Shown here: positions 1 to 64,000 of the stretch, in pieces | Numbering within the stretch: position 1 is the stretch's first letter | Layout of the letters: every line of letters begins with the position of its first letter | Assembly (NCBI RefSeq): GCF_964204645.1 | Contig: NC_134029.1 | Span: 3,915,001 to 3,979,000, forward strand | Origin: Tubulanus polymorphus | Taxonomy: Eukaryota; Nemertea; Palaeonemertea; Tubulaniformes; Tubulanidae | Direction: 5' to 3' | DNA length: 64,000 nucleotides | Notes under the pieces: generated by a model | What the model was told of the DNA's origin: nothing | Database searches by the model: none | Seen by the model: only the letters and a program-made list of their open reading frames with translations | Translations under genes and position numbers: made by a program

Positions 1-308
1 GTGAGAAAACCTCTGGATCTAGCAGATACGAAAACTGAATATCCCATTTAGCTTTATGTGTACACTTTAAAAATCAACATCACAGGAATAGTATTTGTGT
101 TATAAGCTCACTCTTCAGTGCTTTGAGTGTTACATACATAAAGTTTTCTACTGTATTTTGCGTTAACCATTCAAAACGGCGGAAATAAAATGCTTCATTT
201 TTAATAATCTCTCTTAAACCGTCTTTTGATTATCAGAAACAAAAAACGCTTTCAGTGTATCATCAAAAAAGAATGTGTCGTAAAATACATAATGTTGTGG
301 TGAAATCT
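1..308. other. Downstream flank of first NAT8-like gene
   Basis: This AT-rich stretch has no recognisable gene. Its last bases (about 290-308) lie just beyond the stop of the minus-strand acetyltransferase copy and are repeated almost exactly near 1446-1461, beyond the next copy. They therefore belong to the duplicated unit and probably to its 3' UTR. Nothing else is supported. Confidence 0.5.
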
Positions 309-1070
309 TTATTCCTTGTGTGTCTTTAAATCAAGTATATAGTCATGCCCAAAAACTGGAATGAATTGTCTTGGCACCTTAATTCTGGGGCCGGAATCCT
401 GAAAACCACACTTTCTATAAAGACGGTGTGCTGCTACGCGTCCATTCCGAGCTGACCCATATAACTGTTCATAGCCTTTTTCTTTGCAATATGCAATAAC
501 GTGTTCCAGTAATATTTTACCAAGTCCTTTCCTTTGAAATTCAGGATGGATGCAGTTCATGTTGAAGGTGGGTATAGGTTTGCATAGGAGCTCTTCAGAG
601 CCGAAACTGGAAGGAATATCATCGCGAATAGAAACATGAACGCACCCTACCAGTTTACCAGAATCTTTCAGTTCCATCATGAAAATAACATCTTCGCTCG
701 GACTCGAAGTGCGAATTTTGTCAGCGATCTTTGGAACTCTTTCAGCGACGCTCGTGGTGTAATCATACGCGTACGCCAGCCAATAGGCGTAGAATATCAG
801 CGGAAATAAAACCACAGGAATTAAACCAACAAGAAATGAACGGCTGTATACCCAGACAATACAAACGCTAATTAATAGAACAACCTGCGCAATTGGTTCT
901 TTCATTTTTTGGGCCACTTCTGCGTGGACTAAATTCCAATTAGCTTTCGTCACAATCGATGTAACACCTTTGATATCCGTCTTAGAATTTGGATCCAGAT
1001 GTCGAATCTTAATATCACCCATACCTGCCCGTTGAGCGGTCCTAGTGCCGAGAAGGTTGCGCCACATCAT
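309..1070 (-). CDS. NAT8/camello-like membrane N-acetyltransferase, copy A
   Basis: This is an intact, intronless 253-residue frame. About residues 60-105 form a hydrophobic hairpin (VVLLISVCIVWVYSRSFLVG followed by a second segment ending in YWLAYAYDY), as in the ER/Golgi-anchored NAT8 family. Residues from about 120 to the C-terminus form a GNAT fold. The acetyl-CoA loop is visible as HPEFQRKGLGKILLEHVI (Q-R-K-G-L-G-K), followed by AAHRLYRKCGFQ, the usual final GNAT helix and strand. Family members acetylate cysteine S-conjugates or lysines in the secretory pathway; the substrate here is unknown. The start is a double Met, and the second Met aligns with the start of copy B. Copies B-D lie upstream on the same strand. 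Confidence 0.9.
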   Translation of the reverse strand: MMWRNLLGTRTAQRAGMGDIKIRHLDPNSKTDIKGVTSIVTKANWNLVHAEVAQKMKEPIAQVVLLISVCIVWVYSRSFLVGLIPVVLFPLIFYAYWLAYAYDYTTSVAERVPKIADKIRTSSPSEDVIFMMELKDSGKLVGCVHVSIRDDIPSSFGSEELLCKPIPTFNMNCIHPEFQRKGLGKILLEHVIAYCKEKGYEQLYGSARNGRVAAHRLYRKCGFQDSGPRIKVPRQFIPVFGHDYILDLKTHKE

Positions 1071-1461
1071 GTCAACACTTCATAGTGTAAAGAACAATAT
1101 GTATTCCAGCAAATGAACCGAGTGCTTCTAGTTTTGATATGCTACGATACCATGTATATGTAGTATGTTTTTTCGCTATACACCACAATCAATATCATAT
1201 AGGTCATCGGTGATTATTCACTGGGACACGTTTGCCCGGTATATAGAAAGCGCATTTTCACTTTCGAAAATCGAAATCGGAAGCGTAATATACAAACATT
1301 TACTATGCATGTGAGTATTTTCTATTCAAAACAGTGGATTTAAAAATCTTTGAAAAAAGCTGTTAAGAACGTTCTTCTCATGGCATAGAAAAATCCGCTT
1401 TAAAGATATGATATCAAACATAACTGCATCACGTGAAATATAGTATGTTGTGGTGAAATGT
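1071..1461. other. Spacer between NAT8-like copies A and B
   Basis: No open frame of note. The part just upstream of copy A (about 1094-1130, including tccagcaaatgaacc) recurs upstream of copy B (about 2255-2285). The part just downstream of copy B (1446-1480) matches the sequence downstream of copy A. The duplication unit therefore includes about 60 bp of 5' flank and a little 3' flank, and the promoters probably travelled with the genes. Confidence 0.5.
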
Positions 1462-2223
1462 TTACTCCTTGTGTGTCTTTAAATCAAGTATGAAGTTATG
1501 TACGATAGCTGGAATATTTTTTCGTGGTATCTTAATTTTAGGGCCACAATCCTGAAAACCACACTTTCTATAAAGACGATGTGCTGCTACGCGTCCATTC
1601 CGAGATGTCCCATATAACTGTTCATAGCCTTTTTCTTTGCAATATTCAATAACGTGTTCCAGTAATATTTTACCAAGTCCTTTCCTTTGAAATTCAGGAT
1701 GGATGCAGTTCATATCGAAGGTGGGTATAGGTTTGCATAGGAGCTCTTGAGAACCATAAATGGATGGTGGAATATCATCGCGAATATAAACATGAACGCA
1801 TCCTATCAGTTTACCAGAATCTTTCAGTTCCATCATAAAAATAACATCTTCACTCGGACTCGAAGAGCGAATTTTTTCGGCGATCTGAGGAACTTTATCG
1901 ATGACATTCGTGGTGTAATTAAACGCGTACGCCAGCCAATAGGCGTAGAATATCAGCGGAAATAGAACCACAGGAATTAAACCAACTAAAAATGAACGGC
2001 TGTATACCCAGACAATACAAACACTGATTAATAGAACAACCTGCGCAATTGGTTCTTTCATTTTTTGGGCCACTTCTGCGTGAACTAAATTCCCATTGGC
2101 TTTCATTACAGTCGAAGTAACATCTTTGATATCTGTCTCAGAATTTGGATCCAGATGTCGAATATTAATATCACTCATACCTGCCCGTTGACTGGCCCTA
2201 GTGCCGAGAGGGTTGCGCCACAT
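1462..2223 (-). CDS. NAT8/camello-like membrane N-acetyltransferase, copy B
   Basis: This is an intact, intronless 253-residue frame starting MWRNPLGTRASQ. It is closely similar to copy A along its whole length, including the hydrophobic hairpin and the acetyl-CoA loop HPEFQRKGLGKILLEHVI. It differs mainly around residues 105-120 (FNYTTNVIDKVPQIAEKI), at a one-residue insertion near PPSIYGSQE, and in the last 30 residues. Family knowledge gives an ER/Golgi membrane N-acetyltransferase; the substrate cannot be told from sequence. A and B look like a recent tandem duplication, because non-coding flanks are shared too. Confidence 0.9.
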   Translation of the reverse strand: MWRNPLGTRASQRAGMSDINIRHLDPNSETDIKDVTSTVMKANGNLVHAEVAQKMKEPIAQVVLLISVCIVWVYSRSFLVGLIPVVLFPLIFYAYWLAYAFNYTTNVIDKVPQIAEKIRSSSPSEDVIFMMELKDSGKLIGCVHVYIRDDIPPSIYGSQELLCKPIPTFDMNCIHPEFQRKGLGKILLEHVIEYCKEKGYEQLYGTSRNGRVAAHRLYRKCGFQDCGPKIKIPRKNIPAIVHNFILDLKTHKE

Positions 2224-2396
2224 TTTTATATCAACAATTCAACCGATAAAAACAATATGTAATCCAGCAAATGAACCAGGTGCTTAGGTTATATACGATG
2301 CTTTAACAACGCGGTTGCGGATCCTATTCTCGAAGAAGAATGGTCGACGTCGGAAATGCGGAACAGATCGAACTAGTAACGATGAAACATTTAGAT

Positions 2397-2890
2397 TCAG
2401 GCAGAGCTACGCGTATTTTTATGATAAGCAACGCGCACCAACCGCACAACGATTTTAAATCGAAACAAGGAAAATGATAGAAAAACAAGGTGACGAGTAG
2501 TGACGAGTAGTTTACCAGAATCTTTCAGTTCCATCATGAAAATAATATCTTCACTCGGACTCGAAGAGCGAATTTTATCGCCGACCTGTGGAATTGTTTT
2601 AGTGACGCTCGTGGTGTAATCATACGCGTACGCCAGCCAATAGGCGTAGAATATCAGCGGAAATATAACCACAGGAATTAAACCAACTAAAAATGAACGG
2701 CTGTATACCCAGACAATGCAAACACTAATCAATAGCACAAACTGCTCAATTGGTTCTTTCATTTCTTGGGCCACTTGTGCGTGGATCAAACTCCAATTCG
2801 CATTCACCGCAATCGAAATCACGTCTTTGATATCAGTCGTAGAATTTGGATCCAGTTGTCGAATTCTAATATCATCCAGTCTAAGCTGTG
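2397..2890 (-). pseudogene. Broken NAT8-like copy C
   Basis: About 130 codons of the same family remain, reading DDIRIRQLDPNSTTDIKDV, then the full hydrophobic hairpin, then SSSPSEDIIFMMELKDSGKL. At about 2516 the similarity stops and unrelated sequence follows, with a short direct duplication of gtgacgagta at the break. The acetyl-CoA-binding half, including the Q-x-x-G-x-G loop, is absent. At the N-terminal end the family start MWRN... is also missing, and an in-frame stop lies just upstream of the DDIRIR segment with no ATG between. With neither a start nor a catalytic half, it cannot make an active enzyme. Its N-terminal part is closer to copy D than to A or B. Confidence 0.8.
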
Positions 2891-3350
2891 GGTCGTTGTA
2901 TTTCTAGTGGAACGTTTGGCGTTATGTAATTTATGTATACATTTATCTGGCTTTTTTATTCTTTTTACGTAACAAAATAAACGTTAATGTATGTAGGTCG
3001 TTGAACTCAATTCAGAGACATATGGTACAATCCATTAATCGCTGTATGCACAGTAGGCCTATCTATTTACGAGACAGGTTTGAAAAAGAAACGACCGTTC
3101 ATTTTTTTCATTTCAGGATTCGAGTACGATCAGGGAACTTAGGGGTCTCCAGATCTTGAACTCTGCGTTGAGACTGCTCATATGATAGAAAAACATCCCT
3201 CGATTTCAAACCCTAACAAATATACGCTTTTTCACAAAATTCTTACTAACTTTGTATAATATTTTCAACATTTGTTATAGATGTATATTACTGAATACAA
3301 TATTACCACATGATTACATTGTTTATGTTCAATATTAGATATATGCCAAT
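2891..3350. other. Spacer between NAT8-like copies C and D
   Basis: AT-rich sequence without a supported gene. It should contain the 3' UTR of minus-strand copy D (stop at 3351) and whatever replaced the 5' end of copy C. No tRNA, simple repeat or splice-paired frame was recognised. Confidence 0.4.
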
Positions 3351-4103
3351 CTAAAAGTCAAGAATGTATTCTTTAACTATTACTGGGATCTGTCTTGGTA
3401 CCTTAATTATGGGCCCTGAGTTCCGAAAACCGTATTTTCTATAAAGTTCATGTGCGGCTATGCGGCCCCTATGAGTGATTCCATATAATTTCTTATAGCC
3501 TTTTTCTTTGCAATGTTCAATGACGTGTTCTAGCATTCTTTTTCCCAGTCCTCTCCCCTGAAATTCTGGAAGGATACTGTTCATGCGAAACATGGCAAAT
3601 GGTTTCCAAGAAAGATGTTCAGAGCCAAAACTGGGAGGAATATCATCGCGAATCAAAACATGAACGCATCCTATCAGTTTACCAGAATCTTTCAGTTCCA
3701 TCATAAAAATAACATCTTCACTCGGACTCGAAGAGCGAATTTTGTTAGCGATCTTTGGAACCCTTTCACTGACACTCGTGGTGTAATCATACGCGTACGC
3801 CAGCCAATAAGCGTAGAATATAAGCGGAAATAGAACCACGGGAATTAAACCAACAAGAAATGAACGGCTATATACCCAGACAATGCAAACGCTAATTAAT
3901 AGAATTACTTGAATAATTGGTTCTTTCATTTCTTGGACCACCTGTGCATGAACTAAATTCCAGTTGGCTTTTCCCGAAATCGAAATTGCTTCTTCAATGT
4001 CCGTCCTCGAATTTGGATCTAGCTGTCGAATTCTAATATCATCCTCAGCCACCCGTTCGGCCCTATTGCCAGGAAGGTTGCGCCACATCTTGCCGTTTAC
4101 CAA
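3351..4103 (-). CDS. NAT8/camello-like membrane N-acetyltransferase, copy D
   Basis: An intact, intronless frame of 250 residues (MVNGKMWRNLPG...). The second Met aligns with the start of copies A and B, so translation may begin there. The hydrophobic hairpin is nearly identical to the other copies. The catalytic half is the most divergent of the three intact genes: the acetyl-CoA loop reads LPEFQGRGLGKRMLEHVI, the final segment reads AAHELYRKYGFRNS, and the C-terminus is shorter, ending EYILDF. The glycines and charged residues needed for CoA binding are kept, so activity is likely. The role is as for the family, with unknown substrate. Confidence 0.88.
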   Translation of the reverse strand: MVNGKMWRNLPGNRAERVAEDDIRIRQLDPNSRTDIEEAISISGKANWNLVHAQVVQEMKEPIIQVILLISVCIVWVYSRSFLVGLIPVVLFPLIFYAYWLAYAYDYTTSVSERVPKIANKIRSSSPSEDVIFMMELKDSGKLIGCVHVLIRDDIPPSFGSEHLSWKPFAMFRMNSILPEFQGRGLGKRMLEHVIEHCKEKGYKKLYGITHRGRIAAHELYRKYGFRNSGPIIKVPRQIPVIVKEYILDF

Positions 4104-4662
4104 CCCTAGAACACATTTTAACCAGGACTAAGTAGATATAAGGTCTAAAACCGGCGAGAAGTTTAAAGGGCCTCGTTTGCTCGAGAACATACCTGTGGAA
4201 TTTGTGGATCGCTGTTGTCCGCGTGGGACGTTAACGTTTCTCTGAATTCGTTCTAAATGATTCAGCAAGAGAGTGGGTCGCTATACGGTACGTAGTCCAA
4301 TGACCGACGGTGACACTCAGGCTATCTAGTACACAGCACCTATTTACTAGACAGACTTAAGCGTGATTGTAATAATTTATTATTCATTCAGTGCTTGCTT
4401 ATAATCAAGTTTAGAAAACAAAGATCTATTTAATCTGTTTTATGATGAACCAAGGAACCTTCAGGTCTAGAGACCACCCATAAAATGTTGCTATAACAAA
4501 AAAAAACACGTTACACCGAGATTGATTTGTTTTTGATATCGATAATGACTTTAAATCATCATATTGAATTATATTGAGACCTGGTGGTACTGAATAAATA
4601 CATATCAATGTGATACAGAGCGGATCTAAAGAACTGCATTGGCTGTTTGTTTCAATTCGTTT
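4104..4662. other. Spacer: upstream region of copy D and 3' UTR of the cyclic-nucleotide gene
   Basis: The right part should be the 3' UTR of the minus-strand gene ending at 4663. A minus-strand poly(A) signal (AATAAA, seen as tttatt at 4376-4381) is a plausible end. The left part should hold the promoter of NAT copy D. No other gene is supported. Confidence 0.45.
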
Positions 4663-7600
4663 TCATTTGTTTGCTGCTACAACTTCATCCAAAGCCATTC
4701 CAAAGTTGCTGTCGAGATAATGACTTCTAGGTCGGTACTTGTCTTTTGAAGGTATCGGTATTCGATCCGGTGTCTAAAATTAAAGAAAAAGATAGTTACG
4801 AATCAAACCAAGATACAAGCTACGTAAAGCCAAAAAACAAAAACAAATTTCCAAAAGGGATAGATAACACGTTTCCATCATGCTGATGCTGCTGCAAGGA
4901 ATGCCGCTTACCACGCATGGGAATCGCTGCGTATCATTTAAACGACCTTGACCTTGACCCATCCATACTTTCATTCTCCTCTCAAGGTCGGAGAGTTCCG
5001 AATCACTGCTGCCTAAAAGTTCGTAAAAACTTTCATCGCCGACTGTGATCCGATGTGCCATGTTTCGTTGTTTTACCGCGAAATCGTTCGCGGCGCTCGA
5101 CGTTTCTTTCTGCGTCGGTGAACCGGACACGTTTGCCGTCGATTTCTGCGTCGGATCTTGATATTTTTCGCGCAACATTTTACGCTTTTGTTTCGCCTTC
5201 TCCCGCGTTCGGATGCGATGGAATACGGTGCCGGGTCCGTGCAAATCGATCACTGGACCACGCGGAGGCAACGAGAATGAATCGGTCGAGTGATGCGACT
5301 GCGCCGACGCGTAATGAATTGACGTCGACGACGACGACGACGACCTTTTTCCATCGCCTCTACCTGTAACAATCCCTCCGCTAGGGGGAGCGGTTTCGCG
5401 ATTGAATTCTGCGGCCATATCTACGATCGTTCGCAGTAGCGGTATCTTACACATGAACGCAGCGAAACGATGTTTTAATTTAAAGTGCAGACAATTTTTC
5501 ATCAGTTCGATCGCGTGAGGATTTCGTTTCACCAGCAGTCGTTCGTAATGTTTCATTTCGAGAACGAGCACTTCTGTCCTTTGGGTGCATACAGCGCTTT
5601 GTATGTACGTGTCCATGTCTAGTAAAACCTCTATGTCTCCTGCAGAAAATGGAATTAAAAGAGCGTTTCAGAGCTGCAATAGGCTACGTTGGAATGGGGG
5701 TAGCGGCGCAACGTTTCATCCAACCAGAATTCGCCAGGTTCACTATAGCGTACAGTGCGACGATAACGCTGGATCTCTACTCTTACTCTTTAAGCGTATG
5801 TGCCTAGCTATTTGATTGGAACACTTCAACCCAAAGTGAATTGAAAATTAGCTAATTTTGATCACATCTGACATTAATTTTGAGTACATCTGACATTTAA
5901 GTGGCGGTATCTGACCGGATAGCTGATGTGCCGTTTACCCCTTTCAATGAATCAGGCAGCCTTTAATACCGTACCGATGATTTCATTTCTACCAAGTAAA
6001 CAAAGATCCACAGCTTTTCGCAACGGAGACGGTCGTTTATATTTGATAGAATGTGTCGGTTCGTGTTCATCTTGTCGTTGAGAGGCATTGCTGAAATTGA
6101 GTCAAAATCTGAATACGTGACTCGAAAGTGTTAAAACCTTTATAGACATTTACGAGATTAAACCGAATTGAAAGCCCATGTCGAGAGGTACTTTCATGAA
6201 GTACCCAAAACATTTGAAAGAATAAGGGCATTTTAAAAACATAGATCTGAGATTACCTGTTACTTTGATTGATCGGAAGAATCGACTTATGTTCATCCCG
6301 GCAGAGATTGGCGTACTGGTGTCGTAGCGAAATCGGGTTTATCGTCATCTTTACTTCACCGCTGAAATAATGAAATAAGATTATTTTCCTAAGTCATAAT
6401 ATCACCTTTTCATAGCTTTTACTACAATTTGCTATGCATTGTCATTTTTTTAAAATCATTCCGTGGTAGTAGCATTCTGATATTGCATTGAATCATTATC
6501 TCGATAAAGATATTTATTACCCAGTTTTTAGAATCATCAACTGATGTAACGAAAAACACGTATTTTACTTGTCATCAATGCGTGTTGCATGTCAATAAAA
6601 TGTCCGGTGTTTTCGCATTAATCACTAGATAGACAATGACGTTGATGAATTGATATGAAATTGAACAAGCGAAGCTGCCATTAAATTTTAACTACAGTCT
6701 ATCTATTATTTTATTTCTTTATCACGAAAATGGCCCATTGACAGCGCTCTAGTAGTAGCGCCCGCCTGTTCTTTTTGTCATGTAAAGCTTTACAGCAACG
6801 AACCCGTCGATTCTATAACAAACAACAATAACCTATAAATCCCGTCAATTCATTTTCTTGTCAATGAAATTAGTTTTTCTAGTCCTGCGTTCGGTGCTAT
6901 TCTTTCTTTAATGATAAAATGAAAACTACAGTAAACCATGTAACATCAAGTTTTAACAGTCGTGAGTCAGATCGGGGATTATTCTGAATAAATTACTGTA
7001 TGGATCCCGAGTATCAAATCCAATTGATTTAGTTTTTCCCGCAATAGCAATTCCGTTCTAATGCAATAGGAACCGACCTATGCCAATCATCGTCATTCAT
7101 AATGAATTTCACACCGATATAAGTATATCAAGAATGGAAAATCAGCTGGATGATTTATGAAGCATTTGAGAGTGTGAAATCGAATGTAATGCAGGTGATG
7201 AACTCGATTGTGTGGTTAATGGAAGGCAAAGGCTCATAACACAGAAACACAATTTCTCCAATCGAACTTTATAAGTTGTGATGGTTTAATGGACTATTAA
7301 TGATTCTACGGTGTGATTTCTCCCTATTAACGGCTTATTTAACGATGGTGATTAAACCTACCTGATGATGAAATATATTTCGGTAACCGGATCGCCTTGT
7401 CTGACTATAGCAGTGTCATAGTTGTACGTCTCTTTTCGAAGCGCCATGGCCAGCTGTTTTCTATATTTCGGAGACCAGTTAGAGAAGTATTCGCTTGCCG
7501 CGATGAAATTCGACTTGTCTTCGAATTCTTTGGCGATGAAGTTTTTCACGGATCTGTTGTAAAGATCGCGATCTATAGCGATCAGATCGGTTGATTCATC

Positions 7601-10590
7601 GGCGACGATGCTTGCCGTACGGATACAATCCTCACTCAGAAGTGCTACCTCACCAAATGTATCACCGGGCCCTAGGGAAAATGCACAACATCTAATAAAT
7701 AAATCTATTTCAATCTTTTTTGAAATATTTATCCCTACGACTAGACATTTACCTTCGAAAATATCCCACATTTTGCCGTTATTGTTGCTTCTTGAAAACT
7801 AAGCTTTCTCGCAAATATTTATTTGAAATGACGCAGATTTATTAGCACGTTGCGTATCATAAACCTACCATAATTTATTCAGGAAAAATATATTTTCACA
7901 ATTGACGTCTCTGATCATATTTTATTTAGCACAGTTACCATGGTATTAGCAATAGCACAATGAAAATAACATAACATTATATTTAGTCCAGGGGAAGAAA
8001 TAAAAAGCTTTTGACACGTGATATAAAATGTATATGGGAAATGGCTAGACGAAGTGGGCTTGATTCAAAATTTAGAAGTATGTAATAAGTGTACATATGG
8101 TCCGTCACTGACTTAGGGTTTGAATCTCTTTTTAAGTATAGATTTTGATTGTAATTTATTTACCGAGTGAGCAAACAAATGTTCCGATTTTGTTGCGTTC
8201 ACGGCACCGTCGCTCGTCCTCGACTGGTGCATCGAGTCGTTCATCTTGATCGGTAAGAGGTACGTCAGTTTTCGGCGTCTGCTCTGGCGCTGGTGGAATG
8301 TCCGTTTCATCGCTTGCCGACTCGACTTTAGCGTAGTGAATGTAGATGGTAACTTTTCCCGATAAGATTATGAAGAAGCTACGGGAAAAGAACAGATTGG
8401 AAAGTCTTTATTACGTAACAATCTTGTAGATATTCAAGGGCAAGACGGGGACAAGGTAACCCTATCCAAAATCTTCCATATTGTCATGAAACGAATTTAT
8501 GATTTGCCAAGGTTAGTCAACATTTCAACAACAAAAAAAATTTCAATTCAGGTAGATCTCTGTATAGGACGCTTTCTCGTGTGTTTATTTATTCTAACAT
8601 TAATAATAGAAAATATTTTCACTAAAAGTATTGTGTTAAAGCATTCTTCGATAATAAATCGACTGACTCCCCTGAAATAAACCCTATGCAAATGTTTATC
8701 ACCGCTAATGGATCGTGACAAAGAAATAGAATTTAAGCGGACAAGAAGAAGACAAATATGAATTATTATGAACATTTGCTTCGATTGTTTGTGCGCATTT
8801 TTTTCCCAATATCGTCTTTGTGTTTTTTTCGAAAACGGTAACGACGTATTGTAAAATTTGGCGAAGAAATCCCACGATTTACTTTCAGTAGAAACGTACG
8901 TGCAATTAAAGGAAAAATATGCTGATACATATGAAGTGGTAAATTCCGAATTAAAAAAATTCGACCCCCATGACAATTTCATTTTCGATTTACCTCGTCT
9001 CTAAATCATTGTATTCATTTGGAAACTTACCAATCACCCTTTTCTCCTTGTTTGATGATGATATCGTCTTTGACTTTCTTAACGAAGCCGCAGTGTTTTA
9101 GAACGTCGTGCAGAAGGACTAAAAGAAAGACTCGCGATTCAAGGATGCAATTTAGAATTCTCAGTTATTCGAAACATGTGCTTTTTCACGAATTGGCGGG
9201 TTAAAATATGAGCCATCCGAGTAAATTGAAAGAGACATATAATAACCTTCTCAGAAAATTTCTTCAGATCGTGTAATTTCAATCGCATTTTGGTAATCGA
9301 ATTCGACTAGGCAGTAGAGATATCGCGACATAAACCTATATACTTCAACAACGCTTCAACAATGAAATCCCATTAGTTATCAAACAATAGCTTTACTAGA
9401 AACAACGATTTGTCAAGTGCTTTCACGAAAGTTAGTTGAAGTATTATGTTCGTCGTCCCACTCTTAATCCCGTGTATATATATTATCTTTAAGATGTTGG
9501 TTTGCTTTGGTTGTTTGTACCGTCCAGTGCGCAAGAGTAAATACAACTGCTAAATGGGTATATTTCATTAGTCGTGGATCGCTTATGTATATAATTATCA
9601 CTCTATGGTCATACGTTATACGTTCTTTGGCCACCGAAACTTACGTACATTATAGTACAACCAGTCATTGAGGCGAATGCAAACTTTTTCGACATATGGC
9701 TTGAAAAAGAATCACGCATGCACCAAAAATTCACGTTATAATTGATGCTGATTTTTTATCACGAGAACGATCGTAGGAAATCGAAGTATTATAATTATTT
9801 TTCTTAATTTTCAAGTGAGAAATGTGAAATTCATAAACAGATTGCGAAAAGCTGTTTGTTTTAATGATAAAGCATTTATAGGTTTGGCTTATATCTAACG
9901 TGACTTGTGATAATTCATTTATTTCACACTACCAACTAAGCGGACATTTTCCAACTATAGGTAAAATTAATGTGTTTTTGGCGGCGCGCGAACAAAAATC
10001 TCTCACGACTCGCATGAAGAAGAAAGTGTGAAACACGCATTTGTAGCCTTGATCGATAATTTATTTACGTACCTGCGTTTGTTAAAATGACAAATAGCAG
10101 ATTTCTTTAATCACGGATTAGCAAAAGCAGACTTATGATTTTACGAAATTGCCATCATATCCGTCGCGTTGAAACTAATTTGTATTTATAAATCCGAATT
10201 AACGATGTCTTTACAGCGAAATCCTACGGATCACGTATCCGCAGAAAGCTGATAACTCCTAATTTATAGCCGCGATTTAAACGTTGGGTTTTGTTACACG
10301 GTATGAATTATTATAAATGGAAATACGTAGTGAGACTCAACAAACGAAAATTCAGACATGATTTTCCGTCATCAGAATCCAATTTAATGCAACATGATGA
10401 ATAATGCATAGATTTATTGGTTACGGTAGTCAGGTAGTCATTTAGACATTAGGTACTTACTTGGTTTCAATGAGCGAAATAAATCCGATTTCTTACTGAA
10501 CCACGGTAAGAACTGCTGAATCTCGAAATCCGATCGCAGATGCGGAGGTTGGGCGAGGACCGCGACAACTTTTGAATAGAATAACGACAT
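4663..10590 (-). CDS. Protein with two cyclic-nucleotide-binding domains (CNBD-like), 8 coding exons
   Basis: Exons: 10461-10590, 9031-9118, 8164-8378, 7362-7671, 6257-6361, 5975-6090, 4912-5639 and 4663-4773. All junctions are GT-AG and in phase, giving 600 residues from the Met at 10590. Domain 1 (about residues 44-190) has IIIKQGEKGD, FFIILSGKVTIYI and the phosphate-binding cassette FGEVALLSEDCIRTAS, with Glu and Arg kept. A roughly 50-residue acidic, Pro-rich insert lies inside it. Domain 2 (about 215-365) has AIVRQGDPVTEIYFIISGEV and IIGDIEVLLDMDTYIQSAV, where the cassette Arg is replaced. The rest is polar, then FGMALDEVVAANK-stop. Such soluble proteins are cAMP/cGMP sensors; mammalian CNBD2 is linked to spermatogenesis, but orthology is not certain. 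The frame is open upstream of the Met (AAAFFRTRDQRSFIE) to a possible splice site at 10641, so a further 5' exon may exist. Confidence 0.8.
5649..5807 (+). other. Unexplained 52-codon open frame inside an intron of the CNBD-like gene
   Basis: Between exons 6 and 7 of the minus-strand gene, the plus strand has ATG plus 51 codons to TAG. It reads MELKERFRAAIGYVGMGVAA and continues with a second amphipathic part ending in LDLYSYSLS. The stretch is clearly more GC-rich than nearby introns and all three minus-strand frames are broken here. It is flanked by ctgcag before and by gtatgt near its end, so it could be a stray exon. I recognise no family, and chance cannot be excluded for 52 codons. Confidence 0.25.
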
Positions 10591-10640
10591 TTCGATGAAA
10601 GATCTTTGATCTCTGGTGCGGAAAAATGCGGCGGCGGCGG

Positions 10641-11651
10641 CTACCGAGTGTAATCAATCTCCCGGCGAGTCCAAGCTGTTCTGATTAAAGATTGCTCGCT
10701 TACGTTATTCGTCATCAGATCACACACCTTAACAAACATTGATAAATAAACATTCTTTCGCGGTTAGAGAGCGAAAGTTGGCTAACAACGCCGAAACTAC
10801 GACAGAGCGAAGACCTGTTTTCTTCAACTTCGAACCGTAGCCCCGAAAACTCCTTCATCGACGGTGAAGTGCTAGAACAGCAAATTGATTTGACTTCCAA
10901 TAAAAGGCCATAATACTTGAAGTCGAAGCCTGATTGTGAAAGCTTGTAATCTGAGAACGAGTAAACGGACCTATCGTCATTACTGCTGAGAGCATGAGCG
11001 GCAAATAATCATTTCCAGGATACGATATGGACTATAAAATCAATTCAAAATCCGGAAGTCCCTAGTAAATGTAATATATCACCGGCCTGTCATATCGCTG
11101 GCTTATGAAACTGGCAGCGTGGGTAGGGATTGGGGATCATGTGGAAATCTCCATTGATGGATGTGGGACCTTTGATCAGCGTGTGAACAGTTGCCAATAG
11201 CGACGTATTTGGAAGAATCTTCATATCTTATCAGAACCGCAGATTTCTCTTTTTCAGTTAACCGGTAACGTAGGATCGGTAGACTGAGGAAACTGTCCTC
11301 TATTCGACGACCCCAGGGCCGCAATCGAGACACAAAAGGTCTCGGGTCCTGGCGATGCCATAGTGGCCTGAGCCTCCGAGTCCTAATAAATCGCTTTTTA
11401 TATAGATTTCTATAAAATCAATGGAACCATGTCCAGAATTCTAGCTAAAATTTCGGGACTCCATTTTCGGAAAATCATTCGACTTTTGCTTATAACGTTC
11501 GTTTGACGTAAAACGCCTCTTTGCTGTATGTACTCGCGGTATTATATCAATAAATGTTTAATTGGATTTAATTGGTTGGTTATGGCCTAGGAAAAATACC
11601 TCGCCTGCCACAGTCGCCCCTAGCCACGGAACAAGTCGCAATTAATACAAA
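10641..11651. promoter_or_regulatory. Divergent intergenic region between the CNBD-like gene and KHDC4
   Basis: The two genes are transcribed away from each other, so this 1-kb interval should hold both promoters and perhaps 5' exons of the CNBD-like gene. The segment 11100-11390 is more GC-rich than its surroundings and has an open minus-strand frame (11103-11333) that matches nothing I know. It may be a 5' exon or chance. No TATA box or tRNA was convincing. Confidence 0.4.
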
Positions 11652-11671
11652 ATGGCCACCTTTTCTGATCG
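11643..11671 (+). promoter_or_regulatory. YY1/TISU-like start context and 20-nt first coding exon of KHDC4
   Basis: The sequence aaaATGGCcacc at the proposed start resembles the YY1/TISU motif (translation initiator of short 5' UTRs, core AAnATGGC), common in housekeeping genes. The exon codes MATFSD plus two bases and ends at GTGAGG. Its phase joins exactly to exon 2 at 12215, giving [14 protein letters not shown]. There is no transcript evidence, so this start is inferred from phase and motif. Confidence 0.45.
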
Positions 11672-14600
11672 GTGAGGATTATTCTTTGTTTACTCATAAA
11701 TCTGTCCAGCTTTCACCGAATTTAGGTTTTAAACGCATCAGTTAAAGTTCACGTAAATGCAAATAAATACGCCTTAAACAAAAACACGCTTAAGGACGTG
11801 GTCAAATTCGCTTACAGGCAAAAATTACGTTAGATTTTTCAACCACAAAAAGACTGGTTGCCGCCCTGCCCTAGATTAGATTATTGGAGGCCTTGCGGTA
11901 AACACTGCAAACGTGTCTGAGGCATTGTTTTCTACATGCTGCATGATTACCTTTTTATGATGAATGAATAGAAATTGAATTAGGCTGGTTTTATTTGGTC
12001 TCTATACTGATTACAGAATATTTCATTATAACGCCTGACTGAGTGAGACGCTCCGACTGCGCTGCACGGAAAATCAAAACCTGCTTTAAAGTGCCCCGCC
12101 TAGTTTAATTATTTGTTCCTTATGCCCCACTTCTCCATCACTGATGTTGTCCAAGCATAATGAAAACATCTGTTTGTTTTAATTAATGTTTCGTATTGAA
12201 TCTCTTTAAAACAGGGGCCTCGGTAATAATAATAATACTGCGGCGAATTGGGATGTGAATAATTTTGATCCGTCGAAGAGTAGTTTAGAAGCAGCTGCCG
12301 CGGCCGCTGCGCGCGTCAATGCCATGTTGATCGCTAAAGGCAAATTGAAGCCTTCGCAATTGGCAGGAATAACGCAGCCTGTTAAATCTCGGGTAAGCAT
12401 TTATTTTTAAGCTGGCTCAGTAGCTCAGTGGGATAAGGTTTGATGCTGTTGCATTCTCGATTGGTGTCGAATGACCAGCTGGTTCGAGTCCTGTTGGCTG
12501 CTTACAGTGAGTGGGCAACACTTGGCCGTCCTGTCATAGTTCTTAATGGATAATCCTTTAGGGTTAGTTAGTCTAGGGAAACCATGACCTGAACAACATA
12601 GATTTATGGCAAATATACAAACAAACATAGTGGTTACTGGTGTAAATAATGGTGACTGTGAATGATATGGTTGGCATCGATCCTCATTCTCTGGGATAAA
12701 ATGAGAATTGATTTGAGTACAAATGCAAATTAACTGAAGAGATAGATATCGAGAATTTTGATTGTTTCTCTTTCAGCCGTCAGCCGCATCACAGAATTTG
12801 ATTGTAGCCGAAGTTGAAATAAACGATGTTCCGATAGCGTGTAGAAACCTGTTAACCCGAGGGGCGACGCAAGATGAGGTGATTTAACATCGATCAAATC
12901 GTAATTAGACGTTACCGATATCGTTCAGGATTCTGTATGATTCTAACTCTCTGCGTTTCAGATCTCGAAGCAAACGGGAGCCGCTGTTTCCACTAGAGGG
13001 CGCTACTTGTTTGAATCGGATAAAGCTAGGAACCCGGGGTATTGTATCGTTCTCAAACTGATCTTTCAGATTATTAATTCTTCATTTATAGAATATTGTT
13101 TGAAGTAGTGTTTCTTTAATTACAGAGAGAGACCATTGTATTTATGTATACAAGGACCAAACCAACAGGCAGTTGACAGTAAGTACATCTATAGAGAAGT
13201 CTATTTATTATCGTTAGGGACCCGTCATGAAGTACATAATGCGTAAGATTTGTACAAAAGGGGGGTTGTAAAACTGGGCCCTCTAAAGTTATAAAACGAA
13301 GGTTATGCATTGTTGACATGGTAACAAAGAAAAATCAATTGCATTTATTCAATCGAATTAGAAATACATCGAAAATGTTTTATATTTTAAGTGGCTGTTC
13401 AAAAAGTACATCAGATCATCGAATCGCATACAAATCGACAGAGCAGATATAAAGGAAATCGATTTTTAGAACAGTTAGAACGACAGGGTAGTTTAGGACC
13501 TATCAGTTTACCAGTTACTAGTACTACATCGACTGTATCAGTGTCACCTGTAAGTAGAACCGATATTCCATCAGACTCTAGTTTCATAAAAAAAAAGTTA
13601 AAGCCTGGAAATAGTTAAATCTAAATCATCATCCTGTTTGCAAAAATGAATTAACCAAGCGCAACTAACTAAGAATTTGAGTTAGTTAAGATTTTTAGCG
13701 AATTTGAACCTAGAGTCTTCTTTTGAAATGGCTTATGAAGTATGTTTCAATAATGTTTACTGTTCAGGTATTGCATATGCAAGAGAAGTTATACATAGGT
13801 CTCGATACTGCTCCGCCATCATTTGATGTGAAAGAAAAGCTTGCTGGACCCGGTGTAAGTAGAATAATCGCTCTATGTATCTTGTTTTCATAATGGAAAA
13901 ATATAAAAATTCCACTATACACCGATCTCGCCCTTACTGACGATGTTGAACTATCAAATACTATTTGCACAGTGCTCGTATCTGGGACATATTGAAGTTG
14001 AAACTGGTTGTAAAGTGACGATGAGAGGTAAAGGATCTGGATTCCCGGAACCGGGATCGGGCCGAGAATCGATGGAACCAATGCATCTACATCTACAGTA
14101 TGTATCGATCAGAAACTGGCCTCACTGTTCTCATATATCCTGGTAGTAATCATTGATATATTAATAACTAATGATATTTCAGACATACATCGGTAGTTGG
14201 TCTGCAACAAGCTAAAGAACTTGCCAACAATCTCATATTAACTGTAAGTAAATCATTATCATCTTCAAGAAATTATCTTCTTTCGGTCATATTGTCTAAT
14301 TGGGTTTTCTCATTTTGTCGATCTGTTGAAATTAGACTAGAAACCTCAGGGCCCAGTTGTCAGAAGTCCAAAAGCTATCGTAAATCTTTAGACTGGTCGT
14401 TAAGTTGTTCAATTGGCTATAGAATGAAGATTGTCTTAGACTGGTCTTAAATCCAAGCATTCACTGCGCAACTGGCCCCTGTACTTATTCAATAATATCT
14501 TGTAAAATTGGAACTGATATTTTGATTTGTTATGACTGTCATGAGGTCAGGCATGGCTTCAAATATATCTGTATTAGTCAATACTGGTAAATTCATAACA

Positions 14601-17600
14601 GTTCAATTCCAGTCTGGTCACCTACTACAAATACTTGTTCTTGTACCGTTTATGAATTAGAAAACGATTTTGTTGTTTTGATAATTACTAACTGAGACTT
14701 TAAATGTGTATGGAAGCTAGGATTCGATTTACTTTAGCTTTCATTTCAAAACTTTCCAGATAGATTCGAAATGTTCGTAGAAACAAACGAGAAATGTGTA
14801 TTTTCTTCCGTGCTGGTGTATTATCAGATTATTTGTTTCTTTTTATGCATGTGTCACAACTTCCAATTTCTAATCCAAAATTCTTCCTTGATGAAACAAC
14901 GTAGCTACGTAGATCAAAAGTAGATGTTTTCTTTTTTAATTCTATGAGAGGCGTCGGGGTTGAGAATAAAGTCGAAATTGAAATTAAACATTCTGACGTT
15001 TTTATAAGACTTTTTATACAAATCGTGTCTTTGCGTACGTGCTCGAGTTCACGAAAAAAACGAACTTGAGATATCCAAGAATGAGTAAAACCAACTTTCA
15101 TAAACTTTGAAGTAATTTCTTTTTTTCATGAAGCTCAGCCGTAATGTCTATGGTGGTAGGAAAATGAAATATCTGAAAACCTGAATCGTTGAAAGGAGTC
15201 TAATATACATTATATCTACTTTGCAACTGTTGTATTTATCGTAACGGTTCAGATGGATTAAAAAAAAAAGACTGATTTTTTCATGAATAGTTTTTCGTTT
15301 ACAGATTTTCAGATTTAGCGAGAGAAAAAGAGAGAGAGGGAGCATGCTGTAAATTGATTGAGTTTCAGCGACTGATATGTTTATATTATACCTATTTATA
15401 AGGATGTCTGATGAACCGGTTCTTTGTGCCTCTAATAGATCCTGGTTTTGCTCGTAGTTTAAACGCATGTTGCTGAATGAGTGTCGGTTCTATAACGCAG
15501 TAGTGTGCTGGTATAATGCGACACGTGAACTGAAAATTCTTTTTCTCATGAATATACACAGGGGGATTGTTTGCTAGTTCTTGGTTAGAAAAAGATCTCT
15601 AATTCTCAGTCCTGCAGTTTGAGAAATTTGATTACAGCGTTCAGACATTACCTTATCTTCTGCGGTATTTGAAAGTCTAACTAATCTAACGCTGGGACCA
15701 AATTCAACTTAGATCAGCCCATACTGGATCCTGCTATCATCTAGTAGTTTCTACTTTGTAATTTTCAATCTAAATTCTAGAACTGCACTTAAATCAGATT
15801 TTTGCGATCTATAATAATACCTGATTCATTTTGAATGGTCATAGATGATTATTTGAGTTGACTTAAAGTAGTCATTCTTTCTGTTAGCGGCAGTGGGGGA
15901 AAATCTACTATACTGTCTGGAACCATGTATGCACACGCTATAAAATTGACAAAAACTATAGATCTTGTGGTCTTGACTTCAGAATTTGCAAGCTCTTAAA
16001 GCATTACTTGCGCAAATTCCAATCTTGTTTTTGTTACTTGCCTCATTGCTTCCACAAACTTGTTGCTAACACCTAACATGAAACATAATACTTGGGATCG
16101 ATATTTGCTGCTGTGTCGTTGGTAAAAAGTGGCTAAGTTGATGTCTTCATTTCTTTTAAGAAAGATCATTATCTGTTGCTGCAGATATCTTACTCTACGC
16201 TTGTGTTTAATGCTTACCCTAGAAAACTGCTGTCATCTTTGCATCTGTTAATGCGTTCTGAGTCCGGTTCCACGGTATTGGGTTGGATTTGTTTCTTCAA
16301 ATCAAATTACTGTATTTTCGATTAATTCTTCAAATCTAACTCGAGATCTGTGGCGCTGGCTCCTGAAAAATATTGAATAGTCTTATGCAATGGTGGTTTA
16401 TAGTTTGAAAGTCGTTTTGGGGTTGTAACATCGAAGCTTTCTCTGTAGAATGATGTGTTTATTTCTTTTGATTTGAGTTTTGCCTGTGTGGCTCTCTACT
16501 AGAACTATAGCAAACCACAACCTCCACTCTAAAACAGTGACATAGAAAATTAAAACCATTTGAGTCGAATGTTGTAGCTTGCTTTAACTCGTAGACATTC
16601 CATTTAAGGGACATTCACAAAGCGCATTTGCAACATTTAAGAAATTTTTCTCATCCTTTTTTAAACAAATGGTATATATGTTTGCAAATTTTTGCGCTTT
16701 ATGGATGGTCCCTCTGTGGCATCCGCTCTCGTACAGCTTGAATGCAAGTTGCACTTTTTAGGGTGGGGTTTGAAAGTATGTTAACACTGAATTTGATACG
16801 AGCTATACTGTACGTGTGTACTCTAATAATGGATATATAAAGTCATATACGACGCCTGGTTGTGTTTAAATCTAAACCGTACTCTTTTTCAGTGATCTGA
16901 TTGGTGCACAGACATTCGTCCGTGAAACGTGCGCTCGGGTATATTTTACATTTTCTGGATCATATTAGCGAAAACTATGCTCTTTTTTCCGTGTTGCAGA
17001 TACAGCAAGAGTACGCGCAGTTCCATCAGACAATGTGCCAAATGGCGCCAGTCATCAACCCCGGCCAACAAGCTGTTTTAGCAGCGGTACAAATGCCCCG
17101 TAAGTTGCGTTACGTGTGTAAAAATTATGACGTAATGATAGTAATTCAGTTACAGGTACGAAATCGCTACACGCACAACGCAACGCGAAAGCGCCATCCG
17201 GTGGAATTTTGTTGTGCGTCGATGACAGGTTTGTACGTACGGTATCACAAGGTTTGTCTCTGCGTGAGTAAAGACACAGGTCGTCGTCGTCGTCGATCGA
17301 AAAATGTCGATTTCTTATTTTTTTTTTCTTCCATTCCAATCTGTAGGCTTGTTCACAACGAACCGTGGATATACGTATGAACACCTTTCTGCGAGATCTA
17401 TTTTTATATATGTATACATATGAATGCATAATTATTATGATTGTTATTATTGCCGTTTTCTTGTACATGTTGATATTAGTCACTACCCCTCCCCCTATTG
17501 GACAGGATTTTCGATCATAAATCTGAGATGTAGCACTGGACCGCACGAACCTGTCAATCGGGAGAATTTTACTAAAATATTTCATTATTTCCTCTTTCAC

Positions 17601-20600
17601 GAAAATGTTTCGAACCAAATTTGAGGACAGAAGCACATCGAAAATATCGCAGACTCATATATAAGTTTTATAGATTTTAGCTTGTTGGCGATAAATTAAA
17701 ATTTCTTGAATGCGTCCCCGAGTGTTGACCTGTTAGTATCGAGTAATTTGCACTTTTCTCGTCTATACATATTGGCAATATTTAGAGATAATTTCGATAC
17801 CAATTTGATCGTATTAAAATACTCTTGTAACTCACATCAGCTTTCTTGTATAATTCCTCCGAACGATTTTGAAGTTGAGAAAATTTTATCGTTTTTTCCT
17901 CACATTTCATAATAACGTCGATCACATTTTGATATTCGATCATTCATTTCACCGATACTCTCTCTCTTCGAGACCTGTTTTCTTCGCTGTTATATAATAA
18001 CTGATAATTCGTATGCATGTACATAATACGGCCTATACTCTATTTCATAATGTGATGATGACTACTCTTTGAAATTTGAATCTCTAGAATTTAAAGTTAT
18101 CGAATAGTTACGGCTGTACTTTCAAAGGGTAGTTAGTGAGTAAAACGTGCTATCCTAATTATGATGTTTGTTTTTAATGATCGTCCAGCAGGTCGGCAGG
18201 ATGAGGATGATGGACCAGCCGGTTCCGCGACCGATATAACGATAATATTTTTTTCAGATTTGGAGTACTGGCTCAGTCTGGAATCGTGCTTACTCCTATA
18301 GTATTACTGCCCTCGATTGTTTAAGTTGGGCGTGGTATAATTCTTATTTGATCGGGCAGATGACACTTTACTGACTTGTTCAATACCTACTCGGAAGGAA
18401 TCTGTTATTATATCATATCTTAATTCGTAGATTCAATTCTATAATGAATACTAGTTATATATATTCACGTTGACACCTATGATATTTGAGTGTGAATGTT
18501 GAGTGTTGTTGGTGTGTATGTCAGTGTGTGTCGCGTGTATGAAATATCCAAGACTGGCACGTAGGATTCCAGATTGACTTTAGGATATGCCTCGTATTTT
18601 GATTTTGTGTTATTCTAAAAATCGCTAAAATCATGAAATAAAGCATTTGTAAATGTTCATTTCTAGCTGCGTCAGGTGCAACAGTTGTTCATCCCACTGG
18701 TAGTATGATGTCTTCAATAAATCAATCTGGTAAGCCCCCGGATAAACTTTGCTCTTTGATATTAGATGAACGACTGCTGCCTTTGATTTGAAGCAACAGT
18801 TAGCTTGTTCATGACAGCGAGCAGAATTAATAGTTACAAGATTGTGTTTTGGTGTTTCAGGTAATGCAATATTTTCGACATCTCAACCTCAGTTGATTAT
18901 GACTCCAGGTCAGCCGTGCGTACAAGTCGTTCACCATATTCCACAAACAAACTTACAGCAGGTATATTACTGATCATTCGCTTTTCTGACCTTATCAATT
19001 CGACCTCCGCATGATCGGTATCGATATCTGTTGGTTTATTATTTTACAGCCTCCCCCTGGACAGCAGTTAGTTCAGACACAAGTGGCTCCCCCTATGCCT
19101 CAACAGATACAACAAGGTACTGGTGCTTGACAAGAAAATTGTTGTTAGCTGAAAAAAACGTTCGCATTTATTTTGATTTCACAAATGATTAATTGTAGGA
19201 AATCCACCACCATTACCTCATGTTGGGCTTCCACCTCCTGGTATAGCGATTATCCAACGTGGACAAGTTCCGGTGTCTCTATCACCGGGACAGGTGACTG
19301 TAGTGAGCAATCCGAATTCTTTACAACAGCCGCCTCCTAACGAAGTTTGGGACGGATTGAGAATGCAGTTAGCACAGACTGGTATGCAGATACAGGTGCC
19401 TTCAGTGAATACTCAACAACCTCCTCCGGGACATCCTGCTCATATACAGTTAGCTCCCGCTCATCAACTACAAGGACCACCTCCCGGACAACAATTACAA
19501 GGCTTACCTCCTGGTACGCAGATACAGTGCCCTCCGCCGGGCCAACAACTGCAGGGTCATCATCCTGGTCAACAACTTCAAGGACCACCTCCTGGAGCTC
19601 AGTTACAAGGGTTACCGCCCGGTGCGCAGATACAAGGACCACCTGGACAACAAATGCAGGGCCCGCCTCCTGGTCAAATGCCCGGACCACCACATGGTCA
19701 AATGCAGGGTCCTCCCGGCCAGCAAATGCAGGGACCGCCACCTGGACAACAAATGCAGGGACCGCCTCCAAATCAGCAGTTACAGGGACCACCACCTAAC
19801 CAACATTTGCAAGGTCAGCTTTTGGGCCAGCAAATGCAGGGGCCTCCTCCTGGCCAACAGTTACAAAGCTTACCGCCACCAGGACAGCAAATGCAGGCCG
19901 TACCGATGCCAGGGCAGCCAATGCAAGGTCCTCCACCTGGGCAACAGTTACCACCCGGAATACAGCAACAGATGCAGGGTTTACCACCTGGGCAGCAGTT
20001 ACCTCCCCACGGGCAAATACAACAGACTGAGATTGTACTTCCACCCGATCAATTTCAACAACCCCCTCCGCAGGTAATCAAATCATCTCTCTTAGTTAGA
20101 TTTATTTACACATTCGCTGCCAAATACAAGATATCTTGTATTCCCAGTTCTGTCAGCGATGCCACTATGAGTTATCTTGTACTTCATACTTCATATTCAC
20201 TGTTTGATATTTTAATGATACAATTCCTGATTGGCTGGTGATGTGAACAAACTCTCGTTTCATTCTCAATGGTCATTGGTCAATTTTGAATATAGCTGAC
20301 TATGTAATATAGTCCAACTAAGAGATATCTTGTTGTAGAGAAGAAACACGGTGGCAGCAAACGTGTTAATAACTGTGGATAAATACTTAAATACACTACT
20401 CATTGCAGACATCAGCACCGATTCAGATGCCTAACCTGAGTCACCCTCCACCCGGGAGTGTTCCATACTCTGTGCATTCGTCATCTCCGGTGTGTCAGGT
20501 GACCGCGTCTGCTCCTAACGTCACCACGGTTACGTCGTTCGACTATTACAGCCAGGTGGCCCCGGCGGTGAAAGAGGAATTGGTTCACAAACGGCGGTTT

Positions 20601-21592
20601 ACGGAAGAGAAGGACGATAGTACAAGTGTACCGGAAAACCTGCTCGGATATCAGGTAAAAATCATACGGATCTCATCATTGAGTAACTACTAGTCAACCT
20701 GGCTTATCCACGCCTGCCATAAGTGGAATCCTTGATAATCCTAGCCGTGCTCCTTTATTACCAATAGTATCTATGTTTTTACGAAGTCATCACTTATTTT
20801 GTAGCATGGGCCTCCGCATTTGACTAACCTCGTGAATCCCGGATTGCCGGCATCATCCACAGCAAATTCAAATCAGTCCGAACAAAATGAACAGATTCAG
20901 AAAAATGACGAAACTGGGTACGAACTATTTGGATAAACTACTATAGATAAACTCACAATTGAAAGGAAAACTTTTGAGTTACAGTCAAACCTGCTTAATT
21001 CGGCTTAATCTGGATTTTGGTCTAATGTGGACAATATATGCTGTCAATTGGTTTATCCCAAATGATCCGAATTAACAGTGTTTTATTTGACTGTAGTTTT
21101 CGCTTGTGTTATTTTATTATCAAACTGGTTTTCAGGATTTATTTCAATCATTCATTCTTTTTACAGCGGAACAGGTGATGCATCGACGAACGGCGATGGT
21201 GAAGGTCGAAGAAAAGATGTCGACACAAAATTGATGCCGCCTCCACCACCCCCAGCAATGCAGGGTATGTAATGTACAAAAGTCTACCTAACGTCAACTG
21301 CAGCTGTGCTTCTGTTAAGAAGAAATGTTGTTCCGTAGTCTATTTTTCATTCAGTTTTTCAATTTCATCTTTTCCATAGGTGTAAAACGGCAGATGTCTC
21401 CGGACGAAACGAACGAAAAGGATGAAATTAAGCGAACAAAAGGAGCTCTTGGAACAGTCGCCGGTAAGGTTTATTTCTATATTACTTAAGCCCAATAACC
21501 TAAGATTTTTTGGAGGGTTAAAATGATTTTTGAATTTGTTGATTTTAGCGTATGGCTCAGATGATGAGGATGAAGAACATTCGCAAAGACGA

Positions 21593-21638
<46 letters not shown>

Positions 21639-22351
21639 GACAACAGGATAAATATTCATATAATCAATACCAGGGACAACCTCAACTTTATAATCAATCT
21701 CCACCTCCACAACAACAACTAGGACCACCACCACAACAGTTAGGACCACCCCAACAACAACAACAGCTAGGACCACCCCAACAACAGCAACAACAGCTAG
21801 GACCACCTCAACAACAGCAACAACAGCTAGGACCACCTCAACAACAGCAACAACAGCTAGGACCACCTCAACAACAACAACAACAGCTTGGACCACCTCA
21901 ACAACAACAACTTCAACAGATCCAACTGATTCAACAACAACAAATACAACATCAATTACAACATCAACAACAGCCGCCGCAGGGTCAAGGACAAATACAA
22001 CTTCAAACGCAACAGTTTCAATATCAACAAGAAACTCAGATATCACAGTTTCAAGTTTTGCAACAACAACCGCCTCCCCTTCAGACAGGTCCGAGATTCT
22101 CTGAGGCGACCATATCTCATTTTCAGCAGCAACCACCTCCGCAAATTCACTTCGCAACGAATCCACAATTCACGCATCCTCCACCGTCAGCCGTGTCGGT
22201 GAATCCACAATTCACGCATCCACCTCCATCAGTGGCTGCTCCACAATTTACACATCCTCCCCCAGCTGCCACTAATCCACAATTCACGCATCCTCCTCAC
22301 GTGGCTCCTCAGCAGCAACATGGAATGCCGTTCTGGATGGCTCCACCCTGA
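11652..22351 (+). CDS. KHDC4: KHDC4 (Blom7-like) KH-domain RNA-binding protein, 19 exons
   Basis: Exons: 11652-11671, 12215-12392, 12777-12878, 12962-13038, 13126-13178, 13392-13549, 13768-13854, 13973-14097, 14183-14243, 17000-17099, 18667-18729, 18861-18961, 19050-19116, 19199-20073, 20409-20654, 20805-20917, 21167-21264, 21380-21463 and 21549-22351. The sum is 1136 residues, in phase throughout. Hallmarks in order: [22 protein letters not shown]-like region 1 with [20 protein letters not shown] and [11 protein letters not shown] (about 69-165); KH-like region 2 with [20 protein letters not shown] and [10 protein letters not shown] (about 200-285); HKRRFTEE and [24 protein letters not shown]; and the terminal MPFWMAPP. 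In vertebrates this protein binds RNA and aids pre-mRNA splicing and 5' splice-site choice in the nucleus. This protein is nearly twice the size of human KHDC4 (about 614 aa), through Pro/Gln repeats in exons 14 and 19. The 20-nt first coding exon is the least certain part. Confidence 0.93.
12411..12500 (+). repeat. tRNA-derived SINE head in KHDC4 intron 2
   Basis: The sequence has a clean RNA polymerase III A box (tagctcagtgg, 12421-12431) and B box (ggttcgagtcc, 12481-12491) at tRNA-like spacing. It does not close into a good cloverleaf, and unrelated sequence continues beyond. That is the pattern of the 5' head of a tRNA-derived SINE, not a working tRNA. The body probably runs to about 12590. 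Confidence 0.5.
14244..16999 (+). other. Long intron 9 of KHDC4
   Basis: This 2.76-kb intron separates the second KH-like region from the Pro/Gln-rich tail. Around 14350-14480 there is an imperfect palindrome (gggcccagttg ... caactggccc), probably a MITE relic. Open frames here lack coding character and splice pairing. I see no nested gene. Confidence 0.45.
19440..20060 (+). repeat. Degenerate in-frame QGPPPGQQ repeats in KHDC4 exon 14
   Basis: About twenty or more units of 8-10 residues follow each other, variations on [10 protein letters not shown] and [10 protein letters not shown], with occasional QGLPPGAQI. The reading frame is kept throughout. The DNA units are 24-30 bp and imperfect, which is why long spurious frames exist on both strands here. 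The repeats enlarge the disordered, Pro/Gln-rich tail. Confidence 0.85.
20980..21095. mobile_element. Short palindromic MITE in KHDC4 intron 16
   Basis: The ends are inverted repeats: tacagtcaaac...ttaattcgg on the left and ccgaattaa...tttgactgta on the right. The element is about 116 bp and begins and ends with TA, as expected for Tc1/mariner-type MITEs with a TA target duplication. It is non-coding. Confidence 0.55.
21596..21637 (+). repeat. Pure CAG run coding polyglutamine in KHDC4
   Basis: Fourteen uninterrupted CAG codons, preceded by CAA, sit right after the conserved acidic [11 protein letters not shown] motif in the last exon. They are followed by RQQ. A pure triplet run is prone to slippage, so length polymorphism is likely. 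Confidence 0.9.
21707..21925 (+). repeat. QLGPPQQQQ coding minisatellite in KHDC4
   Basis: About six units of [10 protein letters not shown], coded by near-identical 27-33 bp DNA units (caacagctaggaccacctca type), follow the CAG run. The near-identity at the DNA level, including synonymous sites, points to recent expansion by unequal exchange. Confidence 0.85.
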
Positions 22352-22935
22352 TCGAAATGATCTCTGATTGCAAAATTCCGATGGTGCTATTGTTTGTATG
22401 GGTCAGTGGCCTGCTGCGAGTAACAGGTGTAATTTTTAAGTAGAATTAGCTAACAAAGAAGCGTGAAGAAATTAAGTCTGAAGAGACATAATTTTGGTGA
22501 ATTTGATTAATTATGTTCAACACACTTTATAAAGTGTAATTTCAGTTTTCAAGAATTTGATTTTATGGTTGACTTTTTAATCATTTGCATAACCTAAATT
22601 TCGAGAAGGAATAAATATTATCTTATCTTTGGAATTAAATATTCTTTTGAATTTGATTAATTATAATCTGATGGGCAATGGCATAAATTGTTCCCGTTTC
22701 TTCATAAACATAGGAACGATTGTAAAAATCGAATAAGTATTTTTGCATTTATTTCTATTGCAGTATTTGTTAATAGTGTAATATAGGTTTTTTTTCTGTC
22801 TTTCTTGTAAATTACTTGTATAATGTCCTGCTATGTGAAGCAATGTACATTTTTCGTAAAATTTGTATATGAATGCACATTTCATTTTTGTACAGTTCTG
22901 ATCTGCCACAAAATAAAACTGATTTGATGATTAAA
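22352..22935 (+). other. 3' UTR of KHDC4
   Basis: An AT-rich segment follows the TGA. AATAAA signals occur near 22610 and at 22912-22917; the second is followed by T/G-rich sequence and is the likely cleavage region. Confidence 0.6.
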
Positions 22936-24729
22936 TATGATATAAGTAGGCTATATTTGTATATTTTGTTGGCATGGAATTTGCTCTAAAAAGTGTTATG
23001 GCTTAAAACTGCCTCCCGGTGTCAAGTAGCCTCCGACGGTATCTCAAAGAGTGCCGGATAAACTGACGTCCTCACAGAGTAGAAGAAAATTGGATGAACA
23101 TTCCCACAATTGATTGATGAGATTTTGACAGTTTTCAAGGAGGACAATCTACTAAGATCTCTCCGGAGAAACAGTAATGATGCAGTACATTGAAGATGGG
23201 ACTAACATTTCGCATAAATGAACTTAAGATATCATCGAAAGAAAGAGAGCGTTCAATAATTAGAGAAATCGTTTTTGCGTGGTCATTAAGCCTTGAGCGC
23301 CGACATTTCGTTTTCATATTCTGGTATTTGGCGCGGTGTCTTAAGCGCCGTAATGCAACCAGCAACCACTATGTCCCTTCTCGCCTCATCCCGTCCCCGA
23401 CAAGAATGAAGAAATGTCAAAATGAAGCTGAGCCGATGAGGTAAATTTGAAATTTGTTTCAACGATTTAGCCGAACTTGTTGTGGCTCTTCCCCTGAAAC
23501 CTTATCAAAATGCATCCTCGAGACCGGGCGGGGTGTTAAAAAGTCAGGAAATATGTAATTTTTGTAAAAAGTTAAATACCTAAAATAGTCGGTAAAAAGA
23601 GTGAAGTCAGTCAGGGAAATTTGTTAATACATAAATGACATATACTTTGGGAAACCATATATTAGATTTATTTAGCACGTCGTCAAGTTTCCTTCCAAGT
23701 TCTAATGTCTATTTATTAATGGATGAGACCTGTTTTTCTTGGATATTTTGCTTACTTTTTGGGGTACATACCTCATTTATGTCTTAACAGAATGCCAAAA
23801 ATCGCGGACAACAACTGAATATCCGATATATTTCCAGTTCTGTACCAATTAGATGGATTGGCAAAAAGACTCCTTAAGTCCAATTGAATGAGAGGGAAAA
23901 TCCTCCATTTTGTGAAATTTCTTGAATTTTTACATTGTCACCATGCCTACGAAATGAAGTAATTTTTCTTGTGGGGTCTCAACAACTAAATCAGGGTGGC
24001 GTAGGCATGGTAACAATGTTCAAATCCAAGAAATTTGACAAAATGGAGGATTTTCTCTCTCATTCAACTGGACTTAAGGAGTCTTTTTGCCAATCCATCT
24101 AATTGGTACAGAACTGGAAATATATCGGATATTCAGTTGTTGTCCGCAATTTTTGGCATTCTGTTAAGACATAAATGAGGTATGTACCCCAAAAAGTAAG
24201 CAAAATATCCCAGAAAAACAAGTCTCATCAATTAATAAATAGACATTAGTTCTGTCTATTACATATTTGACTGTGTGTTAATTGATTCTTAGCAGATCAA
24301 GTCATGGAAAACAACGTGCATGTCAGGGAATTGTCTGGAAAAAGTCTGGAAAAGTAATTCAATTGTATGTGGCCCTGAACAGCTGTAGGCCTAACCGGAC
24401 TGTGATTTAGTTTGATGATTTTCACTTAATCAGATTAATAACAGAATCATTGCTGTTTCATTTTCACTATTCCTGCTGTGCTTTTGATAAGGTTGGGTTA
24501 GGATTAGGATTTAGATAAACGGGTTGCTTTCAAATCAAATTAGAAACTGTTCACACACTGCAGCTATGAAGCTGTGAATGTGCAGAATATTGATATTGCT
24601 TCATTGCAAAAGTCAACGCACAATAAGTTTCAATAAAACCAGCTCGCTGGCTTGCGAGTAAATTTTCGACTGAAATCGTTTAGGAATTAAAAAGAAAATC
24701 TGTGAATATAGTCTTAAAGATAGGCCAGT
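22936..24729. other. Intergenic region between KHDC4 and WDR17
   Basis: The region holds the foldback element at 23703-24248, a copy of the dispersed gtcaggaaat-type repeat at about 23530-23650 and again near 24295-24350, and the upstream region of WDR17. Two overlapping frames around 23135-23444, one per strand, match nothing known and lack splice support. Confidence 0.5.
23703..24248. mobile_element. Near-perfect 546-bp foldback (inverted-repeat) element
   Basis: Two arms of about 249 bp (23703-23951 and 24000-24248) are inverted copies with only scattered mismatches, around a 48-bp loop. The outer ends read taatgtctatttatt and aataaatagacatta. A 4-bp direct repeat gttc flanks the element (23699-23702 and 24249-24252) and fits a target-site duplication. 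There is no coding frame, so it is non-autonomous. The arms' high similarity suggests recent insertion, or arm-to-arm gene conversion. Confidence 0.8.
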
Positions 24730-24775
24730 ATGGATACAAATAGCAGCAGTAGCAATAACAGTTATGAAGATGAAG
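24730..24775 (+). CDS. WDR17: Alternative first coding exon a of WDR17
   Basis: ATG plus 15 codons and one base (MDTNSSSSNNSYEDE) ends at GTAATC. It joins in phase 1 to exon 2 at 26731, exactly as exon b does. It would give a Ser/Asn-rich acidic start. The identical phase and matching GTAAT donors support two promoters or alternative splicing. Confidence 0.55.
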
Positions 24776-27700
24776 GTAATCCTCTTATTAGATTTTCACA
24801 CACTCTTGAAGAATTATCTTTATTGACTGTGTAGATCATAGGCCTAAGGCCTAGAATATTATTGGTGGGTAACGAATTTGAGAATGCCAGGCTGTATCGC
24901 ACGCCACTCGGAGAGACAGCTCTATTATTACAGATAGGCCTATGGTTTAACTTTTTGATTAAAGTGAAGTCTTACATAACGCGTCATCATGATCATGGAT
25001 TTATGATTCATAAGTTGGTCTGACTAAAAAATGATAACTTCATTAAAGCAACTCTTAGTTCTGTATACATGTACCAGCTTTGTCGTCTGGTTGGATCCAA
25101 ACAAAAGTTTCCATGAGGAATTTTTACGTGTTCAACTCTTGGACTAAAGGACTAAGATAAAATGATTGGCCTACCTTATTGGCCTACCTTCCTTGCATTG
25201 CACAGATTTTTGAAATAATCTTTTTCAAATAAACGATCGTTGGAATTAGAAATTTATTAAGTGTTTTTTTTTTTTGCAAGATGTATGTTTATAATTGTAT
25301 TTTGGGTGCGGCTCCGTAGTGTCGAAAACTGTTTCATGATAATATGTCGGGAGCTCATTTGATGAAAAATATCGAGATCGTTTATACACCACATAATAGC
25401 CTATATTGACTGGTAATTTAAGGAGACGGCTATCTGTTTATATATCTGTTAGATTGATTATTAACACCGGTATGTCATAATAATATGTTGATGCACGCAT
25501 TGATCAGAGATATGTGTGCGTAATATTTTCTATGAGATACTATTTATTCCGTTGACTGCTGCCGTTGAGAATGGAATAGTCAGCAATGTGCAACGCATTT
25601 CAATAGTCGTCAACTGAAATGTGAAATATTGCGCGAATAATTCATCAGTTTTTGCAGTGTTGCCTGCATTGAGTTTGTTCGGCGCTATTGTTATTAGAAC
25701 GGGTGTTGAGGTTTTATTTTGAATATGGGTAGCGCAGCAACGACTTATGTCGGCAACGTTGATGATGGATTCGATTATTGTCAGCCAGGTAATGATGTTG
25801 TTTCGATAGATTCAAAGATGATATTGGAGTCTGAAGATGTCTAGTAACCTCCGTCTTTAAGCCTGAAGATGTCTAGTAACCTCGGTCTTTAAGCCTGAAG
25901 ATGTCAAGATGTCTAGTAACCTCAGTCTTTAAGCCTGAAGATATTTAGTAACCTCGGTCTTTAAGCAGTACTTGTCTACAAAACCCGGCTACATATTGAG
26001 TTTTAATAGTAATAAGTTTTTGTTAGCTATCCAGATTTGTGGTATTAAAACCGTGATGATAAATCAATATTAGTGGCATGATTTAGGCCTATGTTTAGAC
26101 GTATTTATTATGTCACTATCCGCTTAATGATTGGTGTTATTAATAATCTGTTTGACATTATATGTGGCAGTCCCAGGAGTCATTCAAGTCAGATAGCCAA
26201 TTATTGTGTGGTTTAAGAGCTGGGATAATCGATATCTGAGTGGCCTCTCAGTAGTCTGGATGTAGTCTAGATGGAGAACGGCACTGATAACTGAGCTAAG
26301 CCGTTGATGAGCTAAGACCACGGGGTTCTTAAGGGTTTTGGCGAATGGGTATTTTTCCCAGGCCCTGGAAAAGCTATGCAAATTTTTTTGTTCTCTATGG
26401 CAAGAGGTATGGAAAATCAGAAAATGGTCTCAAGATGAAAATTTCCATCTATTTTGAATTTTAGGCTAGGCTATATGTCTTAATGTCTTACTACATATTT
26501 GATAACAGACTTTATGAAAACACTTTGTCGATGAAACTGATAATTGGCATTTATTTATTTTGAATGGGCCTACAGTTCCTGTTCAAGTTAGCGATGTGTA
26601 ACCTAGGGGTATGGAAGATTTATAATCTGGGTATGGAAAATCAAATTGGGAAATTCGTAAGAACTCTTGAGAGCTTGCGGATTAAAACCCTTCAACTAGC
26701 CTTTTCATGGCTCCTTATAAATCTTTTCAGTTAGCGATGATTGCTCGGTGGCAGTAACGTTCGAAATGTCTAAAGTGAAACAGGTTGGATTATTAGCGGC
26801 TGGCTGTCAACCGTGGAACGGTGATGTCTGTGCTGCTAGTGGAGATAGATTCGCTTATTGCGCCACTTTAGCTGTCTACATATACCAGGTAATTAAGGCA
26901 TACGTCTCTGACATTTAGCGCGATCTGAAACTGTGTTCAGGAGAGGGAAAGGCAAAAAACTGCTTGATTAAGTGGAGCGAAAATGACAGGGTGGCCACTT
27001 ACTTGAAAATCAGGGAAAAGTCAGGAAATTTCAGTTTCTTTAAAAAGAGAGAGAATTTAATTTGTAAAAAAAAGTTGAAAATCAAGGAAAAGTCAAGGAA
27101 ATGTGTTAAGATTGCTAGAACACGCATAAAATCAAACAGCTTAAGTGCATGATGACGGAAATACAGTGGATCCTCATCACAATGAGCATCTGGGGACCGG
27201 AAAATCAGTTCTGTCGTAACCGATGTTTGTGTTGTATCAAGAATGAAATCATTTAAAAATTGTTGTGTTTGGGATGAAATTCTAGCTTTGTAAGAACTTG
27301 TTTTTTTCGGTATTTTCGTTTTATTCAGTACGATCGCAAATTCAACCAGTTCAATCTGCACTCGATCATGTCGGAGCACAAGAAAACCATAATCGGCATT
27401 TCATGGAACCCTCACAACGTGGATCTATTCGTTACAGCCGGCGCCGACTATCAGGTGATCATCTGGCACGTGGCCGAGCAACGCGCGGTCGCCAAGCTGG
27501 ACAATCTGAAATCGATCCCAAGTTCGGTCGGTTGGTGTCCGCACGAACGCGAATGTATCGCATTTATCAGTCAACGCGGCCCGTTACTGCTGTGGAACTA
27601 CAGCCACGGTGGAATCACGCAGCACAAACACGCGCAGAACTTTCTATCGGAGGTCTGCCAGTTCCGGTGGCATCATCGCAAAATGGGCAAAATAGCGTTC

Positions 27701-30700
27701 GGTCACATGGATGGCAGTATATCTATGTGTTGCACAGGTAAATATGTAACTGTCAAATTTCGAATATTCTCGAGTTATGGGTGAAAAATGAGTTTTGGAT
27801 CCATAAAACTTAGCACCTGTACCTGTTAGTGTAGTATTAGCTGATATTTCCCGCTGTAACAACGTCTGGTATTCAGACTACTGTACCTTTCTATAAGACG
27901 AGTTTCTAGAATACACGATAGCTGTGATCACAGAAGCATTTTTGACCAAATATATCCGAAGAAGACCAAACTGGTGCCAAGTCTGGTGGCATTGATAGAA
28001 TATTGACATCCACTGTGGCAGGGGCAGCACATGTTTTATAAGGGGTGGCTGATTTTCAGAAGGGTGGTTGTGAAAATGAAAGGGGTCACTGCCCCTCTAA
28101 AACCCTATTTCTCTTTGTTGTTTAGGTCAGCGTCCCGAGAAGCATTTCGGTCGACCGGACATCACTGAAGGATCGGAGGAAAGCGATTCAGTGACAGATT
28201 TACAATGGGATCCGCTATCGACTAGTTATCTACTGGTGGCAAACACATCGACCGATGTACGTCTCATAGATACCGATTCATTGACTGTGATTATGACATT
28301 TCAGCTGCCTAGTGTCGCCGCTCAAGTTCATGCAATAGCCTGGATTTCAACAGCGCCCGGCATGTTTCTGACCGGAGGTATTTATGATAAGCATATTAGC
28401 CACGTAACTAGAAATTGCTGCAAAAAATAATAGATATTCCCACTATAAGAATTCTAAACGTTTCCTTGAGCTAATATTTTATTCTATATTTCGAAAATAC
28501 ATCCCAATAGTCATCTTCAGGAATACTGATTCACTACTTCACAGTACATAGGATTCAGACTAGGATTGGATCGGATCATGTATTTGCATAGCCCCTAGTC
28601 TAAGTCAATAGTAGAACTATTGTTAAATGCCCCCTGCAGAATCAGGTGATGACTTGAACAGAAATGTCCTTCGAGTGCTAGGAGGGAGTCAATATCATGG
28701 AGGTGTTTGGCGTGTAGGGAATTCCTCACAATGGGTACAAATTTCTTAAACGTACGCCCACTGAATGACTTCGGAAGATATCTGACAAAGAGAAGGTTTA
28801 TCTGAAGTCATTTTAACAAGGTTCTACCCTAGCATGTATTATAATATAAGTGCAATCACCTCAGATGAACACATTAAGTGTGCATTTCAATTTTCATTTG
28901 TGATCTCTACTTTGCCCTCAAGGCAGCATGTCTTTCGCATAACATCATTACGCACACGCTAAGCAGCGCTCGATGAAATCAATAATAAATATCGTGTCTG
29001 TGTTTTGTATCGATTATGTATAGATTTGCACTCGGGAGTTATGAGATTGTGGAACGTATCGAAACCGACGCCGATCGAAAATATCAAACTGAAGAAATGC
29101 GGATTTCATTGTCTGCACGTGATTTCAACACCGACGTCGACTCCGAACTCTCATCACAGCGATACCGGTTACTCGTCTGCCAACTCTAGTTATACCCTGC
29201 CGCCCGGGCACGCTATGTGCACGTTCCTCGATGGTGGTATCGGGTTGTACGATCTCGGACGTCGCAAGTGGAATTTTATCAGAGACTACGTACGTAATGA
29301 GCGGTTTATAGATGAATTATAGGGAACCTCAACATTACCGTGGCGATAGATGATTACACTTATGCAGGGTGGCCACTTACCTCCATATCAGTGAAAAGTC
29401 AAGAATTTTCTTTTTATTGAAAAAAATGGGAAAAAGTCAAGAGAATCAACGTGCGGTGGAGGTCAATTCGACCCAGTTGAAATATTCTTAGTGATATATT
29501 TTGATATCTGTATCTTAATATTCTACCGAGTCCAACCATAAAATCCTGCTATGCATTACAGTAATACTTTTTGAAATGTCCATCTCTTCGAGGTTTGCAC
29601 AAGTTTTGGCTGCTTAGGGACGATCTCGTCTCCTCTATTTTCAGGGTCATATAGAAACGATATTCGACTGTAAGTTCAAGCCGGATAATGCCGATCTGCT
29701 TGCCACATCTAGTTTCGATGGTACGATCAAAGTTTGGAATGTGGATACATTGACTGCTGTGAGTAGTTCTGTTATATAGCTTCTTATTGTGGTGAAATTA
29801 ATTAAGACACAGTCAGTAATATAAAAATCTCACAATATGAATGGCTAGCTATTTTAGCTATGATTTTCTTCTGTAAAATCCTTTAAAAAAACCAAGTGGC
29901 TTCATTGCTTATAGTTTTGGAAAAAATGTTTTCTTCTACGCTGAAGGTACATACATCTCCGGGTAATGAAGGAGTAATTTATTCTATATCCTGGGCTCCG
30001 TCTGATTTGAACTGTATTGCTGCTTGTACGTCTCGTAATGGTGCTTTCATATGGGATATCACTAAAGGCAAAGTCATCCAGCGTTACAAAGAAGTACGTT
30101 CCATTTTGAAATGTCGAAAATTCATCGATTTCTAACGAGTGTCTAATCAGTGTAAATACTTTCTTACTAGCATGGTCGTAATGCTGTATATTCAGTTGCT
30201 TGGAATCATAAGGATTCAAGGCGTCTGGCTAGCTGTGGTGCTGATGGTTACTGGTAAATACTGGCGATATTCTTTCAGGGTGGCCGCCCTGTCTTTCTTC
30301 AATATGATGTCGTACAGTTTGTGTCAAGTTTCTCAAACTCTTCTGATTTCAGTATAATCCGTTTAATCGATGGTGAACTGTTACAGAAATATCGACACCC
30401 AGGAGCTGTGTTCGGCTGTGATTGGAGCACTAATAATAAGTAAGTTAATAGGCACGTCTTATGAATGAAAGGAATTCGAAGAAGATAGGAAAGCGTTTTT
30501 AAGTTACAGGAAAATAACTTCAATCAGCAGTAGAAGAATGAATATTCTTTCTCTGTTTTAATGTTTTTCTTGTTTCTGTTTTAGAGATATGATTGCCACT
30601 GGTTGTGAAGATAAATGTGTACGGGTTTTCTACATGGCCACGAATACTGATCAACCTCTGAAAGTTTTCGCAGGTAATAATCAACAGAACTCTCTGAAAC

Positions 30701-33700
30701 TTGTCCGAAATCTGTTTCAATTTTTACATGGTTTCGGCGATTATTTTCAGGTCATACTGCTAAAGTTTTCAACGTGAAGTGGTCACCGTTGAGGGAGGGG
30801 ATACTTTGTAGCGGCTCCGATGATGGGTGAGTTTATTTGACTGGTGTAGACCAGGCCATCATCAGGGGGAAAGCTAATTTGCTATTCTGGTTCTAGCACT
30901 ACAGTGTACTAGATATTAACTAATTGAAAATGAACTGATTTAGACGGAGATTTAACTAACAATGTGCAATGAATTTTGCTTCTAACGAGAGAAATCCCAC
31001 AATAAATTCAGCCAGAATGAGAAACTTGAATAGATGAGTATATATATTTGCGCAACGTTTAGGCTAAAGACTATTAGCCATCATCAGGCATCAGACTCTT
31101 ACTGAATTTATTGTGGAATTGCTCTCGTTATCATCTTACACGGATATTGTGTATCTTCTCGTCTCAACAATTTTGCTTCTAAGTTCATTATCTTATCAAA
31201 TTCTCTTGGTTTGTATAGGACGATAAGAGTTTGGGATTATACGCAGGACGCGTGTATTAATGTACTAGTCGGTCATACAGCTCCGGTGAGAGGACTACTG
31301 TGGAATACCGAGATTCCGTATCTGTTAATATCGGGAAGTTGGGATTATTCGGTACGTGTTTGGGATACGAGAGACGGAGCAGCTATTGACGTTATTCTAG
31401 ATCACGGTGCTGATGTTTACGGTAGGTTGACAGAGGTCCGTCGTTTCTCCGTGTGTCATGAACGATTCCACAATACTGACGTTTATCATCAGACATGATT
31501 CATTACTGTTTCTCTGACAGTCGAGACTATCTGAAAATAAAGCTAATTATCATCAATTGTGGGATTGTTCGTTATCATCTATGGTACTTTGGGACTAGAT
31601 CAGTTTGGTTTCCATAGACAATTGACTCATTCAATTGATGAAAAACATCGAATCCCGCGTTAGTTTTATATTGTAATGTGAATTTTTATGCATCAGTGCA
31701 TCAGTTTACCGATCATGTTTCTCAGTATAATCGAAGCCGTGTTTTTAGATCTCGTATATCCTGTTTTTGTATAGGTTTAACTTGTCATCCATTGAGGCCA
31801 TTTTTGCTAGCGTCGTGCTCAAGAGATTCTACGGTTCGGTTATGGTCTCTTACTCCACTCGTTCAGCCTCTAGAACTCAATATTATTGCTCAAAGACCTT
31901 TTACGGAAGTTATGGGAACGACAGGTGAAGAAACTGCCTAACGAATTTATTGATTGAGTTCATGCTCTCCTTTTCAAATATCAAATTCAGTTATCATTTC
32001 TGCATTCATTTTGCTGTTTCAGAACATGCAATGAATCTGGGGACACGGCCTTTACTGACTGGAAAAGTATCTAAAGAATATAAAAGCAATATGGACGAAC
32101 TTCCCGGCGATTTGAATTCACGAACGTTGCTTTGGTTCTCCAAATTTTTCATGGTAAACGATCCTTATCGTCATATTTGTATTTAATCATAGGGTTCAAT
32201 ACAATAATCTTGAAGAAATAATAATCAAACAGTCAATGAAAAAAATAGTTTTGATATAAGATTATTGGAACTCAAAACCTCTATGAAATGAAACATGTTT
32301 TGAATATATTCTAGCATCCAGGAGGCACGTCAAATCTCTGGGAGTTGGTATTTGTTGTAAATGGTGGAAAACATCTCTCAAATCGATACAGCACTGGTAT
32401 TATGCACATGGATCATTTAACGAAATTCAAAGCTGTAAGTTTCATCATATACAGCAGAGGTCAATTTGATATGAAAAATGTATGACTGCCTAAAATATTT
32501 TGAAAAAGAATGTGAAATATCTGAAAAATGATGGAAACTGAAAAATTCAAGAGAAGTATCATAAGATATCTTTTAAAAGAGATTTAGTTTTGACCTATCC
32601 TAATATTGAATGCTTTCATAATCGTACTTTGGCTTGAAAAATGTGATAAATCCTCGTGTTTTGTTGTGAAAAAATGTGAAAAGCCAATTGAAATGATGTG
32701 AAAAATGTGGAAATTCTTGAGTTCATCAATCCGGCGCTTGCTACACGAGAAGTTTATGTTTAGATGTTCTGATGATGCGCTGTGTTTTTCAGTCCGAAGC
32801 TCAGCAGCTCGAAATGGCGCGAGTGAATAAATACGGCTCCAGTATCGGTGCACCGTCACGCGATCACCAGTTACGAGAAGCTGCTCATCTTTATATCTGT
32901 CTCGGAAATGTCGAGAAATATTGCGAACTACTCGTCGAATTAGGAGAGGTATTTATGCGATGATGCATTACCAAAACATGGTCAAATATACCCGAAGAAG
33001 AACAAACTGGTGCCAAGTCTGGTGGCATTGATAGAATATTTAGTGAAGCCGATTTCTGAAGCCAGGTATCAAATAATTGGAACTAAATCTTTCTCTATTT
33101 GTTTAGTGGGAGAAAGCTTTGGCAGTAGCACCTGGAGTTTCTTTTGACTATTGGAAATCTCTCGCTGAAAGGTAAGTTCATACAACTCAAATCAATTGAT
33201 TTCGGTTCTATGGTAAGTTGAAGTTTCGGTCTGAACCTTTTTTTTCTGCCTTCACTGGAATGATTCTCTTCGATTTCTATTCAGGCGATGTCAAATACTG
33301 ATGCAGGAGAACAGCGTGGATGTTATACCCTACAGCGTAGCTACAGGTGGCTGTCGGAACCTCGTGAAGTATTTCACGGATTGCGGCCAGCTCTCGGAAG
33401 CGATGTTGATGGCGCTCGTAGCGTACGAAGGGTTGATGCCATCTGCTCATTCAAATCAAGAGGAAAACCATTTGTTGCAAAATGGAGTGAAAGACGAACA
33501 TTCAGATGAACAGTTGACGAGGTTTGTTTGTATGTGTGGTTACAGGTTTCTCACAGATCAAGGAAAATCAGGGAATTCAGACTCTTTCCTTCGCAATCAG
33601 GAACAAGTCAGGGAATTTTAATTTTTGGTTCTTCCTGGTTACAAGTGGCACACTAGGAACCTCTGGAGGATATCATACAATTTAATCAGGGAATTTTTTG

Positions 33701-36700
33701 GTCATGAAAATCAGGGAATTATTGATTCCTTGATGGGTAAGAACGCTGTATAAAGAGAAATGTCTCATCATTGGTCCGACCAAAAATCAGTTTATTGATA
33801 ATTTGTTGTATGTTCATTGACAGATTACTAATTGACGCCAGTAATGAACTTGCGGAATGGTACTTCAGTTGTGGTTCACCTATCAAAGCAGCATGCTGTC
33901 ATCTGGCTGTTAATGATTGTAAAGTAAGCTGCTTATAATGATCTTTCTCCTTGAATACCCTACTTCAATAGTTCAGAGATGATTCGTACAAAAAGCTTTT
34001 ATTTTCGTATTTTAGCAAACATTGGCAAAGTTGATTCGTGGAAATGAACTGGAATTGGCCGCTTGCGTCGGTCTCGTCCTGAAAGATACGTCGTCCAAAC
34101 CCCTGACTTGCGTAGCATTACAACTTCTATCCCGGAAATGTGAAAATATCGGCAAATGGTTTGTCTTCAGTTTTAACTTACCGGTATTCATAAATTCTTT
34201 AATAAAGGAAAATAGCAGGACTGAATTACGGCCTATGAAGATTATACGATTCATATGTGGTGATGGTACATGTAAATTGAGTTGAAGCATTGATTTCTTT
34301 CTTTCTAGTTCCCCGACCGGTGATGGAAGGTATTAGTTATCATAATCAAACATATCGTACGGCGTATACCGTAATACTGTGTACAACACTTCATTGTACA
34401 ACACCTCCCTGGTCCTACACCCACTCATTGATTGTAATAACTGTGTTTGGCTATCTGTTTTGTGATATGTTTGAAATGAAAGATGAATGTTTACCCGGGT
34501 ATTTCCCTGTTCAATTGGTGAAATGCAGTGCTCGACGAGTTTGACTGCACTTCCATTTGCACCATCAATGAATAATGTTTTTTGCTTTGACCTAACAGAA
34601 TGGCACCTGCACATTTTGTTGTTACTCAATTTTCCTATACCGTGCATAGAATTCATATATCCTTGAAATAGTTCTTGATTATCCAGCACCCAATAAACTG
34701 CTGAGGTATGGTTTCCCTAGACCATCAGTTTATCTTATAGCTTAGTATGGAGCTCGGTCCTATCCCAAACCCATATAGCGGTCCTTTCAAATATGCAAAA
34801 GTTAAAGAACAGGTAGAAATTTGCGAAATATGTTGCGAATAATGACTAGAGCGCCATATCTGCAATTAAAAAAAAATTCCAATTTATGTGTCTACGGAAA
34901 TTTTGGTTTTCCCCAGTGATAAACTTGTGTCGCATAAAATTAATCAATGTTATGTAGGTTTGTGTACCTGTAATGTTTGTATTTGATACATAAATGATGA
35001 AGTATCTTCTATACCGACCGGTATAGTCATTCCTTGAAAATGGTTTCCAGTTGAAAACCGAAAATTCGTAGTTTCTTATGAGTCTTTGAATTTTGTGATG
35101 CTTTTAAACATGGATTTTACATTGTGGCTCTGACACTCGTGCAAAAGCAACCCTAGCATGTATACATACATTTGTATTTGTATGTACGTATGTGATTGTG
35201 AGTGAGAATTATGTAGCGCACCCGACGCTGTTTTCTATTCACAGGGAACTGGCAGTCGATTTGTTGAAGATGATACCAAATAACGAATGGGATTTAGTGA
35301 AGCTATGCGCTAGATGCGCGAGCAGTATGGCCGAAATCGACAATCTACATGAAAAAGCCGGACTGCCGAATTTAGAGGAGTGTATGAATCTGTCTCATAA
35401 ACTACGCATCAAAGAAGATGTTTGGGATTACGTGAAATATAGTCTACTATCTACGACTCCGGAACTGGGGATGCAGGTCGGGTTGAGTTTCGTTAAAGGT
35501 ATGTCATTGATTCGAGGCATTTAAACGTTTCTGGACTGCGATCGTGTATGAAAATATTGATTTTCGTCGATAGAATGTTTAAAGAAGGAATCGTGGGTGG
35601 CTGATGACGTGTTTGATATGTTACAACTGCTCGCTAGTATTAGAACTGATCGATTACAACAATTTCAAAATAACACGTGAGTGACAACAATTTATATATT
35701 CCAAATCTGTATGTAAATAAATCTGTACCATGTGTATGTGAATATGCATTTTAGGATGTGTTCAGAAATGATGTCATTATGCAGTTATATTGGCGCTCTT
35801 GTGGCTATTAGAAGATCATACGATTCAATTGTTTTAGCTTTATTCCGATCTGCTAGGTAAAAATTAACTTTCTAATCTCCCTAAGTGTCTATCTGACTGG
35901 ACCCAGTTCCACTGTTCTGAGTTAAATTTGACTCTAGAGTTAAAACATTGAAAATGAACTAACTTTAACTCGGAGTTAACTCTAACTCACAACTGTGGAA
36001 CCGGGACCTGTTTATTATTTTTCTAACAGAAATCATCTCCGGTTTTAAGTTAAGGCTTGTTGAATATTTCATGCGATAAATGATTCTCGGTTGAGTGTAA
36101 TTGATGGATAGTTCTGTTTATTTGCAGACACGTGATCGACCAGGAACAAGTTCTACTCAACATTCTGAAATCCGAACAAATTGAACAAGACGCCTCGGTA
36201 TGGGCGGCGAAAAATACTCAAACCGACAAGTACGTGAAATAAAATCTGACTAAAAATCATTTGTCGCGTGATTCTCATCTGTCGAAATGAAGTTTGTTTA
36301 TGGTTGTTTGTTTATTAAAGAGCTGCTGGAGATAGAAAGAGATTCGGAGCTGAGTTGCAACCGCTCTACGAAGAACTTCTGCGTAAATGCGGGGAGGAAA
36401 CATGGCCAGTTGGAATCGGTCCCGATATAGTAGCTAGTTCTCATTTACCCAGCCATTCCGACGTTCATGTATCGTATCTGACTGGACAGCGAATCCAGGT
36501 ACGGCATTTATTTTACTTATTCTACATAAGCCCTGTCAACTCGATACAGTTGTACCTCATTACAACTAACTTCAGGGGTCCAGAAAAATCTGAAACGTTT
36601 TAGAGTTCACGGTTATATCCAAAACCGGTTTGAAATTAGTTTTATTGTTTTACTTTGAACGAAATTGTAAATTAGTTATATTTCGGGTAGATTGTTGATC

Positions 36701-37026
36701 CGAGTTCACTATAAAGAGGTTCCGCTGTACCACGCAAGTCGGTACTTGCCTCATTGAAAGTGTTTATTGCCTGGGCTATTTAAAAGTCCGACAAGCTCTC
36801 CGACATGGATTCAGATGGAGACTTTTACTCTATTAAAATCTTTTTGGATACATATCTTGATTTAAGGTCAATTTCATAATTTGTACTGTTATGGTATGTT
36901 TTTCAGGGCACGCCATATTTTCTCGAGGATGCCAAATCGGCAATATCACAGAATGATGCATTGATGTGGAGTAAAGTGAATCCCTTCTCTCCGCTCTGTT
37001 CTGGAATGAGATTAAATCCATTCTAG
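24730..37026 (+). CDS. WDR17: WDR17, WD-repeat protein 17, 27 coding exons with two alternative first exons
   Basis: First exon a 24730-24775 or b 25725-25788, then 26731-26888, 27329-27737, 28126-28377, 29024-29289, 29645-29758, 29947-30093, 30171-30253, 30353-30439, 30585-30673, 30751-30826, 31219-31421, 31775-31924, 32023-32153, 32315-32434, 32793-32948, 33107-33171, 33285-33521, 33824-33923, 34016-34158, 34309-34329, 35245-35498, 35574-35676, 35755-35856, 36128-36229, 36321-36498 and 36907-37026. Length is 1303 or 1309 residues, in phase. Hallmarks: GLLAAGCQPWNGDVCAASGD, SEHKKTIIGISWNPHN, then WD units such as GHIETIFDCKFKP...GTIKVW, HTAKVFNVKWSPLREGILC, GHTAPVRGLLWNTEIPYLLI and CSRDSTVRLWSL (propellers to about residue 700). 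A helical C-terminal half follows, ending WSKVNPFSPL...RLNPF. The molecular role is unknown; the mammalian gene is expressed in retina and testis. Confidence 0.95.
25725..25788 (+). CDS. WDR17: Alternative first coding exon b of WDR17
   Basis: ATG plus 21 codons and one base (MGSAATTYVGNVDDGFDYCQ, then P) ends at GTAATG. It joins in phase 1 to exon 2, giving ...CQPVSDDCSV. A start MGSAA could be N-myristoylated after Met removal (Gly2, Ala/Ser around position 6 being permissive). That is inference only. Confidence 0.55.
25831..25966 (+). repeat. Tandem repeat of a 32-bp unit in WDR17 intron 1
   Basis: Four units of ctgaagatgtctagtaacct plus a 12-base tail ending in tttaagc lie at 25831, 25863, 25895 and 25935. 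The third carries an internal 8-bp duplication (40 bp). The array lies only about 40 bp after the donor of first exon b. Confidence 0.9.
26985..27115. repeat. Dispersed gtggccac/cagggaa repeat copy
   Basis: The copy begins agggtggccacttacttg and continues with repeated aaaatcagggaaaagtcagg-like phrases. Related copies lie in other introns at about 29364-29440, 33541-33735, 38310-38515, 51345-51600, 54540-54710, 56640-56750 and 57155-57400. It makes spurious Lys/Ser-rich frames. It looks like an abundant, degenerate interspersed family. Confidence 0.6.
27162..27225. mobile_element. Half of a MITE (tacagtggacctc family) in WDR17 intron 2
   Basis: tacagtggatcctcatcaca...ggggaccggaaaatc resembles the left half of the complete element at 36545-36729. 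The opposite terminal repeat is not evident, so this copy is probably truncated. Confidence 0.45.
27945..28004 (+). repeat. 60-bp interspersed repeat, copy 1
   Basis: It contains ccgaagaagaccaaactggt followed by gccaagtctggtggcattga and tagaatatt. The same 60 bp recurs at 32981-33040 with a few differences, also inside a WDR17 intron and in the same orientation. Confidence 0.8.
32981..33040 (+). repeat. 60-bp interspersed repeat, copy 2
   Basis: Nearly identical to 27945-28004, while the surrounding sequence differs. This points to two independent insertions of a short element or a transposed piece, not duplication of exons. Confidence 0.8.
35898..36010. mobile_element. Palindromic MITE-like element, copy 1 (WDR17 intron)
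   Basis: The ends are inverted: ctggacccagttccactgtt and aactgtggaaccgggacctg. Inside are inverted gagtta/taactc blocks and the loop ttaaaacattgaaaatgaac. A second copy lies at 52811-52925 in NUP98. Confidence 0.65.
36545..36729. mobile_element. Palindromic MITE (tacag...ctgta) in the last WDR17 intron
   Basis: The left end tacagttgtacctcattaca is the inverted match of the right end ctataaagaggttccgctgta. At 185 bp with TA termini, this is typical of Tc1/mariner-derived MITEs. Confidence 0.55.
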
Positions 37027-37540
37027 CCGCGTGTCCACTAGCTCAGTCTGTCAGACGTCATTAAAGGAACTTTTGTTTGAGTGAATTGCGCATTCCAAGC
37101 GGTAGAGTTTTCCATTTTACCTAGTAGTGTACCAGAATTCCAGAGTGTGATGAACACGAGATGATACCGTAGCGTTGCCTCGTGGTGTTAGTATGTTGTC
37201 TAGAGAAACCACAATTTTTTTCTAACTTAGTCTTATGAAAAATGTATGATTTTATATACATTTCAAACCAAAGTAACTCTTGTGAATTTTAGTTTCCCAG
37301 TGTTCTGGGTAAATGAAAACCAAACCTCAAAATCCTGAAAATACTAACAACAGACTTTCTTGCACTTGCAATCAAAACCAGTTGTGTATTTTATCATTAT
37401 TTGTACAGCTGAACAGAGTTTTGAGTTGTTTTTGTCTTTTTTTAATTGAGAGAGAATTATGTCTAACCACCGTCCAGCTATACATCGGTTATACCATCAA
37501 ATACTCATTTGATTCATAGTAATAAAAGCTGATGTATGTT
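37027..37540 (+). other. 3' UTR of WDR17
   Basis: The UTR follows TAG at 37024-37026. AATAAA at 37521-37526 is the most likely poly(A) signal. The next gene, SPATA4, is on the opposite strand, with its own signal (tttatt) near 37905, so the two transcripts end about 350 bp apart. Confidence 0.6.
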
Positions 37541-38095
37541 GCTATCATTCTGTTATTATTATGTTTATATGTGTATGTTAAGAATATCAAGAATAGACAT
37601 TTACACCAAATTCTTCAGATTACTTGTTATTTCTCTGGTTCAAGTTCTGAAGTCTTATTATATCAGAGAAGAATTCGTCTTGAAGATTCGAACCACTGGT
37701 CACACTCGTAAGGAAATCACTTCTACGTGGACATATAGATAGGACTTCTACATAGGATTGCTCCACCAAGCTAGCCAGATCCGAGTTGAAAGGTTTGGGT
37801 ATCTATCGAAGGCAGGCTTGTATTCTTCCTTCCCTGCCAAGTGGCTTTGGTTTTTACAAAGAAAAAACTTCGAGAACTGAATTTCTAAATATATATACAA
37901 GTATATTTATTGAAATTGAATTAAGATCTAACAAGAGTCTTTAATACAATAAAGGATTTGATGTGGTCACAGTAAACGTCCTCATACAGTACACAATATA
38001 AAACACTCATCGGATGGACTAATGGACGGACAGTAATCAAATGAGGAATGAAACTATTCTCATCTTCATTTGTGATAAGAAATTCTGTTGATTAC

Positions 38096-40237
38096 TCAGT
38101 GTTGAATGACCATTGGTTTGACTGCATTGTCGTATCCTAACTGTTGAACATGTATTTCTTGATATTGAGGTGTGGCCGCAGCCTGGTGCATCGGAGAGCC
38201 ACCTGAAATACAAGTGGGACCTCATTAGAATTCATTAGGAAATAACATCATGTGAATGAAAGTTAATTGATGAAATGTCTCGCGCTAAATGTCTTGAAAT
38301 CATTCAGGGTGAACACTTTAATTCGATTTTTCCTGACATGCACATTTTTTCCCTGACTGATCTGCTCAATAAACAGTCAAATATGTAAGACATACCCCAG
38401 TAGACAGAAACTGCTTGATTTTATAAGTGATCTAGCAATCTCAGTAAATTTTCCTGACTATTCCCTGATTTTTAGTTTTTTTTTTACAAAATAGCCTGAC
38501 TTCTCTGATTTCTAGGTAGGTGGCATGAAAACTGATAGTGAATATTATTTTGTGTACCTTTAGTCGGGGATCTGGCAGTACTGATCATCGTGCTCTCATT
38601 TTCATATGTCGGTGGATTTTGAGATGGGATTCGTTCGCTCAATTCTCCGAGCGTCGGGCGGATGTTAAACCGGTCAGGATTCTCCATACGTTCAACTCGA
38701 CGATGTTCTATATGATCGTTAATTATATCTTGTGCCTGCAAAGAGATATCAATGATAAATAGAAGATCGAAAATCCATGAAAGCGATTACAAAACAAGTC
38801 TTAAATTCTAATGATTGTGAAGAGTTTAGTGACACAAATGTTTTCAGGATTGACACACCCGTTATTATCATAACCCCAAATCAGGTGAGTTTCTACTAAA
38901 TTGTGTATTTTAAACATTTAAAAACTTAACTATACATGTCAATCAAATGAAAAAAACTACTGATATAAAGATACACTAAGAGTTATAGAATTCCAAATGC
39001 TTCCTAGCTAATTGATACAAGGGGCAGACTGACAGGAGCACAATGAAAAGAGAGGCAAAGCCAAAACTGGAGGTCTGGAAAATTTCAAAATTTAAGGAAA
39101 TTCTAACTTATTTTCCAGGCACATAAGTGCCAGAAATCTTAAAGAATAATTTCCATTTGTTTTCGAAAGGGCACAGGAGAATAGCAACCCTATCATTACC
39201 AGCAACTTACTTTCATTTGATTAGTGATGATGTTTTTATCAGCGAGTATTTCTGTAACGCGCAGGTTATTTTTAATCGCTTGTGAAGCTGTCGATCTCGC
39301 GTGCATCGGTATTCGTATCTGATAGGCACTGTCTGTGAAATCCACTTCAAACTCAGAAGCCATTTTCTTCACCCTAATTTCAGTAAATACAAAGGCAGAA
39401 GAAATCTGTTAGGCCTAACATTTTTTACATAAGTCAACAGTCATTAAATGAAAATCAGTTGTCAAGAGTCAAACTAAACAACAATCAAATATGGCCGGTA
39501 GATTGATATCAATCTTAGTATTTCAGAGTTAATGAACAAAACCCAATCAAAATGAATTATTTCTATTTCCTTCAACACTTCAATCTATCTTTATTTGTGT
39601 TAACTATCACTTGAAATAAATTCTAGACTCATTTTTCTCAAAGCTGCAGCTTGGTGCAATTAGTTTGAAATCTACGTTTGAATTGGAGTTCAAACTTACG
39701 GTCGATTCGTAAGAATCTCATAGATTCTATCGCACAGAAGTTGAGCTGCTCCTTCTTTACAATGGATCGTACCTTCCACGAAATCTTCCGGTATTTCTAA
39801 CTTGTGTTTCTTGATAAACTAAGTAATGAAGATATTTCAATCAAATAGCGAAATTGTAGAATAACGATTTGTCATCGAGAAATACACATTTTTTTCTTAA
39901 GAAACATACATTTTTTAGTAATGCCCAGTTACGCTGTTTCGAATCCAGAGACGTGCCATTATTATATGAATGCATAGTTATCTCAAGAGGAAAATACCAC
40001 GAAAATATTTCAGCTACCAAAAAACCATTTGTTAGATCCCTGAAAATTAAATTAATGATTTTTAATTTTGTTGTAATTATTTTTTTTTTGTTGATAAGAA
40101 AATTCGAAATTTTATTTTTAAGCCATTTTGCTCACATGATTCAAAAAATATTTTACTCACCATTTCGGAGTCTTAACTTGCCAAGTTAAATCTAAACTTT
40201 GTAACCAACGAATTACTTCTCTACTGAGGCCTGCCAT
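38096..40237 (-). CDS. SPATA4: SPATA4 (spermatogenesis-associated protein 4), 6 exons
   Basis: Exons: 40161-40237, 39910-40039, 39700-39818, 39211-39373, 38558-38735 and 38096-38202; 257 residues in phase. It starts MAGLSREVIRWLQSLDLTWQ and continues with TNGFLVAEIFSWYFP, SYNNGTSLDSKQRNWALL and EDFVEGTIHCKEGAAQLL. This is the calponin-homology-like/CLAMP domain found in SPATA4 and SPEF1 (about residues 1-110). Then come FEVDFTDSAYQIRIPMHARS and FNIRPTLGELSERIPSQNPP, both typical of SPATA4. Relatives are testis-rich and microtubule- or axoneme-related proteins. The gene is tail to tail with WDR17, as in vertebrates. Its start is near an aatatggccg motif. Confidence 0.93.
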
Positions 40238-41672
40238 TGCGTCTAGAATTTCCTATTGAAGAGTTCTGAAGTTCAGGAAGTTTACACGACGGCCATATTG
40301 TTTATTGACAACCGACAGGTCTCTAAAACATCAATGATTTTCAGACTAATAAAACTCCACTCTTTCCACTTACATTGAACAGAATTTATATATTAAACAA
40401 TACATAAATGGATATAGCTAGACTTATCTATTCTAGGTTTTGAAAAGGTTAGTGTCGAAAAGTTCGAAAATTTATTGATACTGTTTCGACCTGTATTTAC
40501 AGGTGGCAGCACCTCTTGGTCCACCAGTTCGTGCGGGCTGAACAGCTGAACAATCCGGAAGGCAAGCGAATGTTTTAAACATTTATGATGATAAAACGAT
40601 AAGATAAACGCATAATATTTGTTTTTAGAAGTGAGTGAGTTTTGAGTTATCTATTTGAGATATTGTTTGAAAATTTTAGCTCGTGTCACGTGAACTTATG
40701 AGTTTTGAGAAAGCGGATGATTTAGCGGCAGTTTAGTCTGTGTTTAATCCATAATCATAGTCGATATACAACAGACAGACTGGGTCAGCTTATATTTTTT
40801 TGTGTTCCGTCATGATTCATGGATTGAGGTCTGTGGAACTGATAGAGGATATGTTTGTTATGTAGTAAAGAAGACTTACTTTTTAGTAAGTTCTCAGGGA
40901 ATGTGGGAGGCCCGGCCATCATTTAAACACTTTTTTCGGCATTGGGCTTTCAGTTTCATTTTATTTTTAAGATTTTTGGCTAATCATTTAAGATTTTTGG
41001 GATTTGTGTCACTTGTATCATAGTGCATTTGAAATGGAATTATTGTTATAGCCATTTCTTATATATGCCTGTTTGTCAATGATTTTCAATGTCTCAATTC
41101 GACTACAACCTTCTACTCTCAAACATAGGCCCCTCATGATTTTCGCAGCGGTAGGCTTATAATGATTGGGCAGGGCATAGATGAAAATAGCTGATATACC
41201 TCGTCGATGGTCATTTTAAGAATTATGAATAGAATTTGAAATATTTTCTGTGGAAACTCGTGAAAATATATTAGACTATAGGTTTTTTTTGTTGTAAAAA
41301 CATTTTATTATAAGACCCTTTTTCAAAAAGCACCATTGCTAGGAAATAATGTGGCCTACCTTTTTCAGGCTCACTCTGTGGCACTAGAGATTATACGCCC
41401 GTAGTCTGTCTTATCTTCTTATCGCTTTTAAAAATAGGACAGAACAATGCTTATCAAATACTAATCGATAAAATGAAAATAGTTGAAAGTACAAATATAA
41501 ATTGTTCAATACACGCCAGGTATCTGAAATGAACTGTGCAGGTATATCTAGGACAGGTTTGATAGTGTTCATTTGGGGTGTATACGGAACTGTCATTGAC
41601 GCCGGTTGGTTAAAAATCAAATATTAGTCTCGGGTCTTTGTCGGATTATCCGATTAGTGCCGGTAGTAAGCT
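40238..41672. promoter_or_regulatory. Divergent region between SPATA4 and the SLC36-like gene
   Basis: The genes point away from each other, so both promoters should lie here. Near SPATA4 a YY1-like aatatggccg occurs (minus strand, about 40285-40300). No long frame fits a gene; the one at 40802-41023 has no splice or homology support. Confidence 0.4.
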
Positions 41673-44600
41673 ATGGCTGAGCCTGATTTTGACGACAAGT
41701 CAAACGTGTTGACTAAATCTTTCCAGAAAAAGTCTGCATTCAAGCTTAAGTAAGTGTAAAATACTAATTAGGGTCTAACTGGATTTTTTTTCATCGAGGC
41801 ATTGTAAGACCGTGAAAAATTCCTCAATTTAATCTTTCGGAATTTATCTAAACAGTTACCGTTTATTTAAGTATATCTGTGATTATGCATTGTCTGACAA
41901 GTTCATCTTCAGTTTTAGGATTTATTTGCCGATTGTAATCGGACGTTGCATGAGTTTCAATCTCTGGGTTCTGCCAAATCAATCATTCAAAAATGTACAT
42001 ATATTATATACCTACGGTATATATTTCAGATTATTTAATTTTGGCAAAAAAAAAGATTCGAGCGACACCGAAAAAATGGATGACCCTGTTCCAGATGTGT
42101 CAATCCAAACAACAGGTATGTAACAGATCAAATTGATCAGAAAAAAGCCATTTTTTGCACTGATATTTTTATAAGGATACCAGGTCAATAAACTATCGAT
42201 TAAACATCTGTCTGGAAATCATATTTGAACATTACCAATATTGCATTGCTTTCAATACAGCACCTGCAATCAATCGGCAATAAATGTGTACTGAATATAT
42301 ATGTGTATGGATATACGCTGGTACAAATGTACTCTAGATATATAGATTTGATAATAGATGTAATTGCAAAATCTAATTCTAGAATTTCTATGAAATACGA
42401 TGAATTAATAGATAATTTGTGATTAGTTTCGGTTGTTGAAGTCTCTCGACTGTTATGGATGCTATACGTATGTTACGCTTTACGCTGACAGGCTCGGTGA
42501 ATTATGAAGAACTGGGCGGTCAGGGTGATGACGATGAATATTACGACGAAACGAAATCAACCGATGAAACTGAAGAGGAAGATGAAGAGGAAGTGGAACA
42601 TAAAACGACGTAAGTTTTTACGCAAAGCTATTATGCCATACTGCCAGACCATACACAGTTTGCTTTTTTCATACATACCTGATCTCTCCACTTCATGTAC
42701 TTCCATAAGCAGTCTATTAATTGGTGGCCGGGCTTTTTTCCAACTGTGCCCCTAGATTTTGGAACAAGCTTCCAAGCAATCCCATCCATTGATGAATTCA
42801 GGAAGCATCTGTTTCCTTTTAAAGGAAGCTTTTTATCTTTAGTAAAGCCCTCTGAGATTTAGAGCTATATAAGCCACATCATTATTACATATATTATTAA
42901 CTTGGTTCTTTAGGTGTCAGTTTCACAAATTTCTGGCAAAATTACTAGTATTAGATATTTTGACGGCAAAATCTTGCCCTTTGAATAAAGTGCCTTTGAA
43001 TAAATGGGTAGTAGTATTGAAAAATTCAATTCTGAACCCGACGCGGCATAGATTTTGATTGCCAGTAATTTGTTGTTGTTTTTCCTAAATTAGGAATATT
43101 CAAACCATGATGCACATGTTGAAAGGTAATATCGGTACGGGTATGCTCGCGATGCATAACGCCGTTATGAACGCTGGACTAGTGGTACGTAGGCCTATAA
43201 AGTAGATTCATTCAATGAAAAACTGATCAAGAACTTCCTGAGAGATGAGAAATTATGATTGTATTTTCAGGTAGGGTCTGTTGGCATCCTGGTCGTAGGA
43301 TTCATAGCAACTCACTGTATGCATATACTATTAAACTGCTCTAGGGTTCTAGCTAGAAGGTATGTATCTAGAGAACATTTGTCTAAGGCCGCATTTGCGT
43401 TGCCAAGTTGAGAAGCCTCGAGTTCAGAGGTCAGTTGCAGTAATGGCTTAGATTTAAGACCTGTCTGACATCGCCTTGGTTTTTTAGCCAATCTAATAAT
43501 TTAACACCACTTTTGATAACACCACTTTTGAACCTTAATCTCGATTGTGCAATTGGGCCCAGCTTCTTCCAAAAATGTTTCCCTCGACATTTTGTTGTTG
43601 TTTGCATTTCAGGACTGAAGCTCAAAATTTTGATTATACTATGACAATGTATACAGCATTTTCCACCGGGCCTCAGCCACTTCGAAGAATAGCCGTATTT
43701 ATGAGGTATATATTCATATTTTCCACACTCTGTTTATCGTCGGCGAAAGTACCTTCATTTCGATGTCACAGTAAATTTCTTTTCTTCTAGATATAGTGTA
43801 AATATGTTCTTGAACATTACGCAGATCGGATTCTGTTGTGTATATGTACTATTTATAGCCGAAAATGTGAGATTAGTAAGTATTGCTATAGTATTCCAAA
43901 AGCGATTTCATTCATACCCTAAAAATATGCTGAGAATCAGATCCTTCCATGTCCATTTTCAACGAAATTACTATTCTAAAGAAATGACATTGTAATCAGT
44001 TCTGTTTAGGTGGTCTAAATGTACATGCATATCCCCTTTGGCGTAATGATTTCAATTTGTTCATGCATACCTCTTCTCTGTTGTTTCAGTTTGTTGAACA
44101 CTTTCAACCAGCTCATGATCCACCCGTACAAGTTTACATGCTCGCTTTATTGGTGTTTCTCATTCCGTATTCGTTCGTTCGAAATCTGAAGCATTTAGCG
44201 CCGTTTTCGACGTTCGCTAATTTGTTAACTGTCACCGGATTAGTCGTGATATTCATCTACTGCGTCCAGGATCTTCCACCGGTTGCCGATAGAGAACTTG
44301 TGGCTTCATTAGAAAAAATTCCTCTATTCTTCGGAACGGTCGTCTTCTCTTTCGAAGGCATAAGTCTTGTAAGTATTTTGAATTTTCACAGACTTATCAC
44401 TAACTCAGGCCACTAATTTTTCCAGCCCCAGTTTGTTTGTATTTTATTGTCTAAAGCGAGGTTTACTGAATATTGTTAAACATCGTTGGGATAAAATGAT
44501 TTATTGGATGTGAAATACGTGTGCTTAGAATTTAATTTTAAATTTCTACTTAGAATAAGACAATTTGAATACTGTCAAATACGGCGCCAATGAAAGTAAT

Positions 44601-46101
44601 GTAAGAAAAGGATCTTGATCAGTAAAAGCCAGATTTTGATATATGATTATTTATCATGTTAAGATTTCTTATAAACCATTTGGATTTATCAGTCCAAAAT
44701 AATCTGAATTATGTGAACTCTGTTATTTCATACTTCTTCTGATGCCCTGAATTTGGTTCCACTACTGTATCACTCAATCCTCTTCATTTCAACCAGTATC
44801 TGTCATATCCGTCTGCAGGTTCTACCGATTGAAAATGAAATGAAAAATCCAGAAGATTTCGGTGGTAAAACCGGCGTTATGAACACTGCCATGTGCGTCG
44901 TTTCACTGTTGTATACTGCTTGCGGTTTTTATGGTTACATGAAATTCGGACCAAACTGTCTCGGAAGTTTGACACTAAACATGCCAACAGATTTCTGGTA
45001 AGTCAAAATAAATTAACCTACTACAATTAAAACCATGTGTAAGTCTGACCAGTTAGAAACTTGAAACTCGCAGTATTTAAAAAGCCATCATTAAATCCTA
45101 GCTGCAAGTTGGGAGACATGCTCGGATATCCCATCAGTTGTTGATACTGTATCATAAAATGGTGTGATACATGCTGAAGTCTAGGGCGATAGGTTGACTT
45201 GAGACATTTGCATGGTTCCTCACTGGTTATCTTTATTTCCTCTCTTATCTGAAATGCACACACACTCATGAATCGTTTTCTATTTCAGGCTGTACCTTTC
45301 AGTAAAGTTGATGTTTCCGATAGCGATATTTATCTCATATGGTCTCCAGTTTTATGTTCCCGTCAATATAATATGGCCGACATTCGAACAGTATCTTCGC
45401 ACGGATCGTCAGAAACTGATCGGGGAATATTGCTTCCGTGTTTTTTTGGTGCTATTTACATGTAAGTCATTCAACCACTTTGCATATAATGATCTGTCGG
45501 TTATTGCAAATTTAATATTTCATCCCACTTAAGAAAATTTTGATTAGTTCATTCTGGATACAGCGAACAATCAGTTGAAATGGACTAGGTTATTGGGTCC
45601 CCTGAAGTCCCCATCATCCAGGAGATGCCTCCTAAAACTGGAATCTGGACCAGCGAATTTGGTTTCATTTAGGAAAATAAAGCGAGTTAGAAATGGGATT
45701 TAGTCTACATTTTGTTGCATTAGTTCAAGATTTGTTTTCGAGTAAAGTGATAATTGGAATAGAAAGCATTTAAGTTAAGGCGTCTACTTAATTCCAAACG
45801 TGGTTTTTCTGTAAAAAAAATTCTGTTTTTTTCTCTGATTTCAGTTGGATTGGCAGCTGTTATCCCACATTTAGAATTGCTGATATCATTGATCGGAGCA
45901 GTCAGCAGTTCGGCTCTGGCTTTGATATTTCCGCCTATGTTGGAGATGATTACGTACTGGGACGAACGCGATACTGTAAAACATTACTGGTGGATGTTCG
46001 TCAAAGACTTATTCATAATCGTCTTCGGTTTGACGGGATTCGTTTCCGGCACGTTTGTTTCATTGAAAGAGATCGTGGAAGCTTTTCAGAATGGCACGTA
46101 G
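41673..46101 (+). CDS. SLC36-type proton-coupled amino-acid transporter, 11 exons
   Basis: Exons: 41673-41749, 42030-42115, 42492-42609, 43094-43184, 43271-43359, 43613-43705, 43791-43875, 44090-44368, 44819-44997, 45289-45461 and 45845-46101; 508 residues in phase. An acidic cytosolic N-terminus (about 90 residues, with DDDEYYDE and EEEDEEEVE) precedes a transporter core of about eleven membrane spans. Family signatures are MLKGNIGTGMLAMHNAVMNA at the first span, YSVNMFLNITQIGFCCVYVL, FFGTVVFSFEGISLVLPIEN and YGLQFYVPVNIIWP. SLC36 (PAT/pathetic) carriers move small neutral amino acids with protons across the plasma or lysosomal membrane and feed mTORC1 signalling. Which paralogue this is (A1-A4 or an invertebrate pathetic-type) cannot be decided by eye. 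Confidence 0.92.
42640..42845 (+). mobile_element. Relic of the 3' end of a non-LTR retrotransposon ORF
   Basis: With frame shifts, the sequence reads LSTSCTSISSLLIGGRAFF, then APRFWNKLPSNP, then IDEFRKHLFPFKGSF. This is the conserved C-terminal tail of LINE reverse-transcriptase proteins (pattern FS-x-APRLWN-x-LP ... F-x-x-LK-x-LF). The frame is broken and short, so it is a dead fragment in SLC36 intron 3. Confidence 0.5.
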
Positions 46102-47165
46102 CTTTTCTCGAAATGACGGCTGTGAGTTAAGTTAGCGCATGTCGACGAAATCCAACATGCCTGAGTTCGGGTTCGGTTTCACAAAAAGTTCATGAAGATA
46201 ATCTGGAATGATTATAGATTTTCTGGAAATGTTTATTATCAGATTAAAGTTTTGAACTTTTTCGTGGAACAGCCAGAGGAATGATCGAAATGTGAAGAAT
46301 AGAATCAAAACTGTGTTTTTTTTGTCTAATGTCATTGACATCCAGGGGGAACTAGAGTTGCTCGGTTAATCAATTGCTTATCATCTGCCGAGGAGTTAAA
46401 AGCTGATCACTGAGTCATTTATCCTATTGAGATTTATGATTTAGTCATCAAGCATGCCATAATTAAGGAGGTTCTAAGTCGAACTGAATGTGAAACTTAA
46501 GCTAAAAAGCGAAATCTTTATTGTGGGTACGAGAAATAAGGAATCATCAGACAATCCTTTTGTAAAACTATATGTTTGTTATGATCAAATCATTGATGGA
46601 TTTAATCTTAATGTTGGGGTGAAGTTACTGCGTGCAAAAAGAGAGAGTTCTTGGAAAAATCCAATTATTTTTATGTTTGTATGTACATGTATATAAGTGT
46701 GTTGAGGGAGGGGGTTAAATTTTTATTTGGTATGTGCAGTACTTTGCTGAACTAGTCATGAACACTGTCTTGATTGAAACAAATCGGAGCTTAATGAGAA
46801 AAAATGTCTTTCATATATAGAAATCCTTGATTATCTTTTCCCTGTAATGTTCTTTAATTTTAGAAATTTTAATTGAAAGTTTTTTATTTTTCGTATGAAA
46901 AACAACTTATTTTTACCCTGATGTCAAACTTACTGGATGCCATTAAGTTGTGCCAAGTATTTCCCATTACTACATTCACTGATGTCATGTGTAAATAATA
47001 AGAAAAGTTTTAAACTTGCTGGGCATTGGTGAAATTTGACTTTTGGTAGTCTACCTTATATGAAAACCAAGTAATGTACAGAATAAGGGATCAAAAAATG
47101 AAATTAAAGAATAACTGTAATGCTATTCAATTTTTCAATGAATTAGTGAATAAAAGAATTTTCTA
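46102..47165 (+). other. Probable 3' UTR of the SLC36-like gene
   Basis: Long AT-rich sequence after TAG with no gene. AATAAA at 47149-47154 is a plausible end; earlier cleavage cannot be excluded. Confidence 0.4.
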
Positions 47166-47880
47166 TGAATATCGGAATTGTTGGATGATTGATGGACTTG
47201 GATGCATTGATTTTCTGACACTTAGAATTGACAGCAATGGTTTATAACATGTCATGTCCGGTTCATGCCTGGACAACAGATTCCTGTCCATTCAGATTCC
47301 ACAGATTCGAACCCGGGACCCCCTCGTGCTTAATTCAGCATTTGGATGTATCAGTAATGATTACATTTAGAAAACTTGTTTATGGATATCAAGATGTTCA
47401 CTTTTTGTTAAAGTCAATCCTTCGACATAAATAAACGTGCATAGTACATTAGACATGCAATTAAATGGTATCTGTATTTGGGTGTAATGCTGAAATTTTC
47501 TGACCAGGTGCAGATCTCACTGGTTGTGACAGGACACATTCCCCTTTCAATTGACTTAAATAATGCATAAGTGTGAATAACTGTTGTGACGGAATATTTG
47601 GCCTGGAATCCTGTCCTTCGATTAACCTTTTAATCAGGCACAAGTGCGACTGGCACCTCACTGTTGCTTAGCACATATTTTGACTGGTATCATCCAATTA
47701 ACTTTAATTATGCACAAATGTGACATTATGTGAAAGCAGGCCTAAAGCGCCAGATATCCCTGTTGCGAGACCGAGTTACCTCCTAAGCAGATATCATTAA
47801 TTGGTAACCTCGTTGAGTGTGATACGTTCCTCTAAACAGAAAGAAAGATCCAAGAATGATCCAGTTCATTACAGCAAAGT
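47166..47880. other. Spacer between convergent SLC36-like and NUP98 genes
   Basis: It contains a B-box-like ggttcgaatct on the minus strand near 47306-47320 with no matching A box. It is perhaps a SINE fragment. No gene is supported. Confidence 0.35.
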
Positions 47881-49741
47881 TTGTTATTTATTTGGCAACA
47901 TATCCGCAGACTCGATTACAAAAGGTATGCACAGAATATGAACAAATCTGAAAACCCTGGAGGTGACACGATGATTTACGGTAGTTATTTTACATTATAT
48001 CATAATTACTTATGTGATTGTCAGGTAAATCAAGCTGGTATTTAGGCCATGAAAGAGAACAAAATTTGCATCAAAAAACCATGAGTAATTCATCGTTGGA
48101 GTGTGCAGCAGGCAAACATAGGAGTGATGGAGCAATTGACATTCCTATCATTGAAATGTACTACCAAGTTTTACCTCATTATTAACTATAAATTTTTCTC
48201 CTCCAGGGAATTCATATAATGCAGTCGTTTATTAAATAACGTATAAATTTACTGGGCTAGTGGCGAAAAATAGCCCACCCCACATGATGACTATCATATT
48301 TAACAATCCCCCTTTTATTAACAGATAACAATAAACATTATTTTTGTATTTCGCGTAAGCAAATAATACAGCAATATTTTAACAATTGAAGTGATTTTAG
48401 GTTCACTGTTTCATCCCCATATTTAGACATACAATAATATTCCCTGTGTGGGCTATTTTCCCTCATTAAAACCCACCCCAAAATATAGAGTCCATTATAA
48501 CCAACAAACCTAATTCTTGAGCAAATTCCAGCAACTCTTTACACACCAAGTATGGTGATTGACAGCTTATAAACCAAACCCCAACCCCTTTGCCGTGGTT
48601 GTAATGAACTCTTATCTAACTGACAAGTTTATGTACATGTTTTTCATATAACATAAAATCTATATACAATCAACATAAACTATTGAACCAGTCAGCGCTT
48701 TTCAATAACACATACATGTATCTAGCAGTAGAAAAGTTTGAATGATTTAAGTACAGAATTATCTTCAGTTTTGAAGCCAAAATCCAACTGAAAGGAATGC
48801 AACGTGATTTCAAATATCACTAAACATCACTCTCTGAACACATAATTCATATATCCATTAGACACACGTTTAAATCCCGTTTTTACACCCAACAATACGT
48901 TATTGTTAAACACGATTTACCGAAATGGTTCCATAGCTCCAAATATTCGACGCAAGTTTTCAATCTTGAAAATAATTTCTAAGCGAACTCGAAAAATTGA
49001 ATAGCATATACAAATAAATTTATCTTTTTTACAGGATTTGTACAATTCCCCCTGGCAATCTCTACACCGAGACAATCCCTGCACAGAGACACAATCCCGA
49101 CATCGAGACAATCTTTAGTGTATTCTGTTGATTGATCAGTGATTACTTGCATAATTCATTCACCTAATTTTACAACTACTGGCGCTTTTTTTTCTATACA
49201 TAGACACAAAAATATCATATATAATTTCAATCCGACGATGAAATATGAGTTTTTTTCAATATTTGAAACGTTGAATTAAAAGGCATCGTACAAACTAATT
49301 TGTCATGGGAAATAAATTCTTCATATCGTTCAGTCACAAGTCCCCAGCTACCCAGCAATTTCCCTTCCTACCGAGCTCATAGCCCACCACCCATCAAACT
49401 TCATTATGCATTAGCGGAACCTCACATTATTGTTCAACGCCTATTTGGATACCTAAATCACTATTTTTATCGAAACCTTCACAGAAGGATAGTGAATTCA
49501 CATTCGATATTGTGTTAATTATCGGCATAGCTTCCATTTCAACTTACGCGACGTAAAATAATAATTTTGAAATCGAATTTTTTTATCGCCGTAGAAACCG
49601 CCTCAATAAACTTTCAAGTTAGTTTTCTAGTTTATAATTGAAAGAGCACATATTATTATAATCAAAAGTATCACAAAGATACCGAAGTGTTCTTATGCAT
49701 CTTACAAAATTTGATGTTCAACGTATTACGGTATTACATCC
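47881..49741 (-). other. Probable 3' UTR of NUP98-NUP96
   Basis: This follows the stop of the minus-strand NUP98 gene. A minus-strand AATAAA (tttatt, 47887-47892) would give a 1.85-kb UTR; several closer tttatt motifs exist. The Cys-rich frame at 48917-49111 is a product of short repeated phrases (cgagacaatc, cagagacaca), not a gene. Confidence 0.4.
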
Positions 49742-52700
49742 TCAGCTTGTCATTTCCGTCATATAATTACGAGTAAGAATTCGTAGTTCTTGAAGAGCAT
49801 AGTCCTCTGGTAACGGTAGTTTACTGATTCCTGGCGCTAATAACCTGTAGATAAAATACAGAACAATGTCAAACTAGCCGTACTTAACGAACGAGGACCA
49901 AATCAAGAGTCCTTTAAATCGAAAGACTTACCTAGCGCTAACATACATTTGTCCATCTCCAGACATCAATTGACTCTGAAGCCCGAGTAGAACATGCATT
50001 AGATTTGCCGTTTTCTTCGCCATTTCAGCTTGACACATTCTGCAAAATATTGAAACAAACAAGTCTGAATGAGGATATCTGCATAGCATTATCAGAAACT
50101 GAAAATATCTTAATAACTGTACCTATCTTTAGCGGAAAGACATTGCAGACTATTCAACCGATTACAAAGCGATACAACTTTTGGTTGTAAGGCTTCCAGT
50201 TCATAAACCCTCGGCTCGTCCTGTTGTCTGAGAGACTGAAGCGTCGTCGATATTTGAATGAAATCGTAGAACACTTGTCCGGCGGTCGTCCAGCCCTGTA
50301 CGAGGTCTTTATGTTCGCTGAGCTCCGATAGGAATTCCATCAAATATTCAGTGTTTTCTGCAAACGTGATAAATCCAAAAGATGATCATGGATGATAGAG
50401 GAAATATACTAAATCAATGAGACTAGAAATATCAGGGAGGTGCAGAGGCTGAGTGGGTTTAGCGCATTGGCTATTCACGGATTGGTCTCTAGTCCATACA
50501 ACATTCGAATCCTAAAAGCAGCCGAGTTTCTTGGTCGAAGGATTTTCTCATCCTCATTGGTAAAATTAAACCTCAAACCTGCTAGAGATGCCCTGAGTTG
50601 GACTGAGGGGAAAGAAACCTTTTAAAAGCTGATAACAATAGCGCTGCTCAGAGGACTCGGCGAATTCGGGTGGTGGAAAAAATTACACCAGTATATCAAT
50701 GTTTAACATACCATTGATGATACAATCAGGAGCGATATGCTGCATCAGAATTGAATGACTCTTATTCCAGTGTTTCGCTTTCAATAAGTGCCACGCCTCT
50801 TCGTGTTTCATGTTCAAACTGTGAGCTTTCAGTGCCTGAAAATTGTCCATATTCCCAAATTAATAATTGTTTTCCCTGTTTTCCATACATACAGACTTCA
50901 ATTAGTAACAGTGAAGGTATATAAAAGACCCCACAATGTGAAAATTAAGACTCCATTAACTTGAAATCTCGAAAAGATTACTTGCACTTCTATCCCTGAA
51001 GACTGATAGAAGAAATGATCCCAAGTGTATTCTATATTCTGAGGGTTTTTTATATACAATCTCACAGACTAGTATTCGATTTCTGACGCAGTGAACATAC
51101 CTTAGCCTTGTGCAGCCAGATTGCAGGAATGTTTAATTTCTCACGTAAAAACTGTTCGATAGCCGTCGATTTTTCAGTGCGGTAGAAATCGACGTGTCGA
51201 TTCAGCAGATCACGAACAGTTTTCTCACGTCTGCGTAGAAAATACGAAATAATTCTCAACATTTTTTGAATAACAAACAATGAATACAGTCAAACTCATC
51301 ACATCATTTCGGAGTCCAAATTTGAATTTCCAGTGTAACACGTTGCCCACTTTCTGCCAATTTACAAATTTCCGGGTTCCCTGATTTTTCCATGTTATAA
51401 AACCAAAATTCCACGAGTAAATCTGACCAATTTGTTCGTTAAAAATGTTACAATTTATTCCTTTTAATGAATAACGTATAGATAAAGAAACATGTGGTCA
51501 ATTAACATATAAAAATTCCCTGCAGAATTTGTGAAATTCCCTGATTTTTTCTAGATTTTTCTGATTCCCCAAGTTTTCCAGATCAGTGGCCACCCCGTGT
51601 TAATCGTCATTTGGATTAGTCGTCAACGTAATGATGGTCACAGTTTAACGATTAAGAAAGTTGAATCATTACAATCGAAAGAATTAAAGCCGGAATAAAT
51701 TCTCGTACCTTTCAGAATCAGAATTATGCAGCGCTACGAAGATGGCCCAATGCCAGAGTCCGACCGTTTCTAACTGCGAGATATAATTTGCGTGTATCAA
51801 CGATTCATGATACTCCGATAGATGGGTGTATCCTAAACTTTTCAGCGCTTGTAACAAGTGCCAGCTGCAAAAATATCAACCAAGACAAAATTTAAACAAT
51901 TTGAACTGATTGGGAACAAAGTCATGTTGCCTACAGAAGAACTAGAATTATCTATCATCAAATTTAACTTTATCCTGTGTACGGTATTCGATAAAGCTAC
52001 AATAAAATCTGCTTGCCTCAGATATCATGGAACAAATAAATTTTCTCCATTCCAGGGCAGTTGGAGCGACGTTTTAAACGAAGGCAATCTGCCCCATGGC
52101 AAGCAGAGTCTACCATTAATGAATAATTCCACACTTGTAATATCTCAAAGTCTTTGGTATTTAACTGACTATTTATCTAAGTAAAGGAGTCTACCGTATC
52201 AACGAAAGATGGAAATCTAACCTCAATCGATAATCTAAATGATTCGGTGTAGACGTGGTCGGCGCTAATATTCTCTCCATGCGATGAGCTCGTTGCGAGT
52301 ATAACTTCAACAAGTGATAACAACAATCGTAAATAATGGAGCGCCGATCGTCGGCCATCTCGTCCGGAATATCAGACGGATTCTCTTCTAAATATGGCGG
52401 ATATGGACTGCAGCAGTATGGACCGTGTTCACTGCGACCTTTGAAAGCCGTCTCGTATTCTGCCAATGCATCAGCGATCGTTGAATTCGATTGACACAAA
52501 TACCTACAAAATATACAAATAACATTCAGGGTCCCTACAAATCAGTCCTGGATATAAGGAATTTCCAACGAGTTTTTACGGAAATAATTTCGAATTTCAA
52601 GCGTCCGCTTCACTTTCATAACCCAATTACTGTAGACTCTTGTTCATTTACACTACTTGGTTTCTAATTCGGTAACCATCTAGTTGTAAAAAAATCTGGA

Positions 52701-55700
52701 TCCCAACTGCATTGATTTAGGGATTGGATTGTCTACTGTACAACAACGAACCGGACAAAAATTTCTAATTGCCTATTTCTCAAAATTGAAGGAGTTTTAT
52801 ACTTATTGTTCTGGGTCCAGTTCCACAGTCGTGAGTATGATTTGACTCTGAGTTAAAACATTGAAAATGAACTAACTTTAACTCAGAGTTAACTCTTAAC
52901 TCAGAACTGTGGAACTGGATCCTGGTACTTGTCACATTCCGAAAACCTACCATAAATGTAGAGCTAAGGCTCGTTTCCAGTCTAGCGTTTCGCAGGAATT
53001 GATCAACATCTGAGACGAGGGCCACACCGTACAACCGGCTAACAATGAGTAAACTTTCATACGTTCGACATCTATAAATCGATCAGCCTGAAATGAAATA
53101 CAACAACTTGATCATAAACATACCGGTACTGAGTACATGTAGTCTAGTAGTTATTCAAACACTGAATAAGGAAAATTTCATCCATGTTGAACTCAAGTTC
53201 AGTCAAGTTCAAAATGGAGTTTGCCAGGTCAGTGGCTACCCTTAAGTTAACATTTTTTATGGATGTTATCAATCTCATTTACCTCCACTTCATTCCAATT
53301 CGCTAACTGTTTGCGTACGAGTTGTCTGAATACAGGACTACTGAGCGTTTGACTGATCAGTAACGCCAATCTGTGATCACCTGAACTCTGCGCCAAACGA
53401 CACGCCTCCGGTATCTGTCGTCCGCTCAGATGACTCAACACAGCCGATATGTGACTCTCCCCCTAAAATTCATAAAATCATCAAATCAATACCGGTATCT
53501 CTGTATAGGAAAGAGCAGTGGCGGATGTAGAAATGTAAATGGAAGGGATATGATAGAAATGTTTCAGTAAGAATGAAGTAAGCTCTGCAAGGCATGAAGC
53601 ATTGGTGGCTGGCCTTGCAGAAATATTCTGGAAGTTTGTGTAACAATTTTTTTCAGACTCTCCAAATTTTCAGATAAGAGACAGAATACAAACCTTGAAT
53701 TTGACATTTTGAATTTCTTTCTGTATTTTGTCAGCAGCGGCTGACTCGAGCCAGCGCGAGAACGCTTCTCGTCGAGACATGTGATAACTATAACTGCTCG
53801 CGTCGACGTCATCGTTCATCTTCACGTCATCCATATCTCCCCAGAGAGCTACGCATAACTGCCACACGAGTTTGGAATGTAAAACGTGGCCGGCGTCGTG
53901 GTGATCTCCTGAAAAACATCAAACACGAAACTTGTTCAGATTCACTTAATTACGAGGAAAATCACCTCAATCAGCAACCATTAAAATGTTGAATGTCTCT
54001 GTAGTATGGTGGTGGTATCTGCTTATTCTAATTAAGGCAAATCCAAAAATCACCCATGAAATACTTAGGAAAAACTTGAGAATTTTCAATTCCTGTACCA
54101 GTTATTGTGGGAACCTGACAAGTAATAAACGTGGGGGTCTTCTGCAGTACCACAGGCATCAACTATCCAATTCATACCTATTTGTTCAGCTTCTTGCTGT
54201 AATTGCTCAGCGTATTTATGTAAACATTCGATTCCATTCAGTGGACTGATTTTCGGACACGTCTCGTTGTTCTCGCACTCTAACTGCGACCGGTCAAGTT
54301 GTATATCCAGTGCTTTTGTGTAATTATTCTGAAATCCACAAAAATATGATTCTGTCAACACAAACTAAATCCATTCTAAATCCAAACTAAATACCCTTCC
54401 CTTTGAACTTTGGCCCTCATCTTACTAATCAAATTCATCTTACTAATATTAACTTAAAATGATTTTGGGTGATTTTTCAATTTTCCCAAATGGAAATGAA
54501 CAGATATCATCATACTACAGTCTACATTTTAGTGGTGACTGGTTGATCAAAAGGTGATTCCCGAGGGAAATCGCGAAATGTAAATGAATTTTCCAAATAT
54601 TTTCCTGATTTGAGGAAATTTTTTTTCAAATTCCCAAATATTTCCAAACCGGAAATTATTATTTCAAAATTCCCAAGTTTTTCCCAATTTCCCTGTTCTG
54701 TGGGAACCATGATTAAACATCATTATTATTATGAATACAGAGCACGGGTACTTACGAGTAAGGTCGGATCGTCGGAATCGAGATGATGATGGGAGACATG
54801 GATTTTCTCTATCGTTACGGTGTACGAGGACAAGCTCGGTCTAGTTGCTTGATTTGGTTTCGACGGAATGATCGACGGAAGCTGTCTCACGGCACCTGAA
54901 AACAAACAGTCATTTCATTACGATAGAGGTGAATATTATGTCATTTCGTTTCATGAGAACCAGAGATCAATGAATCTCTTATAAAGAATCTGCCAGTAAT
55001 GATCTTAACCCCTTATAGCTTTCAAATCTAGATGTATTAAATTAGGCACTCAAAAATAACCCCAATTTGCTGCTTGCCAGTTCAGGCTGGACTTCAACCT
55101 GAACCATACTGGAAATTTGAGTAATGTACCTACCAGTTGTATGTCGACTGACAGGTTTTCCACAATGAACCATCATCAAATTCGGGCCCCAGCCGACCCG
55201 ACAAGTGCGTCCCATGTAACACGCCGAATCCATGACTAGTTTGTGTTTATTATTGATACGCGAACATGCGAGCGGAATCGGGTTACGATTCACGTGTACG
55301 TCTGCCCGTCGATCGGGTTCCATTCCACTCGGAATTATCATGTGTTCCGTGGCGGTGAGTTCTTTACCGACGACTCGAGGCGACGGCCGCAATCTGGACA
55401 GTAAACCTACAATCAACACGAAACCATGAATTACAGTCAACTAATGCATATTATTGAAGAAACGCTTATATCATTCGGACTCAATAATGATTAAGATTAT
55501 ATGAAGTTTTTAAGGGAAAAGGTAGAAATAGGAAACAAATTTGATTAAGTTTATGTATGTAGGTTTTTCTACTTACTAGAAGGTATATGAGGTTTGAGTA
55601 GACTGTCTCTAGTAGTTCTCGGCTGTGGTGTGGAAGGTGGTTTCGGCGACGAGGGACGGCGCAGTAAAGATCCGCCGAGCAGCGTCGGGCCACTTCTCGT

Positions 55701-58700
55701 AGCTGAATCTCGGCGTAAAGATGAAGTCTTAGGGTGTAATCGATCTTGTAAGGATAGCAATGATTCACCGGGTCTTGACACTAGAAAACACAACATTTTA
55801 CAAGGTTGATTCGATGATTGATTTATCTTGATAGGAACAGAACCAAACTATCAGCATTTTCAAATCTTCGAAAGCCAACCCTTCCCTCTAAAACTTGTTT
55901 CATTGACACTTACAACTCGTGTTCTCATCCATATCTTCATCGCCGAAAAATGAAGCTTTCATCATTTGTACGTTTGGGGCACTGAGACCCATTGCTGTAG
56001 CGAGTAAATGAGATGTCGGAGCTAACTGCTGGTCATCATCATCATCATCATCCTCATTATAATCTATAAACTCTGGCATCTGTTCTCTAGTTATGTCGGC
56101 CATATCTGAAAAACATTCCATCGAAGTTACATTTCCCCATCTATGAATTTATGCTAGAATTTTCACTGGGCGTAATGGGGAACCTTTTACGGTTTGCTAG
56201 TTAACCCTAACGTAGTAACTTAATGTTCAGTTCTTCAATTTCTTCTAAATTTCAATTACCAGTACATAGCAAAATCTACTACTAAATAAATCTACTCAAC
56301 CTTCCAAGTACATTTAACTGTCTTTGCGTATTACTGATTTGACACGAGATTAACATGGCTCCTCAACAACTCTTTTCAATGGTAATAACAAAATAACAAT
56401 TTTACTCAATACTAACCTGCATCATTGTCATCTTCCTCTTCTTGCATCGGTTGTTCTTGTTGTCGAGCCTCGTTTTCGAGCATGTCCAGTACGTCTGCTG
56501 GCATCTCATCCGGTTGAATATCACCCAACACTTCGTTCATTTTAATCTGTTTCTTCTATATTAATGTAACAATTATAGCTGTGAGTATCATTCTTCTTCT
56601 TAATGTTTTTCCTTTTGAAATTTCTCCAAGACACAATATGGAAGACTTATAAAATAATTTTCCTTACTTATAGCATTTTTTTGCAAAATTCCCCACCTTT
56701 TTTTTAAAGAAAAATTTTGCCAATGAATTTTCCCTGTGTTCCTGCCATCCTGTTATCATAAAAACAAATTATACCTGAATCTGTAGCTGTTTTTCCGTTG
56801 CTTGTTTGATGAGTTTGATTTTTTTCGGATCGGTCTCTAGTGGTTGATCTGGTTCATCGTCGTCTTCATCTAACAGACCGTATTTCGAGAAGTGCTTTAC
56901 CTCGAACACCCAGGAACCAGTTTCAGGCCGGTAGTCAATGAACTTGGCACCAATTTTCGCTGATGCGCGTTCGATTTTAGCGGCGTAGTTCATTGACTGT
57001 AAACGTTCTGGACTCTGAAATAAAAGATGAAACTCAAATCAGTAACAACTGATTTCTACTGACACGTGACTGTCTATCTAAGAAAGCAATAACATCAGTT
57101 TGAAAATGACTCATGAAACATTTGAGTTTAAATGTTTAAGTATCTTTCATAGCTTTTCTCAGGGAACAGATCAGGGAATCCAAAAATCTCTGACCCTTGA
57201 CCAAACATTCCCTTATTAAATCATTAGACACCCTTAGAGGGGCTGTTTTTTTTTAGAGAGGTTCCTCATGCCAATCATCACCGGCAAGAACAACACGACA
57301 CAAAAAATTCAAATTCCCTGATTTTCTCTGCTGGGAAAAAAATCTGGAATCCACTGATTTTACTTCGGTTTCCCTGATCTGTGATAACCCTATTTTCTTT
57401 CGATTGCTGATTTTTCCCTTATTGACTTTCAACCATGCGAGATGGCTTCGATCTTACCTTTATAGCACTCTGATCACTTTTATCAACAGGCCAGACGCAA
57501 TCTAATGTCACTTCGGCGCGTTTATTCAATTCCTCTCCGAGCGCAGGTTTTTTATCGTCTTCCGGATAAACGGTGACCTCTTTACGACGGAAATGAACGA
57601 TCTCGTCGAAATTCAAGCCGGCCAAATTCGTTACGCCCGGAAAGAAAACGCTACCGTAGCCCTCTCTTCCGATCGTGAAATCCTGCACGAAACAATCGCC
57701 GTTACCGTCGACGGCATCGGCGAGTTCGTCCAGCGACGGTATCGTATAATAACCGGGTCTACGCAGAATAATTCCTGCCGGATGGATAGGTGGCGTATCA
57801 TCCTAGAAAACCATGATTAAAATAAATCAATAAACAGAGGGTACTGGTGTATATTGAATATTTGAATTATCAATATTTCAAATAACTTACCCTTCCATCG
57901 ATTAAATTGAGGTCTGACGTATCGTGCAGTGTAGTATTCGCGGTATCGTTAACGATGCCTTTCCCTCGGGCAGACGGATTCAATATCGCTATAGTATCGT
58001 CCAACTCATTACTAAAATTCACAACATCAAACAGGATTTCACAACACGGGATGCATTGAAAAGCATCAATATCTTTCGAATCTATATGTTTCTAAAACTT
58101 ACTTGATCGGTCTATCAGACGGATGACTAGAACGTGAACTGTTCGAATTTACTTCACCATTCATCAATCCATTTTCAGGTACGAATCCATTCCTTCGAAA
58201 TACAAATATTCATACAGAACTCACGCACAAAGGTATCATTTCTTTTCTTTAACTAAATTCAATACATTTTAACAGTTACATTTTCGCAAACACTTCTAAA
58301 ACTGATCATCAAATTGAAATCACATTTTGAAATTGATTTTCTGTATTAATTCAGCACAAATTTTCGCACTCACCTGCTTGTATTGTGGTCATTATCTAAC
58401 CGACTCATATCACCGGGTCCCAGTATCACACTGCTGTCTCTCGATGGAGAGTGTTTGTGAATGACGAGTTTTTTAACACTTTTACGCGGTACGAACGTAT
58501 CGCTTCCGATCTGCGATTCCTCTTCATCTAAACCGTCGAATAACGACGACTGAAATCAAATAATTTGAAAATCAAGTCCATACAGATCACTCATTCCTGG
58601 AGTTTTAAAGGAAAATATTTCAAATTTCTAAGAAGCATCTGCATCACTTTCATATCTCAACTACAATAGACACCTCCTGAATTGGTACTGTTAAATCAAA

Positions 58701-61700
58701 GGAGTTTCTAACCCCTTTAAAACTGATTTCCTATCATACGTTAAAGAAGAAACCTTCTCTTCTTAAAGTGTGCTGATCCAAATTCACATCCCGATATAAA
58801 AGTTTGATGCTTTTTCTTATAACGGTTTTCAATGCCTGTAATGAACCCTTTCTAAGGTTCTGGAAACATTAGTATAATGGTTTTGTAGGAATATCTAAAT
58901 GGCGTTTACCTTGCCACTGCCCGGTGTGTGAAGTGGTTTTGGTTTGATTCTTGCAGCTGGTCGAGGGCTCACTTTATACTGAGACGCCGCAGACAACGCT
59001 GCTTTCTGAGCGGCCGGATTTGTCGGCTTCAATTTCTCCTCAGATTTTACCCCCTGAAAATTGAAACAAGAAGTTATACTGAGATTATACAAAGAAAATT
59101 CCCCGCGTCTAAATAACCTGTTACATGACAGACTTACATCTTTAAGGTTTCGAAATAGTGGCGAATCTCCATAAGGCGAATACGTAAGAGCAGATAGTTG
59201 ATGTTGAATCAGTCCTTGTTCGGGATTGGGTGCACCTGCAGCTGGCCTGTAATAGATTGAAGGAAAAAAATCTCAACTTGATACAAAATATCACAAAGTA
59301 GGAGGTATAAATAAGTGACAACTTACTGTCCGAAAGAAGTGTTAGCCGCCGTCAAATTCAATGCAGTATTTGTATTGCCAAAACCGGTGAAACCTAAAAA
59401 TATTTCAAATCAGATCATTTTCACTCCTAATCTTAATTCCTTTCTAATGTTTTAAACATCGTACATACCTCCTGTGTTGGTTCCGGTAAAACTGGTTGTC
59501 CCGAAACCACCGAATGCCGGTTTATTCTGTTGGGAAAATAAACTCGAGCCAGTCGTTCCAAAGCCACCGGTATTCGAGCTGACCGCTGTCCCGAAACCGC
59601 TAGTCGCACCAAATCCACCGATACCACCAAAACCTCCGGTAGCCGGTTTAGCACCAAAACTATTTGTCGTACCTGAATCATAATAATCAAACAGTTATCA
59701 TGACACGTGTAGTTCTAGAGGTTGAGCGAGCCGAGCATCTTAAATCAGATACTTGTCTTTAAGAATGTCTTTTCTAAATATCATATCTTAAAGCCTTTTA
59801 AGACATTTGAGATGCTAAACTAGACCAAAAATTTTTATCAGTGACTTATGAATCTTTCCCAATATAGACTTAGTTCTATTGATCTGATTTGAGTTTTACT
59901 CCTGATGAGTTAAAATTTGTTCATTTTCAAAGTTTCAACCCAAGAGAACTATGTGGTCCTGATATTGAAATAATTTTCTACTCACCGAATGTGTTAGTGG
60001 CCAGCCCAAAACCACCGAACCCGGCACCAGTAGTTGCCGGTTTACTGAATAATCCACCAGCTGGTTGAGCGGGCTGACCGAAACTGAACCCGGCACTAGT
60101 TGTCGCTGTACCAAATGCCGGTTTAGCAGCGCCGAACAGTCCACCAGTAGCAGCTGGTGTACCGAACCCAGTTGATGCGCCAAATCCTGTAGCGCCAAAA
60201 CCTGTAGTTGATGTATTTGTGGTACCAAACAGACCACCAGCAGAGCTCGCAGCCGGAGTGCTGAATAAACTAGGCTACAATCAAAAACATTCATCAACAT
60301 AGGCGTGACTATTAATATATGCTTATCCAAAGAAAGATATCTTGAATTTTTCCAATCTTAGTTCAGCATTTTCAGTACATTGCGAAATGCTGCAAATCAG
60401 ATATTTACCTTTTGTTGAGTTTGACCGAATAAAGAAGTGCCGGTGTTTGTACCGAATCCTAGACTCGGTGTAGCAGACGCGGTAGTCGTCGTCGTTCCGA
60501 ATAAACCACCTGGCTTAGTCTGACCGAATAAACCGGTGCTCGCTGCCTGGGGCTGAGTCTGTCCGAATAGACCACCGGTCGTTCCTGTAGCACCAAAACC
60601 TACCAAAATAATCATCAAATCTCTTATCAAGAACTCAAGCATTGGTTAAAAGAAAATTCAATGAAAACAGTAAGAAACCTTGACTGGTTACTGTTAAAAA
60701 CACATTCTTCAGAAATTTAATGCAAAAACTGGACCAACTGCATTGTTAACACTATTAATGTTGTTAGGTGGTTGAAGGTATTGTAAAATTTAGACGTTAA
60801 GAACATTTAATCCTTTACTGCACAAAAGGCTCGTCCTTGAACTGTCCACACGTCGGTATACACCACTAACAAGAGAAGTTGGACAGTTTACGGCTAGCCT
60901 TACTTGTGCTGAAGTTAGATGTCTGGGGTTTCTGCGCGACACCGAATCCACTGGTGAATGACGGTGCCTGTGGAGTGGTAGACGTACCAAATAACCCGGT
61001 TCCACCTTGTTTACCCTTTCTGTTCGCGCCATAATCTTCAAACCTCAATTCCTGTTAAAAACAATTATAAAGTTTACGATCACGAATTCATTGTCGATAA
61101 TTCCTAATTTGAAATCTCAATGGCCTAGGATGACCAGGATCCAGTTGACTGCCACGGGATTGATCTTCAGCAATGGTGTGCGACTCAAAGCAGCATAGAA
61201 TGTTTGCAACTGAGAGAGTCCAGTCGCAGCAAGTAGTACGACATGGGTCAAGGGGATCATCACCAAGAATTGTGTCGCAACAAAAAGACAATCACAATAT
61301 GAGTCAAAAAGGCGTCTTACACAGCACTGAACACTATTTACCTCTAAACTCTTGCTTTCATATTCTTTCATCGCTGTAATACACTGGTGTCTAGTGTTGA
61401 TATTGTTCGATACACCATTTTTCAGCATCGTATCCGTGCCAGTAGGTGCGTTGAACTTCACCGTCGTACCAGCCGCAGGCGTAGCTGTAGCGCCAAATCC
61501 TACAATTACGACTTACTTCATGAATCAATTGGATTTTGTCACTCAATGTAATACAGGACCAGTTTCTAAGATATCAACTTTTGAGTCAAAATCAACTCAA
61601 ACGCATGGCATTAGATTCTAGGATCAAATAAATGAAAAATGCCTAGCTTTGAAAGCGTAATCCAAACCAATTTTTTCGGTAAATGAACCAGTACTTTCTA

Positions 61701-62795
61701 CGGAAACCGGTTACTAAGTTCAACCTAGAAGCCACTAGCATAGAAACAGACTATTGAAATTCAGACTCTTACCGAATAATCCAGTTCCTGTAGTCTGATT
61801 CGTACCAAATAATGATGGAGTCTGTTGTGTTGTATTACCGAATAAACCACCACCAGTCGTTCCACCAAACGTTGTCCCTAGAATAATCGTGATTTTTATC
61901 TATCTTTAATTAAGTTGGGGCATTTAAAATAAACTTTTTTTTTACACCAGTCAACGTCGCAAGTAAACGATCTTGAAATTATCTTGATTATTCTCAAACA
62001 ATCAAACTCAAAACGCTCAGATCATTTTGCTTACCTCCGAAGCTGGTCGTAGGTTTTGCTCCGAATGCTGTCGCTGTATTCGGAGTGCCGAACAGACCAC
62101 CTGTAGCACCGGTATTCTGACCAAATAAACCTCCGGTAGCAGGCTGCTGAGTCTGCTGACCGAATGCTGAAAAAAAAACAAACAAACAAAATGCTAACGA
62201 AGGCCAGTTTTAAGACAATAGGGTACAGAGGTCAGATGTATGAACTCTAGTATTTTCACATCCTGAAAATCTTTTCTTTTAATGAAAAGTATTATCACAA
62301 TATTTTTTAGTAGACGCTTCTTTCACCACTTTCGAATTTTTCCCCCATTCTTTAGGCAGAAATCCATTAACACATCATCTGGGACCTGCGACTGCTTAAA
62401 TCCAATGCACAACCAGGGAGGGGAAAACAAGGTCCATTATAAGCTATACATGCTTTCTAAGAAACGAATACTCACTAAAGCCAGTATTTTGCTGCGGTTG
62501 ACCGAACGTAGTATTTCCACCACCGAACACGCTGGACGCCGTACTGGTATTAGTGTTACCGAAGAGTCCTCCCGTAGCGGGTGTTTGGGCTCCGAAAGCC
62601 GGGGTACCGAAGCCTGTACCTCGAAAAAGGAAGCGACCAAAAAATCAGTAATCAAGTTTTTCGGACACCTTCAACCAAAAGCAAAGAATTCGAAGGAAGC
62701 AATCTTTTAATTCTTAATAAAAAATTTTACTTACTGGTAGTATTACTAGTACCGAATCCGCCACCCCCGAATGGGGTTTTATTCTGTCCAAACAT
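49742..62795 (-). CDS. NUP98: NUP98-NUP96 nucleoporin precursor, 33 coding exons
   Basis: Exons: 62735-62795, 62476-62619, 62035-62166, 61773-61877, 61342-61499, 60904-61051, 60409-60599, 59986-60274, 59469-59672, 59327-59393, 59138-59246, 58910-59053, 58374-58549, 58103-58192, 57891-58011, 57458-57802, 56775-57014, 56417-56555, 55914-56105, 55577-55780, 55134-55406, 54756-54895, 54178-54328, 53694-53908, 53283-53462, 52951-53087, 52222-52503, 51709-51864, 51101-51230, 50712-50835, 50123-50357, 49932-50039 and 49742-49844; 1830 residues. Start [21 protein letters not shown] repeats fill about 1-150 and 205-500, split by a GLEBS motif ([16 protein letters not shown] ... [20 protein letters not shown]), which binds RAE1. 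The autoproteolytic domain (about 713-871) ends at KHF|SKYG. The rest is NUP96, a Y-complex scaffold, ending [13 protein letters not shown]...EMTS. Cleavage yields the mobile FG nucleoporin NUP98, which lines the pore and aids mRNA export, and structural NUP96. Confidence 0.96.
50440..50630 (+). repeat. Possible tRNA-derived SINE in a NUP98 intron
   Basis: ggctgagtgggtttagcgca resembles a tRNA 5' half with A box. acattcgaatcctaaaagca, about 60 bp on, resembles a weak B box. No good cloverleaf forms. It shares only general layout with the element at 12411. Confidence 0.3.
52811..52925. mobile_element. Palindromic MITE-like element, copy 2 (NUP98 intron)
   Basis: It has inverted ends ctgggtccagttccacagt and actgtggaactggatcctgg. 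The interior gagttaaaacattgaaaatg is identical to copy 1 at 35898-36010. The element is about 115 bp, in the same orientation, and non-coding. Confidence 0.7.
59734..59816. mobile_element. Small palindromic element in a NUP98 intron
   Basis: agcatcttaaatcagatact and the inverted match gacatttgagatgct enclose a further inverted tctttaag/cttaaag core. It is probably a short MITE relic. Confidence 0.4.
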
Positions 62796-64000
62796 ATTCC
62801 TAGTCGATTCCCTATACTTTATTAACGGCAGTTAATCTATATCAATGCCACTGCAATTGGCATCAGATCTCTTGAGTTCTACCTTTCAAATCGTCACTTT
62901 ATAATCTATCCACAGTCAATATGATTGATGACAATTACCTGCAAGTATAACATATCGACACATTTAAGATATATACTGTTTAAAAAAACCTTAAACGTGA
63001 GAACCATAAATTTAGAAAGTGGCATCCAAGTCAGATTTTATGCTTAAGTCAAAATAGTGCATACAATTGTCACCTAAACCTCAACAACCCGTGAATATGT
63101 GCATGAATTATTTTCCACCTATGTCTGACTTTTAACAAATCAACCAGGAGCATTTATTTAATTCTGCGAAGCAATTCTAAGCTGTTTATTCACATATCAG
63201 TCATATGATAAGTGCGACTTCATCTAGGGGTTTGCTGTAAATTAATCCTCAGCTCAATAAATAACTTCATCGTGTATCTTCCATGCAAACAAACAAAATG
63301 CAATGCATACTCATGATGATGAATATCATCCGATTTTGCGATTTTGATAGCTACTTATATAATAAAGGCCAGGCCCAATATCACTAAAAAATTTAAACAT
63401 CACCATCTCAGGCTTATCTAGAAAACTCAATCATAAGGTCAACCGAACAGCCCACATTTGATTTATCTGTAATTGATTTTAGATTTAACTCCATACCACA
63501 CGACAGACACGACGTCGTCACCACCACACGTCGTTTTTGAATTTCTACCGAAGAAAGTGGTAATTATTACACTTACAACTGCTCAACTCGACTGAATATT
63601 AACTTGTCGCCAGCCTGTTCATAACGCAAATATTAACGAGCCTTTATAGCGTTGCGTTGCATAACTCAGACAGGTAAAATCCAGTTTAAATCGGTTCAAT
63701 TCAAGGCAATTTTCGGATTTTGTACAAAAATGGCGTCACGCTGGATTCCCCGCTAAAAGCGCCACCTGACAGCGGCTGAATGAGATCGTTTATTGATAGG
63801 TTCGAATCCCAATTAACGCGGATTGCATATCGTTCACACCTTCCTTGCAAATTTACATAGAAATCTTGTCAGTCTATATTCATAGGATTTCTCTTTACCT
63901 TATATTCCCTAAAATGATCCTTATATTTTCTGAAATAATATATTTTTCTAGTTCACATGAGATGAGTAATAAATCTAATTTATATTGATTAAGTCACTTC
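62796..64000 (-). promoter_or_regulatory. 5' UTR, first intron and promoter region of NUP98
   Basis: An acceptor (gactag before gaatATG) sits just ahead of the start codon, with its exon beginning at 62799. A matching minus-strand donor (CAGTT|GTAAG) lies at 63577. A non-coding first exon upstream of 63577 and a 777-bp 5' UTR intron are therefore likely. At 63726-63740 the motif aaaatggcgtcacg (YY1-like plus CRE-like core) may mark the core promoter. Beyond it nothing is recognised. Confidence 0.45.

Follow-up and report, generated by a model that had tools for sequence, protein, structure and literature searches.

WDR17 and SPATA4, two genes that adjoin each other at human 4q34, are also immediate neighbours in the nemertean Tubulanus polymorphus, where they lie tail to tail on opposite strands. 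Our preferred reading, to which we give a probability of about 0.62, is that both are one-to-one orthologues of the vertebrate genes, that they have stayed side by side from the time of the bilaterian ancestor, and that slow rearrangement rather than a shared regulatory switch has kept them together. The window analysed here is a 64-kb stretch (bases 3,915,001–3,979,000) of contig C5, which at 24.9 Mb makes up 9.3% of the 267.8 Mb, 77-contig assembly. Positions are counted within the window unless a contig is named.

Gene order in the window

Manual splicing at GT..AG junctions gave an unbroken model for each gene. WDR17 (24730..37026, plus strand) has 26 coding exons and a product of 1296 aa, while SPATA4 (38096..40237, minus strand) has six coding exons and a product of 257 aa. 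The earlier note had described the two as neighbours on opposite strands with 3′ ends a few hundred bases apart, and this description holds: its outer limits, 24730 and 40237, are exact, and the best poly(A) signals between the genes, AATAAA at 37521 on the plus strand and TTTATT at 37906 (AATAAA on the minus strand), converge and lie ~0.4 kb apart. The stop codons themselves are separated by 1,069 bases (1.07 kb; 37027..38095), a space in which we found nothing gene-like and no stop-to-stop frame longer than 69 aa. The two promoters therefore sit where a tail-to-tail layout places them, at the opposite outer ends of the pair and 15.5 kb apart.

The next gene beyond SPATA4, outside the conserved pair and head to head with it, encodes an SLC36-like amino acid transporter (plus strand; Aa_trans, 3.2e-10 on one exon), the limits of which (41672..46101) are approximate and taken from reading frames. 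No RNA families were found in the 64-kb window. Elsewhere the window holds tandem, very similar NAT8-like GNAT acetyltransferase genes (309–4127, minus strand) and a gene for a proline/glutamine-rich protein (19454–22298) with coding minisatellites and CAG repeats.

Identity of the minus-strand gene

The six coding exons of the minus-strand gene (40161–40237, 39910–40039, 39700–39818, 39211–39373, 38558–38735 and 38096–38202, joined by GT..AG splicing) compare with the six exons of mouse Spata4 (PMC3795713). The predicted protein has a CH_2 domain at residues 8–102 (PF06294 in Pfam, 2.9e-27) and an animal-type C-terminal part. Its closest solved relative is the SPATA4 chain of 9ijj (1.8e-52 over residues 3–245), with 38% identity over 235 aligned positions, followed by the algal (Chlamydomonas) chain FAP178/FAP225 (2.6e-24) and then by SPEF1 (6.4e-11). 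The match to 9ijj extends into the animal-specific C-terminal part of SPATA4, which is present in the mouse protein and absent from the Chlamydomonas homologue (PMC12297659). The nemertean protein, known here from sequence alone, thus shares the CH_2 domain of the SPATA4/FAP178 central-apparatus proteins and has the added C-terminal part as in mouse.

We also considered the possibility that this gene is a paralogue, specifically of SPEF1 (CLAMP), which shares the CH-like domain. This was rejected, as the match to SPEF1 is far weaker than that to SPATA4 and the SPEF1-like loci of this genome are separate: in genome searches the SPATA4 and FAP178 queries favoured the locus in the window, which is the reciprocal best match and the sole SPATA4-like member of the CH_2 loci, whereas the CH_2 loci on contig C2 favoured SPEF1. 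Additional CH_2 loci on contig C66 gave no match to the SPATA4, FAP178 or SPEF1 queries. The best match to SPATA4 in 9ijj with its C-terminal part, the six exons and the SPEF1-like character of the contig C2 loci together identify the minus-strand gene, on sequence grounds, as the SPATA4 orthologue, in line with the identity first proposed for it.

Identity of the plus-strand gene

The plus-strand protein consists of WD40 propellers (residues ~40–690), matched in Pfam by WD40 at 1.1e-40 and by related propeller models, and of a probably helical C-terminal half (~740–1296), with a last coding exon (36907..37026) that ends in ...KVNPFSPLCSGMRLNPF before the stop codon. The C-terminal half, which would be a solenoid, matches TPR_GEMI5 below threshold (22.6 bits, cut-off 33) and no Pfam family strongly; in the PDB it has no solved relative up to an E value of 10. 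As a query against the genome it matched its own locus alone and is single copy. IFT propeller proteins and Gemin5 have solved chains in the PDB. Since the C-terminal half matches none of these up to an E value of 10, we rejected Gemin5 and the IFT-A and IFT-B propeller–solenoid proteins as identities for this gene. The PDB and Pfam results for the plus-strand protein included no chain or model named WDR17, and the name is that of the human protein, which we take to be its counterpart. We infer that the gene is the WDR17 orthologue, and consider this assignment safe. No WDR17 was found in viral contigs.

WDR17 may have an alternative first coding exon (MGSAATTYVGNVDDGFDYCQP..., 25725..25788, plus strand), which has an ATG and a GT donor in the right phase and is in frame with exon 2; we regard it as a candidate. 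Less than 50 bases after it lies a four-copy tandem repeat of a 32-base unit (25831–25966). On the other side of the pair, at ~52191–61512 on the minus strand, is a Nup98-Nup96 gene with an S59 autopeptidase domain. A published profile search (PMC4773986) places WDR17 among the remote relatives of Nup96, and the presence of both in one window is probably a coincidence.

Age of the adjacency

The earlier note had considered the case of a distant invertebrate, and the Hox complement bears this out. Ten Hox genes, assigned by reading their homeodomains and all on the same strand, form an ordered cluster of 316 kb (C6:5318228–5634747) with the order Post2, Lox2, Lox4, Antp, Lox5, Scr, Dfd, Hox3, proboscipedia and labial; Lox2, Lox4 and Lox5, together with Post2, mark the genome as lophotrochozoan. 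The last common ancestor of a lophotrochozoan and human is the bilaterian ancestor, at the protostome–deuterostome split more than half a billion years ago.

In human, we take WDR17 to be on the plus strand and SPATA4 on the minus strand, likewise tail to tail. Their adjacency, which the earlier note had stated, is on record at the human locus, where GLRA3, ADAM29, GPM6A, WDR17 and SPATA4 surround a single variant (PMC12680644). In goat, ASB5, WDR17, SPATA4 and SPCS3 are reported as targets of one lncRNA, and salmon has two paralogous regions in which wdr17 still accompanies asb5 and spcs3. Of the papers searched, those naming both WDR17 and SPATA4 included nothing on invertebrate gene order, and our comparison covers two ends of the tree, that is, one lophotrochozoan genome and the vertebrates described in these papers. 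Because the pair is found in a lophotrochozoan and in human, its adjacency probably has one common origin and would date from the bilaterian ancestor, in agreement with the age of over half a billion years suggested previously.

Linkage beyond the pair was also found. Contig C5 holds both PDGF/VEGF-domain loci and an M6/GPM6A homologue, the latter non-adjacent and 2 Mb from the pair; the human relatives of these loci, GPM6A, VEGFC and PDGFC, we take to be on human chromosome 4. The probability of at least three of four located loci falling on C5 by chance is P = 0.003. While the same two genes are adjacent at human 4q34, the region differs here in the distance to the GPM6A homologue and in the location of the 4q34 gene CEP44, which is on contig C2. 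SPCS3 was not located by family or protein search, in which the controls were equally without signal. With CEP44 on contig C2 and SPCS3 not located, linkage to the genes of human chromosome 4 is partial. Contig C5 also carries Gsx- and Cdx-like ParaHox homeoboxes ~20 kb apart (C5:5588359–5608787), on the same contig as WDR17–SPATA4 and M6.

Why the pair has persisted

Ancient neighbours of this sort are not rare. One survey (Irimia et al. 2012, as cited in PMC4122922) counted 595 ancient metazoan microsyntenic pairs, 54 of which are left in Ciona and eight in Oikopleura. As in those pairs, unrelated genes are here adjacent across phyla; there is no sign of shared control in the present case. 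The tunicates lost most of the ancient pairs, which is consistent with retention that tracks the rearrangement rate of each lineage. Slow rearrangement would be enough to explain why the pair is retained, and is a simpler account than co-regulation. We propose that WDR17, a WD40-propeller and helical-repeat protein of the coat/IFT type, and SPATA4, a CH-domain protein that in mammals is on the C2 microtubule of the axoneme central pair, would be one-to-one orthologues of the vertebrate genes that have adjoined since the bilaterian ancestor, and that their adjacency was probably retained through the inertia of a slowly rearranging lineage in which the two genes sit tail to tail within a short span of DNA.

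The earlier note took the long association of the two genes to suggest shared regulation, for which adjacency alone is insufficient. Such regulation could take the form of a common enhancer or chromatin domain that extends across the 15.5 kb and keeps together two genes expressed in ciliated or sperm-forming cells, an account that we regard as rather unlikely. The cilia, testis and retina bias on which it draws does agree with published reports: SPATA4 is an axonemal central-apparatus protein, bound in mouse sperm to the C2 microtubule of the central pair (PMC12297659), and is expressed predominantly in the testis of mammals, fish and sea urchin (PMC8632358), and WDR17 is abundant in retina and testis (PMC10250166), is among the ARL13B-associated proteins alongside IFT proteins (PMC3854969) and is a distant relative of coatomer and IFT proteins (PMC4773986). 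However, the promoters of the two genes face outwards at the far ends of the pair and have no RFX motif in common. The SPATA4 promoter is without an X-box (best score 14, as against a typical best of 15 per kilobase elsewhere in the window), and the best site upstream of WDR17, at 24001, reaches a score of 17 that about one-sixth of the window's kilobases match; none of the candidate RFX sites common to both promoters was convincing. A forkhead site near the SPATA4 start (40299) was likewise set aside, as such sites are frequent (71 TGTTTA in the window). In mouse, moreover, the Spata4 promoter is short, works in one direction and carries an RFX1 site, and the segment from -131 to +128 is sufficient (PMC3795713). 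No change in WDR17 or SPATA4 accompanied the human variant tied to GPM6A expression (PMC12680644). Co-regulation of the two genes is thus possible, but is not supported.

Somewhat less probable again is the more specific proposal that the pair forms a two-gene cilium or sperm domain, the joint control of which would go back to the bilaterian ancestor or beyond, and that WDR17 would act in building or supplying the motile axoneme.

Alternatively, the pair could belong to a regulatory block in which one gene is a bystander holding the enhancers of a nearby gene, so that rearrangement is selected against. Regulatory blocks are a recognised cause of ancient microsynteny in the literature, and the 2-kb first intron of WDR17, as well as its other introns, could house such enhancers. 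Against this, the window yielded no recognisable developmental regulator; beside the pair it contains, among others, genes for GNAT acetyltransferases, a cNMP-binding protein, the amino acid transporter and Nup98-96. We consider a block of this kind improbable. Least credible of all is that the adjacency arose twice, once in vertebrates and once in the nemertean lineage. The comparison of only two ends of the tree and the placement of CEP44 on another contig might allow this, but the chance of adjacency for two given genes is ~1e-4 (~1e-3 over the about eight neighbouring pairs of the window; both for an assumed gene number of ~20,000) and contig C5 also holds the M6 and PDGF/VEGF homologues.

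Significance of the pair

WDR17–SPATA4 would be a new ancient pair, or possibly one that has already been listed, among the several hundred such relics that are known, and a single relic of this kind carries little information by itself. If the pair proves to be widespread, however, its age would be at least 550 million years, and SPATA4, through its part in cilia, would offer a clue to the role of its retina- and testis-rich neighbour, WDR17.
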